From the NCBI RefSeq assembly GCF_002095575.1, contig NZ_MLJJ01000007.1:62001-126000 (forward strand): a DNA stretch of 64,000 nucleotides, written 5' to 3'. The number at the start of each line of letters is the position of its first letter. Position 1 is the first letter of the stretch. The position numbers and the translations under genes are program-made. The notes beneath the pieces are model-generated. The model was not told the DNA's origin and did no database searches. It saw only the letters and a program-made list of their open reading frames with translations. Below are positions 1 through 64,000 of the stretch, piece by piece. This DNA is from Pantoea septica. GTDB lineage: Bacteria > Pseudomonadota > Gammaproteobacteria > Enterobacterales > Enterobacteriaceae.

Positions 1-25
1 TCAGTACTTCATTTACTTCAGACAT
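1..25 (-). CDS. Major capsid protein, N-terminal end only
   Basis: Only the first eight codons lie in the window (start MSEVNEVL). The ATG at 23-25 follows an AAGGAT-like ribosome site and sits just downstream of the head protease gene. In HK97-type morphogenetic modules the gene after portal and protease is the major capsid protein, so the assignment rests on gene order and not on sequence homology. Confidence 0.5.
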
Positions 26-34
26 TGTTAATCC

Positions 35-883
35 TTATTTGCCGAACGCGGCCAGCGCGTTTTTAAGTTGTGCAATATTTTCAGGGTTGATTTCGTCGGT
101 AGCGCCCGGCATACCTTCAGGGGTGGCAGCAGCGCCAGGCTTGCCGCCGGTTAATGCTTTAAGAAGTTTTCGACGTTCGGAGCGCGGCGCATCGGTTTTT
201 GCCAGCATCGCGTCCAGCTTGCGCAGCGCAGCCTCGGGACTGTCGTCGCCGTCAGAAATCTCATCTGCCGTCAGCAGGCGATCCGCAAAACCTTTTTCAA
301 CCGCATCGCTGCCGCCGATATAGGTTTCAGCATTCATCATCGCGTCGATGGTGGCGGCATCCAGACCGGTACGCGCGCCATAGATATCGTTCATTGCCTT
401 ATCAAAAGGCACCATGTCGGCCGCAATCTGCTGCAGGTCGTGACGGTTGCCCATCGCATACACCCAGCAGTTATGGATCATCAGGAAAGCACCCCGACCA
501 ATCTGGACCTCATCACCGGCCATCGCGATAATCGACGCAGCGGAAGCAGCCAGGCCAAGCACCTTTACGGTGACTTTCCCGTCGTATTCACGCAGCAGGT
601 TGTAAATCGCCAGGCCTTCAAACATGTCTCCGCCAGGCGAATTGATATTCACGGTCACGTCAGCACCGCCAATTGCGCGCAGCGCGGCAGCGATACGACT
701 GGCGGTAACGCCGTCGCCGTACCAGTCAGCGCCAATAACGTCAAAGACTGAAATACTGTTGTCATCACTCTTTGCGGCTTTTATGCCGCCGTTCCAGCGC
801 TGCATGGCAGAGGACGGCAGATCGCGATTTTCACGCGCAAAAGGCCGCCCCTCCGGCGCTGCCGGAAGACTTTTTACTGTCAT
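35..883 (-). CDS. Prohead maturation protease, ClpP/S14-like
   Basis: A 282-residue protein that in HK97-type phages cleaves the delta domain of the capsid and scaffold during prohead maturation. The ClpP fold is recognisable: the NINSPGGD loop near residue 80, the nucleophile serine region LAASAAS near residues 111-117, and the catalytic histidine in LMIHN near residue 137. The C-terminal 60 residues are a low-complexity tail outside the fold. It starts 11 bp after the portal stop and is followed by the capsid gene, the standard portal-protease-capsid order. Confidence 0.93.
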   Translation of the reverse strand: MTVKSLPAAPEGRPFARENRDLPSSAMQRWNGGIKAAKSDDNSISVFDVIGADWYGDGVTASRIAAALRAIGGADVTVNINSPGGDMFEGLAIYNLLREYDGKVTVKVLGLAASAASIIAMAGDEVQIGRGAFLMIHNCWVYAMGNRHDLQQIAADMVPFDKAMNDIYGARTGLDAATIDAMMNAETYIGGSDAVEKGFADRLLTADEISDGDDSPEAALRKLDAMLAKTDAPRSERRKLLKALTGGKPGAAATPEGMPGATDEINPENIAQLKNALAAFGK

Positions 884-894
884 TGGGGTTGCTC

Positions 895-2199
895 CTACGC
901 CGCCTGTTTAAGCGGTGATTTTTCGAAAGGGATATCCGGGAAAACAGCATCGTGGACTTCGCGCAGCAGCCTAGCGTTTACGGCTTTACTGTTTTTTCGC
1001 AGGTCCTCAAGCGGGGTCAGGTTCAGCTGTACGGTATAAATATCACCACCCTCAATAGGCGGCAGGTTCTCCAGGCGGCGCACGTCATTGCGAGACATCC
1101 AGCCATTTTGCAGGGCAGTGGTGTAGTAGGCTGAGCGTCCGGCGCTGTCAGCACGCAGCAGACCTTCTACGGAGAACTCAGCAAATAGTTCTTCATCACT
1201 GTTGAGAAGGCAGCGTGAAATCTCCTGCTCGATATTCACCAGCATCGGGCGCAGCGTATTGGTCAGGAACAGAAGGTTCATGCCTTCGACGCTTGAGGCC
1301 CAGCTGCTCTGCTTGTTAACGTGACCGACCATAAATGGTGGCACGCGGAACCAGCGGCAGATTTCCTCAATGCTGAATGACCGTGACTCCAGCATCTGAG
1401 CATCTTCGGGGTTAAGGGTAATACCCTGATAGGACATATCACCCTCAAGCACCATCACCTTACCGGCGTTTTTCGAACCGACGAACCGGTTAAGGTTTTC
1501 GCGGTTTTTCTGGCGCTGCTCTTTGGTCAGCAGGTTCTTTGAGAGAAAGAAGCCTGACGTCTGAATACCGTTTTCAAAAATTTTGGCGGCTGATTCCTCA
1601 ACCGCCATCGCCGCGCCAAATACGTCACGCCCGGTGCGCATCGGCATCATTCCGCAGACGCCATCCAGACCAAACCCACGGATGTGCATCATGTTTTTAA
1701 CCGGGATAATGCGCGGCACGCCCTTCTCTGTGTATGTGTACTGTAGTTCGCCGCTGTCCAGCCGCTCCACCTTCATGCACTGAGGAAGGAGCGGCACCAG
1801 AGAGACCAACTTCTGGCCGATCATCTTTTTCTCAACGTAGGCATTACCGCGCAGGCAGATGCTGGCAACAACCATCAGCATGAATCGTGATGGCGTCATT
1901 TCGCTGTTAGGCCGGCGGCACAGCAGCTGATAAGCTGGGTGATTCAACGCCAGTTTGCGGGAGCCGTCAGCAGCCCTTTCGTATACCTTCATTGGCAGCG
2001 TTGAAACCGACTCGCTCAGCAGGCGCACACAGGCCCAGACCGAGGCCAGCGCCAGCGCTTTCTCTGCTGTCACGACCTTGCCGCTGCTGCTTGTTCCGTA
2101 CCACTCCTGCCAGAACGCGGCATCATTAAGTCCAATCGACTCACCAAGCCAGTTAACAATCGCGCTCTTAATGCGACCCGGCCGTTTTTTTTCCTTCAT
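895..2199 (-). CDS. Portal protein, HK97 family
   Basis: A 434-residue protein forming the dodecameric ring at the capsid vertex through which DNA is pumped and to which the tail attaches. The family pattern is clear: LASVWACVRLLSESVSTLP near residue 50, LLCRRPN, LRGNAYVE, and a C-terminal region that lists phage-like GGD..TV and PLEDL segments. Its ATG overlaps the terminase stop (TGATG), which implies translational coupling, and it is followed directly by the protease. Length is typical for the family. Confidence 0.95.
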   Translation of the reverse strand: MKEKKRPGRIKSAIVNWLGESIGLNDAAFWQEWYGTSSSGKVVTAEKALALASVWACVRLLSESVSTLPMKVYERAADGSRKLALNHPAYQLLCRRPNSEMTPSRFMLMVVASICLRGNAYVEKKMIGQKLVSLVPLLPQCMKVERLDSGELQYTYTEKGVPRIIPVKNMMHIRGFGLDGVCGMMPMRTGRDVFGAAMAVEESAAKIFENGIQTSGFFLSKNLLTKEQRQKNRENLNRFVGSKNAGKVMVLEGDMSYQGITLNPEDAQMLESRSFSIEEICRWFRVPPFMVGHVNKQSSWASSVEGMNLLFLTNTLRPMLVNIEQEISRCLLNSDEELFAEFSVEGLLRADSAGRSAYYTTALQNGWMSRNDVRRLENLPPIEGGDIYTVQLNLTPLEDLRKNSKAVNARLLREVHDAVFPDIPFEKSPLKQAA

Positions 2200-3944
2200 C
2201 AGATACCTACCATGATCGGATCATCAAAAAAGTCATCAGGATCGCCGCTGTCCACCAGCACCGCATCCTCTGCTGCACCAATCGCCATAGCGGAAGCCAC
2301 AACACCATCGATGCGGCCGGTACTTTTCTTTTTGGCAAATATGCGGTTGTCCTTCTGGTCAGCCTCAAGCACCGCAGAGGCGGCATTCCAGCGCAGGCAG
2401 GGATTGGGTCGGATAACCAGCACCCGGTTATTAAGATGCTCCTCAAACAGTTCGATAGAGCGCGGCATCCACAGCCCGGACTCCTGAGCCTTGTAAAAGC
2501 CCTGACCGTGCGGAACAAGGTCAACGCTCACAGACTCGCTTTCCAGCTCGGGCTCCAGATACTTAATGCGGTACTGGTCAAACGCAATGCACTTAATATC
2601 GTATCTGGCCGCCAGCTCACCGATGCGCACCGCGACAAAACCGTAGTTGACCGCCTTGCCCGGCGGCGCGTGAATGAAGCCGTTACGCAGCCAGGCATCA
2701 TAGGGAACGTGGTCAGTCTTCGCGCGCTCAAGCAGAGAATCTTTTGGCGTCCAGAATTCAACTAAAAGCTTTTTGGACTTCGGGAAGTAAAGCGCCAGCG
2801 CCGTAAGGTCGCGTGAACCGGACAGGTCCAGACCGCCATAGCACTCTTCACCCGCCAAATCTTCGGGATCAAAGTCCTGCTCGCAGTTCATCCATGTGTC
2901 GCTGTCAATCCACGGGTCGGACGCCTCCACCCACTGGCAGAAGTTAAGACGGCGCACGATGCTCTCTTTCGATGGCATGCCCCGCGCCTGCGTCACCTGC
3001 TCCCGCAGATATTTATCAGTGAATGTCTGTCCCAGCGACGGGTTAGCTTTGCCCCAGCAGGATTCGTCCTTAAACGGGTCGTCGCCCTCATCCAGAGAAC
3101 AGATGAAGCTGAAAAAGCTATCGTCCTCCAGGTCACCCGCAGCAACCTTGCGCCCGTACTCATGGTATTCATAACAGACGCTTGTTTTATCGTGACCGCT
3201 GTTGGTGATCAGGAACATCAGCGCCTGACGGCGGCCTTTTGTACCGGCGCGCATCATCTCAACAACGGCATTTGTTTTGTGCTCATGCACTTCGTCAATC
3301 AGTGCGCCATGCGGGCGCGGCCCTGACTGACCATCATCGGAGCTGATGGGCTTGAAGAAAGAGCCCGTCTGCAGGAACGCGAGGTTCCACACGTTCAGGC
3401 CGGTGCCGGATTTGGTAATGCGCTGCGCCAGCGCGGGCGACTGATCGACCATTGTTACCGCATCGCGGAACAGGATCATCGCCTGGTCTTTTTTTGTGGC
3501 CGCAGCGTACACTTCGGCGCGGGGCTCTTTATCCGCCATTAGCAGGTACAGGCCAACGCCACCCGCTAATGGTGACTTCCCTGAACCCTTGCCGGATTCG
3601 ATATAACTCATACGAAAGCGGCGCGTGCCGTCTTCCGCCTTCCAGCCGAACAGAGAACCGACGATGAAGCACTGCCACGGCAGCAGGATAAAAGGCTTTC
3701 CCTCATGCTCACCGCCGTTGAGCTTCAGAACCTGAGCGAAGAAATTAACGACGCGCGTTACAGCTTCAACATCCCAGAACAGTCCACGCTTCGGACCCTC
3801 TTCCAGATCACGGAGGTGGCGGGCGCATGCCGCGCGGATGTCTGGCCCGGCAATAACCGCGCCGCTGGTAACGTCCATTGCATACTGCGTCGCCGGGTCA
3901 ACCGAAGAACTGGTTGAGCGGGTCTTCTTCTTTTTCTCCACCAT
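2199..3944 (-). CDS. Terminase large subunit
   Basis: A 581-residue ATPase-nuclease that powers DNA packaging and cuts concatemers. The Walker A-like motif is SGKGSGKSPLAGG near residues 117-129, and the Walker B region is PHGALIDEVHEH near residue 210. The C-terminal nuclease half has GGLDLSGSRDLTA near residue 369, with the acidic residues expected of the RNase H-like fold. The start at 3944 lies 47 bp inside the small-subunit gene; it has a good AAAGGTG ribosome site, so the overlap is probably real. Confidence 0.95.
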   Translation of the reverse strand: MVEKKKKTRSTSSSVDPATQYAMDVTSGAVIAGPDIRAACARHLRDLEEGPKRGLFWDVEAVTRVVNFFAQVLKLNGGEHEGKPFILLPWQCFIVGSLFGWKAEDGTRRFRMSYIESGKGSGKSPLAGGVGLYLLMADKEPRAEVYAAATKKDQAMILFRDAVTMVDQSPALAQRITKSGTGLNVWNLAFLQTGSFFKPISSDDGQSGPRPHGALIDEVHEHKTNAVVEMMRAGTKGRRQALMFLITNSGHDKTSVCYEYHEYGRKVAAGDLEDDSFFSFICSLDEGDDPFKDESCWGKANPSLGQTFTDKYLREQVTQARGMPSKESIVRRLNFCQWVEASDPWIDSDTWMNCEQDFDPEDLAGEECYGGLDLSGSRDLTALALYFPKSKKLLVEFWTPKDSLLERAKTDHVPYDAWLRNGFIHAPPGKAVNYGFVAVRIGELAARYDIKCIAFDQYRIKYLEPELESESVSVDLVPHGQGFYKAQESGLWMPRSIELFEEHLNNRVLVIRPNPCLRWNAASAVLEADQKDNRIFAKKKSTGRIDGVVASAMAIGAAEDAVLVDSGDPDDFFDDPIMVGI

Positions 3945-4362
3945 TCACGTTCACCTTTGACCGGGCAGCCGGAGTCAGGCCGAACTCTACCAGGTAGCTT
4001 TTAAACCGCCGGTCTGCATCAGCCAGCATTGAAACAGCCGGATTGGCCTTTATCAGAAATCCACCTTCAGTCTGGACCGTGTAGGTTCTGCCCTCATCAA
4101 CAATTGTGATCCGCAGCTGAAGAATATCAGCGTAGATATCGCAGAGCCTTTCCAGCGCGAGAACGTCGGCGACGGTTAGCACGCCCATTCCATCGAGTAG
4201 AACGGTCAGTTTTCCCCACGCCACCTTCCCCCAGTCAGTGAGATGTGACGGCGGGCTCGGGATTTCTCTTGCGGGTGAAGGCTCTTTGTCGTTGAGTTTT
4301 CGCTTGCCCGGATTGCCGGTAACGACCTTAAGGTGGGTCGGTTTTGGTCGTCTACCGGCCAT
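3898..4362 (-). CDS. Terminase small subunit, P27 family
   Basis: A 154-residue DNA-recognition subunit that brings the packaging site to the large subunit. The N-terminus MAGRRPKPTHLKVVTGNPG is diagnostic of P27-type small terminases. The middle carries the ALERLCDIYADI helix, and the C-terminus has SARDR-like FGLTPAARSKV typical of the family. It is immediately followed by, and overlaps, the large subunit gene. Confidence 0.92.
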   Translation of the reverse strand: MAGRRPKPTHLKVVTGNPGKRKLNDKEPSPAREIPSPPSHLTDWGKVAWGKLTVLLDGMGVLTVADVLALERLCDIYADILQLRITIVDEGRTYTVQTEGGFLIKANPAVSMLADADRRFKSYLVEFGLTPAARSKVNVNGGEKEEDPLNQFFG

Positions 4363-4479
4363 AAAAACCTCCCAGAAAAAAACTTTTCATTTCGCGGTTG
4401 TGCATAAAAAGGGGGGCGGGCGGTCAGGAAGGCGATAGCCCTTGAACTCTTTATCCGCCCCTCCCCGTGTGTCTGAGTT

Positions 4480-4821
4480 CTATCCCCTGCGCCAGTGCGA
4501 CTGTGGGTCCAGTGGTAGGCCGTTCTCATCGCACCCAATCACGTGACCGCGCTTTTCTTCGCGCTGCTTAGTGGAGTCGTGGTGCTGCTTACAGAGGGGT
4601 TGCCAGTTTGCTTTATCCCAAAAGAGCTTTTGAGCCTTTGCTATCTCATCCTGTTTGCCGCCATTGATGGCTTCTTTCAGCCTGTGTGGTTTGATGTGGT
4701 CAACGACAGTTGCGGCTACCGCTCTGCCCTGCCGATGGCACATAACGCAGAGAGGATGTGATTTCAGAAATGAGAGCCTGGCTTTGTCCCAGCGGCTGTT
4801 ATAGATACGTGGCTCTGACAT
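4480..4821 (-). CDS. Phage HNH endonuclease
   Basis: A 113-residue HNH nuclease. The CVMCHRQGR zinc-binding pair, the VVDHIKPH core and the LCKQHHDSTK second half match the betabetaalpha-metal fold. In HK97-type cos phages such a gene next to the terminase is needed for terminal cleavage, and its position just upstream of the small subunit fits that job. The 117-bp gap between the two genes holds a G-rich tract but no recognisable cos site. Confidence 0.92.
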   Translation of the reverse strand: MSEPRIYNSRWDKARLSFLKSHPLCVMCHRQGRAVAATVVDHIKPHRLKEAINGGKQDEIAKAQKLFWDKANWQPLCKQHHDSTKQREEKRGHVIGCDENGLPLDPQSHWRRG

Positions 4822-4934
4822 CAGAGTTTCCTGCTGGCTGGGTGTGTTTATCCCTCGGCAATGGTGAGACCACCAGCCGATGATTCAGTGTCTTTATGCT
4901 GAAAATTGAACTCAGCAAGCTCAGTTTTCAGAAC

Positions 4935-4957
4935 AAAATAAAACCGCCCGTAGGCGG
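4935..4957 (-). terminator. Rho-independent terminator after the 81-residue phage gene
   Basis: On the minus strand a perfect CCGCC/GGCGG stem with a TACG loop is followed by TTTTATTTT. It lies 7 bp beyond the stop of the upstream gene and could separate the lysis genes from the packaging genes unless Q-modified polymerase reads through. Confidence 0.7.
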
Positions 4958-4963
4958 CCTGTA

Positions 4964-5209
4964 TTAATCGCTACCGCAATTACCACCGCTATCTGACGAA
5001 CTGCCAGAGTCGTAGCCGCCACTGCATGAATCAGATCTGCTTAAACTGCTGTAGTCGTTACCCACGTAAATCGGGCTGATGGGGTTAAGCGGATTCATCA
5101 GGTCGCTGCCTGCGCCAGTTGTGCCAGTCATGCGACGACGGTGTTCTTCATCACGGCGGCGGCGACTTTCCGCGCGGCGACGTAATTCTGCATCAGATAA
5201 ATAGCTCAT
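4964..5209 (-). CDS. Small Arg-rich/Ser-Gly-rich phage protein, unknown function
   Basis: An 81-residue protein. The first 30 residues are strongly basic with alternating RRR and E, like a coiled coil or nucleic-acid binder. The last 25 are Ser/Gly/Asp-rich (SGGYDSGSSSDSGG). An AGAGAG ribosome site precedes the ATG and a terminator follows. It lies between the Rz genes and HNH. I do not recognise a family. Confidence 0.6.
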   Translation of the reverse strand: MSYLSDAELRRRAESRRRRDEEHRRRMTGTTGAGSDLMNPLNPISPIYVGNDYSSLSRSDSCSGGYDSGSSSDSGGNCGSD

Positions 5210-5263
5210 AGCTTTTTCTCTCTGTAGTGCCGGGTTCGCGACGCTTCACTGCGTGGCTAACCG

Positions 5264-5503
5264 TTATCCCTTGTCGGAGGATTCAATAGGCTTCACGTGC
5301 GAGAACATGAAGCCGTCATAGGGCATCGGAAGGTTACACACCATCCAGTTAACGAGATCAAAGAACCATTCAGGCACGCCATTAGCCGCGCATACTTCAG
5401 GCTCCCCTGATTCGATATCCCTGATGTAAACCGGTACGATATTGGCGAACAGGCCAGTGTGCTCCCACTCGCTCTTTTTAACTCTGCCGAACAGTAATGC
5501 CAT
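5264..5503 (-). CDS. Small phage protein, unknown function
   Basis: A 79-residue protein read from MALLFGRVKK. This start is preferred over an ATG 15 bp upstream because GAGGT lies at the right distance and the gene then begins 2 bp after the Rz stop. It is acidic and hydrophobic, with no signal peptide or clear motif. Its position directly after Rz suggests a late gene. Confidence 0.6.
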   Translation of the reverse strand: MALLFGRVKKSEWEHTGLFANIVPVYIRDIESGEPEVCAANGVPEWFFDLVNWMVCNLPMPYDGFMFSHVKPIESSDKG

Positions 5504-5505
5504 GC

Positions 5506-5958
5506 TTACCTCAAACATTGCTCTCTGATGTACTGCTGAAGACCGGCTATTTGCTTTCCGGCGAGTTCGATTCGACTTCTGAGGATGAAATAATCCCGTT
5601 CAGCGGTGTCAGTAAGTCCGGGGCTGGCTGCATCATCCATGCCGGCGGCGCCGGTGGCGGATTGCTTCGTGCAGGTAGCGTTGAGCTGCAACCGGCGCTT
5701 GCCAGAAGCAACGTCACGCTCAAGCTGGTCGATAGTTGCTTGAGCATTGGCTAATTCCTTTGTGTATTTGGCGTCGAGCGCGGCAACATCGCGCTGGCGG
5801 ACCTGCATATCGTCAATCGTCTGCTGGCGCTCGGTAGCCAGGCTGTCAGCAGTAACGTATTTCCCGTGGTAAAGAATTGCTACCCGGCAGACCACAATGA
5901 GCGCCACCAGCAGCAGGCCGATAATTAATGTTCGCCAGCTAAAGGTCATAGGGACCAT
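5506..5958 (-). CDS. Rz: Rz i-spanin
   Basis: A 150-residue inner-membrane spanin subunit. It has one N-terminal membrane segment (residues about 8-27), then a long periplasmic helix rich in Glu, Gln, Arg and Ala. It pairs with Rz1 across the periplasm to fuse the inner and outer membranes at the end of lysis. The diagnostic feature is the complete Rz1 lipoprotein frame nested inside it. It overlaps the endolysin gene by about 20 bp. Confidence 0.92.
   Translation of the reverse strand: MVPMTFSWRTLIIGLLLVALIVVCRVAILYHGKYVTADSLATERQQTIDDMQVRQRDVAALDAKYTKELANAQATIDQLERDVASGKRRLQLNATCTKQSATGAAGMDDAASPGLTDTAERDYFILRSRIELAGKQIAGLQQYIREQCLR
5547..5747 (-). CDS. Rz1: Rz1 o-spanin lipoprotein nested in Rz
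   Basis: A 66-residue frame lying wholly within Rz in another register. It has a short signal peptide ending in the lipobox SAGC near residue 19, followed by a proline-rich mature part (PPPAPP). This is the classical embedded arrangement of lambdoid spanins. The product is an outer-membrane lipoprotein that binds the C-terminus of Rz. Confidence 0.92.
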   Translation of the reverse strand: MLKQLSTSLSVTLLLASAGCSSTLPARSNPPPAPPAWMMQPAPDLLTPLNGIISSSEVESNSPESK

Positions 5959-6442
5959 CCGCCAGGCACATTGAGCGTTCCATGTCGCGCCGGTTCATCA
6001 GCCCCCTGAATTTCATGCCTCCGGCATAGACCCAGCGACGCAGCTCTTCGCATGCTCCTTCCTGATCGCCCGCATTCAGCTTTTTAAGAAGTGTCGATTT
6101 AGAGAAAGCGCCGGAGCCTACGTTGTAGGTGAAGCTGTAGAGCGAAGCGCGTTGATATTCATTCAGCGGAACCTTAACCAGACCATCAACCGTTTGCTTT
6201 ACCGGCTTCAGGTCATTCCACAGTAGGCGATCACATTCGCGGTCGGTATACTTCTTACCTTTAATAATGTCGTTGCCTGTATGTCCATCACAGACCGTCC
6301 AGACACCAGCCACATCTTTGTAAGGCTCGTATACGCGTCCCTCTACGCCGTCTTTACCACCGATGAAGAGCGAGGCGATAAGCATTGAGCCGCCGCCCGC
6401 TGCGGCTATCAGTTTGTTACGCAGGCTGGCTGACATAGCCAT
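5939..6442 (-). CDS. SAR endolysin, glycoside hydrolase 24 (P21 R type)
   Basis: A 167-residue muramidase. The N-terminal segment IAAAGGGSMLIASLFIGG is weakly hydrophobic and Gly/Ala-rich, as expected of a signal-anchor-release domain. The GH24 catalytic Glu follows at GVEGRVYEPY, and the D and T fall in YKDVAGVWTVCDGHT. A cysteine sits beside the active site, as in P21-type enzymes that are activated by disulfide change on release. A pinholin-like gene just upstream fits this export route. Confidence 0.92.
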   Translation of the reverse strand: MAMSASLRNKLIAAAGGGSMLIASLFIGGKDGVEGRVYEPYKDVAGVWTVCDGHTGNDIIKGKKYTDRECDRLLWNDLKPVKQTVDGLVKVPLNEYQRASLYSFTYNVGSGAFSKSTLLKKLNAGDQEGACEELRRWVYAGGMKFRGLMNRRDMERSMCLADGPYDL

Positions 6443-6444
6443 AA

Positions 6445-6696
6445 TTATTCCTCTCCCAGCTTATCGGACGGGATATAGCCGCGCTGCTCCAGCGCCCTTA
6501 TCTGAGCGAGAGATACTTTGCGCTTAAAATACGCGTTGATAGCAAACGTCAGCAGGGCCAGAACAATACCGGCAATAACGCCTACCGCACTCCATTCATC
6601 CGGGCTGAGTCGCGTTAGCACGCCATTGGCTACAGCCGATCCTGCCGCGCCGTATGCCGCTCCTGATGCTAGTTTGCTCATATGGTTGATACTCAT
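6445..6696 (-). CDS. Holin, S21 pinholin-like
   Basis: An 83-residue class II holin. TM1 (about residues 9-25, LASGAAYGAAGSAVANG) is Gly/Ala-rich and SAR-like. TM2 (about 37-57) is VGVIAGIVLALLTFAINAYF. The tail is charged. The pattern and the NAYFKRK junction resemble the phage 21 pinholin. GGAGG lies five bases before the ATG at 6696, and a second Met at codon 6 gives the dual-start layout used by S21 for holin and antiholin. A broken relative occurs near 52.3 kb. Confidence 0.85.
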   Translation of the reverse strand: MSINHMSKLASGAAYGAAGSAVANGVLTRLSPDEWSAVGVIAGIVLALLTFAINAYFKRKVSLAQIRALEQRGYIPSDKLGEE

Positions 6697-6873
6697 GGTC
6701 ACCTCCGTGATTACGGTCGGTGCTGTCTGTAGTCATTAGAAAATGGCGACCCTCCCCACACAGCAACGGGGAAATATCAAAGTTTTTGGGAGGACGCCAA
6801 AAGAGGACCGGGAATTTCCGGCTAATTAGAATTCTTTCTGTCAAAGGCACCCGCAGATGCCTTTTGCACAAAG

Positions 6874-7026
6874 CTATTTGGTGGCTTTAAACAGCGGCCA
6901 GAGAAGAGCAATCACCACAAAGATGATTGCGCCATCAGCCAGGATAGACATCATTCGACTTGTGAAGTCGATGGCGACAACCAGAAACAGCAGTACAGCT
7001 ATCGCCAGCCAACGCAAATGGGCCAT
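6874..7026 (-). CDS. Small two-helix membrane protein in the lysis region
   Basis: A 50-codon gene whose ATG overlaps the TerB-like stop (TAATG). Two hydrophobic segments are visible: WLAIAVLLFLVVAI near residues 6-19 and GAIIFVVIALLWPLF near 32-46. The short loop between them holds basic residues. Tight coupling to the upstream gene supports translation. It could be an accessory or antiholin-like protein; I do not recognise a family. Confidence 0.6.
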   Translation of the reverse strand: MAHLRWLAIAVLLFLVVAIDFTSRMMSILADGAIIFVVIALLWPLFKATK

Positions 7027-7454
7027 TACAGATGGTTTTCCAATCGCAGGCCGAGAACATTGGCGATCTCTTCCAGCACCTTGCGTTCTTCCGGCTCTAC
7101 TTCGCCGTCTGCTTCAGCGATCGCTACAGCGACATCGAGCACATCTTCTGCTTCGCGCGTATCGTGCTTAACGTCTTCGATTTCACGAAGTGCTGCGCGC
7201 CGCCCGATTTTGAAGTTAGTATCGAGCTGGCCGACGATCGTGGCGCTGATGGAGTTGATTTCAGAAGTGAACGCCGCCAGAGCTGGCTGATTGCGAAGTA
7301 CCTGCTCAATCTTCGCCTTCTCAGAGGCCTCACACTCACCATCGGCATACGCCACCAGATACGCAGCATTAACTACGGCCTGCGCAAGATCGCGTTTCTC
7401 AAACTTCTTAATATCGCTGACTGCCTTACGTGCTTTTTTACCGAAACCAAACAT
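7026..7454 (-). CDS. TerB-family tellurite-resistance-like protein
   Basis: A 142-residue soluble helical protein. It has two TerB-like acidic repeats, YLVAYADGECEASEKAKIE near residue 32 and AIAEADGEVEPEERKVLE near residue 110. Such metal-binding motifs occur in the TerB/DjlA group. TerB-like genes are sometimes carried in phage late regions, where they have been linked to stress or superinfection responses. That role here is inference. Confidence 0.8.
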   Translation of the reverse strand: MFGFGKKARKAVSDIKKFEKRDLAQAVVNAAYLVAYADGECEASEKAKIEQVLRNQPALAAFTSEINSISATIVGQLDTNFKIGRRAALREIEDVKHDTREAEDVLDVAVAIAEADGEVEPEERKVLEEIANVLGLRLENHL

Positions 7455-7585
7455 AGTGACTTTCCTTTTAGCGGGTGAGCCAGCGCTCAGGAGTAGTCAG
7501 CCCACAGAGATAGTCACACTGACCATCACTCTGGCTCACCCCTGAAAGGCTCTGTGGTGTAATGCGCCGAGCGTGGCGCGGGAAT

Positions 7586-7609
7586 AAAAAAGGCCCGCCG
7601 AAGCGAGCC
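7586..7609 (-). terminator. Rho-independent terminator before the lysis region
   Basis: The minus strand reads GGCTCGC-TTCG-GCGGGCC followed by TTTTTT. It lies between Q and the TerB/holin genes, where a tR'-type terminator overridden by Q is expected. Confidence 0.7.
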
Positions 7610-7728
7610 TTTGTAAATTTGCTTTTCGATTTAATTGGTTAGCACTTTTTGCATAAAACCAAAAGTCATGACTACTACATTAGCACTGTCAATCCTTGAA
7701 AGTTGACAGAGTGAAACTTGAATTTTTA

Positions 7729-7771
7729 CCCGCTTACTGTTGCTTCCCCTTCGGTATGCGGGCTTTTTTTT
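7729..7771 (+). terminator. Possible rho-independent terminator, plus strand
   Basis: CCCGC and GCGGG arms enclose a 24-base interior and are followed by eight T. It lies between Q and the lysis genes. No plus-strand gene feeds it, so it may end a short antisense or regulatory transcript. Confidence 0.45.
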
Positions 7772-7838
7772 GGCCCCTGACGCAAATCGCGGTAACTGCC
7801 TTGCTCGTCGGCAACAGGGTTAATCTTGCTGTACTTAT

Positions 7839-7917
7839 CACAATATGAAAGGCGCTACGGGTTTGCAGTCCCGGACAGACCTTATAAGCGTCTGCGCTCA
7901 GCGCCTTTGGTATTGTG
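7839..7917. ncRNA. Cloverleaf-like structured element (candidate small RNA)
   Basis: Outer arms pair over 18 positions: CACAATA then, after a 2-base mismatch, AAAGGCGCT at 7848-7856, against AGCGCCTTT at 7900-7908 and TATTGTG at 7911-7917. Inside are two further hairpins, CGGG/CCCG (7858-7873) and CAGAC/GTCTG (7876-7894). The result is a three-arm junction about 79 nt long. It lies between the Q gene and the lysis genes, the place where lambdoid late-leader small RNAs are found. It is too short and lacks the arms to be a normal tRNA. Confidence 0.45.
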
Positions 7918-7924
7918 TGGAAAT

Positions 7925-7948
7925 AAAAAACCCCACCGGGCGGCGAGG
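7925..7948 (-). terminator. Rho-independent terminator just after Q
   Basis: On the minus strand CCTCGCC-GCCC-GGTGGGG (one G-T and one T-G pair) is followed by six T. It lies about 105 bp beyond the Q stop and is suited to ending the early right transcript. Confidence 0.6.
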
Positions 7949-8053
7949 CTTACTGATGATGGTAGTGAGCGTCGTGTATAGAAAGCCCACTATGGGAAAG
8001 ATATTAATCCATTTTACGACAAAATCAACTCTTTTATTTACTCACATGGATAA

Positions 8054-8821
8054 TCAGTATCGAGTCACTGACTTGAAGGCTGCGTCCGCGTGGCTCTCTT
8101 CCATTTCCAGCTTTGAAACCAGCGCGTCGAAGAAAGGTTTCCAGTTGCGCTCCCACGTCCTGACATGCAAATCCGGGACGATCACACTGACGACTTTATA
8201 GGCCTTACTGGATGGTTTTCGCCTGTACCCTTTACCGCTACAGCGATCGCATTCTTTTTCAACCGGGCAACCGCTGAGCTTTGACTGTTCGAGGTCGCGA
8301 ACGCGGCCAGTTCCGTTACAACGACAGCGCGCGCTGATGAATCCTTTCCCGTGACATGTCACGCACTGATGCTCTGTTGTCTCGAGTCGGTATTTAGGCG
8401 GGGTATTTTCACCGCAGCCAGGATGAACCATCACATTAGCCAGACCGTTGGTAATGCCTCGGCCATCACAATCAGGGCAGGTGTGCTGAGAAGCAGCGGA
8501 GCGGGTATATTCTTCAAAGGCGAGCTTGCACATCACGGTCAGGCAAGGAAGCAACTTAGCGCCTGCACCTTTAATGATCAGGCGGGGAACCGAGCTACGC
8601 GCATAAGCCAGTAAATAATTAACTGCGCGCGTTTTGTCCTCTTCGCCCAGCCCTGCTTTAGCCAGGACGGCCGCCACCCCTAACGGGGATTTTGACTGGC
8701 ACATGCCGAAGGCGCCCATCACGTCAGTACCCGTCAGCGCTTCAGATGCCGTAGCGCGCGAGGTATCGCTGATGTTCATAGTCTTTGGGCTGAAATGCTT
8801 TAACGCCGATTCAATTTTCAT
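8054..8821 (-). CDS. Q: Late-gene antiterminator Q, lambda type
   Basis: A 255-residue protein that would load onto RNA polymerase at the late promoter and allow reading through late terminators. The N-terminus closely parallels lambda Q as I recall it: an ES..K..SPK start, SD-TSRATASEALTGTDVM and a MCQS block. The centre has repeated Cys-x-x-Cys-x-G-x-G pairs (CPDCDGRG, CVTCHGKG, CDRCSGKG) forming zinc sites. The chosen ATG at 8821 matches the lambda start and has a GGAGAAGGA ribosome site; a longer frame is unlikely. Compared with lambda Q there is an extra Cys-rich insertion. Confidence 0.93.
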   Translation of the reverse strand: MKIESALKHFSPKTMNISDTSRATASEALTGTDVMGAFGMCQSKSPLGVAAVLAKAGLGEEDKTRAVNYLLAYARSSVPRLIIKGAGAKLLPCLTVMCKLAFEEYTRSAASQHTCPDCDGRGITNGLANVMVHPGCGENTPPKYRLETTEHQCVTCHGKGFISARCRCNGTGRVRDLEQSKLSGCPVEKECDRCSGKGYRRKPSSKAYKVVSVIVPDLHVRTWERNWKPFFDALVSKLEMEESHADAAFKSVTRY

Positions 8822-8842
8822 GCTAATCCTTCTCCACACCCT

Positions 8843-9859
8843 TTATTTTTTATCTGCCCCGATAACGCCGACTGCAATTGCGTGATCGAGGAACCTGAAC
8901 AGCAGCTCAATCTGGCTGCCATATTTGCTTTCAAACTCCCTCATGTCCCGGTGCAGCTCATCGTGATGCGCTCTGCAAAGCGGTATCACAAATAAGTCAT
9001 GCGCCTTCGTTCCCATTCCTCCCTGTCCGTGTCCGATGATGTGGTGCGGATCGTCTGCCTGCTTTCCGCAGCATGCACACTTTTGCGACTTTACCCAGCG
9101 CGTATACTTCTCGCTTTCCCAGCGCTTACGCTTTGGACGAAGCATAAACGATTCCGGCGACTCTGGGTCTGCCACCAGGCTGATAACCTTCTTCACGACT
9201 TCCCCGGCCTCTAGCAAAACCTCCCGGCCCGGACGTTCTGGCGTAATCAGTGATTCCTTCAGCGTGCCGGTAGCCACCTGCTCTGCCTTCATCTTCAGAA
9301 CGCGGCGCGCCGGCGCTTCGGGGATAAGGTCGATTACGTCTTTGATGGATGCCCACCAGCACAATTCGGGCAAGGTCAGCGTATGGTTAGCATGCAGGCC
9401 CATATCGAGACAGGCGCTGTGAATGATCCACGCGGCGACGTTCGCGGCAGCAACCTTCTCCATTTCACCTGATACGCCGTTATTGCGCAGCTTGTTGTCA
9501 TGGTGGTAACAGAGCGACAGCACGCCGTCTTCTGTTTCAAGCGTGGTCATTTCGTGGAAGTGGAAGCCGTCACCGTCATCGCATTGGCATGCGTTAATCA
9601 TGGCTACCCAGACAGTAAGATCGGGAAAGCCACCAGCTGCGGCAATAACGCGCTCATGGCGGAAAAAAGAATTCAGCAGCGGCTCATCCAGTAAGGGCTG
9701 ATTGCCATCGTTGATTTTCCCTGATGGCAGGTCAGCCATATCACCAGTCGGCGTACTGATGAGTACGCGCCCACGAAACAGGCTCATCAGTTCTGAGCCG
9801 GGCTTGAACAGGACTATCCCCGTTCGCGGAGCCACTTCCGGTGTGAGAAGCGCCCTCAT
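8843..9859 (-). CDS. DUF968 phage protein with HNH-like C-terminus
   Basis: A 338-residue protein of the YdfU/DUF968 type. The C-terminal third has CACCGKQADDPHHIIGHG then PLCRAHHDELH, a zinc-bound HNH-like fold that suggests nuclease or DNA-junction activity. The N-terminal 230 residues are the family-specific part. It overlaps the ORF6N gene by four bases (ATGA) and lies just upstream of Q, the nin-region position of this family in lambdoid phages. Confidence 0.88.
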   Translation of the reverse strand: MRALLTPEVAPRTGIVLFKPGSELMSLFRGRVLISTPTGDMADLPSGKINDGNQPLLDEPLLNSFFRHERVIAAAGGFPDLTVWVAMINACQCDDGDGFHFHEMTTLETEDGVLSLCYHHDNKLRNNGVSGEMEKVAAANVAAWIIHSACLDMGLHANHTLTLPELCWWASIKDVIDLIPEAPARRVLKMKAEQVATGTLKESLITPERPGREVLLEAGEVVKKVISLVADPESPESFMLRPKRKRWESEKYTRWVKSQKCACCGKQADDPHHIIGHGQGGMGTKAHDLFVIPLCRAHHDELHRDMREFESKYGSQIELLFRFLDHAIAVGVIGADKK

Positions 9860-10737
9860 GCGTTGCCCGCCAGTTCTTTGTCATGGGTAAACTCACCATT
9901 CCAGGACTGTTTCATTGGCAGTTGCCCTTTCAGATAGCGGCGATAAAGCCACACTGCGCCCTCACGCAGCAGAACGGGCTGGTAGCTGGTGAAGCTGGCC
10001 GCCGATGACGGGTTTATCTGGCTGCTCTTCTCTGTGAGGTATTTATCGCGCGCCTGAGAACGTACGCGCCAGTGAGCATGATTCCCGTTAGGGTTGTCGT
10101 CATATAGCCAGTTCGACTCCTGCAGGTATGCGCTCACCCTGCTGGCGTTCACGCCGTTCAGACGTTTGCAGAACTGGACAGGAGAAAGCCCATCGCTAAA
10201 CAGGTTCTCAAGGTGATCTATATATTGCGCCTGACGATGGGTCAGTACTTCCGCCTGTTGTTTCGCTTCCATAGCATCAGCCCATGCGCGCGCCAGCTTA
10301 ATCGGATCGTTCATGTCCGGCAGCAGAAGCCCGCCGACCGCTCTGAGACGAAAATAACTGTCCTCCAGCCCTTCAAAGAAGGTCCATGCCTCATCCGTAT
10401 CGACGATTTTGGACATGCGCGCGGCGCCCTTCTCTGTCCATAGCGTCAGGCTTCTGGCTTTGGATGAAATTTGTGCGTGACTATTAGTCACTCGCAAATC
10501 GCGTAGCTCGTCACCATCCACGGTGAAGATATGAATCCCCTCGACAAAACGACCAACGTTGCGTGAAAGGTTTTTACGGATGTTGGCTTCGTCAGTGCCA
10601 TAGCCTCTGGCTAATAGCTCAGTGGTGATCACACGCTGATCGCGATACATGAGAACGGGAACGCTAACTGAAGCGTTCGAAGAGATAACTACGGGGTTTA
10701 CGCCAGACGCAGCTGCGCCCAGTACCTGATTAGGCAT
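9856..10737 (-). CDS. ORF6N/KilA-type antirepressor
   Basis: A 293-residue DNA-binding regulator. Residues about 22-110 form an ORF6N domain: RDQRVITTELLARGYGTDE, NLSRN..RF.EG.H and LWTEKGAARMSKI. The C-terminal half has the KilAC-like region with a PVQFCKRLNG helix and HWRVRSQARDKYLTEK. Members interfere with repressors or switch lysis-lysogeny decisions. A GTGTGGAGAGT box precedes the start, and its stop overlaps the DUF968 start. Confidence 0.85.
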   Translation of the reverse strand: MPNQVLGAAASGVNPVVISSNASVSVPVLMYRDQRVITTELLARGYGTDEANIRKNLSRNVGRFVEGIHIFTVDGDELRDLRVTNSHAQISSKARSLTLWTEKGAARMSKIVDTDEAWTFFEGLEDSYFRLRAVGGLLLPDMNDPIKLARAWADAMEAKQQAEVLTHRQAQYIDHLENLFSDGLSPVQFCKRLNGVNASRVSAYLQESNWLYDDNPNGNHAHWRVRSQARDKYLTEKSSQINPSSAASFTSYQPVLLREGAVWLYRRYLKGQLPMKQSWNGEFTHDKELAGNA

Positions 10738-11375
10738 ATTTTACTCTCCACACCATTTGTTTTATCCGGTCCCGCCCCCTCATCTGCAAATGAACGGGAC
10801 CAACCTTTGCCGGCAGCGTCTGCAAACGCTTATCTGCATAACCATCATAATGGTTCAAAAATAAATTTCACGACTTAAGTGTATTCACCGATTTTTATAT
10901 GCGAAGCCAACGTCCTAAGGCAACAAGGCTATACCTTAATCAAGACGCTCATTCTTCAATCAAGACGCTCATTCTTCAAAACAAGGGTTACCTGACCGAG
11001 CCACTTACCAAAAAGTGCTGAATTTTTGAATACATAATATTATGCAACGTGTGTATTTTAACTCAACTAGTACCATTCTTGGTAAACTAAAAAAATGAAA
11101 CATTAACTAATTAATGCTTTAACTAACGGAAATTTAAAGGATTGAGCAATCACACTGAAGAACATTGCACGCCAAGTTCAATTTTTTTGATTTATTGGCT
11201 GTTAGTTTATTTCACATGTATCTAAAAATGGAAATGTAAAAATCGTCAAATCCAGCTTATCGCTATTTTTTAATTTTATCACTTTAGCTTAGAGCATATG
11301 TTCTGTAAAAAAAATATTTGTCTAATCTTGAGTTATGCTTGAAAATAGCCACATATTAACAGAGGGAACTTTAAT
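10738..11375. other. AT-rich spacer upstream of the inserted moron genes
   Basis: These 638 bp hold no convincing gene. Base composition drops sharply compared with the flanking phage operon. The stretch includes a 20-bp perfect tandem duplication at 10939-10978 and several T- and A-rich tracts, and ends in the AGAGGGA ribosome site of the next plus-strand gene. It probably contains the moron promoter, which I could not place. Confidence 0.6.
10939..10978. repeat. 20-bp perfect tandem duplication
   Basis: AATCAAGACGCTCATTCTTC occurs twice head to tail. It lies in the AT-rich spacer between the antirepressor and the plus-strand moron genes. Two direct copies of a 20-mer could be a protein-binding site or a replication-slippage product. 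Confidence 0.9.
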
Positions 11376-11734
11376 ATGAGTCAGGACTTAAAGGTTGGAG
11401 CTTTAGCAGTGCTGGGTGTTTTTTTCTTTTAGGGGGTATTAACGCTTACTCGAAAAAGCAAAGCGCAATTAATGAAATTAGTTCATGTGCAACTATAAAT
11501 ACAAGCAATGCAGTATCTAATGTCGAAAGAGACTTATTGGGCAGACATGACACAAGCTTGTTTGGAGAGGAATTTATTACTCTTGATTCCATCCTCTTCC
11601 ATAATGAAACGATTGGCAAACAAGGCACAAGGGTCATCGTCCCTTTCACTCTGATTCGCTCTCAAGGTCAAAGTGAATATGAGGCTGAAGTAAGATGCTC
11701 TGACTTGAATATCATTAAATACATAAAATTATAA
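11376..11734 (+). pseudogene. Small membrane-anchored protein split by a -1 frameshift
   Basis: From the ATG at 11376 (AGAGGGA ribosome site) 18 codons run into TAG at 11430. Moving to the -1 frame at the run T7-C continues without a stop to 11734. The joined product is about 119 residues: one membrane helix (VGALAVLGVFF then LLGGINAY) and a soluble C-terminal part ending IIKYIKL. The shift point reads T TTT TTC in the starting frame, a classical slippery heptamer. The gene may therefore use programmed slippage, or it may have lost one T. It lies opposite to the phage operon, like a moron. Confidence 0.6.
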
Positions 11735-11839
11735 ATCTAAAACGATTTCAAAATATCTGCTTCTGCAATCACAATAACTTTAATGCACTTAATTTATCTT
11801 TGAAATTCTCAAAGACTCACACAGCAATCAGGTGATTAT

Positions 11840-12166
11840 ATGTTAAAACCCTTGAAATACTACGTTGGCAAGGACAGGTCAAATAACCTCCTTTTACATT
11901 GCGAAGATTGCAAACATTTGCCCACTTCAGATTTCCGCACCTTTATTGGTAGTTTTTACACGCCGAATCAGGCATTTTCATTAGCGGCTAGGAAATTTTC
12001 ATCTCTAGAGCACTGTACCTTCTGCCAAGATGAATCGAAACATTACATAAATGATGAAACACGTTTTCCATATGTATATTTCGACTCTACGATTTCATTA
12101 AACAAAGGCAAGAAAACATTAAAACCAGTACATCATTCCCCCCCTACTAAGAAACCCAAATTTTGA
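11840..12166 (+). CDS. Small moron protein with two Cys-x-x-Cys pairs, unknown function
   Basis: A 108-residue basic protein. CEDC near residue 22 and CTFC near residue 59 could bind a metal ion. The C-terminal 25 residues are Lys/Pro-rich. GGTGAT before the ATG may serve as the ribosome site. It is AT-rich and plus-strand, unlike the surrounding minus-strand phage genes, so it and the preceding frame look like a transferred pair. I do not recognise a family. Confidence 0.55.
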   Translation: MLKPLKYYVGKDRSNNLLLHCEDCKHLPTSDFRTFIGSFYTPNQAFSLAARKFSSLEHCTFCQDESKHYINDETRFPYVYFDSTISLNKGKKTLKPVHHSPPTKKPKF

Positions 12167-12271
12167 TTTTCTTTATTTTAACCTGAAAGCGCCCGAAGGC
12201 GCTAATTTCTTAAATGCAGACTGAAAAAAAATATCACTAATTGTACATTATCAGAAACGGCAGAATTAACT

Positions 12272-13594
12272 TTACCCCGTTTCTCCCATATCTGGGATCG
12301 TCATCTGTCCCGCCAGTTCAGCGACAGCGGCGCGGAGCATGCGGATGTTTTCCCAAGTTGATTTATCGGCACGTTCCACCAGGGCGATAAACTCTGCCAT
12401 GGTCATTTCCGTCTTTAGACGGGTCTCTATAGCTACTGAACTGAAGCGATTGAACTTCTCCATTAACCCTGCATCGTCCAGATCGGGATACTTAGCGGCC
12501 ACCCAAACTTTCAGCTCCGCGTTTTCCAGCTTTTTCTGCTTCAGGCGCTGTGCTTTGGCAAGAATCTCCGTCGGCACTACCACTACAGCTGGATTTTCGA
12601 AAGAGTCTGCAGCCCAGGTGTGGGCATATCGGGATTCCTGAAACGTGTAAATGTCTTTATCGCCAAACATCGCAGCGGCGCAGGCCCAGACCTCAATACC
12701 GCTTTGCTCAAGGATGCCAGCGCGGGTTAGCGGCATGTTTTCGTCATACTGGCTATCAGCGTTTACGGCAGGCTGCGCCGCGCCGACGGGGATTCCTGAG
12801 CGGTATTCGGTGATGATGGCCATAACTTCTTCAATACGGCTCAGGTCGATAAGCAGCGCGCCTTTCCCCTCTTCGGCTTCTCCTTTCTGAGCGTCACACA
12901 GCAGTTCCACCAGGCGGCGGGCGCGCGCGGCGCTGAACTGCGGCATCGCATCGGCCTTGGTCAGCTTCTTCTTGCCAGTCGCCTTCGCCTTATCCAGCTG
13001 CGTTCTGGCTACACTCCCAGCCTTCACCCCATGCTCACGCACCAGCGCCACTGCAGTAGTCGCCGCGACCTCTCTGTTTTTCACCATGGCGATCAGCTCA
13101 TCACCGGAGGTAAGCAGCTGCAGGTGATGCTCCACGTCAGCAATAGAGCGCTTCACCTTCTTCGCTATCTCTGCCGGTTCCATACCCTGATTGCTCATGC
13201 GCTGATAGGCTGCTGCGCGCTCCAGCGGTTCCAGCGCGCGCCCCTGGCTGCTCGTGACCATGAAGGCGATGCGATCGGCCTCGGACCCTACGAAATCTTT
13301 GCACTCCAGGCGGATGTCATAGCCAGCTTCTTTCGCCAGCAGAGCGCCGTGGTAACGATGATGACCGTCGATGATCTTAATGCCCTGCTCAGTGACCTGC
13401 ACAGCGAGCGGAGGCACATGCTCGCCAGCGATGAAGGCATCGCGGAATTCTTCGACGTGCGTCTGGTCAATTTCACGGATGTTGTAACCACTTTCGACAT
13501 ACAGCTCATCAACGCCCAGCAGGTAAGTTTTGCGGGTAGTGATGTTGGTTTCGGTCTTTGCTTTGTTGTCGTAAATTCTTGCTAAGTTAGTCAT
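12272..13594 (-). CDS. ParB/Spo0J-like nuclease-domain phage protein
   Basis: A 440-residue protein from MTNLARIYDNKAKTET. Residues about 25-110 form a ParB N-terminal domain with IDGHHRYHGALLA, the site that binds CTP or acts as a nuclease in relatives. GRALEPLERAAAYQRM and AEIAKKVKRSIADVEHHL follow as the helix-turn-helix region. The rest is helical and phage-specific. The start overlaps the stop of a small membrane gene (ATGA). A longer upstream frame exists but has non-phage composition and no ribosome site. Confidence 0.85.
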   Translation of the reverse strand: MTNLARIYDNKAKTETNITTRKTYLLGVDELYVESGYNIREIDQTHVEEFRDAFIAGEHVPPLAVQVTEQGIKIIDGHHRYHGALLAKEAGYDIRLECKDFVGSEADRIAFMVTSSQGRALEPLERAAAYQRMSNQGMEPAEIAKKVKRSIADVEHHLQLLTSGDELIAMVKNREVAATTAVALVREHGVKAGSVARTQLDKAKATGKKKLTKADAMPQFSAARARRLVELLCDAQKGEAEEGKGALLIDLSRIEEVMAIITEYRSGIPVGAAQPAVNADSQYDENMPLTRAGILEQSGIEVWACAAAMFGDKDIYTFQESRYAHTWAADSFENPAVVVVPTEILAKAQRLKQKKLENAELKVWVAAKYPDLDDAGLMEKFNRFSSVAIETRLKTEMTMAEFIALVERADKSTWENIRMLRAAVAELAGQMTIPDMGETG

Positions 13595-13713
13595 TTGTTT
13601 GCCAGCTCCCAGGACAGGGTAACGATCAGCGCGGCGATCATCAGGGCCGCAGTGCGAATGCTTTGGTAAAAAATCACGTTGCGCTCGTAATGGCGCAGCA
13701 CACGGGCTTTCAT
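13591..13713 (-). CDS. Forty-residue single-pass membrane protein
   Basis: Reads MKARVLRHYERNV, then a hydrophobic helix (TAALMIAALIVTLSWEL), ending LANK. GGGTGG precedes the ATG, and the stop overlaps the ParB-like start by four bases, so the two are probably coupled. It begins 11 bp after the PerC-like gene. The family is not known to me. Confidence 0.5.
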   Translation of the reverse strand: MKARVLRHYERNVIFYQSIRTAALMIAALIVTLSWELANK

Positions 13714-13724
13714 CAGATGCCACC

Positions 13725-14111
13725 CTATGCGTCGGCGCTCGGCTTCGGCCTTAATGCCTTTGCTTTCTGCATGCACATCCGCCGGCGCGCTACAGCCTGA
13801 TCACGAAAGCGAGGCTTAGCCGTGGCGTCCATCGCGTTCAGCCATACCGTTGCCGCTCGGCTCCAGCAGTTGCGAGCCTGAAGGGACATAGCCAGTTTGC
13901 TCAGGCGCGCGTATTCAGCGTCTACAGCTGTTGCTTCTTCAACCAGGTAGTAGCGGAACTTTATGTCCATGTAGACTTCGCCCATTGCTAGCAGAGTTTT
14001 CCCTGCTTCGCGTACAGTTCGCACGTTCGCCTTCATCCCCTTCGCCAGTTCGGAAGCTGTCAGGCCCGGATGCTCTTTCAGGTACGCCAGAATCATTTGC
14101 TCAGTATTCAT
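13725..14111 (-). CDS. PerC-like regulator with N-terminal helix-turn-helix
   Basis: A 128-residue protein. Residues 1-50 resemble a winged helix (ILAYLKEHPGLTASELAKGM). The C-terminal half has the PerC pattern: LQARNCWSRAATVWLNAM, then RRRMCMQKA. PerC family members are phage-borne transcription regulators in enterobacteria. It sits between the replication gene and the ParB-like gene. A second, broken PerC-like gene lies at 30.96 kb in the neighbouring satellite. Confidence 0.65.
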   Translation of the reverse strand: MNTEQMILAYLKEHPGLTASELAKGMKANVRTVREAGKTLLAMGEVYMDIKFRYYLVEEATAVDAEYARLSKLAMSLQARNCWSRAATVWLNAMDATAKPRFRDQAVARRRMCMQKAKALRPKPSADA

Positions 14112-14125
14112 CGTTGCGTCTCCTG

Positions 14126-15013
14126 TTAAGCGCCACGGAAGCCAGGCGGGATTGCGTAATCAGCAGATGGCACGGCAGTGATGTCACGCTGTCCACCAGC
14201 TTTGGGTAGGTCGTTAGCGCGATCTTCCTTGACGGCCAGATAGCAGCGCTCGGTAATCAGGTAATCGAAATTCTTTTTGCGCCAGGTACGCCCTGATGCG
14301 TTATCTGCTCTGTTTTCACACATCCAGCGGCAGTTCTTCGCGATATAACGCAGGTAAGCAACCCAGCGTTCTTGAGTGAAATCGAACTTACGCCAGAACG
14401 TGCGCAGCTTGTCTCGGCGGCCTTTAGTTAAGTCAGCTACCGGTGGCATTTCTGGGAGGATTTGGTGATAAGCGCCCAAAACAGACTGGTAATCCAGAGG
14501 CGGCTGGGCAGGCGAAGCCTGTCTAACAGTCTCTGTTGTAATCTCTGTAGTAATCTCTGTTGTATTCTCTGTAAGAGCAGTGCAATTTGCCCCTATGGAT
14601 GGGTTTAAGTTGCCCTTTTCGACTGGTGCAGCCTGCCCTTTTCGATGAGTGCAAGTTGCACCCTTCGATGAGTGCAAATTGCCCTCATCGGTGAGCAGTG
14701 GGTTTTTGTGGTTGATTGCGTAAAAATTAGTACGGTCGTGCTGAGACTTTTTCAATTGCTCAACATAGATGAGACCGCTCTTTTTAAGCGAAGTCAGGGC
14801 GCGCTTAACAGTATCAGAAGACCAAAACGGGAATTGCTCATTCCATTCGTCAATGGTGTTATAAACCCATCGACGACCGTCATGCTCTACGCCAGAGTTG
14901 GTGTCTTCCAGCCAGTAACAGATTTGCTGAAGCACTATGGCTTCATTCAGGCCGATCCGGCATGCCAGCACAGGGCTGATGACTAGCGGCTTTACTTTCA
15001 GAAGTAGACTCAT
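14126..15013 (-). CDS. Phage replication initiator, O-like/replisome organiser
   Basis: A 295-residue protein from MSLLLKVKPLVISP. The N-terminal 100 residues form a winged-helix DNA-binding domain (IGLNEAIVLQQICYWLE, W.YNTIDEWNEQFPFWS, LTSLKKSGLIYVEQL). The middle is encoded by repeated DNA. The C-terminal part (KLRTFWRKF...WVAYLRYIAKNCRWM) would recruit the helicase loader or helicase. A GTG nine bases upstream is an alternative start. Iterons inside the gene match the lambda O plan, in which the origin lies in the initiator gene. Confidence 0.85.
   Translation of the reverse strand: MSLLLKVKPLVISPVLACRIGLNEAIVLQQICYWLEDTNSGVEHDGRRWVYNTIDEWNEQFPFWSSDTVKRALTSLKKSGLIYVEQLKKSQHDRTNFYAINHKNPLLTDEGNLHSSKGATCTHRKGQAAPVEKGNLNPSIGANCTALTENTTEITTEITTETVRQASPAQPPLDYQSVLGAYHQILPEMPPVADLTKGRRDKLRTFWRKFDFTQERWVAYLRYIAKNCRWMCENRADNASGRTWRKKNFDYLITERCYLAVKEDRANDLPKAGGQRDITAVPSADYAIPPGFRGA
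14531..14694. repeat. Phage origin: five 23-bp iterons plus 12-bp AT-rich repeats
   Basis: Five contiguous 23-bp units begin at 14580, 14603, 14626, 14649 and 14672, each close to GTGCAAGTTGCCCTTTTCGA followed by TGA. Immediately left are 12-bp units of the form CTCTGTTGTAAT at 14531, 14543 and 14555, with a partial fourth. Both arrays lie inside the replication initiator gene. This iteron-plus-AT-rich layout is that of lambdoid origins. Confidence 0.75.
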
Positions 15014-15185
15014 GCTCGGCACCTACTTCCCTGAAATTGCGCTGAAATTGGTCAAGTGGACTGAAGCACTCACCATGTTCATAGTTGTCGCGCAGGTAGA
15101 TAACGCGGTTTGTTTCAGGCTCCCAGCGAACGACACGGACGATAACGCCGCGCTTGTCTTTAAACCTTCGGTTGAGCTCGCGCAT
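14943..15185 (-). CDS. DUF4222 family small phage protein
   Basis: An 80-residue protein. RFKDKRGVIVRVVRWEPETNRVIYL and FSPLDQFQRNF match the DUF4222 pattern of small phage proteins of unknown role. It overlaps the start of the replication gene by about 70 bp, and the extra C-terminal residues are unlike the core. GGGG eight bases before the ATG is a plausible ribosome site. Confidence 0.7.
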   Translation of the reverse strand: MRELNRRFKDKRGVIVRVVRWEPETNRVIYLRDNYEHGECFSPLDQFQRNFREVGAEHESTSESKAASHQPCAGMPDRPE

Positions 15186-15364
15186 TTGGTTAACCCCAGT
15201 TGACGGTGTGACTCACCCACAGCCCACTCTACAAAGCTGTGGTTCACCTCTTCGCTGCATCCGGGTACATTAAGCACATACCGCAGCGGCTCCTGATTGA
15301 AACGGCCACCAGCCGACGGCAGGCACCTAAATTGCGGAACAGGATGGAATCTGTTTAAATTGAC
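15023..15364 (-). CDS. Possible phage protein overlapping the DUF4222 gene
   Basis: A 113-residue frame starting MVNLNRFHPVPQFRC, preceded by the GTGTGGAGAAATAA box seen before other genes of this prophage. The first 60 residues fill an otherwise empty 180-bp gap. The last 55 are antisynchronous with DUF4222 and may be non-coding. Either a short real gene has lost its stop, or two frames are used. Confidence 0.35.
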   Translation of the reverse strand, partial: VNLNRFHPVPQFRCLPSAGGRFNQEPLRYVLNVPGCSEEVNHSFVEWAVGESHRQLGLTKCASSTEGLKTSAALSSVSFAGSLKQTALSTCATTMNMVSASVHLTNFSAISGK

Positions 15365-15371
15365 CATGCGA

Positions 15372-15920
15372 TTATTTCTCCACACCAAGTGATTTGGTCG
15401 CAACTGAACGCTCCGGGCTGCAACCTGGGGCGTTCGCCTTATCTGGCGGGCAAAAAACGCGATACAGCAGCGTCAGATGCTCCTGCCACTTAGCCATTAC
15501 CTGATAGCTGTTCTCCTCAATCTGCTCCCTTTCAGCCGCATCAATTACGCCGTCCTCTGTGGCTTTACGCAGATAGGCGGAATGCTTGCCGATCCACTCA
15601 ACCGACTCCATTAGGCGCTCGTTGATGTCGGCGTTATCAACATCCTCGATCTCAACCATCGGGACATTTACGCTGTTCGACTGCCGCGAAACCGCGTCAG
15701 CGATGTATTTCGTGCCGCTGGCCTGTTGAAGAACCATCGCCCAGCCCATAGGGAATATTTGGTCGCCCTCAAGGCGCAGGCGGTTAAAGAGCGCGTTCTC
15801 TGTGATGCCCAGCCATTCAGCTGCTTCTGCATAACCGCCAGGCATACTGGTTATGGTTTTACGGATCGCAGCCACAAGCCAGGCTGGTTGCTTTTCTATT
15901 TGCCACTCAGGTTTACCCAC
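15372..15920 (-). CDS. CII-like regulator of the YmfL/CP76 type
   Basis: A 182-residue protein with a GTG start and AGAGGG ribosome site. Its N-terminal 60 residues (KTITSMPGGYAEAAEWLGIT, ENALFNRLR) form the helix-turn-helix typical of YmfL of the e14 prophage and of the phage CII (CP76) family. The C-terminal half is a helical, probably oligomerising region. It lies right after Cro, the CII position, and would activate lysogeny promoters. Confidence 0.8.
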   Translation of the reverse strand: MGKPEWQIEKQPAWLVAAIRKTITSMPGGYAEAAEWLGITENALFNRLRLEGDQIFPMGWAMVLQQASGTKYIADAVSRQSNSVNVPMVEIEDVDNADINERLMESVEWIGKHSAYLRKATEDGVIDAAEREQIEENSYQVMAKWQEHLTLLYRVFCPPDKANAPGCSPERSVATKSLGVEK

Positions 15921-15933
15921 GGCTAAGCCCTCT

Positions 15934-16188
15934 CTACTGTGGTTTCGCTACGGATGGCGTAGCTGTTAAAGTCTCGGTGCTGGTCAGGTAGCGCTTGGGA
16001 TAAAGAATTTCCAGCTCGCTGATCTCGCCTTTAAAGAACAAAGCCAGGCGCTCTGCTACATCCAGTGATGCCACCTGCAGACCGCGCTCAATACGGCTCA
16101 GGTTGCCTACATCCAGATGGATGGCGCCGGCTACTTCACTTAGTGTTTTTCCTTGCGATTTACGCAAGTTTCGTAACGGTGAAGACAT
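15934..16188 (-). CDS. Cro-like helix-turn-helix repressor
   Basis: An 84-residue XRE-type protein from MSSPLRNLRKSQGKT. The helix-turn-helix spans LSEVAGAIHLDVGNLSRIERG. GGGGG lies seven bases before the ATG; an upstream in-frame start lacks a ribosome site. It is divergent from cI with about 100 bp of operator DNA between, so it is the first gene of the early right operon and probably the Cro counterpart. Confidence 0.82.
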   Translation of the reverse strand: MSSPLRNLRKSQGKTLSEVAGAIHLDVGNLSRIERGLQVASLDVAERLALFFKGEISELEILYPKRYLTSTETLTATPSVAKPQ

Positions 16189-16286
16189 TTTTAACCCCCT
16201 TAGTTGCGTAATTCGCATATTATTTCATGCTAGCGGATTGCGCAAGTTAATTTGCGTTTCATGCAAACCAGCCATTAAATAGGCAC
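16189..16286. promoter_or_regulatory. CI/Cro operator region
   Basis: The divergent gap holds several dyads: TGCGTAATTCGCA (16205-16217), TTGCGCAA (16238-16245) and TTTGC-N7-GCAAA (16251-16267). The first sits in TTGCGTAATTCGCATAT, which reappears with three changes at 17071-17087 beyond cI. That pair would serve as OR and OL. Confidence 0.7.
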
Positions 16287-16982
16287 ATGAACATAGGAAA
16301 TCGAATCAGAGAACTGCGGCTTGCGCGCGGGCTTACAATGAACGATCTGGCTGATGCCGTAGGCGTTGACCAGGCGAACATTTCACGCCTTGAGACAGGA
16401 AAGCAAAAATCCTTTACCGAGCAATCGCTTAATAAAATAGCTAATGCGCTAAATGTGAGCCTCGGTGAATTATTTATTCCCTCCGATCCAAAAAATACTG
16501 TATATAATAACAGTAAGGATATGGTTAAGGTTATACAAGGGGGGGATGTGTATCGTGTGGATTTGCTTGATGTAAATGTAAGTGCTGGCCCAGGAGCCTT
16601 TGTTGGTAGTGACATAATTGATATCATTCGCTCTATTGAGTACAACACAGAGCACGCCAAGAACTTCTTCGGCGGTAAACCTGCGACTACGGTCAAGATG
16701 GTTAATGTCCGCGGTGACAGTATGTCGGGCACTATCGAGCCAGGAGATCTGGTTTTCGTGGATGTTTCAGTGAATCAGTTTGATGGTGATGGGATTTATG
16801 TGTTTGGTTTTGATGGAAAGATTCACATAAAGCGCTTACAGATGGTTCCCGATAAAATCGTCGTCATTTCTGACAATACCCGATATCGTGACTGGTTCAT
16901 TGATGAATCGAATGAGCACCGCTTTTATATTTTCGGCAAGGTCATGATCAGCCAGTCGCAATCCTTCAAACGACACGGCTAA
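16287..16982 (+). CDS. CI-like prophage repressor with S24 autocleavage domain
   Basis: A 231-residue repressor. An XRE helix-turn-helix fills residues 1-65 (MNDLADAVGVDQANISRLE). The C-terminal LexA/S24 domain shows the Ala-Gly cleavage pair in VSAGPGAF near residue 100, the nucleophile Ser in RGDSMSGTIEPGD and the general-base Lys in HIKRL. SOS-activated RecA would trigger self-cleavage and induction. It is divergent from cro, and a terminator follows closely. Confidence 0.93.
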   Translation: MNIGNRIRELRLARGLTMNDLADAVGVDQANISRLETGKQKSFTEQSLNKIANALNVSLGELFIPSDPKNTVYNNSKDMVKVIQGGDVYRVDLLDVNVSAGPGAFVGSDIIDIIRSIEYNTEHAKNFFGGKPATTVKMVNVRGDSMSGTIEPGDLVFVDVSVNQFDGDGIYVFGFDGKIHIKRLQMVPDKIVVISDNTRYRDWFIDESNEHRFYIFGKVMISQSQSFKRHG

Positions 16983-17003
16983 CCCTTCCTAACAAACCTG
17001 ATA

Positions 17004-17028
17004 AGCCCGGTTCTGCCGGGCTTTTTTG
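17004..17028 (+). terminator. Rho-independent terminator after cI
   Basis: AGCCCGG-TTCTG-CCGGGCT followed by TTTTT lies 22 bp after the cI stop. Confidence 0.88.
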
Positions 17029-17046
17029 CGTCTTTAACATTTATCG

Positions 17047-17095
17047 TTTGCAAATAGCGCATTTTATTACTTGCGTTATATGCATATCCGCATTA
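17047..17095. promoter_or_regulatory. Left operator-like region
   Basis: TTTGCAAA (17047-17054) and TTGCGTTATATGCATAT (17071-17087) resemble the dyads between cro and cI. They precede the plus-strand early operon and probably bind the same repressors. Confidence 0.6.
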
Positions 17096-17132
17096 TTGTT
17101 TTCCTCATCAGCGGTTACTTACGGATTTTGAG

Positions 17133-17288
17133 ATGAGAATGGTCAAGAACATGAGCAACACTAAGTTTTGGGACCTGATCACTTTTCTTTACCTGTTCCC
17201 GGATGCCGAACTGGTTTGCGATGGGGATGTGGGGATCGTGTTGTTGGAGTGCTGTGTCGATAGTCCGGCAGCGAAGCCGGTTTTTTGA
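17133..17288 (+). CDS. Possible 51-residue early phage protein
   Basis: This is the first open frame after the left operator: MRMVKNMSNTKFWDLITF, then an acidic stretch, ending AAKPVF. Internal Met codons at 17139 and 17151 are alternative starts, and the ribosome site is weak. Its last codons overlap a terminator. It may be a small regulatory protein in the position of lambda N, but it is not Arg-rich and I see no N-like motif. Confidence 0.35.
   Translation: MRMVKNMSNTKFWDLITFLYLFPDAELVCDGDVGIVLLECCVDSPAAKPVF
17264..17286 (+). terminator. Rho-independent terminator of the early left transcript
   Basis: CCGGC-AGCGAA-GCCGG followed by TTTTTT overlaps the end of the small frame. It is placed like an early terminator that needs antitermination before the downstream genes are read. 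Confidence 0.75.
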
Positions 17289-17975
17289 TGGAAGACGGTG
17301 TGTTGTTTGGCGGTTTCTTCAGTTCGCAATCTGATTTAACCGCCCTCTTTTTTCACAACGAAAAGGGCGTTTGCAAAGCGGGTGTTTTCGAACGCTTTAG
17401 AGACGTGGAGTGAATGCCCTTCTCGTTGTGGAGATACAGTTAATGCGGAACAGTTCGGCGCTAAGCGCCAGCATGGCCTACAGGAACCCATAGAACGGCG
17501 GGGAATCGCATAGGCCTGTGAACACAACAAGCGGGGGCAGCACCGTAAAAGTCTGCCAGTTCGTAAACCACGTGATTGCGTGTTACCCGAACCAAGCTGG
17601 CTGGGAGGTCAGCACACAACGGTAAGAGCATTGGCGGTGAACGGGCCAGCACACAAGCCGTAAACCGATCCGGAGGCAAAAGCCGGCCGTATCAATGCTC
17701 TTTCCGTTGTGGTGAATGCGGCTAGCGCACGCGGAGAGCTGGCATCCTGATTATCGTGCGATGCTCAGAGTTTAAAGGTCACCGCTCTGGAGTTCGCCAG
17801 CTTGGCCAGAGCACCGGGAGGCACCCGGCACCACAATACCCTTCGATGTTTCGGTGTGGAGAAATCAGGCTGTGGGTTATTGCAGTAACCCACCAGCCCT
17901 TTAAGCGAATCCCTCAGTTTTTTATTGCCGTCACTGGCAAGGGATTCATGCAATCAAAAATCGTGTGGAGAACAT
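17289..17975 (+). other. Leader region with small frames and an Ash-like remnant
   Basis: No long gene is convincing in these 687 bp. A 29-bp imperfect hairpin (CGCCC..TTTT/AAAAGGGCG) lies at 17341-17369. Short frames follow CGTTGTGG boxes near 17420 and 17705. The frame from MFRCGEIRLW (17849) to 17989 contains RIPQFFIAVTGKGFMQ, which I associate with Ash/Icd-type phage reading frames, but it overlaps the DUF1317 gene. The region looks like a compact regulatory leader and not cargo. Confidence 0.4.
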
Positions 17976-18134
17976 ATGCAGAAGCCTAACGACGACATCA
18001 GAGTCGGGATCATCATCTTTCCCTACTCCAGCATTTTACGCGGCTGGATCGCCCCGGATGGAGAGCTGGTAAAGAACCCGATTAAAGCTCAGCGCATGGC
18101 TGAGGAAATGTACCGAAACATCACCATCCACTGA
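17976..18134 (+). CDS. DUF1317 family protein
   Basis: A 52-residue protein. DDIRVGIIIFPYSSILRGW and NPIKAQRMAEEM parallel the small DUF1317 protein encoded in the lambda left operon. A GTGTGGAGAACAT box precedes the ATG. Function is unknown; in lambda it lies in the recombination/kil region, as here. Confidence 0.75.
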   Translation: MQKPNDDIRVGIIIFPYSSILRGWIAPDGELVKNPIKAQRMAEEMYRNITIH

Positions 18135-18144
18135 GGCGACCAAC

Positions 18145-18582
18145 ATGCTCAACGCAAAATCGAATAAAGAAATTGTTGCCGCTGGCCATTCCTTTGCCAA
18201 AAACCTCTCAGCCGATACCGGCCTGATGGATATGGCCAAGATGGTAAGCGAGCTCGCTACACGTCTCGACGTCGCGAACGCGCGCGCCAGTGTGATGGCA
18301 GGTGAAGTCCTGCGCATTAACAGCATCATGCCGGACGCTATCGCCGCGCTGAATGCCACCGGCAACCATATGAGCCTCGTTGCCAACCTTAACTCCGCCA
18401 TGGTGACACCAGCCGCTAACGAGTGGATTAAGGCGCTACAGGCTGAAGCAGTCGTGCAGACGCGGAAATACGTCCAGACCATGACCAACCACCAGCAGCC
18501 AGGCGTATCTCACGTTATTAACCTCATCTCGAAGCTGGAGATGGATATGTTGCGCACCAGTGCCAGTAAGGATGGTGAGTGA
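18145..18582 (+). CDS. Helical phage protein, unknown function
   Basis: A 145-residue protein with long amphipathic helices (MVSELATRLDVANARASVMAGEVLRI) and no membrane segment. Its stop overlaps the start of the TIM-barrel gene by four bases (GTGATGA), so the two are coupled. Similar helical proteins are common in left operons of enterobacterial lambdoid prophages, but I do not recognise a named family. Confidence 0.6.
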   Translation: MLNAKSNKEIVAAGHSFAKNLSADTGLMDMAKMVSELATRLDVANARASVMAGEVLRINSIMPDAIAALNATGNHMSLVANLNSAMVTPAANEWIKALQAEAVVQTRKYVQTMTNHQQPGVSHVINLISKLEMDMLRTSASKDGE

Positions 18583-19337
18583 TGATCCACTATCACGGCG
18601 GGCCTATCACGCCTGACCTTGCTGCGCTGAAAGCCTGGCGCGGCAGGCACGCCTTTATCTCGTTCGCCCATCCAGAGCAGCTTGGGCTGGCGTCTGAAGC
18701 ATGCCAGTCCTTTGCGCTGGACAACGGCGCGTTTACGGCGTGGAAAGCAGCTGGCCGCAACAAAATAGAATGGGCCGATTATTACGAGTTCGTAGCGCGC
18801 TGGAAAAATCATCCAGGCTTCGATTTTGCGATCATCCCTGACGTAATCGACGGCGGAGAAGCGGAGAACGAGGCGCTACTGGATGAGTGGCCACATGGCG
18901 ATTTCTACGGCGTACCTGTATGGCATATGAACGAGAGCGACGAACGTTTTATTCGACTTTGCAATGAGTATCCGCGGGTAGCGATTGGCAGCTGCGGCGA
19001 GTATGACGTTAAACGGCCAAACCTTGCTGTCGCACGGATGAAAGACCTCATTCGCCATGTGACCGACGCTCACGGTCAGCCAATCGCTAAATTGCACGGG
19101 CTTCGCATGCTCAACCCGCAGATTTTCACAAAGCTCCCGCTGGCTAGCGCTGACAGTACAAACGTCGCGCGCAACATCGGTATCGATAAAGCATGGTCTG
19201 GAGCATACGCGCCAGCATCCAAAGAGACCCGCGCGGCATTGTTGGTTGAGCGTATTGAATCGCATAACAGCCCCGGCTCACTCGTCTATTGCGAGCAACG
19301 AGACCGTATTTCGCTGCAAATGGCGCTGGAGGTGTAG
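18579..19337 (+). CDS. TGT/DpdA-like TIM-barrel protein
   Basis: A 252-residue protein. SFALDNGAFTAWK near residue 45, DFAIIPDVIDGGEAENEALLDEW near 80, VPVWHM, VAIGSCGEYD and the late KLHGLRMLNP...ASADSTN strands look like a queuine tRNA-ribosyltransferase-type barrel. Phage relatives named DpdA exchange guanine for a 7-deazaguanine in DNA. The aspartates in PDV and SADS are candidate catalytic residues. No preQ0 synthesis genes are present here, so it would rely on the host pool. The assignment is by fold pattern. Confidence 0.55.
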   Translation: MMIHYHGGPITPDLAALKAWRGRHAFISFAHPEQLGLASEACQSFALDNGAFTAWKAAGRNKIEWADYYEFVARWKNHPGFDFAIIPDVIDGGEAENEALLDEWPHGDFYGVPVWHMNESDERFIRLCNEYPRVAIGSCGEYDVKRPNLAVARMKDLIRHVTDAHGQPIAKLHGLRMLNPQIFTKLPLASADSTNVARNIGIDKAWSGAYAPASKETRAALLVERIESHNSPGSLVYCEQRDRISLQMALEV

Positions 19338-19339
19338 CA

Positions 19340-19666
19340 ATGAGTAACGTTCTAGCCCTGAAATTTAGTAATGCAGAGCCGGACCAGCTGCTCGGAACTC
19401 TGTCAGTTGAAGAGGTGATGGAGGTTCTTAAAGAAAGGGTTCGCTCTGAGGTTGAGGAAGAGGTGCGCGGCGATTATCAAGGGCAAATAGATGACCTGGA
19501 ATGCCAGCTCGATGAGGAAGGAGACTGGAGAAACGATGCCGAAAGCTGGGAATGCGATGCTATCGGTCTCTATCGTGCTATCGAAGCTGCTATTGAACTT
19601 CCCTGGACCGAAGGGTTACCACTTCTGCGCCAGGCGATGGCTGACTACGGGAAGGATATCGACTGA
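19340..19666 (+). CDS. Acidic phage protein, unknown function
   Basis: A 108-residue protein from MSNVLALKFSNAEPD, starting two bases after the TIM-barrel stop. It is strongly acidic, with a predicted coiled coil (EEVMEVLKERVRSEVEEEV). Its last base is shared with the next ATG. An upstream in-frame ATG lies inside the preceding gene and is less likely. Confidence 0.6.
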   Translation: MSNVLALKFSNAEPDQLLGTLSVEEVMEVLKERVRSEVEEEVRGDYQGQIDDLECQLDEEGDWRNDAESWECDAIGLYRAIEAAIELPWTEGLPLLRQAMADYGKDID

Positions 19667-20010
19667 TGCCTAAATCCCCCGCAGAACGCAAAGCCGCCCA
19701 GCGTGCCAGACAGGCCGCTGCCGGTGAGCAGAAATTAGAACTGGTGCTGGATAGCCAGGAACTGGAGATGCTGGCGCAGAACTGCGCCGCTCGGCGCCCC
19801 GGCCGCGAGCCGTATGAGCTGAACGAGTACATCACGATGCTTATCCGCAAGGACGCGGCTGAGCTGGCGCAGCAGATGAAAGCGCTAGCGAAGCGTCAGT
19901 GCAGGAAGTGTGGGGATCGTCTGCCTGTCAGCGCGTGCCCCTGCCAGGGTGATTCGCAGTGCTGGGCCACCAGCGGCTGGCTTGAGACAAAATTAAACAT
20001 CATGCCGTGA
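19666..20010 (+). CDS. Conserved prophage protein with C-terminal Cys cluster
   Basis: A 114-residue protein. The N-terminus SPAERKAAQRARQAAAG and NCAARRPGREPYELNEYI resemble a widespread, unnamed family of lambdoid prophages with a ribbon-helix-helix-like start. The C-terminus CRKCG..LP.S.CPC..D..CW looks like a small zinc knuckle. It is probably a DNA-binding accessory protein; no function is known to me. Confidence 0.65.
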   Translation: MPKSPAERKAAQRARQAAAGEQKLELVLDSQELEMLAQNCAARRPGREPYELNEYITMLIRKDAAELAQQMKALAKRQCRKCGDRLPVSACPCQGDSQCWATSGWLETKLNIMP

Positions 20011-20020
20011 CATGTCACGG
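20005..20020. repeat. Perfect 16-bp palindrome
   Basis: CCGTGACATGTCACGG is a perfect dyad. It overlaps the last two codons and the stop of the preceding gene and lies upstream of the excisionase-like gene. Its inner 14 bp recur exactly at 8350-8363 within Q. It may be an operator. Confidence 0.6.
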
Positions 20021-20055
20021 ATGCTTAACCTGTTGCAGCAGGAGTGGAGAAAATA

Positions 20056-20238
20056 ATGAATTCAGATTTTATGAGCGAGCAGGAAGTGATGCAGGAGATC
20101 GGAAAAGCACGGACAGCACTCTGGCGGCTACGTAAATGCCACGGCTTCCCGTCACCAGTTCTTACCCATCCGGCGCGTTACAGTCGCAAAGCTGTGCAGC
20201 GTTGGATCGAGTCAGGCGGCGTTAACCGAGCTGTTTGA
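20056..20238 (+). CDS. AlpA/excisionase-like small DNA-binding protein
   Basis: A 60-residue protein. MSEQEVMQEIGKARTALWRLRK and FPSPVLTHPARYSRKAVQRWIE form the winged helix-turn-helix of the AlpA/Xis group. GGAGTGGAGAAAATA precedes the ATG. Its end overlaps the end of the convergent integrase gene by 17 bp. It is the probable recombination directionality factor for that integrase. Confidence 0.8.
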   Translation: MNSDFMSEQEVMQEIGKARTALWRLRKCHGFPSPVLTHPARYSRKAVQRWIESGGVNRAV

Positions 20239-21412
20239 CATGCCAGAATATCTTATCAGCGTAGAGCTCATAGGCTTTACGCTGCTCTTCTAACCAGTCG
20301 TGCTTGTTGTATACCGCCATCACCCCGCCCAGTTCATGCCCCAGCATCTTCTCCGTAACATGAGGCATCACCCCTTCGCTGGATAAATTAGTCACAAGGG
20401 AGCGCCGGAAATCATGAGTGCGCCATTCGGGTATTTCAATCCCGCTGCGTAACTTCTTCATGTAGAGGTTAGATGACGATCTGTCTATCGCCTTATCTAA
20501 CTCCTGCCCCGGAAAAAGCACGTTATTTTTTGTGGCCAGCAGCTGCTCGATGTAAGGCCTCACCTGTTCGAATATTGGGCGCCGAATAACATTCCCCATC
20601 TTCGAATGTGCGGCCGGCGTGGTCCAAATCAGGTCGTCCATATTGAACTCTGACGCCGTTGCCAAGCGTAGTTCTGATAGCCTCGCACCCCAAAGCAACA
20701 GCAGCTGATGAAGCACGCGGTTTGAGGTCACGATTTTGCTGTTATCAAGCGCCAGCCAGATTTTTGCAAGCTCGGTATAAGTCAGCACGCGATCACCTAC
20801 ATCAGGCTTTTTCCCGATGTTTTTCACGCTTAGCTTTGTGAGTTCACATGAGGGAATCAGCTGCCGGCTGATGCACCAGTTGATGACAGATCTCAGCTGA
20901 AGCAAAAGAACGCGCGCCTTTTTCTTATTTAGCTTTTCCTGCTTATCGAAGAACAGGACCCATTGTGAGACAGGAACATTGGCCACAGGCATATCTTTAA
21001 ATTCTGTGTACATGGTGTTGTACACGACGGATTTGTACAAGATGCGGGTGTTTTGTTTTAGCCCTTCGACGTACTTTTCCCACCACTGATCGAGACACTC
21101 CTGAAGCGTCAGCTCACCCTTACTACTGGCAAAGTAGGTTTTAGGGTGGATGCCCTTCGTGTACAATCCGCGCATCTCGCCGACAATGACGCGCGCGTCT
21201 TTGAGTGTGGTTCCCGGATAGCGGCCAACAGTGAGGCGTACAGGCTTGCCGTTCCAGCGAAAACGGAACTGAAATGAGATCGTGCCGGTAGGTGTAATGC
21301 GTGCGCTCAGACCATCCCCATCGGTTACTTCAGCTGGGCCGGTATAGGGTTTGCCGTTAATGCTTCTGAGTTTGGTATCGCTGAGCGCCACTACCTTATG
21401 TCCTGTACACAT
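20222..21412 (-). CDS. Prophage tyrosine integrase
   Basis: A recombinase of about 396 residues, with an N-terminal DUF4102-like arm-binding domain (DGDGLSARITPTGTISF, RLTVGRYPGTTLKDARV), a core-binding domain, and a catalytic domain. The catalytic residues are Arg in WGARLSELRLA, His-x-x-Arg in THDFRRS, the GHELGGV helix, and Tyr in VYNKHDWLEEQ. Start choice is uncertain: ATG at 21412 and an upstream TTG at 21436 are both possible. It is transcribed away from the adjacent argW gene and convergent with the AlpA-like gene. Confidence 0.93.
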   Translation of the reverse strand: MCTGHKVVALSDTKLRSINGKPYTGPAEVTDGDGLSARITPTGTISFQFRFRWNGKPVRLTVGRYPGTTLKDARVIVGEMRGLYTKGIHPKTYFASSKGELTLQECLDQWWEKYVEGLKQNTRILYKSVVYNTMYTEFKDMPVANVPVSQWVLFFDKQEKLNKKKARVLLLQLRSVINWCISRQLIPSCELTKLSVKNIGKKPDVGDRVLTYTELAKIWLALDNSKIVTSNRVLHQLLLLWGARLSELRLATASEFNMDDLIWTTPAAHSKMGNVIRRPIFEQVRPYIEQLLATKNNVLFPGQELDKAIDRSSSNLYMKKLRSGIEIPEWRTHDFRRSLVTNLSSEGVMPHVTEKMLGHELGGVMAVYNKHDWLEEQRKAYELYADKIFWHVKQLG

Positions 21413-21586
21413 TGGTCTAACGCATTCTGTACTCAATGTGTACGCAAAGGCAAGTGAACGAACCTATTTCAAGATGGTTTACATTGAAACAAAGTAAGAT
21501 GAAGTGAAAGGTAAAGGTTGTTAAAAACTCAGGTTTTCCGGTAGTATAGAAACCAGTTCGAACATCGTTGAACTCGTCGAAACGAT

Positions 21587-21661
21587 GTCCCCTTAGTTAA
21601 ATGGATATAACGAGCCCCTCCTAAGGGCTAGTTGCAGGTTCGATTCCTGCAGGGGACACCA
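21587..21661 (+). tRNA. argW: tRNA-Arg(CCT)
   Basis: A complete 75-nt cloverleaf including the encoded CCA. The acceptor pairs GTCCCCT/AGGGGAC. The anticodon arm AGCCC-CTCCTAA-GGGCT carries CCT at 21620-21622. The T arm contains GGTTCGATTCC. It closely matches enterobacterial argW, a common phage attachment gene. It lies between two integrases that both point away from it. Confidence 0.95.
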
Positions 21662-21830
21662 TTCGAACATCTCCCACCGTCTTCTCAAGTCTACAAAACC
21701 CAGTAAATACAGCCACCCTAGCCCAAACTCATTATCTCAACGTCTATTAACGTCTATTGAAATCTACTCACACATGGGGGTACATTTGGGGGTAGATGCC
21801 TGTTCAATGAAAAGAGATACCCCCAATATG

Positions 21831-23042
21831 AAACTCAACGCCCGCCAGGTGGATACTGCCAAGGGAAAGGATAAGCCTTATAAGCTCTCTGATGGCGGTG
21901 GCCTGTATCTACTGGTTAACCCCAATGGCTCCCGTTACTGGCGACTAAAGTACCGTGCTGCAGGCAAAGAAAAGCTTCTGGCCGTCGGGGTATATCCTGA
22001 TGTGTCACTTGCTGATGCGCGAAGAAAGCGCGACGAAGCAAAAAAGGTGATCGCTGCTGGTGGCGATCCGGGGGTATTAAAGCAGGAAGAAAAGCGAGAG
22101 AAGGAGCGGGCTGTCGTAACTACTTTCAAATCGGTGGCTTTAGAATGGCACGCTTATAAATCTGCCAAGTGGACGGAAGAGTATGCCGATTCAATGCTGG
22201 CATGTCTTGAAATGGACGTATTCCCTTTTATTGGTAGAGCAGATATTACCAGCCTTACCCCTACCGATATGCTTGGTGTGCTGCAAAGGATGGAAGCGCG
22301 CAACGTTCTTCACAAGCTGAAAAAAGTCAGGCAGGCGTGTAAGCAGATTTACACCTTTGCCATCATTACTGGCAAGGCTCAGCTAAACCCGGTTTCTGAC
22401 TTGTCTGGAGCGCTGCTAACTCCAAAACAAAACCACTTCCCTCACCTTAACGTTGACCAGATGCCGGCATTCCTATCCTCGTTAAATGATTACAGCGGTA
22501 GTTTGCTGACTCGTAACGGCGCACGTTTGTTGATGCTCACCGGATTGCGTACGATTGAGCTACGCGCCTCAGAGTGGACCGATATCGATTTCGAAAAAGG
22601 CGTCTGGCAGATCCCCGCCGAACGAATGAAGATGAGACGCCCTCACCTTGTACCCCTTTCCAGGCAAGCTAAATCACTCTTAGAAGAAATCCACCAGCTC
22701 ACCGGGCGTGGGAAGTATGTCTTTCCTGGCAGAAACGATGCCGGGAAGCCAATGAGTGAGGCCAGCATCAATCAGGTGATCAAACGTATCGGGTATGACG
22801 GCAAAGCCACCGGGCATGGTTTCCGGCACACCATGAGTACCATCCTGCACGAACAGGGATACAACACAGCTTGGATTGAAACGCAGCTTGCTCACGTTGA
22901 TAAAAACAGCATTCGCGGCACCTACAACCACGCCCAATATCTGGACGGACGCAGGGAAATGCTTCAATGGTATGCCGACTATATGGATGCGCTGGAAAAG
23001 GGTGAAAATGTGGTTCATGGCACGTTTGGTAAGCGAGCGTAA
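21831..23042 (+). CDS. P4/IntS-type tyrosine integrase
   Basis: A 403-residue integrase from MKLNARQVDTAKGKDKPYK, the usual N-terminus of the IntS/P4 group; two earlier in-frame ATGs (21774, 21807) lie in the GGGGGTAC leader and look untranslated. DUF4102 arm-binding domain, core domain, then catalytic Arg in LTGLRTIELR, His-x-x-Arg in GHGFRHT, ETQLAHVDKN and Tyr in GTYNHAQYL. It starts about 170 bp after the argW 3' end and runs away from it, as in tRNA-integrated satellites. Confidence 0.95.
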   Translation, partial: KLNARQVDTAKGKDKPYKLSDGGGLYLLVNPNGSRYWRLKYRAAGKEKLLAVGVYPDVSLADARRKRDEAKKVIAAGGDPGVLKQEEKREKERAVVTTFKSVALEWHAYKSAKWTEEYADSMLACLEMDVFPFIGRADITSLTPTDMLGVLQRMEARNVLHKLKKVRQACKQIYTFAIITGKAQLNPVSDLSGALLTPKQNHFPHLNVDQMPAFLSSLNDYSGSLLTRNGARLLMLTGLRTIELRASEWTDIDFEKGVWQIPAERMKMRRPHLVPLSRQAKSLLEEIHQLTGRGKYVFPGRNDAGKPMSEASINQVIKRIGYDGKATGHGFRHTMSTILHEQGYNTAWIETQLAHVDKNSIRGTYNHAQYLDGRREMLQWYADYMDALEKGENVVHGTFGKRA

Positions 23043-23782
23043 AAACACTGGAAAAGTAAACAGTAGTGATCTATATTGCACATCAGTAGATGATTTATTG
23101 TTCTTTAAAAGCTCGCTCTGAGTAAGAGCTTTGTTCTTTAAAAAAGGCTTTAGCCTACGTCGTTGAAAAACGAATCGTGTTTTCGTGAATATGACTTCAA
23201 ACGTTCATCACTTCGCTCTTTTATAATCTGAATTCTTTGCCTAATGCCGAAAAGGTGTCTGGCCAAATCCATGAATATCGTTTTGTATGTTAAATATGGG
23301 TTTAGACGCTTCTTCATGCTGCAAAGAATTTAGGCTCTTTTAAAGCCGCGGCACTCCGGAATACCGGAAAGATCATCGAAATATGATCAATGTTCACCCG
23401 ATAATGGGCAAGGACAGTAATAATGGCACTGTCAGAACATAGCCATGCACTTTAAAATCATGCGCCCGCTCTCCGCCCTTCTGGAGACTCCATTTGTTAT
23501 CGGAGAGGGTATTAGTTCTTCAAAATATGGCGCACATTTATGAAACCCTTTGGTTTCATTTATACAAGCTGCTGCCAAATGGTTTGGGATGTTTCGTCCC
23601 TTCGTATAATAGCTACCGCAATCGGTAACTAATCAGCATTAGTCGCCAAAAATCAATCTAAATCAATAAATTACCGCACATGTTTATCATGTTGTGGCTT
23701 TTACCATTTATAAAATCTGGAAATAAAAAAGCCCTTTCTTATTAGATGGGGCTTTTTTTATGCCCAAAGAAAAGGAAATGTC
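23043..23782. other. Long structured spacer between integrase and AlpA
   Basis: No gene is convincing in 740 bp. From about 23360 to 23640 there are several strong hairpins: GACAGT/ACTGTC near 23413-23432, CTCTCCG/CGGAGAG near 23470-23507, ATGAAACC-CTTT-GGTTTCAT near 23540-23559, GGGA/TCCC near 23587-23601 and TACCG-CAAT-CGGTA near 23614-23627. The density suggests a folded RNA or regulatory leader of the alpA operon. Confidence 0.5.
23730..23759 (+). terminator. Terminator-like hairpin upstream of alpA
   Basis: GCCCTTTCTTATTAGATGGGGC followed by seven T ends the structured spacer 24 bp before the AlpA start. It could terminate or attenuate a leader transcript. Confidence 0.65.
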
Positions 23783-23986
23783 ATGACTCCATCTAAAAAG
23801 TTAGTTCGTCTATCAGAGGTTTTAAGTAGAACTGGTTACAGCCGAGCATGGATTTATAAACTTATTTCACAAGGCCGTTTCCCTCCATCAGTAAAGATTG
23901 GTTCGCGCTCAATTGCCTTCGTCGAAAGTGAGATAGATGAGTGGATTGATCAGCGCATCGCTGATTCACGTGATGAGGTAGCCTGA
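23783..23986 (+). CDS. AlpA family regulator/excisionase
   Basis: A 67-residue winged helix-turn-helix protein: LVRLSEVLSRTGYSRAWIYKLISQGRFPPSVKIG, then a W(I/L)-ID.RI helix. AlpA proteins of P4-type elements activate integrase genes and act in excision (P4 Vis). Its TGATG stop-start overlap couples it to the next gene. Confidence 0.9.
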   Translation: MTPSKKLVRLSEVLSRTGYSRAWIYKLISQGRFPPSVKIGSRSIAFVESEIDEWIDQRIADSRDEVA

Positions 23987-24405
23987 TGGAAATGAAAAAC
24001 CGCCAATTACAGGCGGCTAATCAGGATGGTGACAGCCCTGATATTAAGCCAGCCAAAATCATTAAGCCATCACCCAAGAAACACCGAGCTCGCGTCTACA
24101 TGATGCGCACGGGCGTTAACGGCTTCACTGAGAATGAGATCCTCCGTTATTGCCGCTTGTCCAGCGCTAGAAACTATGCGACTGAGCTGGAAAGAAGGCT
24201 TGATATACGCCTAGAGCGCCTCGACGAGCCCAATGGCGACGGCATTGGTAGCCACTTCCGCTATCGCATTACCTGCCGCGCCGACGTGATGCGAGTGATT
24301 CAGCTAGTTAATCAAAACGCTGCCGCTGGTGGGTATACCGGTCTTTCCACGCTCGAGGTTAACGACATTCTTTCTCTCTACCCTGACGCATTCAACGCCG
24401 CTTAA
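23986..24405 (+). CDS. P4-island protein with winged-helix pattern, unknown function
   Basis: A 139-residue basic protein. VYMMRTGVNGFTENEILRYCRLSSARNYATELERRLDIRLERL has the length and spacing of a winged helix, followed by HFRYRITCRADVMRVIQLV. It is translationally coupled to alpA and followed by the antirepressor gene, a block common in P4-type islands of enterobacteria. No named function. Confidence 0.6.
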   Translation: MEMKNRQLQAANQDGDSPDIKPAKIIKPSPKKHRARVYMMRTGVNGFTENEILRYCRLSSARNYATELERRLDIRLERLDEPNGDGIGSHFRYRITCRADVMRVIQLVNQNAAAGGYTGLSTLEVNDILSLYPDAFNAA

Positions 24406-24417
24406 CGGAGCCTAAAA

Positions 24418-25227
24418 ATGAGAACTGAAAAAAGCAGATTAATTTCTGAGGCCTCCCCTCAACCCACCACCAGCATCAACGATATTTCTGGCAACGACTT
24501 TGCCGCTATTGTCCCGGTGATTCCCGGCCAGATTGGCGGACGAGAAAGCAATATTGTGAGCGGAACATCGTTACATAAAGCGCTGGGGGTAGAAACCAGA
24601 ATGACCGACTGGATCAAGCGCCGCATCAGTGAGTATGGATTTAAGGAGGGTACGGATTACATCATTGCTGAAACTTTGCGCTCCTCAAATTTGAGTAGCT
24701 CAAAATCTCGCCGACAAGTCAGCCATGAATATTTGACCACGTTGAATATGGCCAAAGAGCTGGCAATGGTAGAGCGCAGCGAGCAGGGTCGCGCCGTGCG
24801 CCGTTACTTCATCCAGTGTGAAGAGGCATTACAGCTCAGCGTGCCGGAAATTGCCGCACAGTATCGCCGCCAGCTTAAAGCTCGCCTGAGTGCCGCGAAT
24901 ATGTTTAAACCGATGTGCGCCGCTCTGGATGCTGCCCGTGCTGAACAGGGTAAACAGACTTTACACCGTCATTACAGCAACGAAAGCAACATGATTGCCC
25001 GCATCGTGCTGGGTGGACTAACAGCCAAACAGTGGGCGCAGGTTAACGGAATAGATGGTGAGCCACGTGACGGCATGAATTCTGCCCAGCTCGAGCACCT
25101 AACCTATCTCGAAAGCACCAACATCACGCTGATTGATATGGGCATGGCATACGACCAACGCAAAGCAGAACTAATGCGGCTTTCTCAGCGTTGGTTGTCC
25201 AAACGTCTGGAGGCTGCACATGACTAA
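24418..25227 (+). CDS. AntA/AntB-type antirepressor
   Basis: A 269-residue protein. Residues about 40-130 form the AntA domain: VSGTSLHKALGVETRMTDW, KRRISEYGFKEGTDYI, YLTTLNMAKELAMVE and VRRYFIQCEEAL. The C-terminal half is helical with an HYSNESNMIARIVLGG segment. Such proteins bind phage repressors and relieve repression, so this gene may sense or influence the helper or co-resident prophage. GGAG lies eight bases before the ATG. Confidence 0.85.
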   Translation: MRTEKSRLISEASPQPTTSINDISGNDFAAIVPVIPGQIGGRESNIVSGTSLHKALGVETRMTDWIKRRISEYGFKEGTDYIIAETLRSSNLSSSKSRRQVSHEYLTTLNMAKELAMVERSEQGRAVRRYFIQCEEALQLSVPEIAAQYRRQLKARLSAANMFKPMCAALDAARAEQGKQTLHRHYSNESNMIARIVLGGLTAKQWAQVNGIDGEPRDGMNSAQLEHLTYLESTNITLIDMGMAYDQRKAELMRLSQRWLSKRLEAAHD

Positions 25228-25399
25228 ACCAACCAGCCAACCAGAACCCAATCAGCGTTATCAGGACGCCAGCGGCGCCATAGTGAAAGTACACAGTGTG
25301 CTATCTAATCGCGTGACGTTCTATAGGACCGGGTATGAGTCTCCATGCACATACTCAGTTGAGCGTTTCATCCGGGAGTTCACGGAGGTGGCTCAATGA
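25220..25399 (+). CDS. Small DUF4222-like protein
   Basis: A 59-residue frame overlapping the antirepressor stop by eight bases. QRYQDASGAIVKVHSVLSNRVTFYR, then C-YSVERFIREF, has the DUF4222 arrangement of a short beta domain with a terminal helix. Its stop overlaps the ATG of the next frame. It is a typical component of P4-type islands; function unknown. Confidence 0.6.
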   Translation: MTKPTSQPEPNQRYQDASGAIVKVHSVLSNRVTFYRTGYESPCTYSVERFIREFTEVAQ

Positions 25400-26112
25400 A
25401 TGCTGCGTCATGGTGTGGATCACAGCTGCGTGCAAAGCCGCATTTGGGCTTAGCCAAACTTAGCCAGACCTTAACCAATCTTAACGGCTACTCAGCCATA
25501 GATTCGGCTGAAAACCTGTCAAAACCTGACATGCCGAGCCGTAAGACATGGTCTTACGTTAGTTATGCCTGCTATCACAATCCGTCAAAAAACAGCTTGC
25601 TCAGGTCACAATATTCGGACTATGCTCAACCTTCACCGGCAAAATCCGGTGACAGGATTGGCGTCCTGGTTATGTTATCGGCGACATATGACGCGCCTAG
25701 CGTCTTTTTTTATGTCGTTAATCTAACTCACCCATTTTTCAGCGATGCGGTTATAATCCGTGCCGCTCACGAAGTAATGGTGGGCTGGATGGGGGCGGAG
25801 AAATCCGCGCCGGTTTCCGATAACGCCGGTTACGCCAACCCTGTTCAGTCCACCACCAGTGAAATTGGCGTTTCCGGTGGTGGTATCAAATACCAGTTAT
25901 CGGAGGCTGCCATCATGGCTACTGCCCTCACCCAAGTCACACCCAATTTTGAGTTTCGTTTTCTGGCTCTGTCACGCGCTGACATGAAGGCCAAGCCTTG
26001 CCGCGTATCTGTTGAGGCCATCAGCGAGAAAGAAGCTCGCCGCGTTCTGGCCCCTCATTTCATCCTGTCATTAGCCGCACGCCTGCCAGTTCAGGAGGTG
26101 GCGCATGTTTAA
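25396..26112 (+). CDS. Ash/Icd-like P4 reading frame
   Basis: A 238-residue open frame. GYANPVQSTTSEIGVSGGGIKYQL followed by MATALTQ...FEFRFLALSRAD, and the C-terminal REARRVLAPHFILSLAARLPVQEV pattern, match Ash/Icd-type products of P4 islands, where Icd inhibits host cell division. The real translated part may be only the C-terminal 65-70 residues from MATALTQVTP (25916). The DNA beneath carries a terminator and an immunity-RNA-like hairpin, so coding and RNA functions are superposed. Confidence 0.55.
   Translation: MNAASWCGSQLRAKPHLGLAKLSQTLTNLNGYSAIDSAENLSKPDMPSRKTWSYVSYACYHNPSKNSLLRSQYSDYAQPSPAKSGDRIGVLVMLSATYDAPSVFFYVVNLTHPFFSDAVIIRAAHEVMVGWMGAEKSAPVSDNAGYANPVQSTTSEIGVSGGGIKYQLSEAAIMATALTQVTPNFEFRFLALSRADMKAKPCRVSVEAISEKEARRVLAPHFILSLAARLPVQEVAHV
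25690..25711 (+). terminator. Terminator inside the immunity region
   Basis: GACGC-GCCTA-GCGTC followed by TTTTTTT. P4 controls its replication operon by premature termination in this region, and the hairpin fits that role. Confidence 0.65.
25811..25890 (+). ncRNA. P4-type immunity (CI) RNA-like segment
   Basis: CCACCACC (25850-25857) and GGTGGTGG (25876-25883) form a perfect stem around AGTGAAATTGGCGTTTCC. Direct GCCGGTT repeats lie just upstream at 25809 and 25825. A TATAAT box is at 25752-25757. In P4 a short RNA processed from this place pairs with the leader of the replication operon to cause termination. Identity rests on position and my recollection of the P4 sequence. Confidence 0.45.
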
Positions 26113-26314
26113 TCCCGTTTATGAAATTACCCTCAAGCAAGCCGCCGAGCGTGCTCACCAGGCAGAAATTATCTCCCGCTTAATCGAACTCAGCTCAGAC
26201 GAGATCGGGGAAGGTGATTTAACAGCAATTTCAACACTGTTGCGCCAACTTACAGGTGACGTGGCCGCGTTTCTCGTTGAAATGGTTGCTGAAGAGGAGA
26301 GCCGCAATGCGTAA
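26105..26314 (+). CDS. Small P4-island protein, unknown function
   Basis: A 69-residue acidic helical protein (KQAAERAHQAEIISRLIEL, DEIGEGDLTAISTLLRQL). It overlaps the preceding frame by eight bases and the next ATG by eight bases, the first of a series of coupled small genes leading to the primase. The place corresponds to P4 kil/eta-type genes. Confidence 0.6.
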   Translation: MFNPVYEITLKQAAERAHQAEIISRLIELSSDEIGEGDLTAISTLLRQLTGDVAAFLVEMVAEEESRNA

Positions 26315-26480
26315 CCCGATCGAACTCATTGACGCCATGAATAAAATCGAGAGCCTGGTCATTGCTGCGCAGTTCCTCACATCAAATGACGACGAGCGTA
26401 AAACGCAAAGCGAGCTGCTGAACATCATCGAAGATATTGCCCGAAATGCTCAAAAGAGCCTGGAGGGTGACCATGCGTAG
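26307..26480 (+). CDS. Small P4-island protein, unknown function
   Basis: A 57-residue acidic helical protein starting MRNPIELIDAMNKIE. Its ATG lies within the end of the preceding gene and its stop lies within the next. GAGGAGAG before the ATG is a strong ribosome site. Confidence 0.6.
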   Translation: MRNPIELIDAMNKIESLVIAAQFLTSNDDERKTQSELLNIIEDIARNAQKSLEGDHA

Positions 26481-26652
26481 TTACTTCCAGATTCAAGCGC
26501 GCGGACTCAACCGCCGTGGCGATACCGTAGCGATAAATTATCAGGTGATTACCTCCTCAAGCGCTTATGCCAAAGCCCACGCGCTGAAAAAAGCACGCCT
26601 TGATGGGCTGAAGCAACCTCACATCAGTCATGCACGGGAGGTGTTGGCATGA
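26473..26652 (+). CDS. Small basic P4-island protein, unknown function
   Basis: A 59-residue basic protein, MRSYFQIQARGLNRRGD then SSAYAKAHALKKARL. It overlaps both neighbours by four to eight bases. GGAGGG precedes the ATG. It could bind nucleic acid. Confidence 0.6.
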   Translation: MRSYFQIQARGLNRRGDTVAINYQVITSSSAYAKAHALKKARLDGLKQPHISHAREVLA

Positions 26653-26834
26653 AAGCACAGTTAATCGAATTAAGTGACGTTATGTGCCGCATCCAGCAAG
26701 CCCAAACAGTGCTTACTGTCTGGCTGAAAACAATGACCACAGATGATGGCCTCGTGCCCGATATGGTTGATTCCGTTCTCACGATTCTGGACGGCTTGCC
26801 TGACGCTATTGCTCAGCAGATGGAGGAAAAGTAA
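26649..26834 (+). CDS. Small helical P4-island protein, paralogue of the next gene
   Basis: A 61-residue protein. IQQAQTVLTVWLKTMTTDDG and VDSVLTILDGLPDAI share spacing with the following 75-residue protein, suggesting an old duplication. Its stop and the next ATG share one base (TAATG). Confidence 0.6.
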   Translation: MKAQLIELSDVMCRIQQAQTVLTVWLKTMTTDDGLVPDMVDSVLTILDGLPDAIAQQMEEK

Positions 26835-27061
26835 TGGCTATTTCATTCGCTGAAATTGACTCACAGGCCGCCAATCTGAAGAAGGCACGCGCCGTTCTAT
26901 CAATCCTGCTTGAGACGATGCCAGGCAACGACGTTAACGAGGATTACACCTGGCTCATCAATCTCGCCCACGGCACCGTTCACGACACCATTAAGGCGCT
27001 GGAGGCAGCAGTTGATGCCGATCTTAATTCTCGTGGTAAAGGAGCGCCGGCCAAACCATGA
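26834..27061 (+). CDS. Small helical P4-island protein, paralogue of the preceding gene
   Basis: A 75-residue protein. LKKARAVLSILLETMPGND and INLAHGTVHDTIKALEAAV mirror the previous product. It overlaps the next start by four bases. Function unknown. Confidence 0.6.
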   Translation: MAISFAEIDSQAANLKKARAVLSILLETMPGNDVNEDYTWLINLAHGTVHDTIKALEAAVDADLNSRGKGAPAKP

Positions 27062-27669
27062 ATAACATTCTTAAATTCTCGAAAATGCCGGAGAAATCCG
27101 GCTCTTTCTCAGCCGAGGCCACCCCTGATGGGGTGCGCATTGGCAGCCGGCTTATAGGTTTCTCATCCATCATTCGACAATTGGATGAAGGGCGCTTCGA
27201 TAAGCCGATTTCGGAGGGTTTTGGTGTGATTGCCGAGTTATCTCTTGCTGAAATCCGTGGCTGGTTTCAACCCAGCATAGAGCAGCAGGTTAACGTCTGG
27301 CGCTGGATGGTGGCAGGCGTATTTATCGTTGAGCAGATGCAAGCCAATGGCACCGTCGAAGTGGATCAGGGTGACGGCACAACGGCTTATGCGGTGCGTT
27401 ACGTGGGTGAGCATGGTGGCATCGTAGTTTATCCGGCAACCGAGCGATTCTCTCTGACGAGAAATATTGAGGAACTGGCGTTTGAGCAGTTCACCCATGA
27501 CAACCCTCACCAGAAAGCCCTGATGATTTACCAATCCATGCTGGAAGCAGCCCCAGATGGCGGCATGACGTTATCCACGTGGGGCCGTGATGCTATGACA
27601 ATGCTCCACGACGGATTTATCGAAATGCTGAATACCGAAGGTATGCCAGCCGCACCGATAGCGCACTAA
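27058..27669 (+). CDS. P4-island protein of 203 residues, unknown function
   Basis: A soluble acidic protein. It begins with a short linker and a beta-rich segment (GVRIGSRLIGFSSIIRQLDEG), followed by WRWMVAGVFIVEQMQAN and a C-terminal helical part. No catalytic motif is visible. It belongs to the coupled run feeding the primase gene and is probably an accessory of replication or island control. Confidence 0.6.
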   Translation: MNNILKFSKMPEKSGSFSAEATPDGVRIGSRLIGFSSIIRQLDEGRFDKPISEGFGVIAELSLAEIRGWFQPSIEQQVNVWRWMVAGVFIVEQMQANGTVEVDQGDGTTAYAVRYVGEHGGIVVYPATERFSLTRNIEELAFEQFTHDNPHQKALMIYQSMLEAAPDGGMTLSTWGRDAMTMLHDGFIEMLNTEGMPAAPIAH

Positions 27670-27680
27670 GGGAGATAGTC

Positions 27681-28037
27681 ATGACAATTATCACTAAAAA
27701 CTTCCGACTTAATGCGCTGGCCAACCAGTATTCAGCGGCCATTTATAACCATGTCAGGCAGCTGAACGGGGGCGACTGGTTCCCGATGGAAATCAGCGGG
27801 CGGAGGATTGAGGTTGCTATTGTGGATGGTTCATCCGGTATCAGGTTGCTGGTGGACAGCTTTCTGCTGGAGGCATTGAAGCAGGAACATCCACGCTGGG
27901 AGGCTCTGGCTGTCAATCTGTTGCCCCTCTGTATAGAGGGCGCCGAACTGAGCGAGCGAGGGGAAAATATCTGGCAAGGCATGATTAACGACATGAGCGC
28001 CACCCTCTCGAATAAAGGGAGTAACTTCAATGCGTAA
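27681..28037 (+). CDS. P4-island protein of 118 residues, unknown function
   Basis: An alpha-beta protein (FPMEISGRRIEVAIVDGSSGIRLLVDSFLLEAL). GGGAGAT precedes the ATG, and its last eight bases overlap the primase start. Unknown family. Confidence 0.55.
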   Translation: MTIITKNFRLNALANQYSAAIYNHVRQLNGGDWFPMEISGRRIEVAIVDGSSGIRLLVDSFLLEALKQEHPRWEALAVNLLPLCIEGAELSERGENIWQGMINDMSATLSNKGSNFNA

Positions 28038-30813
28038 TTATGACCTTATCCGGGAGACGACAAGCGCAGCGGCTAACCGCTGGCCGCTGGTGCTGAGCCA
28101 GTTGGGAATTAAAGTCCCCCGCTCGCCCCGCCAGCACGCGCCCTGCCCGGCCTGCGGTGGTGTTGACCGCTTTCGCTTCGATGACAAAGGGCGTGGCAGC
28201 TTCTTCTGCAATCAATGCGGTGCGGGTGATGGCTTAGACCTGATCCAGAAAGTTAACGAGTGCGGGGTAACTGAGGCCGCACGCATGGCTGCTGATGTGC
28301 TGGGTATTGATTACCGGGCAACAGAAACTGACCAGAAAGCAGCCAGCCAGAGAAGGCAGCAGCTTGATGAGCAGCGCCACCAGCAGGAGCAGGAGCGCCA
28401 GCAGAAAGAGTCAGCTGAGGCCGCACACCGTCGCGATAATTTTGTGAGCCACTACCAGAGGCTGGCAGAGCAATCCACTCTACGTGAAAGCGAATACCTG
28501 ATTGCCAAAGGGCTCGACGCCTTCACCCTGCCGTGCCTGCCCGATGGATCAATTCTGCTTTCGCTGGTGGATGAATCCGGCGATGTAGCAGCAGCTCAGA
28601 CCATTACGCCTCAGGGCGAAAAAAAGGTGCTCTATGGCTCTGCAAAGCGCGGGGCGTGGCACCTCGTTAACCAGCCGCAGGACGTAAGCGAAATCATCAT
28701 TGGTGAAGGTCTGGCTACGACGCTCACCGCTCACCAGATACGCCCCACAGCGCTCGCTGTCGTGGCTCTTGATGCCGGTAACCTGCTGCCCGTCGCTCAA
28801 GCTATGCGCCAGCGGTACCCGGAAGCCTCAATCATCATCGCCGGCGATAACGACTGGCATGAACCGGGTGAGCTCGACGACCACGGCAGGCCGAAAGTTA
28901 ACGGGGGAAAGATATTCGCCCTAAAAGCTGCTGAAGCCGTTAATGGCTCTGTCTCATTACCCCCCACCAGCTACAAGGCTGACTGGGATGATTACCGCCA
29001 GCAAAACGGGCTGGATAACACCACTACAGCATTTAACGAATCATTGTACCAACCGCAGGGGGAAAGCATGGGCGCTCAACTGGAAGTGATTGAAGGCGGC
29101 AAAGCAACAGCGCCGGATCGCGACTCGCTAAAACCCCGGATTGAAAGCCGTCAGGATGGTGTGTATTGGGTTGAGCCAAACACCGATAAGCAGACCGGGG
29201 AAATCATCAACCGTGAAAGCTGGTTGTGCTCTCCTCTGCAGGTGATCGGTACCGGGCGCGATGACAAAGACCAGTACCTGATACTTCGCTGGCTGGCGTG
29301 GGGTTCAGACAGCGAAACCACACAGGCTATTCCGCTTGCTGACATTGGTGAGCGAGAAGGATGGAGAACGCTCAAAGCTGGTGGCGTGAACGTAACAACT
29401 AAAAGCGGCCTGAGAGCAATTCTGGCGGACTGGCTACAGCGGAACGGGTCAAAGGAGGTCTGGAGAGTGGCGCACGCTACAGGGTGGCAGTGCGGCGCTT
29501 ATATCATGCCTGACGGGGAGATCATCGGTGCGCCTGATAAGCCGGTACTGTTCAATGGCCGCAGTTCTGCCGCAGCCGGTTACACCAGCAGGGGAAGCGC
29601 TGAAAGCTGGCGCCAAAGCGTTGGAGCGCTGGCCGCCGGTAACTATTCAATGATGACTGGCGTTGCTGCGGCGCTGGCTGCCCCGCTGATTGGCCTGGCG
29701 GGTGCTGATGGCTTCGGCATTCACTTCTACGAGCAATCAAGCGCCGGTAAAACCACCACCGCCAATGTGGCCAGCAGCCTCTACGGTAATCCTGACCAGC
29801 TGCGCCTGACGTGGTACGGCACCGCGTTAGGCCTGGCTAACGAAGCTGCCGCCCATAATGATGCGCTGATGCCACTGGATGAGGTGGGGCAAGGCGCTGA
29901 TCCGGTTAGCGTCTCACAGTCAGCCTATGCGCTCTTTAACGGCGTGGGGAAACTGCAGGGAGCCAAAGAAGGCGGTAACCGTGACCTGAAGCGCTGGCGC
30001 ACAGTGGCGATCAGCACCGGCGAGATGGATTTAGAAACCTTCATCGCTATGGCGGGCCGTAAAGCGAAGGCCGGGCAACTGGTCAGGCTGCTGAATATCC
30101 CACTGAGTAAGGCTGTGAGATTCCACCAGCACGAGAACGGCAAGCAGCACGCCGACGCGCTGAAGGATGCCTGGCAGAATCACCACGGCGTAGCAGGCCG
30201 GGAGTGGATTAAATGGCTAGCCGGCAATCAACAGCAGGCTACTGAAACAGTCAGAGAGGCAGAGGCGCGCTGGCGCGGTCTGATACCGGCAGAATATGGC
30301 GAGCAGGTTCATCGCGTAGGCGCACGCTTCGCCATTCTTGAGGCTGCGCTACTGCTGGGCCGCGTTATCACTGGATGGGACGAGCAGACGTGCCGCGACG
30401 CCGTTCAGCACAGCTATAACGCCTGGGTGAGAGAGTTTGGTACCGGCAACAAAGAACATCAGCAGATCATCGCCCAGTGTGAAGCGTTTTTAAACGCCAA
30501 TGGCTACAGCCGGTTTGCCCCTTTCCCGTATGACCCTCAATCGCTTCCTATCCGCGATATGGCTGGCTATCGCGCCAGCGGCAACCATGACGATGATCCG
30601 ATCGTCTTTTACACCTTCCCGGCAACGTTCGAGCAGGAGATAGCCAGTGGATTCAACCCCAAGCAGTTCGCCCGGGTGCTGGCAGAGAGCGGCATGCTGA
30701 CACCACCGACCAGCGGCAGAGGATTCCAGCGTAAGTCTCCGCGGATTAACAAACGTCAGTACAACGTCTATGTAATCCAGTACCGGCCAGAGGATGAGGC
30801 TCAGGAAGAGTAA
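28030..30813 (+). CDS. P4 alpha-like primase-helicase (DUF927)
   Basis: A 927-residue replication protein. Residues about 35-75 form a primase zinc ribbon (CPACGGVDRFRFD, FFCNQCGAGDG). A Toprim-like region follows (EIIIGEGLATTLTAH, VVALDAGNL, IIAGDND) near residues 220-275. The C-terminal DUF927 helicase has Walker A in YEQSSAGKTTTANV near residue 570 and an acidic Walker B (MPLDEVGQGAD). P4 alpha combines primase, helicase and origin binding. The iteron array just downstream is the likely target. Confidence 0.93.
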   Translation: MRNYDLIRETTSAAANRWPLVLSQLGIKVPRSPRQHAPCPACGGVDRFRFDDKGRGSFFCNQCGAGDGLDLIQKVNECGVTEAARMAADVLGIDYRATETDQKAASQRRQQLDEQRHQQEQERQQKESAEAAHRRDNFVSHYQRLAEQSTLRESEYLIAKGLDAFTLPCLPDGSILLSLVDESGDVAAAQTITPQGEKKVLYGSAKRGAWHLVNQPQDVSEIIIGEGLATTLTAHQIRPTALAVVALDAGNLLPVAQAMRQRYPEASIIIAGDNDWHEPGELDDHGRPKVNGGKIFALKAAEAVNGSVSLPPTSYKADWDDYRQQNGLDNTTTAFNESLYQPQGESMGAQLEVIEGGKATAPDRDSLKPRIESRQDGVYWVEPNTDKQTGEIINRESWLCSPLQVIGTGRDDKDQYLILRWLAWGSDSETTQAIPLADIGEREGWRTLKAGGVNVTTKSGLRAILADWLQRNGSKEVWRVAHATGWQCGAYIMPDGEIIGAPDKPVLFNGRSSAAAGYTSRGSAESWRQSVGALAAGNYSMMTGVAAALAAPLIGLAGADGFGIHFYEQSSAGKTTTANVASSLYGNPDQLRLTWYGTALGLANEAAAHNDALMPLDEVGQGADPVSVSQSAYALFNGVGKLQGAKEGGNRDLKRWRTVAISTGEMDLETFIAMAGRKAKAGQLVRLLNIPLSKAVRFHQHENGKQHADALKDAWQNHHGVAGREWIKWLAGNQQQATETVREAEARWRGLIPAEYGEQVHRVGARFAILEAALLLGRVITGWDEQTCRDAVQHSYNAWVREFGTGNKEHQQIIAQCEAFLNANGYSRFAPFPYDPQSLPIRDMAGYRASGNHDDDPIVFYTFPATFEQEIASGFNPKQFARVLAESGMLTPPTSGRGFQRKSPRINKRQYNVYVIQYRPEDEAQEE

Positions 30814-30836
30814 GCCTCACATGTGAGGATTTTAGT

Positions 30837-30947
30837 GTTGGTTCAGTTAGTTCAGTTGGTTCAATTCCTCGTCACCTTTGATTTATAAGGAATTTAAATT
30901 TAAAAGTGAACCAACACTGAACCAACAAAGGGCTGTTTTGAACCAAC
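30837..30947. repeat. Satellite origin iterons, first cluster
   Basis: Three tandem 9-mers GTTGGTTCA, GTTAGTTCA, GTTGGTTCA begin at 30837, 30846 and 30855. An AT-rich spacer follows, then three inverted TGAACCAAC copies at 30907, 30918 and 30939. A perfect palindrome CCTCACATGTGAGG at 30815-30828 lies just before. This resembles P4 ori, where repeated sites bind the alpha protein. The cluster at 42608-42728 is its mirror image. Confidence 0.75.
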
Positions 30948-30963
30948 ATCCTCAGCGGAAAAA

Positions 30964-31294
30964 CATGCTTTTCAAGACGGTACAGATGGTGAATGACAAG
31001 ATAGCTGAAGAACTTGAGGCGAAAGGCCTCTACAGCAGGGCAGCTTCTCGCTGGCTGGAGGTGTTCGACAATTGCGACTCAGAAGCAGGCCGAGAGTGAC
31101 TCAGATCCCGCCGCAATCAGTGTCTGGCGAAGCGTGTTCGCCCCACTGTGCTTATTGACACCTTTGGAGATGTGACCAAGGCCGCAGTCGATACACAGCG
31201 CAGAATGGGGTTAGCCAAACCAGACGGCGAGGCCTTCAGGTTGAAAGATGAAGTGAGTTATCAATCAAGGAAGGTCGGAAAACAAAGAAAGTAA
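30964..31294 (+). pseudogene. PerC-family regulator interrupted by TGA
   Basis: MVNDKIAEELEAKGLYSRAASRWLEVF is the PerC signature. An in-frame TGA at 31097-31099 falls where relatives have Trp or Leu, and the same frame continues for 64 codons (LRSRRNQCLAKRVRP...) to TAA at 31292. The RR..C motif that completes the family domain lies after the stop. A single substitution would explain it. The start is uncertain: codons at 30964 or 30987 are possible. Confidence 0.7.
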
Positions 31295-31360
31295 CAACAA
31301 TTGCAATGTTAATAATTATTGATAGGATGTTTCCGATTGCAATCAATGGAAATATAAAAA

Positions 31361-31717
31361 ATGAAAAAGGTTTTGGCAGTGGCGCTTGGGGCGTTGTTAC
31401 TTTCAGGATGTACTGTGCGTGTCGCTGATATGACTGTCGCAAGCACCAAAAACTACAACTTGAACGCAGCTAAGTTTGAGAAAGGTGCTCGCGTGACCGG
31501 CGAAGATAAAGCGCCAATCGTAATTTTCCCTTTAGGTATTCCGAACGTTAAAACGGCTATGGATCACGCTATTGAGAAAGATAAGTGTGCAGTTGGCTTG
31601 AGCGATGTGGTTATCTACCAGTTAAACCACGCCTTCCTCTTCGGCACATACGGTTTCCGTGTTGAGGGTACGCAAATTATCGACAAATCACAGATGGGAT
31701 GTGAAAACCACATCTGA
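31361..31717 (+). CDS. Small outer-membrane lipoprotein
   Basis: A 118-residue protein with a signal peptide and lipobox LLLSGC at residues 12-17. The mature part has V-VADMTVASTKNYNL and DHAIEKDKCAVGLSDVVIY, resembling enterobacterial lipoproteins of unknown function found on islands. A second Cys pair could form a disulfide. It has its own terminator, so it is an independent cargo unit. Confidence 0.75.
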   Translation: MKKVLAVALGALLLSGCTVRVADMTVASTKNYNLNAAKFEKGARVTGEDKAPIVIFPLGIPNVKTAMDHAIEKDKCAVGLSDVVIYQLNHAFLFGTYGFRVEGTQIIDKSQMGCENHI

Positions 31718-31722
31718 TAGCA

Positions 31723-31745
31723 AGCCACCTTCGGGTGGCTTTTTT
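31723..31745 (+). terminator. Rho-independent terminator after the first lipoprotein
   Basis: GCCACC-TTCG-GGTGGC followed by TTTTTT. Confidence 0.88.
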
Positions 31746-31760
31746 CTAGGGGGCAAGGAA

Positions 31761-32900
31761 ATGAAAAAGTCTATTCTGGCATGTTTTATATCTGTGTTCA
31801 TTTTGACAGGATGTGGTCCAAAAGAGCTTTCTCCGGAAGAGAAACAAAAAGTAGAACAACTCAAGGTGGAATTATCACAAACAGAAAGTGAGATTTCATC
31901 TGCGAATGCCGCCAATCAGAACTACTCTGGCGGGCTGATCAAGACTTTAATCAGCGCCAGAGTTGAGATTCTCAAAACAAACCAGGCGCTGATTAAGCAG
32001 CGAATTGATGGTATTGAGTCAGGCGCAAAAATAACAATGGATGTACCCGGAACAAAGCCGGATGAGGTGGCGGCTGAGTCAGTTAAGAGCGAAATAGATG
32101 CGTTAAATGCTCAGATTTCTCAGGCTAAAGCAGAAGCCAACCAATATAGCGGTGGCCTGGTTCTTGCGATGAAACTGGCAGCAATCGCAACTCAGGAGCA
32201 AACCATGGCGATGCTTCAACAACGATATTTGTCAGCCAAGTATGGACTTGCTAACGCTATGCCATCTGATTTGAAGCAGAGCAACGTTGCTGAAGCAAAG
32301 CAAATCGAGAAGCCAGCCCAGGCTAGCAATAGCCAGCCATTGCTTCCGCCGGGAGATGGGCCATTTGGCCTGGAGTCAGGTTTAAGCAAAAAGAATATCG
32401 AAGATATGACCGGTGAAGAGCTTAAGCCTTATGAGGGCGTGCCGAATCTCTACACGATAAAATCGCCACCGAAAAAGAACGCTGAATTTGAGGGTTTTGG
32501 TCTACTCATTTCTCCAAAATCTGGCCTATGCCAAATTAGAGCGTTAGGTAAAAACATTGATACAGACAGCTATGGACTTGCGCTCCAATCAAAATTCAAA
32601 GAGCTCTTAGATTCTCTATCTTCAATCTATGGCAAACCTAAAAGTACCGATTTTTTACTTTCAGGCTCAATCTGGAAAGAACCTCAAGACTGGATGATGG
32701 CGCTGAACAAAAAGGAACGTTTCCTCTCAGCCCAATGGGGAGGATCTCCCGCAACACCTCTTAAAAACAAGCTTGCATCAGTATCTATGGAAGCAAGAGC
32801 CAATGGCTCTAGCGAGGGATATGTTTTCCTTCAGTATGACTTTGACAACATAGATGCTTGCAACGCAGAAATTGAAGAAGCTAAGAAAAGCTCGTTATAA
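31761..32900 (+). CDS. Lipoprotein with helical repeat and folded C-terminal domain
   Basis: A 379-residue protein from MKKSILACFISVF, with AAGGA before the ATG; an upstream in-frame start is not supported. The lipobox is FILTGC at residues 12-17. Residues about 20-150 contain two copies of a helical unit with NQ-YSGGL (QLKVELSQTESEISSANAANQNYSGG... and QISQAKAEANQYSGG...). The C-terminal 180 residues are a separate domain. Envelope location and a phage-exclusion or envelope role are possible; no family is recognised. Confidence 0.65.
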   Translation: MKKSILACFISVFILTGCGPKELSPEEKQKVEQLKVELSQTESEISSANAANQNYSGGLIKTLISARVEILKTNQALIKQRIDGIESGAKITMDVPGTKPDEVAAESVKSEIDALNAQISQAKAEANQYSGGLVLAMKLAAIATQEQTMAMLQQRYLSAKYGLANAMPSDLKQSNVAEAKQIEKPAQASNSQPLLPPGDGPFGLESGLSKKNIEDMTGEELKPYEGVPNLYTIKSPPKKNAEFEGFGLLISPKSGLCQIRALGKNIDTDSYGLALQSKFKELLDSLSSIYGKPKSTDFLLSGSIWKEPQDWMMALNKKERFLSAQWGGSPATPLKNKLASVSMEARANGSSEGYVFLQYDFDNIDACNAEIEEAKKSSL

Positions 32901-32950
32901 ACCTTTCCTCTATATTGCTATATAAACGCTTATAAAATTTTGTAACCACA

Positions 32951-32972
32951 CCTCGCTCCGGCGAGGTTTTTT
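32951..32972 (+). terminator. Rho-independent terminator after the second lipoprotein
   Basis: CCTCGC-TCCG-GCGAGG followed by TTTTTT. Confidence 0.9.
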
Positions 32973-33087
32973 ATGAGCAAAATATTCGATCAAAACGATC
33001 CAATCATCATTTCATAAATCGGCATATAAATAGAGATCGTTTCACTTTTTGCAATTATAATCACTGTATATTTATCAGGAGGTGGTT

Positions 33088-33261
33088 ATGCAAAAGTGCA
33101 CAGTAAAAACAGTCCTCATTAAAGTCGAACAGTATGAAGAACTCCGTAAATTACAGGAAAAAGAGCGAGCAAAATCCCCTCTAGGTGTTGCCCCAACAAT
33201 TCACGTTATCGCTCGCGGCCTGATGGATAAGGCATTGGCTCAACTTGCTCAGGAGGCGTAA
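33088..33261 (+). CDS. Small regulator-like protein starting the tail module
   Basis: A 57-residue frame, MQKCTVKTVLIKVEQYEELRKLQEKERAK then a hydrophobic helix. CAGGAGGTGG is a strong ribosome site, and the stop TAATG overlaps the next start. The beta strand-helix-helix look suggests a ribbon-helix-helix regulator. Family unknown. Confidence 0.55.
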   Translation: MQKCTVKTVLIKVEQYEELRKLQEKERAKSPLGVAPTIHVIARGLMDKALAQLAQEA

Positions 33262-33587
33262 TGGAACAATTACAACGCCTGGCCGAAGCTGTTGCGGACG
33301 CTTACCTTCGTAATCGGCTCCGAGAGCATGGGAATACTCAGTTTTCGCATGACGGAAAAACAGGTGAAATTCGCCGTGATTTACTGGCGTCCGGGCTGGT
33401 GGATAACTGCGTTTATGCTGCCCGAAATAGCGGCAAGGCCGATTATGAACAGGAGGCATACTCAATGCTAATGGAGATGATTTCTCTGGACGGCAGAGAG
33501 TACCGGGTAACAGACCACGGCCTGAACGTAATCGAACATATGCATCGCATAGCGCTGGTTAAAGCCACGCCCCGCGTCAATCATTAA
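33261..33587 (+). CDS. Small protein upstream of the tape measure gene
   Basis: A 108-residue protein: MEQLQRLAEAVADAYLRNRLREHG, then a mixed alpha-beta part. AGGAGG precedes the ATG, which is coupled to the preceding gene. It ends nine bases before the tape measure ATG and may be a chaperone or regulator for that module. No family is recognised. Confidence 0.55.
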   Translation: MEQLQRLAEAVADAYLRNRLREHGNTQFSHDGKTGEIRRDLLASGLVDNCVYAARNSGKADYEQEAYSMLMEMISLDGREYRVTDHGLNVIEHMHRIALVKATPRVNH

Positions 33588-33596
33588 GGGGGATGA

Positions 33597-36170
33597 ATGG
33601 CTGATACCAAATTAGGGGGCGTCTATTACGAAGTTGATATTGATCTGGAGAAGGCCCTTGAAGCAAATCAGCAACTCAAGCGAGAGCTGAAGGCACTAAG
33701 TGACAATGCCAAGAACTCCGCAGGTGGAATCAAAACGCTTGAGACACAGGCCAAAACCACTGCCACAGCGGTCAACCAAGCCACTAAAGCAGGAGGCGCT
33801 TTCCGCAGCCAGTTCCAGCAAGCCGGTTATCAGATTCAGGATTTCATCGTACAGGTTCAGGGCGGACAATCTGCACTGGTCGCTTTCAGTCAGCAAGGTT
33901 CTCAATTGGCGGGAGCATTTGGCCCAGGTGGTGCCATTGTGGGCGCGGTGATTGCTTTGGGTACAGTAATCGCAGGCACGTTAATTACCGCTTTAAACGG
34001 CGGTAAAAACGCAATGGATGCTCTCCGAGAAGCAGCAGACGCAATGGATAAGGTGATCACCATTTCACAAAATGGGGTAGCCGCGCTGTCAGATAAGTAT
34101 GCAAATCTTGCCAGGGTAAACGCAGAAGTTGCCACGCTGATGAGAAATCAGGTGCTGCTGGAATACAACCAGGCAATGACGAAGGTTTCAAAGACTATAT
34201 CTGATACCACCAGCGAGTTTTTCTCCTTTGGCGATACAGCTAAAGCCGCACTGTCTGGCGGCACAGTCAGTGTTAAGTTGCTTAGCACTATCCTTGACGC
34301 CGCTGAAGTCAAAACCAATAACTTCACCGATGCGTTCAATGAGATAAGCAAAAGCAGCATTGCGAACGAAGCGACTATCTCAACATTTACAAACACCGTT
34401 GGGGCATTATCTTCCCGGCTGGGTATTACTGATCAAGCTGCTTTTGAACTGGCAAAACAGCTGAATGACCTAAGTAAAAACCCTTCTCCACAGGCATTAA
34501 CTACCTTAGCTATTCGCCTGCAAAATATGACCTCATCTAGCAAGGAGGGACAGGAACAAATCACCAGTCTGTCTAAGACGTTAGTAGGATTAGCTGTAGA
34601 AGCTACCAACGCTAAATTAAACATGGATAGCCTCAAGCGCACCACTGACAACCTAACTGACGGGCAGAAAAACCTGTTAAAGCAGGCAGAACGAAACCTC
34701 TCGCTGTCAAAACTTCAGGGAGAAGCTCGCGCCCGACTCGCAGCCCAATATGCTGCTGAAGATGCAGGATTTGCTAAAGACGACCCTCACGCCAAAAAGA
34801 CGGAAGATGATGCGGCCGCCACTTATAAAAATTTAGAAGCGACGAAGCAGCTTAACTCTGAGCAGAAGAAATCAGCCGGCCAGGCATCCCGTAATGCTCA
34901 GGTACTGGAACAGTATCGGCAAAAGGCCGAGCTTTCTGCTGATTCGGTTGATGGACTATCCCGTGCTCAGGCAGTTCTTCAGGCACGTCAGAAACTGGTA
35001 AACCCTACACCAGCTCAAATAGCGCAGGTAGAGAAGGATGCTGGCGCAGCGTGGGATAAAGCCGCCGCAATACGCGCTCAGGCAGCGGCTATGAAGCTAA
35101 TCCCGGAGCAGGCAGAGAACACTCGATACAAACAAGATGTTGCCGATCTCAAAACCGCCCTGGAACAAAAGACCATCACACAGAAGCAGCACGACACGGC
35201 TGCCGAGCAGATGGAGCAACAGCACCAGGTAAATTTAGCCCGAATAAGGGCCACGCAGAACGTCGGAGTTACCCCACTGCAGGAAGCACAAGGCGCTATC
35301 GATCCTGTTCAGGCAATGGCTAATGAGAACGCCAAAAAGCTCGCATTAATACAGGAGTTCGAAACCGCTAAGGGGCAAATCACCCTCAATGGTCTGGCAT
35401 TGATGAATGCTGCTAACACGCAGTATGAGCAACAGCGCATCGCTGCTCAGTGGGAGATATACCGCAACCAGAGCGCCGCTAACAGCCTGCTGGCTGACGC
35501 GGTTGATTCTCTTCAAGGTGGCGCGACAAATGCCATTACCGGCCTTCTGAATGGCACTCAGAGCCTTAGTGAAGCATTCGCCAACATCGGAAGCACGATC
35601 CTCAACAGCGTTGTGAGTGGGCTGGTGGAGATGGGCCTACAGTATGTGAAAAACATGGTTATGGGGCAGGTGGCGGCATCAGCGGCACTTGGAGCAACAG
35701 CAACTCAGGCTACTGCCGCTGCGGGCATGTGGGGACCAGCAGCTGTGAGCGCCTCTATCGCCACTATGGGTACAGCCTCAACTGTTGGCACAACGGCCTA
35801 CTCAACCGCATTGATGGCTTCCAAAGGGCTGGCAGTAGCTGGAGCCCGTGAGCATGGCGGGCCTGTTCTGGCTAACTCAATGTACCGGGTAGGTGAAGGC
35901 GGTAAGCCCGAAATCTTCAAGGCGTCTAACGGCAGCCAGTACATGATCCCGGGTGATAACGGCTCTGTTATCAGCAATAAGGATATTGGCAACGCTAATG
36001 GTAGTGGTGGTGTGAGCCTGGAAGTCAATTTCAACATCACTACCACTAACGGTATTGATGAAGCCACACAGAAGCAAATGGCCCAGCAAATGGAAATAGT
36101 TGCCCTGAAAGTCGCGCGGGAGCAAAGCACGCGTGATGGGGGCTTTCTTCAAAAGCGGATTAGGAAGTAA
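33597..36170 (+). CDS. Tail tape measure-like protein
   Basis: An 857-residue protein with tape measure features. It has a long helical, Ala/Gln-rich body, a hydrophobic Gly-rich membrane-active stretch near residues 95-140 (QGSQLAGAFGPGGAIVGAVIALGTVIAGTLI), and coiled-coil blocks. The C-terminal region ends with GLAVAGAREHGGPVLANSMYRVGEGGKPEIF, common in tape measures of long-tailed phages. In phages this sets tail length and delivers DNA. Here it stands in a P4-type satellite without other tail or head genes, which is unusual. Confidence 0.82.
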   Translation: MADTKLGGVYYEVDIDLEKALEANQQLKRELKALSDNAKNSAGGIKTLETQAKTTATAVNQATKAGGAFRSQFQQAGYQIQDFIVQVQGGQSALVAFSQQGSQLAGAFGPGGAIVGAVIALGTVIAGTLITALNGGKNAMDALREAADAMDKVITISQNGVAALSDKYANLARVNAEVATLMRNQVLLEYNQAMTKVSKTISDTTSEFFSFGDTAKAALSGGTVSVKLLSTILDAAEVKTNNFTDAFNEISKSSIANEATISTFTNTVGALSSRLGITDQAAFELAKQLNDLSKNPSPQALTTLAIRLQNMTSSSKEGQEQITSLSKTLVGLAVEATNAKLNMDSLKRTTDNLTDGQKNLLKQAERNLSLSKLQGEARARLAAQYAAEDAGFAKDDPHAKKTEDDAAATYKNLEATKQLNSEQKKSAGQASRNAQVLEQYRQKAELSADSVDGLSRAQAVLQARQKLVNPTPAQIAQVEKDAGAAWDKAAAIRAQAAAMKLIPEQAENTRYKQDVADLKTALEQKTITQKQHDTAAEQMEQQHQVNLARIRATQNVGVTPLQEAQGAIDPVQAMANENAKKLALIQEFETAKGQITLNGLALMNAANTQYEQQRIAAQWEIYRNQSAANSLLADAVDSLQGGATNAITGLLNGTQSLSEAFANIGSTILNSVVSGLVEMGLQYVKNMVMGQVAASAALGATATQATAAAGMWGPAAVSASIATMGTASTVGTTAYSTALMASKGLAVAGAREHGGPVLANSMYRVGEGGKPEIFKASNGSQYMIPGDNGSVISNKDIGNANGSGGVSLEVNFNITTTNGIDEATQKQMAQQMEIVALKVAREQSTRDGGFLQKRIRK

Positions 36171-36251
36171 TTGAACGGTCGCAGGGACGCGATCATGTTG
36201 AGTTTGGTCAAGGTGAAACGGGTATGAGAAATAGCGAAAGGTGGCAGACAG

Positions 36252-36686
36252 ATGCCTGACAGCACGAAAGAACAGGCCAGCCGTGATAAAGGCGGCAAAT
36301 GGAAGAAAGGCGCATCGGGTAATCCCGGTGGGCGCAGCAGCAAAGCAGCTGAACTGAGGCGTGTGCTGGAAGGTGGCGCTGATGATGCTGTGAAAACCAT
36401 CATGGACGCGGCTAAAGAAGGCGATATGGCTGCTTGTCGCCTCATCCTGGACAGAGTTGTCCCGCCGAGTAAGCCGGTTTATCAGCCTGTTTCGTTTGAG
36501 CTGGACGACAGCGATTTACCTGCAGCAGCCCGTTCGGTAATTAAGGCGATAGCCGCGGGAGAACTGCCGGCCGACCAAGGGAAAATGATTCTGGATGGCC
36601 TGGCGAACATGGCGAAGATTATCGAAATTACAGAACTGGCTGAGCGTGTAGCTGAGCTGGAGAAAGCACAGGAGAGCGGACAATGA
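36252..36686 (+). CDS. DUF5681 domain protein
   Basis: A 144-residue protein. GKWKKGASGNPGGRSSKAAELRRVLE is the DUF5681 start, a short DNA-binding-like domain often found in phage proteins related to packaging. VVPPSKPVYQPVSFELDDSDLPAAARSVI and a C-terminal coiled coil (LAERVAELEKAQ) follow. It overlaps the next gene by four bases. A terminase-small-subunit-like role is possible but unproven. Confidence 0.75.
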   Translation: MPDSTKEQASRDKGGKWKKGASGNPGGRSSKAAELRRVLEGGADDAVKTIMDAAKEGDMAACRLILDRVVPPSKPVYQPVSFELDDSDLPAAARSVIKAIAAGELPADQGKMILDGLANMAKIIEITELAERVAELEKAQESGQ

Positions 36687-36901
36687 GCCTGTTAAGACGA
36701 ATTGAAGCACTGGAAGCCACCAGCAGCGCCCAGACCAACAGCGGCGGCCCTGATGAAATATGGTTAATCGGTGTTAGCCCTGACGGTTCACGCGAGTGTA
36801 GGGGCGGCTGGGTCAAGGATGAAGGGCTTTTCCGCAACGCCACAGCTGAAGAAGCACAGCGACATAATCAGCTTATCCTGCAGTGGGATCATCATGGGTA
36901 G
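36683..36901 (+). CDS. Small coiled-coil protein 1 of 3
   Basis: A 72-residue protein. MSLLRRIEALEATSS is a short N-terminal coiled coil, followed by an acidic domain (DEIWLIGVSPDGSRECRGGW). It overlaps the DUF5681 stop and the next start. The next two products begin in the same manner, so the three may be duplicated. Confidence 0.6.
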   Translation: MSLLRRIEALEATSSAQTNSGGPDEIWLIGVSPDGSRECRGGWVKDEGLFRNATAEEAQRHNQLILQWDHHG

Positions 36902-37112
36902 CCTGCTGGCGCGACTGAACCGGCTGGAAAAGACCATGACGCCCAAGGATGGCGATACACAGGTGATTTCAGCCCTGATGGATGAGTTAGCAGGCAATGC
37001 CCCTGCAGGAGTGTATGAGAGGGCCATAGAGCGCCTGTCACTGCGCGGGCATAACTTCCCGCAGTCACCAGAACTGAGAGTGTTGCTAATGGGCGGTAAC
37101 GATGAACATTAA
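36894..37112 (+). CDS. Small coiled-coil protein 2 of 3
   Basis: A 72-residue protein from MGSLLARLNRLEKTMTPKD. The start lies eight bases inside the preceding gene; a longer upstream frame is a shadow of that gene. The body is helical (VYERAIERLSLRGHNFP). Function unknown. Confidence 0.6.
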   Translation: MGSLLARLNRLEKTMTPKDGDTQVISALMDELAGNAPAGVYERAIERLSLRGHNFPQSPELRVLLMGGNDEH

Positions 37113-37326
37113 AGCTCGCCTGGCTGCGCTGGAGAAGGTAGCTAGAGATAAAGGCAGCAAATCCATTGACGGGCCACAGCCACCCGTCAGAGCGGACTAT
37201 GTGCGCGAGGATGGCACCTTTGATCATGTTGGTTACAGAGCGGCGACTGACCAATGGAGCATCGAGGTATTTGGCAAGCCGTTGGCGCTGGTGGCCGAAG
37301 AGATCGCAGAAGCTGAGGATTTCTAA
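37102..37326 (+). CDS. Small coiled-coil protein 3 of 3
   Basis: A 74-residue protein, MNIKARLAALEKVARDKG then DYVREDGTFDHVGYRAATDQW. It starts 11 bases inside the previous gene and ends six bases before the DUF6246-like gene. Function unknown. Confidence 0.6.
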   Translation: MNIKARLAALEKVARDKGSKSIDGPQPPVRADYVREDGTFDHVGYRAATDQWSIEVFGKPLALVAEEIAEAEDF

Positions 37327-37331
37327 CTGAC

Positions 37332-38006
37332 ATGACACCATTGAAAGAGATTGGCGAATGCCTGGTAATTGACGGCGATGATGAATACTTTTTCCGTCCG
37401 TCCCTGATAGCCATGTCGAGTATTGGTGAGCCCGGCGAGATTGTTTCAACGTTCCATGCGCTACACAGCAACGAGGCAACGACATTACTGCGCCGAGCCT
37501 ATGATGCTTATGGAGCCATTCCCCACTGGGTGACCGAGTACGCTAAGCGGCCTGAGTTCACCAAGCCAGCAATATATGCCGCTATGGATGTGTTAACCGC
37601 CTGCTGTAATCGTGACGCTTCACCGCTGGTGGGTGTGCTGGTGCCGAGCAAAACCAAAAAGCGAACCTTCCTGCATCGTCGCGGAAAGATGCCAGCCACA
37701 GACATGATTATCTTTGCGCAGTCCCTGATGATACACGGCATTATCGGCAAGGCTAAAGTGCGCCGGCTTCAGCGCCATGAGGACGGGCAGACCACCAGCG
37801 AATTCAACGCATTCGAGTACATCAGCGCCGCTCGTAATCACTTTGGTATGAGCAGAGATGAAGCGGAACAGCTTACCATGACCGAGTTCACCATGCTGCT
37901 GGCGGCCAAGTATCCTGATCAGAAGGGCTTTACGCGGGAAGAGTACGAGCAGGTAGCTGATGATTATTTCGAGCGAAAGGCACGGAAGCTGGCCAAGGCT
38001 GCGTAA
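37332..38006 (+). CDS. DUF6246-like protein, tail-associated
   Basis: A 224-residue protein. IGECLVIDGDDEYFFRPSLIAMSSIGEPGEIVSTFHAL and the C-terminal NAFEYISAARNHFGMSRDEAEQLTMTEFTMLLAAKYP resemble DUF6246 proteins, which I associate with tail gene clusters. The C-terminal helix resembles tail assembly chaperone T-like domains. It would fit a partner of the tape measure protein, though here it lies downstream of it. Confidence 0.55.
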   Translation: MTPLKEIGECLVIDGDDEYFFRPSLIAMSSIGEPGEIVSTFHALHSNEATTLLRRAYDAYGAIPHWVTEYAKRPEFTKPAIYAAMDVLTACCNRDASPLVGVLVPSKTKKRTFLHRRGKMPATDMIIFAQSLMIHGIIGKAKVRRLQRHEDGQTTSEFNAFEYISAARNHFGMSRDEAEQLTMTEFTMLLAAKYPDQKGFTREEYEQVADDYFERKARKLAKAA

Positions 38007-38105
38007 GAAGTCAGTTGCTCTCGGGATGCCATGAAAAATACAAACGCAACAAGATGACCACTCCACCCAAAAGGTAGCGCCATCGGTGTTGATGGCGCAT
38101 ATATA

Positions 38106-38348
38106 TTACGCTGGCTTACCGTTGAAAGCCTTATTGCCAGCAATCGCAGCTTTGGCTTTAGCTTTTGGCAGAGGCTTACTAGCAATTACAGGAACGCGAT
38201 TAAGGATGAAGCGAACATCATCAGCATTCAGGGGAATCCCATTGTCTTGAAAAGTCCCGGCAATAGCGTTTGCCCCCATTCCTTCGCCATCCATTTCAAC
38301 AATACGATTAACATTGCCATGGAAAAAGATACTTTCTTTAACTTTCAT
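38106..38348 (-). CDS. Small protein with helix-turn-helix pattern, unknown function
   Basis: An 80-residue protein from MKVKESIFFHGNVNR, with GAGG before the ATG; a GTG nine bases upstream is less likely. GEGMGANAIAGTFQDNGIPLNADDVRFIL has the Gly and spacing of a resolvase-like helix-turn-helix. The C-terminus is Lys/Ala-rich. It is convergent with the tail module and divergent from the defence-like cassette. Confidence 0.5.
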   Translation of the reverse strand: MKVKESIFFHGNVNRIVEMDGEGMGANAIAGTFQDNGIPLNADDVRFILNRVPVIASKPLPKAKAKAAIAGNKAFNGKPA

Positions 38349-38765
38349 AGGTAGCACCTCGTTGAGAGTGTCATGGGAGTAAGAGCGCCTTACTCATACT
38401 AAATAAAAATGCGCTAAAGTGTACGAGTGTTTAAAATCCACACGATTAATTAATTTCTTTATAAGTGAATATCAATGAGTTACGAGGTTAATTACTAGTT
38501 TTTGGATAGTTAGTGCGCTGACACTGGTAGCCACATTCAGCATAAAGAGTGCCTGAACATTCACTGTAAACTGATGAGTACACAACCCTTGAACGATAGA
38601 CGATCGAGATGGCACCATAGCAGATTACCATTCAGACTATGAGCTCTTGTGTTCGTAGTTATATGCTGTATATTTAAACAGTATTAACTGTTTAAACGAT
38701 CAGTAACCAAATCTCTGCAAAAGATATTACATTAGGATTTTTCATATTAAACCGGATGTCTATCT
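38349..38765. other. AT-rich spacer with a degenerate copy of 41.16-41.28 kb
   Basis: No gene is convincing. Between about 38505 and 38620 the sequence follows the region around 41165-41280 at roughly 70 percent by eye: CAGCATAAAG-GCCTGA-TTCACTGTAAAC, then GATCGAGATG against ATTGAGATGAC. The 41.25-kb gene is thus represented here only by a decayed 5' end. Confidence 0.5.
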
Positions 38766-39809
38766 ATGCTATCGGAAAAGGCAGTTATTACTTTTTATAA
38801 TATCAATAAAGCTGGTTATTACGCACAAGGTAGTAAGCAACCAGCTTTTGGCGGTGTGTTGGAGACGCTGAGTGATTTGCAACGCTGGGCGAAGCCTAAA
38901 AAGTTAAAGCAGACAAAAACTTACGAGGCTAATGAAGAACGATATCCTTGCTATCTTGTGGATGCGAAAAAGAACGGTGATGACTGGGCTCTTCTGATGT
39001 GGAATGAAATTCCTTCTAATGGTCAACAGGTGCCTTCAATAAGTGAAACAGCTCAATTCGGAGCTGATCCTGAAGTTATTCTGAACCCTTTACAGCAGGG
39101 CAGCATTCCCGGCTACGCCACTTATTTCTGGTTGCTTCCAGACAAGAACCTTTTGGCAACGGTACGACTTCATAACAAACTAACTTCGCAGGCTTCCCTG
39201 CAGTATTACCTTCAGTGTTTTCTTAAACAGTCCTCTCAGCATGTTGTGTCTAAACCCTTCACGAATGAAGACGGAAGCGTTGAAGTCCAGATAACAGGAT
39301 ACAAAAGCGACCCTTCAGATCCTGATGAAGAGAAAAAGCACTACAACCCCAGATTTAGTTCCAGCTTGGTTAGGAATGGAGGAAAGCATGAGGTCATACG
39401 ACAGAATGCCGAGAAAATTAAGAAAATTGAGAGGGTTGTTGAGCTTGACTTAGCTAAACCAGAGCAGCTTGGCTTATGGCAAAAAATGCTTCAGGTTGTC
39501 CATTTAGATGCCCCTCAAGGTGCAGGGATCAGTACTAAAGTCAGATATACAGTAGCACCAGACATCACGCTCAAAGATGTCAACGCAATGATTGACGACT
39601 GGGAAGCTGACCCAAGCGAGGTTAACGATTACGGCTTCTATTTCGAAGGTGAAACCAATAAGCCATACTGGTTAAGTAAATCGCTTGCCCGTATGGATTT
39701 TGAGCTAGAGCTTGAGCGAGAAAACGTAGAATTTGTACAGCTGGAATCTCTGCTGAACGATTTAGTGAAGAAGAAAAATACTATCTTAAAAGGTGCCGGA
39801 TTGTTATGA
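38766..39809 (+). CDS. Soluble component of a two-gene defence-like cassette
   Basis: A 347-residue soluble protein. The N-terminal part (VITFYNINKAGYYAQG, LQRWAKPKKL, CYLVDAKKNGDDWALLMWNE) is followed by a beta-rich piece GYATYFWLLPDKNLLATVRLHNKL and a C-terminal helical domain ending in a coiled coil (LELERENVEFVQLESLLNDLVKKK). Its stop overlaps the ATG of a four-TM protein (ATGA). A soluble sensor plus small multi-TM effector is the plan of lambda RexA-RexB and of Kiwa. No family match is certain, and defence is inferred from layout and location. Confidence 0.45.
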   Translation: MLSEKAVITFYNINKAGYYAQGSKQPAFGGVLETLSDLQRWAKPKKLKQTKTYEANEERYPCYLVDAKKNGDDWALLMWNEIPSNGQQVPSISETAQFGADPEVILNPLQQGSIPGYATYFWLLPDKNLLATVRLHNKLTSQASLQYYLQCFLKQSSQHVVSKPFTNEDGSVEVQITGYKSDPSDPDEEKKHYNPRFSSSLVRNGGKHEVIRQNAEKIKKIERVVELDLAKPEQLGLWQKMLQVVHLDAPQGAGISTKVRYTVAPDITLKDVNAMIDDWEADPSEVNDYGFYFEGETNKPYWLSKSLARMDFELELERENVEFVQLESLLNDLVKKKNTILKGAGLL

Positions 39810-40312
39810 ATTTAAAAGCGGTCATAGGATTAACATGTATAGCAATTGTGCTTCTTGCGGGATACCTAGGAAGAAACGTTGCCTTTGTACTCCAATGGCC
39901 GCTATTTGAAGCACTTAGGACGACAGCATCAATTATTTTTGCTGTGGTAGGCGCTTGGTTTGCAATCATCTACCCTGAAAGGTTAAAAAAATCTTTTCGG
40001 GGAGGTACAGCTGAAAATAGTGGACCAGGCATACATAGACTATTCACTCCGATTGTTCACTCAACTGCGATCCTAGCCACAGTTCTAGTTACAGGCGTTG
40101 TGGCACCTTTGCTCAAACAATTTGATTGGGTATTGTCGCACCGAGAAATATTCCGAGGGCTATCCTATGGACTGCTGGTTTTTTTGACTTTATGGCAGCT
40201 TTTAACGGTTTTGTTTAGCTTAATCGGTCCAGACATGGTTAAACGTCATGTCTCGAAACAAGATCGGGCAGATGAGGCTGCAAATTCCGTATTGCCGGCC
40301 AAGAAGGAATAA
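39806..40312 (+). CDS. Four-TM partner of the defence-like cassette
   Basis: A 168-residue inner-membrane protein with four helices: about 5-22 (VIGLTCIAIVLLAGYLG), 36-56 (LRTTASIIFAVVGAWFAII), 84-104 (TAILATVLVTGVVAPLL) and 120-142 (SYGLLVFLTLWQLLTVLF). A short polar tail follows. The four-base overlap with the upstream gene implies fixed stoichiometry. RexB (lambda) and KwaA have comparable size and topology. It could depolarise the membrane on infection, which is inference. Confidence 0.5.
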   Translation: MNLKAVIGLTCIAIVLLAGYLGRNVAFVLQWPLFEALRTTASIIFAVVGAWFAIIYPERLKKSFRGGTAENSGPGIHRLFTPIVHSTAILATVLVTGVVAPLLKQFDWVLSHREIFRGLSYGLLVFLTLWQLLTVLFSLIGPDMVKRHVSKQDRADEAANSVLPAKKE

Positions 40313-40339
40313 AAATTATTGGTTCGTAATTTTGAGGCA

Positions 40340-40510
40340 AAACCTGCTTTTTTTCTTCCAAGCGCTATAAATATCCTTATCCTATGCCTTACCTGTCTTA
40401 GTCTGTAAACCAGCCTCATTAAGCCGTTCAGCGATGATGCGATCATTGTCAAAGCCTTGTGCGATTGTCTCTTTCACCACACTGATCACCGCCTGTTCAT
40501 CGTATGGCAA
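40340..40510 (-). pseudogene. Truncated copy of the 42.1-kb RHH/recombinase-like gene
   Basis: The minus strand reads LPYDEQAVISVVKETIAQGF, DNDRIIAERLNEAG and QTKTGKA, then TAG, then DKDIYSAWKKK. This parallels the C-terminal half of the intact gene at 42106-42540 (LPYDEQEVIRIIAETINQGF, DNGRIIAERLNDAG, GKAW-TKDIYSAWKRQ). The stop replaces the Trp codon. The N-terminal ribbon-helix-helix part is absent. Confidence 0.8.
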
Positions 40511-40537
40511 AGTTGCGCTGACAGTGTGGCAGTAGTA

Positions 40538-40972
40538 CTAATTTTTTCCTTTAAAGAGATCGTATTCATCCCATGCTGCAAAGCCTATTGGTCTCTTGGG
40601 CTCCTCAGGATTTAAACGCTTTTTCTTTATCAACAAAACATTAATCTGGCTGACGTGCTGTACTAGTTCAACAGGGCTACCATCTTCAAGTTGGCCTATG
40701 AAAGAAATAAGAGAGGGGTTCCAGTAGCCGATATCTGTAAAGTGGAATTCAATACTTCTGCCAAAGCTAGCTAATTGGCCGCCTACCTCGTGCTCGTTAT
40801 CGAGGTCACGGTGAAAGTCGTTTATCCAGCATATCAATCGACGGTGAAACTCATCTGCAAGATTGTGATTTTTAGGTGGGTGAATTACTGGGAGCCTGTT
40901 CATGTTGTCCATTATGGCTTGCATGTTTTCTAGGCCGGCGCTAGACAAGCCAAAAAGATTTTTATCAGTCAT
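40538..40972 (-). CDS. DUF6173 family protein
   Basis: A 144-residue protein. FHRRLICWINDFHRDLDNEHEVGGQLASFG, FHFTDIGYWNPSLISFIGQ and PVELVQHVSQINVLLI match the DUF6173 pattern. The family is widespread on mobile DNA and in phages; function unknown. It lies on the opposite strand just beyond the defence-like cassette. Confidence 0.75.
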   Translation of the reverse strand: MTDKNLFGLSSAGLENMQAIMDNMNRLPVIHPPKNHNLADEFHRRLICWINDFHRDLDNEHEVGGQLASFGRSIEFHFTDIGYWNPSLISFIGQLEDGSPVELVQHVSQINVLLIKKKRLNPEEPKRPIGFAAWDEYDLFKGKN

Positions 40973-41209
40973 CGCTCATCCTTATCAGAGTATAGAAGGG
41001 AACTCATTAATACAAAGAGATGTCCTGCCGCGAGCACCCTATTGATTTGAACGCCACGCTAGCGGCTATCGGGCTGGTTACAGTGAAAAGACCGCACCGA
41101 TTATCGCATACAGAACCCCATAAAACCTAATTTACAGGAGCGGATTGCACAACCAAAAGCTGAATGTAATGATCGCTAGTAGATTGACGCCACCAGCAGC
41201 ATTTAGCAT

Positions 41210-41240
41210 AAAAAAGGCCTGACGTTTACTGTAAACAGGC
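41210..41240 (-). terminator. Rho-independent terminator, minus strand
   Basis: On the minus strand GCCTG-TTTAC-N2-GTAAACGT-CAGGC is followed by CTTTTTT. It would end transcripts coming from the 207-residue membrane protein gene, making the plus-strand gene at 41250 antisense to that 3' end. Confidence 0.55.
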
Positions 41241-41249
41241 GGGTTAGAA

Positions 41250-41468
41250 ATGATTGACCGACGTACTATTGAGATGACGCTGCTACAGATTGCCCACCAG
41301 AATGGAGAGCCGTTGGACAGGCACACGCTTTACACAATCCGAAACGGAGTAGCACAGGCCCTACAGGCGAAAGAGCGCCACCGTCAAAGGATGGCAGCGT
41401 CAGAGTTCAAATGGCAGAAACCGGCTGGAAGAAGAAATATTAAGCGTCAGGGTGCAGATGATTATTGA
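41250..41468 (+). CDS. Small basic island protein, unknown function
   Basis: A 72-residue protein starting MIDRRTIEMTLLQIAHQNG and ending in a basic tail (WQKPAGRRNIKRQG). The helical N-terminus, RHTLYTIRNGVAQAL, could be a helix-turn-helix. It is convergent with the membrane protein gene, overlapping by 29 bp. A decayed copy of its start lies near 38.6 kb. Confidence 0.5.
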   Translation: MIDRRTIEMTLLQIAHQNGEPLDRHTLYTIRNGVAQALQAKERHRQRMAASEFKWQKPAGRRNIKRQGADDY

Positions 41469-42063
41469 GCGTCTTAATTAGAAGGACAGCTGTGTTCCCC
41501 AAGGAACCAATATCTGAAATCTGGTGTGCTTGGAAGGTTGTTAACTTGCCGATATTCATGGTTAGGGAAACATCAATACCATCGAGAACCAGCATAGACG
41601 TGGCATGGCTCTGTGAAGCTAAAGCTAGGGACAACTTCTCTATTTTGCTTGAATCCGCATCGCTAATGGTAACCGTTAAAGATTCAGGCTCAGAACCAAT
41701 GCGCCTTACGTAGGTATATGAAAGGGCATTTCCTGTAATTGAATAGTATTCCTGTTGATTGAATGGCGCCGAGGTTAGATCAAGCCTAAGCCATTCATTC
41801 TGCTTTGATAATGGATAGTTCCTGCGGTTTTTCTCGGCTTCCTTTTTGTCTAATCTGTAAAAGTTATAGCCAGCCAGAGTTAAGGCACAAATAAGCGATA
41901 TTCCCCCTCCGCTTCCTACGCCGCCATGGTGTGAGCAAGCTCCCTGTATACCAATTGAAGGTGACTGCCAGCCATCTGAACACCCACCACCCAATAAAGC
42001 TTTCATTCCAAAAAACACAGTAACAAACACAATACCTGGAACTAGCCAAAAGCGTTTTTTCAT
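41440..42063 (-). CDS. Membrane protein with CSDGW...GACSHHGGV motif
   Basis: A 207-residue protein. An N-terminal membrane helix (FWLVPGIVFVTVFFGMKALL) precedes a short outside loop with C-DGWQSPSIGIQGACSHHGGV. A second helix (ISLICALTLAGYNFY) follows, then a cytoplasmic domain of about 130 residues. The CSHHGGV motif recurs in small cell-envelope proteins of unknown function. It occupies the same relative slot as the soluble/TM cassette at 38.8-40.3 kb, so it may be alternative cargo. Confidence 0.55.
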   Translation of the reverse strand: MKKRFWLVPGIVFVTVFFGMKALLGGGCSDGWQSPSIGIQGACSHHGGVGSGGGISLICALTLAGYNFYRLDKKEAEKNRRNYPLSKQNEWLRLDLTSAPFNQQEYYSITGNALSYTYVRRIGSEPESLTVTISDADSSKIEKLSLALASQSHATSMLVLDGIDVSLTMNIGKLTTFQAHQISDIGSLGNTAVLLIKTLNNHLHPDA

Positions 42064-42105
42064 TTTTCATCCATGCAACATCAATAAGCCTACCCGTTCA
42101 GGTTA

Positions 42106-42540
42106 CTAATTTCTGAGCATGGCCGCATCGACTTTAGCTTTATGGTCTGCCTGACGTTTCCATGCGCTATATATATCTTTAGTCCACGCCTTACCAGCTT
42201 TCGTCTGATAGCCTGCATCGTTAAGTCGTTCTGCGATGATGCGACCATTGTCAAAGCCCTGATTGATAGTCTCTGCAATGATGCGGATCACCTCCTGTTC
42301 ATCGTATGGCAAACCCGGCACACCCTGCTTACCGATGATAAGAGCAGCCGCGGCCACTTCCATACGTTCCACCAGCGACATTAAGCGAGCGTTAGGATTA
42401 GTCTCTGGCAGGCTCATCTTCTGCCGAATAGCATCGACCAGCCATGCTGTTTTATCACCACCAGCAGCGCTAACAGCATCAGTAAAAGCTTCGCTTAGTT
42501 CGGCTGGTACACGGAAAGTAACGGAAAGGGATTTGCTCAT
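42106..42540 (-). CDS. RHH protein with recombinase-like C-terminal helix-turn-helix
   Basis: A 144-residue protein. The N-terminus SKSLSVTFRVPAELSEAFTDAVSAAGGDKTAWLVDAI is a ribbon-helix-helix domain. The C-terminus YDEQEVIRIIAETINQGFDNGRIIAERLNDAGYQTKAGKAWT resembles the helical domain following serine-recombinase catalytic domains. It sits next to the second iteron cluster, so it may regulate copy number or cargo. A truncated copy lies at 40.34-40.51 kb. Confidence 0.65.
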   Translation of the reverse strand: MSKSLSVTFRVPAELSEAFTDAVSAAGGDKTAWLVDAIRQKMSLPETNPNARLMSLVERMEVAAAALIIGKQGVPGLPYDEQEVIRIIAETINQGFDNGRIIAERLNDAGYQTKAGKAWTKDIYSAWKRQADHKAKVDAAMLRN

Positions 42541-42607
42541 AGGTCACCAGCATCAGGGGAGAAGTGAGCATTTTAGCATCGTAAGACAGTGTAAGACATG
42601 AAAAATT

Positions 42608-42728
42608 GTTGGTTCATACTGTCCCGTTGTTGGTTCAATTGGGGGCTGTGTTGGTTCACTTTTTCCAAAATAAACCTTACAAAACAAGAATCTTTACAAA
42701 TTGAACCAACTGAACCAACTGAACTACA
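42608..42728. repeat. Satellite iterons, second cluster (crr-like)
   Basis: Three GTTGGTTCA copies start at 42608, 42629 and 42650 with a 21-bp period. An AT-rich stretch follows, then TGAACCAAC at 42702 and 42711 and a degenerate copy at 42720 with a 9-bp period. Read on the other strand, this is the same plan as the cluster at 30837: three tandem 9-mers, AT-rich DNA, three spaced inverted copies. P4 needs ori plus a second region, crr, bound by alpha. Confidence 0.72.
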
Positions 42729-43205
42729 TGTTTTTGCATATATATAACGCAAGCGCGGCCTAAGGCTCATCATGCGCTTTCCTATTTGATGATCCAGATC
42801 TTTCAGTATCTATAAGACATATCAAAACATCTGGATCAGCTATCTAGGTCAGCGTCAAAGTAGAAGTGTGACGCAGTCATTAATCGCTGTTTAAAAAATG
42901 GGCTGACTTTGAGGTCATAAAAACATTTGGGGGTACTTTTGGGGGTATGTGGAATTATATAATGCATAAAAAACATTATATAACATATACATATGTTTTA
43001 TTATTCAATCCTGCAGGGCGCCATATGTTAGCCCACCTAAGTATTTTAAAGTCCAGTCAACTCTTCAACTTCAAATACTTACCTTCCTTTTGTAGCCCGT
43101 TAACGTACACCGTCATATTTCAAAACCCACGCTGTTTTGTTGGTACCTGTGTTGGTATTTTAAGTTCGAAAATGCAGATACCATCAGAAGATGGGTTTTA
43201 GTATG
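42729..43205. other. Island junction with integrase-leader motifs
   Basis: No gene is convincing. TTTGGGGGTAC-TTTTGGGGGTATG at 42926-42949 resembles the leader of the first P4 integrase (GGGGGTACATTTGGGGGTAG at 21776). A second leader-like GGTACCTGTGTTGGTAT lies at 43142, before the broken integrase. Between them at 43004-43024 is a degenerate copy of the argW 3' end. Confidence 0.6.
43004..43024. other. Degenerate attachment core related to the argW 3' end
   Basis: TTCAATCCTGCAGGGCGCCAT aligns with the argW T-arm/acceptor end at 21639-21662, with TCCTGCAGGG exact and small gaps elsewhere. It lies about 200 bp before the integrase remnant start, similar to the roughly 190-bp distance from the argW copy to the intact P4 integrase start. 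Confidence 0.45.
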
Positions 43206-43764
43206 GCGCTCACTGAGTTAACAATAAGAAATACAAAGCCTTCTGATAAACCTGTCAAATTGACAGACGGTAATGGTATGCATCATTCCCGGAAAGCGAC
43301 AACCTATGAAGGGGGTAAAATATTCTGCAAGAGGGGCAAAGATGAAAACCCCACATCTGGCTCCACTAAGCACTCAAGCTAAAGCGCTCCTGGAAGAGCT
43401 TCACTCGATCAGTAGTGATAAAGAACTTATGTTCAATAGTTTTACCAGGGACGACAAACTTGTCAGTGCAAACACCCTCAACAAAGCACTCAGGACGATG
43501 GGCTACGATACGAAAGCAGAAGCCTGCGGGCATGGTGTCAGGACTATAGCGTGTGCCTTAATCGAATCGGGGTTATGGTCGAGAGATGCTGTGGAAAGAC
43601 AAATCAGCCACCAGGAACGCAACAGTGTCCGAGCTGCATACATACATCAAGCGGAGCATTTGGAAGAACGGAGACTTATGTTGCAATGGTGGGCTGACTA
43701 CCTCGAAGCATGTAAAAAAGGGGCACTAACACCTTTCTCCTTTTCAAAAGGTTCAGGATTTTGA
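43206..43764 (+). pseudogene. P4-type integrase with large internal deletion
   Basis: The frame from 43206 reads MALTELTIRNTKPSDKPVKL then TDGNGMH, the N-terminus of P4-family integrases. It then drops about 250 residues and leaves frame. From about 43315 another frame gives the catalytic C-terminus: TPHLAPLSTQAKALLEELHS, GHGVRTIACALIESG, SHQERNSVRAAYIHQAEHLEERR. The active-site Arg block of the middle is missing, so no active enzyme can be made. It marks the left end of the decayed island. Confidence 0.88.
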
Positions 43765-44019
43765 GACGGATAATTATCCTGTAAACAGGAACTTCTTGAG
43801 ATTTACATTCTAAATAAATTTCTTATCTATTGATTCACTTTGTCCAAAAGCAAAGCGCAATTGATAAAGAATAGTTGCTTACTTGTTAAGGCACTCTACT
43901 TTGATGGGAAAAACGCCATAACCTTTTCGAATAACTGAACGTTAAGGAAAATATTAATTTCAGGATTGCGGTAAAATTGTATGATAGTTACTTATTTAAC
44001 TGAAAGGGATTGATTTGGA

Positions 44020-44823
44020 ATGAAAGGAATCGATAAAAGACTAATCATCTTCACCACAAAAAAAAGATTCAATGACAGAAATGCCGATGACATGCAAAGT
44101 GGCGACATGGATGTTGATACACTGAAAAAGCATTATCATCTTGGACAAGTATCAACTTTCATAGACTGGAATACTTTTGGTCCCTCTTATCAGCATCCCG
44201 CTACTAACTCCATCCGGCCAGTTAGTAGAGAAAGAGCCATAGGGATGTTATACGATGAACTGAGATCTCAGGGCTATGTCTTTTCTTTCCGAGGACCATA
44301 CCAGGGCTTGATCATAGATCTTTTCAATCATATGCAGCGCAGTAATGGAAAAGATTATCAGCATCCGACTATGAACAATGCCTACAGAAATCTCATTTTG
44401 AGTGACAACTCTGCCGATAGCACATTATCCATAATTAAAAACACTATCGAGCAATTTGATTTCAACAAGTCCGAATTGACGAAAGAACATTCTTCAGCTG
44501 TGTTATCTAAAAGCCATTTACCTAAATACACAAGATGGAAAGATTTCATCAATGGTATGGGGATTACCGTCCATGACATAAACAGCACAGAAATTTCTAT
44601 CGAAAGCTTGACCTTCCAGGGAAATAAATATACTGCGGTTGTCAAATACAGAGCACAAGACCATTTTGGCTTAGATAAAGAAGATATATTAAAGGCTAAA
44701 TTCAACTCTATTACTTTCTTTAGAATATGGTTCGTTTTACAGAGGGCTAAGCATTTGACTCAAAAGCCATTTTTCACAAATTTCGAAGCCACTATAACAT
44801 TGACAGGAGAAAACAATGTTTAA
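44020..44823 (+). CDS. DUF3289 family protein, unit 1
   Basis: A 267-residue protein. The family pattern is visible: IFTTKKRFNDRNADDMQSGD, the LYDELRSQGYVFSFRGPYQGL block, FINGMGITVHD and QDHFGLDKEDI...FFRIWFVLQRA. It is more AT-rich and divergent than units 2-4 and lacks their repeated leader. Its end overlaps the DUF943 gene by eight bases. DUF3289-DUF943 pairs recur in enterobacteria, and an effector plus immunity relationship is plausible but not shown. Confidence 0.8.
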   Translation: MKGIDKRLIIFTTKKRFNDRNADDMQSGDMDVDTLKKHYHLGQVSTFIDWNTFGPSYQHPATNSIRPVSRERAIGMLYDELRSQGYVFSFRGPYQGLIIDLFNHMQRSNGKDYQHPTMNNAYRNLILSDNSADSTLSIIKNTIEQFDFNKSELTKEHSSAVLSKSHLPKYTRWKDFINGMGITVHDINSTEISIESLTFQGNKYTAVVKYRAQDHFGLDKEDILKAKFNSITFFRIWFVLQRAKHLTQKPFFTNFEATITLTGENNV

Positions 44824-45268
44824 CTATAAAAGGATTGGAGTAATTTTAGTTTCTTTAATAATAGCATACTGCATATGGATTATTATAAGACCAGCTAAAA
44901 TAGTCAGAATTGATAATGGTGCGGTTTTTGTAGAACATTTACCGATGACTACAGAAGGGAAACTAAACTGGTGGTTGAAAAACAGAGAGTTACTTGAGAA
45001 TAAATATCACATCTTCAATACCCCTAATAACTTCACAGTTACCGTCATGAATTTCGGTGGTTATGAAAAATTACCAACCGGAACCAGAGATGGTTCAATT
45101 GATGACTATACTTGCTTTAATGATACTAATGGCGAGCATAAGAAATGTGTTTATAACAGCATAGCGTTAGTCGTTAGGGGTAGCCTAAATGGTAAAGTTT
45201 TTATAACAATAGACGGTAAAACTTATCTTCAAACCGGTAATGATAAAGCTATAATTTATAAAAAGTAA
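44816..45268 (+). CDS. DUF943 family membrane protein, unit 1
   Basis: A 150-residue protein. It has an N-terminal membrane helix (IGVILVSLIIAYCIWIII), then RPAKIVRIDNGAVFVEHLPMTTEGKLNWWLKNRELLENKY, the hallmark of DUF943, and a periplasmic beta domain with a Cys pair (DDYTCFND...KKCVY). It would be the immunity or partner protein of the upstream DUF3289. Confidence 0.8.
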   Translation: MFNYKRIGVILVSLIIAYCIWIIIRPAKIVRIDNGAVFVEHLPMTTEGKLNWWLKNRELLENKYHIFNTPNNFTVTVMNFGGYEKLPTGTRDGSIDDYTCFNDTNGEHKKCVYNSIALVVRGSLNGKVFITIDGKTYLQTGNDKAIIYKK

Positions 45269-45299
45269 GCCATGTAATCCAAGGCACAATTGAAAATAA

Positions 45300-45507
45300 A
45301 AAATACTTTTAGCATTAATGCTTTTTACTCCTTTATCATTTGCCGATTCTAATGTTAAAGGTGCGGAAACAGCCGCGCTGAATTTCAACAAAGGGTATGT
45401 TGATTAGCTTATGCAGGATAAATCTCATCTGACTGATTACTCATCCATTTCAAAATATGTAACAAGTGACACGATCAGTACTTTGAAGAAGCTATACTGC
45501 GGGGATA
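45300..45507 (+). pseudogene. DUF3828-like exported protein fragment
   Basis: One frame reads LLALMLFTPLSFADSNVKGA then ETAALNFNKGYVD, TAG, then LMQDKSHLTDYSSISKYVTS and DTISTLKKLYC. This matches exported DUF3828 proteins (signal peptide, A-L-FN-WY, L-DY, YVT-DTL). The start codon is damaged, an internal TAG interrupts it, and the 3' end is replaced by tape measure DNA. Confidence 0.55.
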
Positions 45508-45775
45508 GCAATGATGTAGAACGCCAGCGCCACCAGCACAGGATATGACGTATGGCGGTCAGGTGCAGTTACAGGCAGCGGCCAGCAATCCGATTGCCTC
45601 CATGACCAGCAACGCTATCAGCAATTCATCCCGGCAGGTTTCACAGCGTACCGGCGTGCGGATCGACAATATCGAGATCCAGACGCAGGCCACTGATGCG
45701 AAAGTTATAGCGCAGGAGATTCCCGGAAATCTTAAAGATGCCACATGGTATTTTAATGTTGGCCTGAGAGCGTAA
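45508..45775 (+). pseudogene. Tail tape measure C-terminal fragment, unit 2 side
   Basis: The frame PAPPAQDMTYGGQVQLQAAA, SNPIASMTSNAISNSSRQVS, VRIDNIEIQTQATDAK and ending WYFNVGLRA is the tail end of a phage tape measure protein. It is cut off abruptly at 45.5 kb. Further pieces of the same gene precede units 3 and 4. It is not the same family as the tape measure at 33.6 kb. Confidence 0.65.
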
Positions 45776-45802
45776 AGCGACCACTATCCCCCTGCCTGGA
45801 AT

Positions 45803-45912
45803 CTGCAAAAAAATTACGGGCAGAGGCTGTACAATGTTTACACTCTGACCTTTCACCGCGTATTATTCCCTGTGAGGAACTCCACGGACGATAACACAAG
45901 GAATGTGTCACG
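45803..45912 (+). promoter_or_regulatory. Repeated leader of DUF3289 unit 2
   Basis: A leader of about 110 bp conserved before units 2, 3 and 4. It holds a TACAAT box at 45830-45835 and ends with ACACAAGGAATGTGT, in which the AAGGA ribosome site falls in the loop of an ACAC/GTGT dyad just before the ATG. Conservation between units suggests promoter and translational control. Confidence 0.5.
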
Positions 45913-46764
45913 ATGACCGGGCTACAGTTTCCCTGCACCCTATTTAAAACCCAGAAGTGGATGGACGACTACAGCGCCAGTGATATGCGCTGCGGCGATC
46001 TGACCGAGGCACAGTTAAAATCATATTACCGCCTGGATTACATTTCTGACCGGGTTGACCCTTATACACTGACCCGGCGTTCTCCAATGGATCGTCCTCA
46101 GTCCATGTTCTGCTGTAATCTGCGTCCAGCAGGTGAGAAAATTACCCGCCAGCAGTGTGCCGCTATCCTGTTTGATGAGTTTCGTCAGCTATCCCGCCTG
46201 TTTTCGGTATATGGGCCATACCGCCATCTGAACGAAAAGATGATCACTCACATGCAGAACGGCAATAGTACGCCCTTCCGGGATATGGCACTGGACAGGG
46301 CATTGAAAGAGCATATTCTTAATGACAGGACAAAAAATAGCACACGTTTGTTATTGAAAGAAGCATTTAATACCTATATCGATTGGGAACGTAAATTCTT
46401 TCCAGCAGAGGAGAAAGACAGGCTAAGAAAAGTCATTCTGGATGGCAGATTACCCAAATTTGACAGGTTCCAGGATAATTTCAACGGCATGGGTATTACC
46501 GTTCATGATACCTGGGCAACGCATATCACTATAAATTCACTGCACATTGAAAATGATTGATACCGGGCAGTGGTGCATTACAAGGTGCAGGATCACTTCG
46601 GCCTCGACAGCGATGATATACTGAAAACAAAATTCAGCCAGTTTCATTTCTTCCGCATCTGGTTTGTACTCCAGCGATACAATCAGTTCGGTTTTAAACC
46701 TTTTATGACCAATATGGAAGCAACCGTAGAAATCACAGGGGGGCGAAATGACAGTAATAAATAA
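45913..46764 (+). pseudogene. DUF3289 family gene, unit 2, broken by TGA
   Basis: The frame codes for 216 residues, stops at TGA 46558-46560, and continues in the same frame for 67 codons to 46764. Unit 3 has CGA at the same place (LHIENDRYRA), so one C-to-T change made the stop. Conserved blocks are DDYSASDMRCGDLTEAQLK, ILFDEFRQLSRLFSVYGPYRHL, NGMGITVHDTWATH and, after the stop, YKVQDHFGLDSDD. The downstream DUF943 gene is intact. Confidence 0.85.
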
Positions 46765-47212
46765 AAAAATGCTTTATTCTCTGTTACTGATTGGCTGCGC
46801 CCTGTTGGGCGTCTTCCTGTGGCTGTCGTTACGTTCGGTAGAGGTTGTAGCGGTTCATGAGGATGGGGAGTTTAGCTCTGTTCTTGTAAGAAACTTTCCT
46901 TTTACTGATCGGGGTAAAATAAGCTGGTGGCTAAAAAATAAGGATATTTTAAAAGTAAAATATAATATTCCAAAACCTGCAGATGACGGGTTTTTCTCCA
47001 TAGTATTTTGGGATTTTGGTGATGGCTACAAAGAAGAAGGGAAATATGACAGGCGTTGCTTTGAAGATATGAAACCACCTAAAAACTGTATAGAAAAAAA
47101 CAGAGTTTTCTCAGTTAGTGACAGTAAAAACATGGGCCTTTCTTTTACTACCCATGATGAAATATATCGCATGAGGAAAAACGGGAAGATAGTGAAAGAC
47201 GAATCCAATTAG
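46748..47212 (+). CDS. DUF943 family membrane protein, unit 2
   Basis: A 154-residue protein. N-terminal membrane helix (LLLIGCALLGVFLWLSL), then VEVVAVHEDGEFSSVLVRNF, KISWWLKNKDILKVKY and FGDGYKEEGKYDRRCF. It overlaps the DUF3289 frame by 17 bases. Its 3' half and about 180 bp beyond are almost identical to unit 4. It could still give immunity although its partner gene is broken. Confidence 0.82.
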   Translation: MTVINKKMLYSLLLIGCALLGVFLWLSLRSVEVVAVHEDGEFSSVLVRNFPFTDRGKISWWLKNKDILKVKYNIPKPADDGFFSIVFWDFGDGYKEEGKYDRRCFEDMKPPKNCIEKNRVFSVSDSKNMGLSFTTHDEIYRMRKNGKIVKDESN

Positions 47213-47390
47213 TCTTTGCCGCCCTCGCGTAGAGACAGCAATAAAATCATCCCCTGCCCGGCTTGCATCAGCCCTGCATAAGTATCATAAGCTCAGGAGG
47301 CTATCTCGACGGAGAGAAAAGCGGCAACGCCTTACCGCCTGCCTTAACCCTCTTTCAGTAAGACGATTGCGTGGATGGCGACCGTAACAG

Positions 47391-47590
47391 ATGAAACCCG
47401 AACCAAAGCCCTTTTAGGTATCCTATTGAAAATCCTTCAATGACTGTTGGCCTCGCGGCAATCAATGCCGCAGAACCACCTTTCAGGGTAGAACCTCGCC
47501 ATCTTAACGCCTGGTTAAAGGAGGGCGCCATAGCCTGTTATATGCTGATGGACGACATACGGGAACTGTGGAACCGTGAAGGGTCGGGGT
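47391..47590 (+). pseudogene. Remnant frame after unit 2 (copy A of a repeated ORF)
   Basis: ATGAAACCCGAACCAAAGCC at 47391 begins like the unit 3 copy, but an extra T shifts the frame. From 47440 the product reads MTVGLAAINAAEPPFRVEPR then HLNAWLKEGAIACYMLMDDI and RELWNREG. The same sequence follows units 3 and 4. Protein identity is not recognised. Confidence 0.5.
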
Positions 47591-47659
47591 GCCGTTCGAA
47601 CAGATGTTCGGTAAAGTTAAAAAGTGTACGCTGAATGCAAATTGTCGAACGGATATGGA

Positions 47660-47733
47660 AAGGCATTGCGCAGGAGATCCTCGGAAATCTTAAAGATGTC
47701 ACATGGCATTTTGAGGATGGCCTGAGAGCATAG
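47660..47733 (+). pseudogene. Tail tape measure C-terminal fragment, unit 3 side
   Basis: GIAQEILGNLKDVTWHFEDGLRA then TAG matches the last codons of the unit 2 fragment (AQEIPGNLKDATWYFNVGLRA). Only about 70 bp are left before the unit 3 leader. Confidence 0.55.
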
Positions 47734-47761
47734 ATTGTCCACTATTCCCCTGTCCGAAAAC

Positions 47762-47869
47762 GGTAAAAAATTACGGGCAGGGACTGTACAAAGTTTACAC
47801 TTTAACCCCCCAGCGCGTATTATTCCCTGTGAAGACCTCAAAGGACGATAACACAAGGAATGTGTCACG
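47762..47869 (+). promoter_or_regulatory. Repeated leader of DUF3289 unit 3
   Basis: This follows the unit 2 leader closely, with TACAAAG replacing the TACAAT box and the ACACAAGGAATGTGT ribosome-site hairpin unchanged. A weaker -10 may mean lower expression. Confidence 0.45.
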
Positions 47870-48715
47870 ATGGCCGCACTACAGCTTCCCTGTACCATAT
47901 TCACTACCCAAAATCGTATGGACGACTACGGCGCTAAAGATATGCGCTGCGGCGACTTAACCGAAGCACAGTTAAAATTCCATTACCGCCTGGATTACAT
48001 TTCTGACCGGGTTGCCCCTTATACACTGACCCGGCGTTCCCCAATGGATCGTCCTCAGTCCATGTTCTGTTGTAATCTGCGTCCAGCAGGTGAAAAAATT
48101 ACTCGCCAGCAGTGTGCCGCTATCCTGTTTGATGAGTTTCGTCAGCTATCCCGCCTGTTTTCGGTATATGGGCCATACCGCCATCTGATTGAGAAGATGA
48201 TCACCCATATGCAAAACGGTAATGGCAGACCCTTCAGTGATATCTCGCTGAACCGGGCATTGAGGGAGCATATTTTTAATGATAAAACTGAGAAGAGTAC
48301 ATTATTGAGAATAAAAGAAACTCTTAATGAAAACATAGACTGGAATAATAAATACTATCCAACTGTGAAAAAAGAAAAACTATACGAAGTAATATCTTTT
48401 GGTAAGCTACCTAAATTTGACAGATTCCAGGATAACTTTAATGGGATGGGAATCACCGTTCACGATACCTGGGCAACACATATCACTATAAAATCACTAC
48501 ATATTGAAAATGACCGATACCGAGCAATGGTACATTATAAGGTACAGGATCACTTCGGACTTGACGATAATGATATACTGAAAACAAAATTCAGCCAGTT
48601 CCATTTCTTCCGCATCTGGTTTGTTCTCCAGCGGTACAATCAGATTGGCTTTAGGCCATTTATGACCAATATGGAAGCCACTGTAGAGATTACAGGAGGT
48701 AGTAATGAAAACTAA
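47870..48715 (+). CDS. DUF3289 family protein, unit 3
   Basis: A 281-residue protein. N-terminal MDDYGAKDMRCGDLTEAQLK, middle RPAGEKITRQQCAAILFDEF, C-terminal NGMGITVHDTWATHITIKS and HYKVQDHFGLDDNDI. Residues about 120-180 (LNENIDWNNKYYPTVKKEKLYEV) are AT-rich and differ from units 2 and 4, while both flanks are nearly the same. That is the mosaic pattern of effectors with a variable core. It overlaps its DUF943 partner by 11 bases. Confidence 0.85.
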   Translation: MAALQLPCTIFTTQNRMDDYGAKDMRCGDLTEAQLKFHYRLDYISDRVAPYTLTRRSPMDRPQSMFCCNLRPAGEKITRQQCAAILFDEFRQLSRLFSVYGPYRHLIEKMITHMQNGNGRPFSDISLNRALREHIFNDKTEKSTLLRIKETLNENIDWNNKYYPTVKKEKLYEVISFGKLPKFDRFQDNFNGMGITVHDTWATHITIKSLHIENDRYRAMVHYKVQDHFGLDDNDILKTKFSQFHFFRIWFVLQRYNQIGFRPFMTNMEATVEITGGSNEN

Positions 48716-49169
48716 CCTAAAAAAAATTCTGTTGGCTTTTGTTGTTGCCGGCTGTGCGCTGGCGGGCTATCTTTTGTGGTTGACCTCACGCCCGGTTGAA
48801 ATTGTTGCAGTTCACCACAGAAGTAGTGGCTTCAGCGCTATTTTAGTAAAAAACTTCCCTTTAACCGACAAGGGGAAAATTAGCTGGTGGCTGGAAAATA
48901 GCAAAAATATCGAGAAAGAATATCAAATCCCCATACCTGATAAGGATGGCTCTTTTTATCTAACTTTTTGGTTGTTTGGTGATGGATATAAAGAAGAAAA
49001 ATACGACAGACTATGTTTTGATGATATGAGAACAAAAATGAACTGCATCGATAAAGAACCAGTATTTACTATCAAACGATTTAACTATGAAAGAGAGATG
49101 TTTATTACTTATGAAGGGCGTTATAAATTAAAAGATAACGGGGAGATAATGAAAATTCATCGTGAATAG
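48705..49169 (+). CDS. DUF943 family membrane protein, unit 3
   Basis: A 154-residue protein. Membrane helix LLAFVVAGCALAGYLLWL, then VEIVAVHHRSSGFSAILVKNF, KISWWLENSKNIEKEY and FGDGYKEEKYDRLCFDDM. The C-terminal part is distinct from units 2 and 4, consistent with a partner-specific immunity protein. GGAGG precedes the ATG. Confidence 0.83.
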   Translation: MKTNLKKILLAFVVAGCALAGYLLWLTSRPVEIVAVHHRSSGFSAILVKNFPLTDKGKISWWLENSKNIEKEYQIPIPDKDGSFYLTFWLFGDGYKEEKYDRLCFDDMRTKMNCIDKEPVFTIKRFNYEREMFITYEGRYKLKDNGEIMKIHRE

Positions 49170-49331
49170 AACCGCTCTCTCTCGCGTAGAGACTACAACA
49201 AAATCATTCTTCCTGACCGTCATGTAGTAAAATATTTAGGAGGCTATCCCGACGGAAAGAAAAGCGGTAACGCCTTACCGCCTGCCTCAACTCCTTTAGT
49301 AAGACGCTGGTGTGTGAGGCGAACGTAACAG

Positions 49332-49679
49332 ATGAAATCAGAACCAAAGCCTTTCAGGTATCCTTTTGAAACACCCTCAATAGCTGTTGGCCTCGCGGCG
49401 ATCAATGCTACAGAATCCTCTTTCAGGATCGAGCCTTGCCATCTTGAGGCCTGGTTTAAGAAAGGCACAATAGCCCGCTATCTGCTGTTGGACGACATAC
49501 GGGAACTGTGGAACCGTGAAGGGTTCGGAGAGCCGTTAGAAAAGGTATCCGGGAAAGTTAAAAACTGTAAGCTGATTGCAAGTTGTCAACTGATATGGAG
49601 TGGAGTCGAACAGAAGCAGGCGAGACGCCAGCTTATAGTGTTTTTTGCATTGATACCCGCCGAGGCTCTGTATCAGTAA
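49332..49679 (+). CDS. Repeated ORF after unit 3, longest copy
   Basis: A 115-residue frame: MKSEPKPFRYPFETPSIAVG, LAAINATESSFRIEPCHLEA, DDIRELWNREGFGEPLEKVS. The first 65 residues recur after units 2 and 4, each time with a different 3' junction. It is probably the start of a former larger gene downstream of each pair. Identity unknown. Confidence 0.4.
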   Translation: MKSEPKPFRYPFETPSIAVGLAAINATESSFRIEPCHLEAWFKKGTIARYLLLDDIRELWNREGFGEPLEKVSGKVKNCKLIASCQLIWSGVEQKQARRQLIVFFALIPAEALYQ

Positions 49680-50039
49680 GATTGCGAAGAATCCCCTACC
49701 GCTGCTCGTAACACCGACAAAGGGATAAACTCCGCTGACTTCACGTCTTTTGATTTTCCAATGCCAGAACCGGTACTACCTCACTATGAGGCACAAAAGA
49801 TTTAGGCAATGATCCACGGCTTCAACCCATCTGAAAGCATAACCGTAAGCCGGGTATGCATTGTCGCCCGCAGCTTTCCCGGCCTTAGCAACCCCCCCGC
49901 CCCCACCAAAAGGGTTAGAGGCTCCTGTACCGCCATTTCCACCACCACCATCGCCACCCGAAATATAAAATTCCCCGAACTGAATAAATTCCTTCAGGCG
50001 TCGAAAGAGGAAGTAACAGCGCTGTAGGATCCGTTTGCG

Positions 50040-50416
50040 ATGCTGCTCACCGATCCGCTGCAATGGATGACGCAGGCGATACCGTCTTTAGCTTCCTCAC
50101 CAGCGCAGGCAAAGAAATATCCGAACTGTGGAACGGGCTGGAAAAGCTGATTGATAAGGTGGTGGGTATTGCCCTGAAAGGCTTTGGCGAAATCGGCAAA
50201 GCATGGCAGAAGGTGAAAGGCTGGTTCGGCATGGGCGAGGACGAAGTAGCGAAGGCCGAAAGCGAAGCAAAACCTGTTACGCCAGCGCCACCAGCACAGG
50301 ATATGACGTATGGCGGTCAGGTGCAGTTACAGACAGCGGCCAGCAATCCGATTGCCTCCATGACCAGCAACGCTATCAGCAATTCATCCCGGCAGGTTTC
50401 ACAGCGTACAGACGTG
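50040..50416 (+). pseudogene. Tail tape measure C-terminal fragment, unit 4 side
   Basis: The largest piece: LLTDPLQWMTQ in one frame, then FSFLTSAGKEISELWNGLEK, KVVGIALKGFGEIGKAWQKV, GWFGMGEDEVAKAESEAKPV and QDMTYGGQVQLQTAASNPIA in another, ending SQRTDVL at the unit 4 leader. GW-G-G and SNSS..VS tails are typical of phage tape measures. The frame change near 50080 and the truncated end show decay. Confidence 0.65.
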
Positions 50417-50525
50417 CTGCAAAAAATTACGGGCAGAGGCTGTACAATGTTTACACTCTGACCTTTCACCGCGTATTATTCCCTGTGAGGAACTCCACGG
50501 ACGATAACACAAGGAATGTGTCACG
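50417..50525 (+). promoter_or_regulatory. Repeated leader of DUF3289 unit 4
   Basis: Nearly identical to the unit 2 leader, including TACAAT and the ACACAAGGAATGTGT ribosome-site hairpin before the ATG. Confidence 0.5.
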
Positions 50526-51377
50526 ATGGCCGCACTACAGCTCCCCTGTACCCTATTCAAAACTCAAAAAAGGATGGACGACTACAGCGCCAGTGATATG
50601 CGCTGCGGCGACCTGAGCGAAGCACAGTTAAAATCTCATTACGGGCTGGTGGATGTTTCAACCAGGACCAATCCTTATACCCTGACGAAAATCACCCCGT
50701 TTAATCAGCCACAGTCTATGTTTTACGGCTCCCGTGGAGAAGGGGAAAAGATCACCCGGCAGCAATGCACCAATATCCTGTTTGATGAGTTCCGCGATTT
50801 ATCGCGCCTGTTCTCGATTTATGGCCCATACAAACACCTAATCGAAAAGATGATCACCCATATGCAGTACGGTAATGGCAAACCGTTCACCAGTATGCAC
50901 CTGGACAGTGCTTTGAAGGATCACATTATCCGAGATAACAATCCAGATAACAGTACTCGCCTGTTATTGAAAGAAGCATTTAGCACAGCGGTTGACTGGG
51001 AAAATAAATGCTTACAGATAAGCAAGAAAGATCAATTAAGGATTGCTATATCCCGTGGAAAACTCCCTAAATTTGACCGCTTCCAGGATAATTTCAACGG
51101 TATGGGAATCACCGTGCATGATACCTGGGCAACGCACGTCACCATAAAATCGTTACAGGTTGATAATGACAGCTATCGGGCAGTTGTAAATTATAAAGTC
51201 CAGGATCACTTTGGCCTTGATGTTGATGATATTTCAAAATTCAAGTTCAACCAGTTCCGCTTTTTCCGCATCTGGTTTGTGCTACAGCGATATAACCAGC
51301 TTGGTTTCAAGCCATTTATGACCAATATGGAAGCAACCGTAGAAATCACAGGAGGGCGCAGTGACAGTAAAAAATAA
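50526..51377 (+). CDS. DUF3289 family protein, unit 4
   Basis: A 283-residue protein. MDDYSASDMRCGDLSEAQLK, QPQSMFYGSRGEGEKITRQQ, ILFDEFRDLSRLFSIYGPYK, then a variable segment (STAVDWENKCLQISKKDQLRI) and the conserved NGMGITVHDTWATHVTIKS, YKVQDHFGLDVDD and MTNMEATVEITGG. It is intact and overlaps the DUF943 gene by 17 bases. Candidate effector or toxin; no catalytic motif is evident. Confidence 0.85.
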   Translation: MAALQLPCTLFKTQKRMDDYSASDMRCGDLSEAQLKSHYGLVDVSTRTNPYTLTKITPFNQPQSMFYGSRGEGEKITRQQCTNILFDEFRDLSRLFSIYGPYKHLIEKMITHMQYGNGKPFTSMHLDSALKDHIIRDNNPDNSTRLLLKEAFSTAVDWENKCLQISKKDQLRIAISRGKLPKFDRFQDNFNGMGITVHDTWATHVTIKSLQVDNDSYRAVVNYKVQDHFGLDVDDISKFKFNQFRFFRIWFVLQRYNQLGFKPFMTNMEATVEITGGRSDSKK

Positions 51378-51825
51378 AAAAATCTTGATTCTGTTTTTTC
51401 TGGCTGTTTGTGTTTTGCTGAGTTACTGGATTTGGCTGTGTTTACGTCCTGTAGAAATTGTCGCGGTTCATCAGGAAAATAACTATAGCGATGTTTTAGT
51501 TAGAAGCTTCCCACCGACAGATAAGGGGAAAATAAGCTGGTGGCTGGAAAATAAAAATATGTTGAAAGAAAAATATGGTATTCCAAAGCCTGACTCAGAG
51601 GGTTTATTCACTGTCATTTTTTGGTATTTTGGTGACGGATACAAAGAAGAAGGGAAATATGACAGGCTGTGTTTTGAAGATATGAAACCACCTAAAAACT
51701 GTATAGAAAAAAACAGAGTTTTCTCAGTTAGTGACAGTAAAAACATGGGACTTTCTTTTACTACCCATGATGAAATATATCGCATGAGGAAAAACGGGAA
51801 GATAGTAAAAGACGAATCCGATTAG
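51361..51825 (+). CDS. DUF943 family membrane protein, unit 4
   Basis: A 154-residue protein with a GTG start after GGAGGGCG. Membrane helix ILFFLAVCVLLSYWIWLCL, then VEIVAVHQENNYSDVLVRSF, KISWWLENKNMLKEKY and FGDGYKEEGKYDRLCF. From the FGDGYK motif on, the DNA is almost identical to unit 2, though the first halves differ. Confidence 0.83.
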   Translation: MTVKNKKILILFFLAVCVLLSYWIWLCLRPVEIVAVHQENNYSDVLVRSFPPTDKGKISWWLENKNMLKEKYGIPKPDSEGLFTVIFWYFGDGYKEEGKYDRLCFEDMKPPKNCIEKNRVFSVSDSKNMGLSFTTHDEIYRMRKNGKIVKDESD

Positions 51826-52003
51826 TCTTTGCCGCCCTCGCGTAGAGACAGCAATAAAATCATCTCCTGCCCGGCTTGCATCAGCCCTGCATAAGTATCA
51901 TAAGCTCAGGAGGCTATCTCGACGGAGAGAAAAGCGGCAACGCCTTACCGCCTGCCTTAACCCTCTTTCAGTAAGACGATTGCGTGGATGGCGACCGTAA
52001 CAG

Positions 52004-52196
52004 ATGCAACCTGAATCAAAGCCCCTTATTTATCCCTTTGAAAATCCGTCAATGACTGTTGGACTTGCGACGCTCAACGCCACGGCACCGCTATTTAAGC
52101 TAGAACTTCGCCATCTTAACGCCTGGTTAAAGAAGGGCACCCTAGCCTGTTATATGTTGATGGACGACATACGGGAGCTGTGGAACCGTGAAGGAT
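52004..52196 (+). pseudogene. Remnant frame after unit 4 (copy C of the repeated ORF)
   Basis: MQPESKPLIYPFENPSMTVG, LATLNATAPLFKLELRHLNA and DDIRELWNREGF follow the same pattern as the copies after units 2 and 3. At about 52197 it runs directly into the C-terminal end of a reversed holin gene, marking a recombination junction. Confidence 0.5.
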
Positions 52197-52423
52197 TCCT
52201 CGTGGAGGTCGGGCGCGGTCGGCCTGCGCTGGAAAGTTTTAATCTGCGCCAGCGTGGCTTTCCGTTAGTAACACCAGTTGATCGCGAGCGTGAAGAGCGC
52301 GACGAGGATACCGGCCAGGACGCCTGCAGCACTCCATTCATCGGGACTAAGCCGGGTCAGAAGACCGCTGGCAATTGTCCCGGCAGATGCGCCATATGCC
52401 AATTTGCTCATATCAATACTCAT
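52197..52423 (-). pseudogene. Holin gene remnant
   Basis: MSIDMSKLAYGASAGTIASG, RLSPDEWSAAGVLAGILVAL and FTLAIN match the intact holin at 6.45-6.70 kb. After NWCY a TAA stops the frame, and the same frame then gives RKATLAQIKTFQRR, corresponding to KRKVSLAQIRALEQR of the intact gene. The local alignment suggests a small in-frame deletion at the TTT-AAA codons created the stop. GGGGGCGACATG holds its ribosome site. Confidence 0.78.
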
Positions 52424-52496
52424 GTCGCCCCCTCGGTAAGAGAGCTGGCTCAATTAGAAATTGCCTGCTTTCTGAACTGAGCAAGCCCGGTTAGCC

Positions 52497-52739
52497 TTAA
52501 TCTTGTCGAGAGAAAAAAGCACCGGCCTGCCTTTGCGTAGTCAACGTTGAAGAATCCGTCTGAGTGCAGTTTTTTTCGTTAAAAATGCGCGACGCGACCA
52601 GGGTGAAATCACTGATACCGCCGGAAATAATCAGCATCATGGCGAGAATTACCGGGATATCCGGTTTTTGTTTGTAGAGGATCATTGAGCAAATCGTGAC
52701 GCTGACAATGCCAAAGCCGCACCACAGGGAATACCCGTC
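52497..52739 (-). pseudogene. SMR (EmrE-type) transporter C-terminal fragment
   Basis: The frame reads GYSLWCGFGIVSVTICSMIL, YKQKPDIPVILAMMLIISGG, then FTLVASRIFNEK. This matches the end of TM3 and TM4 of small multidrug transporters (Y-LW-G-GI, LD-PAI-GM-LI--G). The first three membrane segments are missing, and a stop lies just upstream. It is probably a host gene broken at the island's right edge. Confidence 0.6.
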
Positions 52740-52808
52740 TGTTTATTGTCGTTGTTCCTGGCGTATTACCCCTTCGCTGCTCCCCTTACAAGCCAGCGGG
52801 CCGCTCTT

Positions 52809-53690
52809 TTACGCGCCCCGCTGGCCGTTACGGTAAGCCGAAGGCGAAACGCCATGGATCTGCCTGAAACGGTTGCTGAAATGACTGGGCGAATGGAACC
52901 CGCAGCTGAAAGCGATGGTGGTCAGCGAAAGCGAGGCATCCGCCAGCATCTGTTGCGCACGCTGCATGCGACGTCGCATCACGTACTGGTGCGGCGCTTC
53001 GCCCATCGAATGGCGAAACATGCGCGCGAAGTGAAACTCGCTTAGCGACGCTTCGTGACTCAGCTGCGCCAGCGTCAGCGGCCGATCGAGATGCGCATCG
53101 ATAAAGGCCAGCAGGCGACGCAGCACCGCAGGCGCCAGGCCGCCTCGCGCCTGAGGCGCGCGCCAGCGCACGTCGCTGTAGCGCTGCAGCAGATGGGTCA
53201 GCAGCAGCGTCGAGGCGCTGCTCAGCATCAGCTGATTGGCGGGCTGCTGCCAGTCGCAGCTGAGCAGAAAGTGGCGATAGAGCTGGGTAATGCGATCGTC
53301 GCTGGCGAAGACTTTCTCGTGCAGCTGAAGGTGCGCCGGACTGCGATCCCACGTCTCTTCCGCCAGCTGCCGCAAATGCGCTTCGGAACAGTAAAGATGG
53401 ACGAACGAGAGATCGGAGCGCAGATCCCAGGTGGACTCGACGCCGGCGGGCATCAGACAGAAACGATCCGGCCCGCCGCCGTTACGCCAGCCGTTCGGGG
53501 TTTTATGCCAGGTATCGTAGCCGTCGGCGATATAGAGGCTGAGGGTGTGATGGTTGCTGAGGTTGGTCACCCGATCGCCGCTGTTGAACCAGTGCGCCAG
53601 CTGCGTGCCGTCGCTAAGCCTAGCGTGGTGACGCAGCTGGGCTTTATGGCGTTGCAGCATTTCGAAAGTCTGGTAAGTCGGGGCGTTCAC
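52809..53690 (-). CDS. AraC family transcriptional regulator
   Basis: A 293-residue regulator with a GTG start at 53690 after AGGAGA; the longer upstream frame overlaps the divergent promoter. The N-terminal sensor domain contains a cupin-like region (LYIADGYDTWHKTPNGWRNGG, LMPAGVESTWDL). The C-terminal double helix-turn-helix has LTLAQLSHEASLSEFHFARMF and LTTIAFSCGFHSPSHFSNRFR, then HGVSPSAYR. It is divergent from the EamA transporter 172 bp away and probably controls it. Confidence 0.92.
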   Translation of the reverse strand: MNAPTYQTFEMLQRHKAQLRHHARLSDGTQLAHWFNSGDRVTNLSNHHTLSLYIADGYDTWHKTPNGWRNGGGPDRFCLMPAGVESTWDLRSDLSFVHLYCSEAHLRQLAEETWDRSPAHLQLHEKVFASDDRITQLYRHFLLSCDWQQPANQLMLSSASTLLLTHLLQRYSDVRWRAPQARGGLAPAVLRRLLAFIDAHLDRPLTLAQLSHEASLSEFHFARMFRHSMGEAPHQYVMRRRMQRAQQMLADASLSLTTIAFSCGFHSPSHFSNRFRQIHGVSPSAYRNGQRGA

Positions 53691-53862
53691 GGGCGTTCTC
53701 CTGCTAACAGGCCTCCAGTGTATGAAGAGCCGCCTGAAGAGAACAGTCTTATCCGACGCGACCGATAAAAAAGCGCAAGAATTTGCAAGTGCGCCGCAAG
53801 TCGTTGCAAGCCGTCCGCCGCTTTCCCGGCGATACTGCGGCCTGAATTCAAGGAGGCGTGCG

Positions 53863-54762
53863 ATGAATCTCTGTTTATATCTTTCCGTGGTGCTGATCTG
53901 GGGCACCACCTGGATCGCGATCTATGCCCAGCAGGCGGCCAGCGGCGGCAGCGTCGGTGCGGCGGTGTTCTGGCGGTTTATCGTGGCGTCGCTGGTGATG
54001 CTGGCGGCGCTCAAGGCGATGCGGCGTCTGCGTGCGCTGACGCCGCGCGATCATCTCTTTTGCCTGCTGCAGGGCTGCTGCGTATTCGGCTTTAATTTTC
54101 TCTGCTTTTATCACGCCGCCGCCTGGATCAACAGCGGGCTGGAGTCGGTGATCTTTTCGATGGCGGTGCTCTATAACGCGCTTAACGGCTGGCTCTTCTT
54201 CCGGCAGCGCCCTTCCCTGCGGCTGCTGCCGGCCGCCGCGCTCGGCGCTGGCGGAATGGTGGCCCTTTTCTGGCGCGATCTGCACGGCAGCGAAGCTTCT
54301 GCCCAGCTGTTATGGGGTATTGGGCTGAGCGCGCTGGGCACGCTGGGATTTTCGCTGGGCAATATGATCAGCCTGCGTCATCAGCGCCTGCAGCGCGATG
54401 TGCTGACGACCAACAGCTATGCGATGCTCTATGGCGCGCTGGCGATGGCGCTGGTGACGCTGCTGCAGGGAGAATCGCTACAACCCGTCTGGAACCGGCA
54501 GTGGCTGGGCGCAGTGGCTTATCTGGCCATTTTCGGCTCGGTGATTGGCTTCGGCGCCTACTTCACGCTGGTCGGCCGCATCGGCGCCAGTCAGGCCGCT
54601 TATAGCACGCTGCTGTTCCCGCTAGTGGCGTTGGGGCTGTCGACGCTGTATGAAGGTTACCAGTGGCATGCGGAGGGCTTTATGGGATTAACGATGATTC
54701 TGGCAGGCAATCTGGCGATGTTTGCGCGCCTGCCGGCATGGCGCAGGCGCGTTCCCGGCTGA
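53863..54762 (+). CDS. EamA/DMT family transporter
   Basis: A 299-residue protein with ten predicted membrane helices in two EamA repeats. It starts at MNLCLYLSVVLIWGTTWIAI, with AGGAGG before the ATG; an upstream frame overlaps the AraC promoter. The first repeat carries WGTTW, the second GSVIGFGAYFTLVGRIGASQA. Drug or metabolite exporters of this type export amino acids, purines or drugs; the substrate is unknown. Confidence 0.9.
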   Translation: MNLCLYLSVVLIWGTTWIAIYAQQAASGGSVGAAVFWRFIVASLVMLAALKAMRRLRALTPRDHLFCLLQGCCVFGFNFLCFYHAAAWINSGLESVIFSMAVLYNALNGWLFFRQRPSLRLLPAAALGAGGMVALFWRDLHGSEASAQLLWGIGLSALGTLGFSLGNMISLRHQRLQRDVLTTNSYAMLYGALAMALVTLLQGESLQPVWNRQWLGAVAYLAIFGSVIGFGAYFTLVGRIGASQAAYSTLLFPLVALGLSTLYEGYQWHAEGFMGLTMILAGNLAMFARLPAWRRRVPG

Positions 54763-54797
54763 GGCAAAGAGCGGGCTTGCGCCCGCCCCGCTGAGCG

Positions 54798-55034
54798 TCA
54801 TGCCCGGCGCTGCACAGGGGTAAGCTGGTGAGGGCGGTTAATCGCCTTGCGCGCTATCCAGTAGAGCAGCACGCGCTCATCGTCATTGTCCTGGTCGGCC
54901 ATGGAGAGCAATTTCAACGCCAGTGTGGATTTGGTCACGGGCTGCTGCTCATCGCTGAGTTCAATCACTGCCTGACCGATGATGCAGCGGACTTCATCCT
55001 CACAACTAAGGGATTCATATGCTCGGTCTTTCAT
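54798..55034 (-). CDS. AriR/YmgB-like small regulator
   Basis: A 78-residue protein from MKDRAYESLSCEDEVRCI, with GGAGGAAAT before the ATG. IIGQAVIELSDEQQPVTKST then LALKLLSMADQDNDDERVLL has the length and helical pattern of YmgB/AriR and YcgZ-type connectors involved in biofilm and acid resistance. Start at the upstream Met is less likely. Family call is moderate. Confidence 0.55.
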   Translation of the reverse strand: MKDRAYESLSCEDEVRCIIGQAVIELSDEQQPVTKSTLALKLLSMADQDNDDERVLLYWIARKAINRPHQLTPVQRRA

Positions 55035-55310
55035 ATTTCCTCCTGTAAAGTGAGCTTTAAGCCTGGCAAATATTCTGCTTTTTTGCTGGCAAAACCGGCC
55101 GGGAGACACATCTGGTTACTTCAGGTAACCAATCATTATCAGGTTGCTGAATTGAACATACTTTAGCGAAGCGGATTCGCTGCCATTCATACCCTGACAG
55201 CGGCATTTCATGACGCGTTTCATCCCGCTCATGCCTTTTCTCGTCGCGCGCGCGTAGCCTCGTTTTAATCTGGCGTTAGTGTCCAGATCCCCGGACGGGA
55301 GAGAAAAATC

Positions 55311-56504
55311 ATGAATCAGACGTCATCATCCTACCAACGCACCCGCTGGCTTACCCTGGCCGGCACGGTTATCACCCAGTTCGCGCTGGGTTCGGTCTAT
55401 ACCTGGAGCCTGTTTAATGGGCAGCTGGCGTCAAAACTCGACGCGACGGTAAGTCAGGTCGCCTTCTCGTTTGGGTTGCTGAGCCTCGGTCTGGCGGTCG
55501 CCTCGTCGCTGGCGGGCAAGCTGCAGGAGCGATTCGGCGTACGACGCGTCGCTATCGGCGCGGGTCTGCTGATGGCGGCCGGCTTCTGGCTGACAGCCCA
55601 TGCCGACAATCTGATGATGCTTTATCTCAGCGCAGGCGTGATGGTCGGGCTGGCGGACGGCGCGGGTTATCTGATGACCCTGTCGAACTGCGTGAAGTGG
55701 TTCCCCGAACGCAAGGGCGTGATCTCCGCCTGCGCCATCGGCGCGTACGGCCTGGGCAGCCTGGGCTTTAAATTTATCTGCGGCGCGCTGCTGGGTGCGG
55801 TCGGCCTGGAGCAGACCTTTATTATCTGGGGCCTGGCGGCGATGGGCATGATTATTCTCGGCGCGCTGCTGATGCGCGACGCGCCGGTTCAGCGCGCCAC
55901 GGGTCAGAGCGCGCAGCAGGCGCGCGACTATACGCTGGCGCAGGCGGTGCGTCTGCCGCAGTACTGGATGCTGGCGCTGATGTTTTTGACCGCCTGCATG
56001 AGCGGTCTCTATGTGATTGGCGTGGCGAAAGATATCGGCGAAGGTCTGGTGCACCTCAACGCGCAAACCGCGGCTAATGCGGTAACGGCGATCGCCATCG
56101 CCAACCTGAGCGGTCGTCTGGTGCTCGGCGTGCTCTCTGACAAGATGGCGCGTATCCGGGTGATCTCACTGGCGCAGATTATTTCGCTGGCGGGCATGAG
56201 TATTCTGCTGTTTACCCGCATGAATGAGACCACCTTTTTTGTTTCGCTCGCCTGCGTCGCCTTCAGCTTCGGCGGCACCATTACCGTCTTCCCGTCGCTG
56301 GTCAGCGATTTCTTCGGCCTCAATAACCTGACGAAAAACTACGGGCTGCTCTATCTGGGCTTCGGCATCGGCAGCGTGCTCGGCTCGCTGATCGCCTCAC
56401 TGTTCGGCGGCTTTACCGTTACCTTCAGCCTGATTATGACGCTGCTGGTGATGTCGCTGCTGCTGTCGCTGATGATTCGCCTGCCTCAGCGCGAGCCCCG
56501 CTGA
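55311..56504 (+). CDS. yhjX: YhjX-like MFS transporter (OFA family)
   Basis: A 397-residue, 12-helix carrier. QRTRWLTLAGTVITQFALGS, VYTWSLFNGQL, LLSLGLAVASSLAGKLQERFGVRR-type blocks and NCVKWFPERKG parallel the E. coli pyruvate-inducible YhjX protein as I recall it. The oxalate/formate antiporter family moves small organic anions. In E. coli a two-component system controls it; no such genes are next to it here. GGGAGAG precedes the ATG. Confidence 0.9.
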   Translation: MNQTSSSYQRTRWLTLAGTVITQFALGSVYTWSLFNGQLASKLDATVSQVAFSFGLLSLGLAVASSLAGKLQERFGVRRVAIGAGLLMAAGFWLTAHADNLMMLYLSAGVMVGLADGAGYLMTLSNCVKWFPERKGVISACAIGAYGLGSLGFKFICGALLGAVGLEQTFIIWGLAAMGMIILGALLMRDAPVQRATGQSAQQARDYTLAQAVRLPQYWMLALMFLTACMSGLYVIGVAKDIGEGLVHLNAQTAANAVTAIAIANLSGRLVLGVLSDKMARIRVISLAQIISLAGMSILLFTRMNETTFFVSLACVAFSFGGTITVFPSLVSDFFGLNNLTKNYGLLYLGFGIGSVLGSLIASLFGGFTVTFSLIMTLLVMSLLLSLMIRLPQREPR

Positions 56505-56588
56505 CAGAGCAGATGCTGCAGCGGAGCTGAGCAGCAGCGCGGGCGCCATGGCGCCCGCGCCTTTATGGGTTAAGTGATGACCTGCGCG

Positions 56589-57467
56589 TTATCCTGGAAA
56601 CAGCGGCTCCGCAATACCCGCTACCTCCACCTCTACCGCCAGAATATCCCCTGACTGCGGATAGCGCGCCAGCTCCTCTTCGGTGCGGTCCTCGCGCGAG
56701 CTGGTGATATAGAGCGTTTTCAGGTCAGGGCCGCCAAAGGCGACCATGGTCGGCCAGCGCACCGGCAGCGCAATCTCGTCAACAATTTGCGCGCTGACGG
56801 GATCGATACGCACGACGCGCCCGCCGTCGAACTGCGCCGACCAGTAAAAGCCTTCGCTGTCGACCGCCGCGCCGTCCGGCAAGCCGCCTGCGGCGTCGAA
56901 CTGGCGGAAGATTTCCCGCGCGCCCGGCTCGCCGTCCGCATCGAGCGGATAGCGATAGAGCACTTCATTCGGCGTATCGCTGTGGTACATCCAGCGGCGA
57001 TCGGGCGAAAAGGCGACGCCGTTGGAGATCTTGATGTCGCGCGCTTTCACCTCCAGCTCCAGCGATGGCGTTACGCGGCACAGCAGCGCGCCATTCTTAT
57101 CCTGCGGCTCCCACAGGCTGCCGCACCAGAAATTGCCCCAGGGATCGACGCGCCCGTCATTAAAGCGGCTTTTCGCCGCCTCGCCCGGGTTATCGGCAAT
57201 CTTACGCTGCGGTCTGCCCTGCTCATCCAGCAGCCAGACGCCGCTGCGCAGCGCCGCAATCACTCCGCCCTGCTCGCGCAGGCCGATACAGCCGACCTCT
57301 TCCTGCTGCGGAAAGCTTTCCAGCGCGCCGCTGCGCGGATCGAAGCGGTGAATGGCGGGCGCCAGGATATCCACGCACCACAGCACCTGATCGCGCGCCG
57401 ACCAGGTGGGACACTCGGCCAGCTCCGCCTGCAACGCCAGCACATTTTTTACTTCAGGCTTCATCAT
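56589..57467 (-). CDS. SMP-30/gluconolactonase family protein
   Basis: A 292-residue six-bladed propeller lactonase, probably hydrolysing a sugar lactone in an aldonate pathway. Metal ligands are visible: Glu in AELAECPTW near residue 18, Asn in SRFNDGRVDPWGNFW near 104, Asn in KISNGVAFSPD near 150, and Asp in GLPDGAAVDSEG near 200. All key residues appear present. Substrate is not predictable from sequence. GAGCGATG supports the start. Confidence 0.92.
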   Translation of the reverse strand: MMKPEVKNVLALQAELAECPTWSARDQVLWCVDILAPAIHRFDPRSGALESFPQQEEVGCIGLREQGGVIAALRSGVWLLDEQGRPQRKIADNPGEAAKSRFNDGRVDPWGNFWCGSLWEPQDKNGALLCRVTPSLELEVKARDIKISNGVAFSPDRRWMYHSDTPNEVLYRYPLDADGEPGAREIFRQFDAAGGLPDGAAVDSEGFYWSAQFDGGRVVRIDPVSAQIVDEIALPVRWPTMVAFGGPDLKTLYITSSREDRTEEELARYPQSGDILAVEVEVAGIAEPLFPG

Positions 57468-57727
57468 CGCTCCTTTTTATTTCGCATCAGCATACTTTAG
57501 CCGGTATTCGCTTAAGCGGGTAAAAACGCCGCGCTTGCTTTTCAGAATTGTCTTGCCGATAATCCTTTTTATTCAGCCTGTTCCGATAGGCTTATTTAAT
57601 GCACCTCTACTGAACCCTGGCGCTGAAATATCCCGTAATATCTCTCTAAATAACTCTACATTCGCTGCATCATCACTCCACTATTCCGGCGTAATGTCGT
57701 ACCTATCGGAAAAGAGGAGAACTTTCT

Positions 57728-57856
57728 GTGAAAAAAATCGTTAAAGTTGCCACCGTTTTTGCCGTTATATCTATGCTAAGCGGGTGCATTATCGACAGAG
57801 GTCATGGCGGCGGCTGGCATCACGGCGGCGGGCATGGCTGGCATCATCACCGCTAA
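57728..57856 (+). CDS. Tiny His/Gly-rich lipoprotein
   Basis: A 42-codon gene with a GTG start after GAGGAGA. The signal peptide ends in LSGC near residue 20. The mature peptide is only about 23 residues, dominated by HGGGWHHGGGHGWHHH, which could bind Cu, Ni or Zn. A bidirectional terminator follows. The length is below usual gene-calling limits, so it is easily missed. Confidence 0.7.
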   Translation: MKKIVKVATVFAVISMLSGCIIDRGHGGGWHHGGGHGWHHHR

Positions 57857-57892
57857 GGGCAAAGATTTCACACAGCATAAAATAATAAAATA

Positions 57893-57922
57893 AAAAAGGG
57901 CGGGATATTACCCGCCCGTTTT
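57893..57922. terminator. Bidirectional terminator
   Basis: AAAAAA-GGGCGGG-ATATTA-CCCGCCC-GTTTT serves both the plus-strand His-rich lipoprotein gene and the convergent lipoprotein gene at 57937. Confidence 0.9.
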
Positions 57923-57936
57923 ACTATTTAGCTCGA

Positions 57937-58218
57937 TTAGCTTTTCAGCGCGTAGTTACACTGAAACCAGCTGGTTTTCAGCCCAGGAATATGACTCTCC
58001 TGCGGCGTCAGCGCTTCCACCTTATCAAAACCTTTCTTGCTGCAATAATCCGCCAGATCCAGCTCCATTGCATCTCGATTTAATTTCTGCGGATCGTAAC
58101 GGTACTGCACCGTATTTGCGCTCGGATCTTCATCAACGCGTTCAAAGCCCCCGGGTTTGCTGACGCTACATCCGCACAGCAATAACAGCGCCGTCGCGCC
58201 GACGATAATTGATTTCAT
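57937..58218 (-). CDS. Small lipoprotein, unknown function
   Basis: A 93-residue protein with a signal peptide and lipobox LLCGC near residues 13-17. The mature part contains VQYRYDPQKLNRDAMELDLADYCSKKGF and a second Cys in WFQCNYAL, probably a disulfide. It resembles small enterobacterial lipoproteins of unknown function. Confidence 0.75.
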   Translation of the reverse strand: MKSIIVGATALLLLCGCSVSKPGGFERVDEDPSANTVQYRYDPQKLNRDAMELDLADYCSKKGFDKVEALTPQESHIPGLKTSWFQCNYALKS

Positions 58219-58372
58219 TTTTTCTTTCTTCCTTTCGTTGCTGCGGCAGTTTAAGCCGCAGCGCTGGCGTCGACTATCGGAAAACTGCCCAACTTGATGC
58301 TACAAATGCAAGCTTTCACCGATTAAAGTGATATTACCAAACGGTTATCTCTATCACTTAAAGGGTGAGAAG

Positions 58373-58453
58373 ATGCTTTCAGACAAAACAGCGTCTGCAC
58401 CACACCAGGTTATTCCCAAGAAGACATTCAGATTTACTTTAAGCCCGTGCTAA
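58373..58453 (+). CDS. Candidate 26-residue protein running into a terminator
   Basis: MLSDKTASAPHQVIPKKTFR then FTLSPC, with AAGGGTGAG before the ATG. The last codons and stop lie in the stem of the following terminator. An inverted repeat AAGTGATA/TATCACTT at 58326-58359 lies just upstream and may be an operator. The transcript looks real; translation is not certain. Confidence 0.4.
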   Translation: MLSDKTASAPHQVIPKKTFRFTLSPC

Positions 58454-58467
58454 GCGGGCTTTTTTTC
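58441..58467 (+). terminator. Rho-independent terminator
   Basis: AAGCCCG-TGCTAAG-CGGGCTT with seven T in all. It can only serve a short plus-strand transcript starting near 58.33 kb. Confidence 0.88.
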
Positions 58468-58472
58468 GCCCG

Positions 58473-59276
58473 TCAGCCAGAGAGAGCGACCATTCTACGC
58501 AACAGATTCGCGGCGTGTTTGTCCGGCAATGCGAGGATGGCGCTGTAGAGATCCACGGACATGGCGCACATAGAGGAGCGATCGACAGCGGTATCGGCGG
58601 GCATATTGAGCTGCTGCAGTTTGTCGCCCCATTTCTTATAGAGATCCGCTACGATGCGCTGTAAATCGTGCTGCGCCTGCGGCTGATCTACCGGCAAATC
58701 GGCGCCGCGGCTCGACAGCAAAAGCTGCTCCATCGCTGCCGCGTCCTGGGCGTTGAGCGTCGGCGACAGCGTTTTGGCCAGATTGACCCCGCCGCTCACC
58801 TGCGGATAAAGAAAGCGGAAACAGAGCTGCGGATCGCGCTGGCCCAGCGCCTGCATGACATTGACCGAGGCGCGGATATAGTTGACCACTGCCGCATCCG
58901 GCGCGCGCATCACCCGCTGATTTATCAGATCGGCCAGCCAGCCGCGCAGCTCGCCCGCCGCCTGCTGCGGCGCTTCGCCGCGGCGCAGCCTAAGCTGCAG
59001 CTCCTGCACCAGCAGCTGCCACAGCGCTGGCTCCTGCGTTGGCAACACGCGATAGCCCGGCATTTTCACCAGATAATCAATCGCCGCCTGCTGCTGCGCC
59101 GCGTGCTGCTGCTGCGGCTTCAGCCAGCTGAACCAGAGCAGGTTCGCCAGCAGCAGCGGCAGCAGGAAAAGCAGCATCCCCTGCCAGGCGCGCAGCCGGG
59201 TGGTTTTAATCAGAACGACGATGATAAGCGCCAGCAGCACGAAGGCGGCCAGCGTGACGATCCACAGCGAGGTCAT
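58473..59276 (-). CDS. Inner-membrane protein with periplasmic or cytosolic helical domain
   Basis: A 267-residue protein with two N-terminal membrane helices (about 4-24, LWIVTLAAFVLLALIIVVLI, and 33-51, GMLLFLLPLLLANLLWFSWL). A Gln/Ala/Leu-rich helical domain follows, ending with SMCAMSVDLYSAILALP. It begins ten bases after the universal stress protein gene and is probably co-transcribed. Function unknown. Confidence 0.65.
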   Translation of the reverse strand: MTSLWIVTLAAFVLLALIIVVLIKTTRLRAWQGMLLFLLPLLLANLLWFSWLKPQQQHAAQQQAAIDYLVKMPGYRVLPTQEPALWQLLVQELQLRLRRGEAPQQAAGELRGWLADLINQRVMRAPDAAVVNYIRASVNVMQALGQRDPQLCFRFLYPQVSGGVNLAKTLSPTLNAQDAAAMEQLLLSSRGADLPVDQPQAQHDLQRIVADLYKKWGDKLQQLNMPADTAVDRSSMCAMSVDLYSAILALPDKHAANLLRRMVALSG

Positions 59277-59286
59277 GCGAAGTTGC

Positions 59287-59739
59287 TCAATCCTTACGAA
59301 CGTCGATTAATACCGGACAGTGGGCGCGCTCGATCACCGCCGCGCTCACCGATCCCTTCAGCAGGCGGTTAAAAGAGGAAAGATGGCGGCGCCCCATAAT
59401 GATCATCTGCGCGTTAAGCTGCTGCGACTGGGCGACGATGGTATCCGCCGCTTCGCCCGCGACGATCAATCCGCGCGCGTCGACACCGGCGCGCAGCAGC
59501 GGCGCCAGCGCGTGACGCACCACCAGCTCGGCGGTGTTCTGCTCATCCTGCGCCATGGCGAAATCTTCCGGATCTTCGCCGGCGGTAATATCGATCGGCT
59601 GGTTGCAGGAGGAGTAGGCGGGATCGACGCAGCAGAGCACCACAACCTGCGCCTTGTGCGCCAGCGCTTCCTCTATCGCCGTGGCGATCACCTTCTGGGC
59701 GACCGGCGAATTATCAACAGCCATCAGCAGTGTTTTCAT
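59287..59739 (-). CDS. Universal stress protein (UspA family)
   Basis: A 150-residue protein. LLMAVDNSPVAQKVIATAIE forms the first strand-loop, VVLCCVDPAYSS the second, and the C-terminal MGRRHLSSFNRLLKGSVSAAV the ATP-binding G-2x-G/R-9x-G-S type site, with Arg in place of one Gly. CPVLIDVRKD closes the fold. It lies six bases after the IclR gene, implying one operon. Confidence 0.92.
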   Translation of the reverse strand: MKTLLMAVDNSPVAQKVIATAIEEALAHKAQVVVLCCVDPAYSSCNQPIDITAGEDPEDFAMAQDEQNTAELVVRHALAPLLRAGVDARGLIVAGEAADTIVAQSQQLNAQMIIMGRRHLSSFNRLLKGSVSAAVIERAHCPVLIDVRKD

Positions 59740-59745
59740 CAGAGT

Positions 59746-60531
59746 TTATCCTTCAACAGCGGCGGTCTTGCCGATTTCGCGTATCAGCGCCTCTTTGCAC
59801 CTGAGCATCTCTTCGCGGTACGCCGCTTCGTTTTTTTGAAAACGCGAGGTGGGCACCAGCAGAGAGACAGAGAAGCGGCCGAATAGCGTATCCAGCGCCA
59901 CCGCCATGGTAGAAATACCTTCAAGGGTTTCGCCGCGATCGTAGGAGATGCCGGTTTTACGCACCTCATGAATCAGCGTCAACAGCTGCGGCAGCGTTTT
60001 GACAGTTTTATCCGTTAGCTCGGGCCAGGCTTCGCCCACCATCAGGCACACATCGTCGTCGCACTCCAGCGCCAGCAGCGCGCGGCCGCCGGAGGTGCTG
60101 TAGAGCGGCAGGTTCAGCCCCATGCGCGGCACCACGCGCAGTTCGCGTGACGCTACCACATAGTGAATGATAGTCAGCTGCGTGCCGCTGGCGCGCGACA
60201 GCGAAACCGTTTCATTGGTCGCCGCGCAGAGCGCTTCCAGCTTGGGCCGCATCAGATCAACCACGTCGGTATGCACGCTGGAGATCAGTTTCAGCAGCGC
60301 CGGACCCAGGCGCAACCCGCCTGCGCCGCTGCTGCGCACCAGCTGGGCGTTGTCGAGCGCGGCGACGATGCGCTGCACCGTGGAGCGCGGCAGATCCACC
60401 GCCTGCGCGATTTCGCCCAGGCTCATACCGCCGGGATGCTCTCCCAGCGCGTTAAGAATGTTTGCCGCGCGGGCGATCACCTGGATACCGCCCGATTTTT
60501 CATCCTCGCGGCTGGATGGAAGTTTTGCCAT
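59746..60531 (-). CDS. IclR family transcriptional regulator
   Basis: A 261-residue regulator. The winged helix is at residues about 15-75 (VIARAANILNALGEHPGGMS, LGEIAQAVDLPRSTVQRIVA). The C-terminal effector domain has CAATNETVSLSRASGTQLTI and GISYDRGETLEGISTMAVAL, the conserved IclR ligand pocket edge. It is divergent from the efflux operon, with repeated operator-like sites between, and probably represses it. Confidence 0.93.
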   Translation of the reverse strand: MAKLPSSREDEKSGGIQVIARAANILNALGEHPGGMSLGEIAQAVDLPRSTVQRIVAALDNAQLVRSSGAGGLRLGPALLKLISSVHTDVVDLMRPKLEALCAATNETVSLSRASGTQLTIIHYVVASRELRVVPRMGLNLPLYSTSGGRALLALECDDDVCLMVGEAWPELTDKTVKTLPQLLTLIHEVRKTGISYDRGETLEGISTMAVALDTLFGRFSVSLLVPTSRFQKNEAAYREEMLRCKEALIREIGKTAAVEG

Positions 60532-60588
60532 GAGTCGTCCTTTTCAGCTGCCCTACTCTACCGCGAAAAAGGCACGATTTACAGCATG

Positions 60589-60650
60589 TACCACATTGCA
60601 ATACAGCATATCGAAATGTAAGATCGCAGCCTGTATCACATCGCAATACA
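60589..60650. promoter_or_regulatory. Direct-repeat operator between IclR and the efflux operon
   Basis: TACCACATTGCAATACA at 60589-60605 and TATCACATCGCAATACA at 60634-60650 differ at two positions and start 45 bp apart, about four helical turns. They lie in the 146-bp divergent gap and are good candidates for IclR-type regulator sites. Confidence 0.65.
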
Positions 60651-60677
60651 CTGCATCATAATAATGAGAAACCTGCT

Positions 60678-62303
<1,626 letters not shown>

Positions 62304-62307
62304 GATT

Positions 62308-63336
62308 ATGCGTGCTTTAGTAATGAGAAAAACCGTGCTGCTGAGCCTGCTGTTGCTGGTTTTGCTGGCCATCGCGTTTTTTATCTGGTCAGCCCTCACC
62401 GGCAACGATCACCGCACCAACGACGCTTACGTCAACGCCGACTACACGCTGGTGGCGCCGAAAGTGTCAGGCTATATCGCCGAGGTGAAGGTACAGGATA
62501 ACCAGCAGGTAAAAGCGGGCGACGTGCTGGCGACGCTGGACGATCGCGATTATCGCGTGGCGCTGGAGAGCGCCGAAGCGGATCTGCAGGTCAGCGAGGC
62601 GAAACTGCTCAGCAGCCAGGCGCAGCTGGAGCAGCAGCAGTCGGCCATCGAGCAGTCGAAAGCGACTCTGGCGGCCAGCCAGGCGACCGCGCAGTATGCC
62701 GGTCAGAACGCCGATCGCTATAACCGCCTGTATAAAAGCGGCATTATCGCCGCCGACGACCAGCAGAAGGCCAGCTCGACTCAGCGCTCCGCCGCGGCGA
62801 CGGTGCGTCAGAGCCAGGCGGCGGTGGTTTCCGCGATGAAAGAGATCGGCGTGCTGCAGGCGGCGGTGCGACAGGCGCGGGCAGACGTGGCGGCGGCGCA
62901 GGCGAACGTGGATCAGGCGCGCCTGAACCTCTCCTATACGCGCATCGTCGCGCCGGTGGACGGCATGGTGGGCCAGCGCGCGGCGCGCGTCGGCGCCTAC
63001 GTTTCCGCCGGGACGCGGCTGCTGGCGGTGGTGCCGCTGCAGCAGACCTATATCACGGCGAATTTCCTGGAGACGCAGCTCAGCGATGTGCGCCAGGGAC
63101 AGCGGGTGCAGGTTGCCGTCGATGCGCTGCCGGGCAAGCGTTTCACCGGCCATGTCGACAGCATCGCGCCCGCGACCGGCGCGACTTTTTCGGCCATTTC
63201 GCCCGATAACGCGACAGGTAACTATACTAAGGTCGTCCAGCGCCTTCCGGTTAAAATCGTGCTGGATACGGACCAGCCCGACCTGTCGAAGCTGCGGGTT
63301 GGTATGTCGGCGATCCCGGAGATTGAAGTAGAGTAA
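62308..63336 (+). CDS. EmrA/HlyD-type membrane fusion protein
   Basis: A 342-residue periplasmic adaptor. One N-terminal membrane helix (LLSLLLLVLLAIAFFIWSAL), then the lipoyl half DAYVNADYTLVAPKVSGYIA-EVKV, a long coiled-coil hairpin (about residues 90-205), the second lipoyl half YTRIVAPVDGMVGQRAARVG and a beta barrel. It starts four bases after the exporter stop. With an outer-membrane TolC it would form a tripartite pump. Confidence 0.92.
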   Translation: MRALVMRKTVLLSLLLLVLLAIAFFIWSALTGNDHRTNDAYVNADYTLVAPKVSGYIAEVKVQDNQQVKAGDVLATLDDRDYRVALESAEADLQVSEAKLLSSQAQLEQQQSAIEQSKATLAASQATAQYAGQNADRYNRLYKSGIIAADDQQKASSTQRSAAATVRQSQAAVVSAMKEIGVLQAAVRQARADVAAAQANVDQARLNLSYTRIVAPVDGMVGQRAARVGAYVSAGTRLLAVVPLQQTYITANFLETQLSDVRQGQRVQVAVDALPGKRFTGHVDSIAPATGATFSAISPDNATGNYTKVVQRLPVKIVLDTDQPDLSKLRVGMSAIPEIEVE

Positions 63337-63536
63337 AAACGTGATGAATCTCTCACACTGGTGCTATTTATTTTAGGATCAATTACGCGTAAATTAGCGT
63401 TCGATCCTGTTCTGAGTTACTCGGAACGACCTGAGAAAATGCCTGAGGCGATGATGACCTGATGCGTTTTTCTCATTCTGTTCGCGTTGCGCTGGCCTGG
63501 GATCGCTATCGTCGTAACCGCTCAGAGGAGTTGTCT

Positions 63537-63608
63537 GTGAAATACGCCTTGATGGGAATCTCTTTCTTTGCGCTGCTTTGGCTCGGCACATTTGTGCTGA
63601 TGCTGTAG
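63537..63608 (+). CDS. ypdK: YpdK small membrane protein
   Basis: A 23-codon gene with a GTG start after GAGGAG: MKYALMGISFFALLWLGTFV then LML. It matches E. coli YpdK in length and pattern (MKYFFMGISF...WAGTF...) and is found beside alaC in both. It is a single membrane helix of unknown function. An in-frame ATG 75 bp upstream could extend it to 48 residues, but the ribosome site favours the short form. Confidence 0.8.
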   Translation: MKYALMGISFFALLWLGTFVLML

Positions 63609-63617
63609 CGCCAGCCA

Positions 63618-63639
63618 GGGGCGACAGTGCTGTCGCCCC
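63618..63639. terminator. Strong inverted repeat between ypdK and alaC
   Basis: GGGGCGACAG-TG-CTGTCGCCCC is a perfect 10-bp stem between convergent genes. T runs are weak on both sides, so termination may be partial or bidirectional. Confidence 0.6.
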
Positions 63640-63647
63640 GCTTTGCT

Positions 63648-64000
63648 TTACTCTGCTTCTTCAACCGCTTTTACGCTGCCCGGCAAAATGCCGTCCGCGC
63701 GAAACATCGCTTTAATGCCCCTCACCGCCTGCCGAATACGATCGCTGTTCTCTATCAGCGCGAAACGCACATGGGTATCGCCGTAGTCGCCGAAGCCGAC
63801 GCCGGGCGAAACGCACACCTTCGCCTCCTGCAGCAGCTTTTTAGCGAACTCCAGCGAGCCGAGCGCGGCGTAGCGATCGGGGATTTTCGCCCAGACGTAC
63901 ATCGAGGCTTTGGGGTTATCCACCATCCAGCCCGCCTCATGCAGCCCTTTTACCAGCACGTCGCGGCGACGCTTGTACTGCTCGGCGATGTCGCGCACGC
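63648..64000 (-). CDS. alaC: Alanine transaminase AlaC, C-terminal part
   Basis: The frame runs off the window edge; about 117 C-terminal residues are seen. [54 protein letters not shown] and [14 protein letters not shown] are the C-terminal domain of class I aminotransferases, with the substrate carboxylate Arg in VRFAL. The ypdK neighbour supports AlaC (glutamate-pyruvate transaminase). Confidence 0.85.

Follow-up and report, generated by a model that had tools for sequence, protein, structure and literature searches.

A slot for DNA-entry proteins in DUF927-primase satellites and its possible role in re-equipping helper virions

Known satellite piracy acts through packaging, through capsid size or through the wholesale supply of capsids. 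P4 integrates beside a tRNA and is not known to have a tail tape measure protein (TMP). Capsid-forming PICIs (cf-PICIs), reportedly the subject of work by Alqurainy in 2023, encode some virion parts and take others from the helper; they make capsids and steal tails. PICMI is a small satellite without capsid remodelling and with a reduced gene set, and the available excerpt of PMC10803314 makes no mention of a tape measure. EcCIMP1, a PICI of E. coli MP1, has been mobilised experimentally by the P22-like phage Kapi1, and its transduction rate is very low (PMC11773190, excerpt).

The window analysed here is a stretch of 64,000 nucleotides from Pantoea septica. It holds an element with the gene order of EcCIMP1-type DUF927 PICIs (int-AlpA-AntA-DUF4222-Ash-DUF927-m57). 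EcCIMP1 likewise carries an integrase, an AlpA-like HTH protein, AntA, DUF4222, Ash, a DUF927 primase and an m57-like ORF (62% identical to m57), followed by phage DNA-entry proteins. The backbone of the window element and its flanks are as follows:

21587..21661, plus strand: tRNA-Arg (CCT), probable integration site (ARAGORN); the integrase ORF begins 113 bases downstream
21774..23042, plus strand: tyrosine integrase, 422 aa (ORF; 63-75% identical to integrases in satellites G173, G218 and G288)
23783..23986, plus strand: AlpA/excisionase-like small HTH protein, 67 aa (66% to the same-place ORF in L024, 29% in L025)
24418..25227, plus strand: AntA/AntB antirepressor (PF08346, E 2e-20)
25220..25399, plus strand: DUF4222 protein (PF13973, E 3e-20)
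25396..26112, plus strand: Ash (P4 epsilon) family protein (PF10554, E 1.5e-24)
28030..30813, plus strand: Toprim and DUF927 primase/helicase, 927 aa (PF06048, E 2.6e-50)
31361..31717, plus strand: 118-aa lipoprotein-like ORF (phrog_7441; 100% in G218)
42106..42540, minus strand: 144-aa protein, conserved at the far side of the module (67-82% in G042/L025, G218, G288/L026 and G441)

The L025 counterpart of the 67-aa HTH ORF matches the excisionase/regulator family phrog_66. With up to 3 mismatches allowed, the 15-base end of the tRNA does not occur again downstream within the window, and the second att site or right end was not located. The primase is 69-93% identical to its relatives over nearly the full length, with G441 at 59% over residues 1-360 only. 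The element had been called P4-type in the original prediction. This description is apt only in a loose sense: it suits primase residues 7-342 (34% identical to P4 alpha), the Ash-family protein and the position beside a tRNA, but not the C-terminal helicase half of the primase, which is DUF927 and does not match P4 alpha, nor the gene order, which is that of EcCIMP1. The scanned window ORFs gave no match to Sid, Psu or delta, the scan leaving out the integrase, the ORFs at 23783, 26649, 26834, 30878, 50526, 51361 and 52004 and minor ORFs; no capsid genes of its own, the mark of a cf-PICI, were matched among the scanned ORFs either. Compared with the cf-PICIs the arrangement is reversed, as the window element supplies a tail or entry component and has no capsid, portal or TerL match. 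Two lipoprotein-like ORFs separate the primase from the module; the 118-aa one has a 76% copy in prophage G009, located there between DUF6246 and the TMP. The 144-aa protein at the far side is truncated in L024. A cassette from 38.7 kb onward adjoins the module, and 'defence-like' is only the label that it was given in the original prediction.

Positions 33088 to 38006 hold eight same-strand ORFs of 57, 108, 857, 144, 72, 72, 74 and 224 aa, several with overlapping stop and start codons. Together with the family matches below, they confirm the predicted coupled plus-strand set with an 857-residue TMP, a DUF5681 protein and a DUF6246 protein.

33020..33087, plus strand: conserved promoter/operator, a TATAAT-like box then CTG-N9/10-CAG half-sites (upstream comparison, 64 loci)
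33088..33261, plus strand: m57, the 57-aa marker ORF heading the slot (in 53 of 80 DUF927 loci from IMG/VR)
33261..33587, plus strand: m108, a TMP-associated 108-aa protein (in 19 of 19 m57 loci, on 18 contigs, that have a phrog_1538-family TMP)
33597..36170, plus strand: tail tape measure protein, 857 aa, siphophage type (phrog_1538, E 2.4e-165)
36171..36251, plus strand: conserved non-coding block that directly precedes the TerS-like gene, candidate cos/pac site (near-identical in the window, L025, L024 and G288)
36252..36686, plus strand: DUF5681 protein, 144 aa, likely small terminase subunit (TerS-like; PF18932)
36683..36901, plus strand: 72-aa small protein (92% in L025, 77% in G218; no family match)
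36894..37112, plus strand: 72-aa small protein (92% in L025; 38-51% in G173, G288 and G441)
37102..37326, plus strand: 74-aa small protein (84% in L025)
37332..38006, plus strand: DUF6246 protein, 224 aa (PF19759, E 3.3e-77; phrog_791)

In 47 of 64 loci an exact CTG-N9/10-CAG pair occurs in the 75 bases preceding the m57 match (shuffled sequences give 0.7 on average and at most 3 of 64); CTGTATAA without the closing CAG is found in 9 further loci and neither form in 8. LexA boxes have N10 spacing; LexA control of the m57 promoter is not claimed, since N9 spacing (32 of the 64 loci) outnumbers N10 (15). The AF2 model of m57 (pLDDT 90) has an N-terminal extended stretch followed by two helices and no fold match in the PDB, and its topology and position suggest a ribbon-helix-helix-like protein. 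The m108 model (pLDDT 89) matches neither a PDB entry nor a viral fold. No m108 lies beside the TMP of G173, which belongs to another family, and a single one of 50,697 phage records has m108, with the TMP two genes downstream of it. Judged by topology and position it is a possible TMP chaperone. Both m57 and m108 are nearly confined to satellites.

The TMP matches its family at full length (residues 4-842 on profile positions 3-797 of 811) and is 54-66% identical to the TMPs of four same-genus prophages (G028, G047, G001 and G021; 754-869 aligned columns). Siphophage late regions, namely those of Klebsiella ST101-KPC2phi6.1 (phi6.1) and Pantoea prophages G047 and G028, resemble the module in having a homologous TMP (55-66%) and DUF6246, and phi6.1 shares an m108 homologue as well. 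However, DUF6246 is placed before the TMP in these regions and after it in the window, where the other late genes are absent. DUF6246 of phi6.1 follows an Ig-like-domain gene, probably the major tail protein, and precedes the TMP, so that in phages it appears to sit at the tail-assembly-chaperone position.

The private tape-measure module that had been predicted is intact in the window and under purifying selection. The dN/dS of the TMP is 0.038 against that of L172 (same length, 95% identical), a 4.7-kb satellite-like fragment with m57, m108 and TMP on which no primase was seen; in some pairs of the dN/dS comparisons dS is saturated or undefined. The TerS-like gene has a dN/dS of 0.02-0.05. 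Decay, named beforehand as an outcome that would speak against the prediction, is rejected for the window copy on dN/dS, and it does hold for the Lonsdalea copy (L024), which is frameshifted in the 108-aa ORF, the TMP and DUF5681. Its frameshifts speak for an ordinary prophage remnant. That the module as such is a remnant is extremely improbable, given the dN/dS of 0.02-0.05 for the TMP and TerS-like gene, the recurrent gene order, the near confinement of m57 and m108 to satellites and the absence of head genes of the tested families. Among 39 contigs hand-picked from the 53 m57-bearing loci (contigs of at most 28 kb; P22-type capsid/portal and other TerL models left out), there were 0 matches to TerL, 0 to the HK97 capsid and, for the portal, two sub-threshold broken fragments with a stop; the TerL, capsid and portal of an ordinary prophage are thus missing in the families tested. 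A PF03237 (TerL) search gave 0 matches in the window's genome and was positive in 6 of 14 control genomes. No co-resident prophage with the window's TMP or DUF6246 was found in that genome.

The same module was found in satellites of related genera. Because its gene order recurs in independent genomes and the TMP has so low a dN/dS against L172, the observation lies far above chance. Absence from similar satellites would have counted against the original prediction; the TMP module does recur in other DUF927 islands, but DUF6246 is found elsewhere among the satellites compared only as a 34-aa remnant, in L025. The satellite TMPs fall into 4 groups among prophage TMPs in a tree that excluded P_G005 (a 516-aa partial row) and S_L171 (a duplicate, as L112 and L171 are one contig), which points to repeated acquisition.

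What does the slot hold in other satellites? After the primase, and headed by m57, it contains a siphophage TMP, a myophage TMP with baseplate hub, P22-type ejection proteins or T7-like internal proteins, and their shared denominator is DNA-entry machinery. A recognised conduit/tail-tip module, of several unrelated types, is carried by 49 of the 53 m57 loci; 8 of the 27 DUF927 loci without m57 also carry conduit/tail-tip genes, and 23 of all 80 have no such module, a tally that is inflated because IMG/VR picks contigs having viral genes. Three of 11 annotated E. coli-type islands also lack one. In E. coli, at least 80% of the block of primase, m57 and ejection genes is present in 266 genomes; for the primase the same threshold is reached in 384. 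The slot genes that were scanned are complete or almost complete and come with transglycosylase domains and with baseplate hub or neck partners, and genes of the other module types are mostly under purifying selection too.

These contents bear on the tail-length change that the original prediction had considered. Siphophage tail length is set by TMP length, and the window TMP is at the short end (that of L025 has 1051 aa), so helper particles could receive shorter or longer tails. As the main role this is very unlikely: TMPs of 857-1202 aa in satellites overlap those of 794-1243 aa in the compared prophages and phages (516-aa partial row excluded), and sister satellites fill this slot with P22- or T7-type conduit proteins of podophages, which have no tail length to set. 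A tail-length role cannot be the slot's common function. The building of a whole tail found no support either, as the inventory stops at the TMP, the 108-aa protein and DUF6246, to which relatives add a neck protein. Beyond the private module, the predicted idea of a piracy that differs from the remodelling of capsids also stands, as a possibility.

It could also be that the satellite proteins are decoys which disrupt the assembly of helper tails or heads or tie up helper chaperones, lowering helper yield. Tail-assembly inhibition by satellite- and prophage-encoded proteins (Tai) is known, and the module lies downstream of the primase, where PICI Tai genes lie (PMC11364771, excerpt). For a decoy a fragment would suffice, whereas the slot genes are (nearly) full length with partner genes, and Kapi1 titres are not lowered by EcCIMP1 (PMC11773190, excerpt); such interference is unlikely.

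The DUF5681 match (E 9.4e-7, 29.8 bits against a cut-off of 27.5) and the placement of a distant relative (30%, E 1e-4) directly upstream of TerL in Salmonella phage seszw, a single phage context, suggest that this protein is likely a small terminase subunit. The block at 36171-36251 is near-identical in G288 despite a TerS-like protein only 41% identical, is partly retained in G218 and L172 and was not seen in G173 and G441. Within 61 same-genus genomes it matches only in the two satellites; it has no strand-fold signal (z -0.98) and no Rfam family. We would guess that it is a cos/pac site. Identification of the helper through this block was dropped: an 18-mer of it occurs in 9 IMG/VR contigs, of which L087 is a satellite and the other 8 have non-matching flanks, and matches in the phage collection are short only. 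If packaging were all that mattered, the TerS-like protein and cos/pac site would be the selected part and the conduit genes would hitchhike through recombination with prophage late regions. TerS-like genes do recur across several module types, and G218 retains one under selection without a TMP. But the conduit gene recurs more constantly and is under purifying selection, and no TerS-like cluster is found in P22- and T7-type cassettes or in most phrog_1538 cassettes, which makes a packaging-only module decidedly improbable.

EcCIMP1 carries the P22-type version of the slot, a gp14-7-20-16-like block ordered as Kapi1 055-058, in place of the siphophage TMP, TerS-like protein and DUF6246 of the window. 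The excerpt of PMC11773190 contains no description of a swappable slot in EcCIMP1. The first two, head-side proteins are 83% and 57% identical to those of Kapi1, the gp20-like protein 26% and the gp16-like protein 24%. In P22, SieA acts on gp20 and gp16. P22 hybrids that carry the ejection genes of HK620 partly resist SieA, and HK97 hybrids given the tail tube and TMP genes of HK022 evade exclusion; a foreign gp16 or gp20 by itself does not function in P22, and both are known to diverge among P22-like phages (PMC10883804, excerpt), which may be all that the low identities reflect. A Kapi1-like prophage is present in only 2 of 21 EcCIMP1 strains. The authors report superinfection immunity in the cell carrying EcCIMP1, which fits a role other than re-equipping entry: cassette proteins made in the carrier might keep out phages that use the same type of entry. 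EcCIMP1 adds to the immunity of Kapi1 lysogens and no known defence gene was found in it (PMC11773190, excerpt), and the window has a lipoprotein ORF a short way upstream. Such immunity is nevertheless a rather unlikely explanation of the cassette, as EcCIMP1 has no effect on Kapi1 infection of non-lysogens (PMC11773190, excerpt) and in the systems of PMC10883804 (excerpt) exclusion is directed at TMPs and ejection proteins and not exerted by them.

A fixed slot with varied DNA-injection proteins suggests that these satellites alter how hijacked particles deliver DNA into new cells. We give about even chances to the reading that 33088-38006 is the entry cassette of an EcCIMP1-type DUF927-primase satellite, re-equipping helper virions with its own entry conduit. 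Upon helper induction, the m57 promoter would drive expression of the satellite's own TMP, m108 and DUF6246 probably acting as chaperones, and this TMP would replace that of the helper in helper-made tails. The TerS-like protein, with the conserved block next to it, may direct packaging of satellite DNA. At infection the satellite TMP would be delivered into the recipient envelope as the DNA conduit, so that the route of entry would be the satellite's conduit instead of the helper's. What the satellite would most probably gain is access to cells whose resident prophages block the helper conduit by superinfection exclusion or that are without its inner-membrane partner; possibly, then, re-equipping serves to pass superinfection exclusion.

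More tentatively, and at somewhat less than even chances, there may be a large family of enterobacterial satellites with one regulated, swappable slot that holds the conduit for whichever type of helper is used (siphophage TMP, myophage TMP with hub, P22 ejection proteins, T7-like core proteins), in which helper-facing parts are kept and envelope-facing parts replaced, so that stolen virions enter helper-excluding cells including the helper's own lysogens. If the re-equipping reading is true, piracy may act on the entry machinery and not on the capsid, and a slot for the DNA-entry conduit would add a further step to those known. The 'DNA transfer' genes of EcCIMP1, so far unexplained, would be given a reading, and m57 with its promoter would be a marker for finding such elements. 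TMPs and ejection proteins would become testable determinants of satellite host range, and it would be explained how a satellite packaged by a helper enters cells in which the same helper is already resident and excluded.

The eight ORFs of the module in the window, predicted originally as a plus-strand gene set with an 857-residue tape measure protein (TMP), a DUF5681 protein and a DUF6246 protein, are confirmed, and the module is read here as an entry cassette. The features are as follows.

33088-38006, plus strand: module of eight ORFs (ORF calls)
Within the module, plus strand: m57 (57 aa, the marker ORF heading the slot after the primase), m108 (108 aa, TMP-associated), TMP, DUF5681 protein, three small proteins, DUF6246 protein (ORF calls and profile searches)
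Upstream of the module, in order: tRNA-Arg, integrase, AlpA-like HTH, AntA, DUF4222, Ash, Toprim+DUF927 primase (927 aa)

In profile searches the 857-aa TMP matches phrog_1538 (E 2.4e-165) and the DUF6246 protein matches its family with an E of 3.3e-77; the DUF5681 protein has 144 aa. The possibility that these genes are a decayed prophage fragment is not borne out. The TMP was compared with that of L172, a 4.7-kb IMG/VR fragment that carries m57, m108 and TMP and on which the primase was not seen. The two align over 857/857 codons with 95.2% identity, a dN of 0.026, a dS of 0.677 and a ratio of 0.038, and dN/dS for the DUF5681 gene is 0.02-0.05. Gene pairs of other cassettes mostly gave 0.06-0.31, with one pair (c49) at 0.47 and dS undefined for two.

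The module is also not peculiar to this island, as its absence from similar satellites would have made it. The order of DUF927 primase followed by m57, m108, TMP, DUF5681 and small proteins is found in P. agglomerans HJS002 (TMP of 1051 aa) and Pantoea sp. 1.19 (G288, TMP of 1046 aa), and Lonsdalea britannica has a broken copy. When the DUF5681 protein was used as a family-wide query, 5 of 392 genomes matched, including that of the window, and all five matches belong to islands of the DUF927-satellite kind. The primase was matched nearly full length in four of these and over residues 1-360 in G441, which has a TMP of 1202 aa. Satellite G173 keeps the DUF5681 protein with a TMP from another family (phrog_2854) and without m108, and satellite G218 has no TMP and an m108 match confined to its start. 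The DUF927 primase was found in none of 14 other TMP loci from the genus (17-40 kb each). A DUF6246 gene precedes the TMP, as in phages, in 13 of these 14, the exception being G056, which lacks DUF6246 altogether; prophage G047, the single one read further, by eye, resembles an ordinary siphophage late region.

The DUF5681 protein is likely a small terminase (TerS), because a relative in Salmonella phage seszw (30% identity, E 1e-4) directly precedes the large terminase (TerL). Immediately 5' of its gene (36252-36686, plus strand) lies, at 36171-36251, a non-coding block of about 80 bp that is nearly identical across four satellites, G288 among them even though its DUF5681 protein is only 41% identical; none was seen in G173 or G441. 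The block is an unproven candidate for a cos/pac site.

Several other features of the island were observed. A lipoprotein-like 118-aa ORF (31361-31717, phrog_7441) lies between primase and module, is 100% identical in G218 and has a 76% copy in prophage G009, where it is flanked by the DUF6246 and TMP genes. The TMP is reportedly the target of the TP-J34 exclusion lipoprotein, which makes this ORF a candidate for an exclusion role. The cargo region has a minus-strand DUF6173 protein (40541-40972), and DUF3289/DUF943 gene pairs are repeated in tandem at the cargo end (44020-52000), with DUF3289 copies at 44020, 45913 and 47870 and a fourth at 50526 assigned by sequence likeness. An integrase-like C-terminal fragment (163 aa, 43273-43764; 62% to part of an integrase region in locus L077) suggests that the island is composite or retains a piece of another element.

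What occupies the slot in other satellites? Among the best 80 of 175 IMG/VR loci retrieved with the primase, m57 is present in 53, and a recognised entry or tail-tip module adjoins it in 49 of the 53; 8 of the 27 loci without m57 still carry such genes, and in 23 of the 80 comparison with the clusters found reveals no entry module. Because IMG/VR chooses contigs by viral genes, the proportions are skewed upward.

Slot contents in 55 m57 loci (the 53 plus L171 and L172; L112 and L171 are one contig). PHROG identities of module types rest on one representative per cluster.
Siphophage TMP: 20/55
Myophage-type TMP, mostly with baseplate hub: 10/55
T7-like or podophage internal proteins: 6/55
P22-type ejection: 5/55
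LT/TMP-like: 4/55
Baseplate hub alone: 3/55
Myophage TMP/baseplate, other type: 3/55
No module: 4/55

The slot is filled with proteins of the kinds from which entry conduits are built. Their partners in the cassettes include TerS-type genes (DUF5681, Sf6-type PF20901 and, more weakly, phrog_57) and a neck/tail-completion protein (phrog_5). In 39 contigs hand-picked from the 53 with m57, neither TerL (PF03237) nor HK97 capsid was found, and portal was found in two, both as sub-threshold fragments with a stop. The element CTG-N9/10-CAG, usually preceded by a TATAAT-like box, stands immediately 5' of m57 in 47 of 64 loci spanning module types; shuffled sequences gave a mean of 0.7 and at most 3. 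Window positions 33020-33087 and their equivalents are promoter/operator-like sequence holding this element. A 33-row TMP tree, made by a quick method, places the satellite rows in four groups amid prophage and phage rows, with at least 3 changes forced versus a shuffled mean of 10.5; the TMPs have therefore been acquired repeatedly. The window TMP groups with that of L172 alone, on a branch of 0.40.

The primase was matched, at a distant search setting, in 1087 of 5426 E. coli genomes; 384 genomes matched at least 80% of the E. coli primase query and in 266 the match covered 80% or more of a 7.1-kb block of primase, m57 and ejection genes. Eleven annotated islands, one a plasmid record, were picked by hand from the ranked matches, with EcCIMP1, the PICI of E. 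coli MP1, taken from its paper. Ejection genes lie directly 3' of the m57-like ORF in seven (one with an incomplete gp16-like gene, another with incomplete gp20-like gene and primase), an injection gene lies farther downstream in L175, and three have neither. The plasmid record (NZ_CP148430, 12-kb circular) carries a DUF927-family island that retains m57 without ejection genes and may be a satellite that had excised and was then assembled as if it were a plasmid. E. coli H233, H237 and H238 have islands with a DUF5906 primase instead and an ejection-protein gene inside the matched block; the slot may therefore reach beyond DUF927 satellites.

EcCIMP1 shares the architecture of the window satellite. 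According to PMC11773190, its circular form was detected solely when the helper phage Kapi1, a Lederbergvirus, was present, and Kapi1 transduces it at a very low rate. Four EcCIMP1 genes follow the order of Kapi1 055-058. The first two are 83% (DUF2824/phrog_651) and 57% (gp7-like) identical to those of Kapi1, and the conduit genes 26% (gp20-like) and 24% (gp16-like). PMC10883804 describes P22 gp16 and gp20 as targets of SieA exclusion, partial SieA resistance in P22 hybrids bearing HK620 ejection genes, Sf6 gp16 and gp20 that function in P22 jointly and not singly, and evasion of HK97- and TP-J34-type exclusion via TMP or tail changes. Going by the same paper, the low gp16/gp20 identity could be ordinary divergence among P22-like phages, which is a real weakness of the comparison.

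The helper of the window satellite is probably not co-resident, since the genome has no other TMP/DUF6246 of the phrog_1538/DUF6246 kind and no Terminase_6N match. Among the matches listed for titles and abstract openings of the open-access literature (subscription papers and preprints being outside its scope), none describes a satellite slot for tape-measure or ejection proteins, and the main text of the P4-like survey PMC8628076 has no mention of tape measure, ejection, injection or DUF927. The best-supported mechanism is delivery, whereby the satellite DNA would enter through a conduit made with the satellite's own TMP, and a change in tail length may be a side effect.
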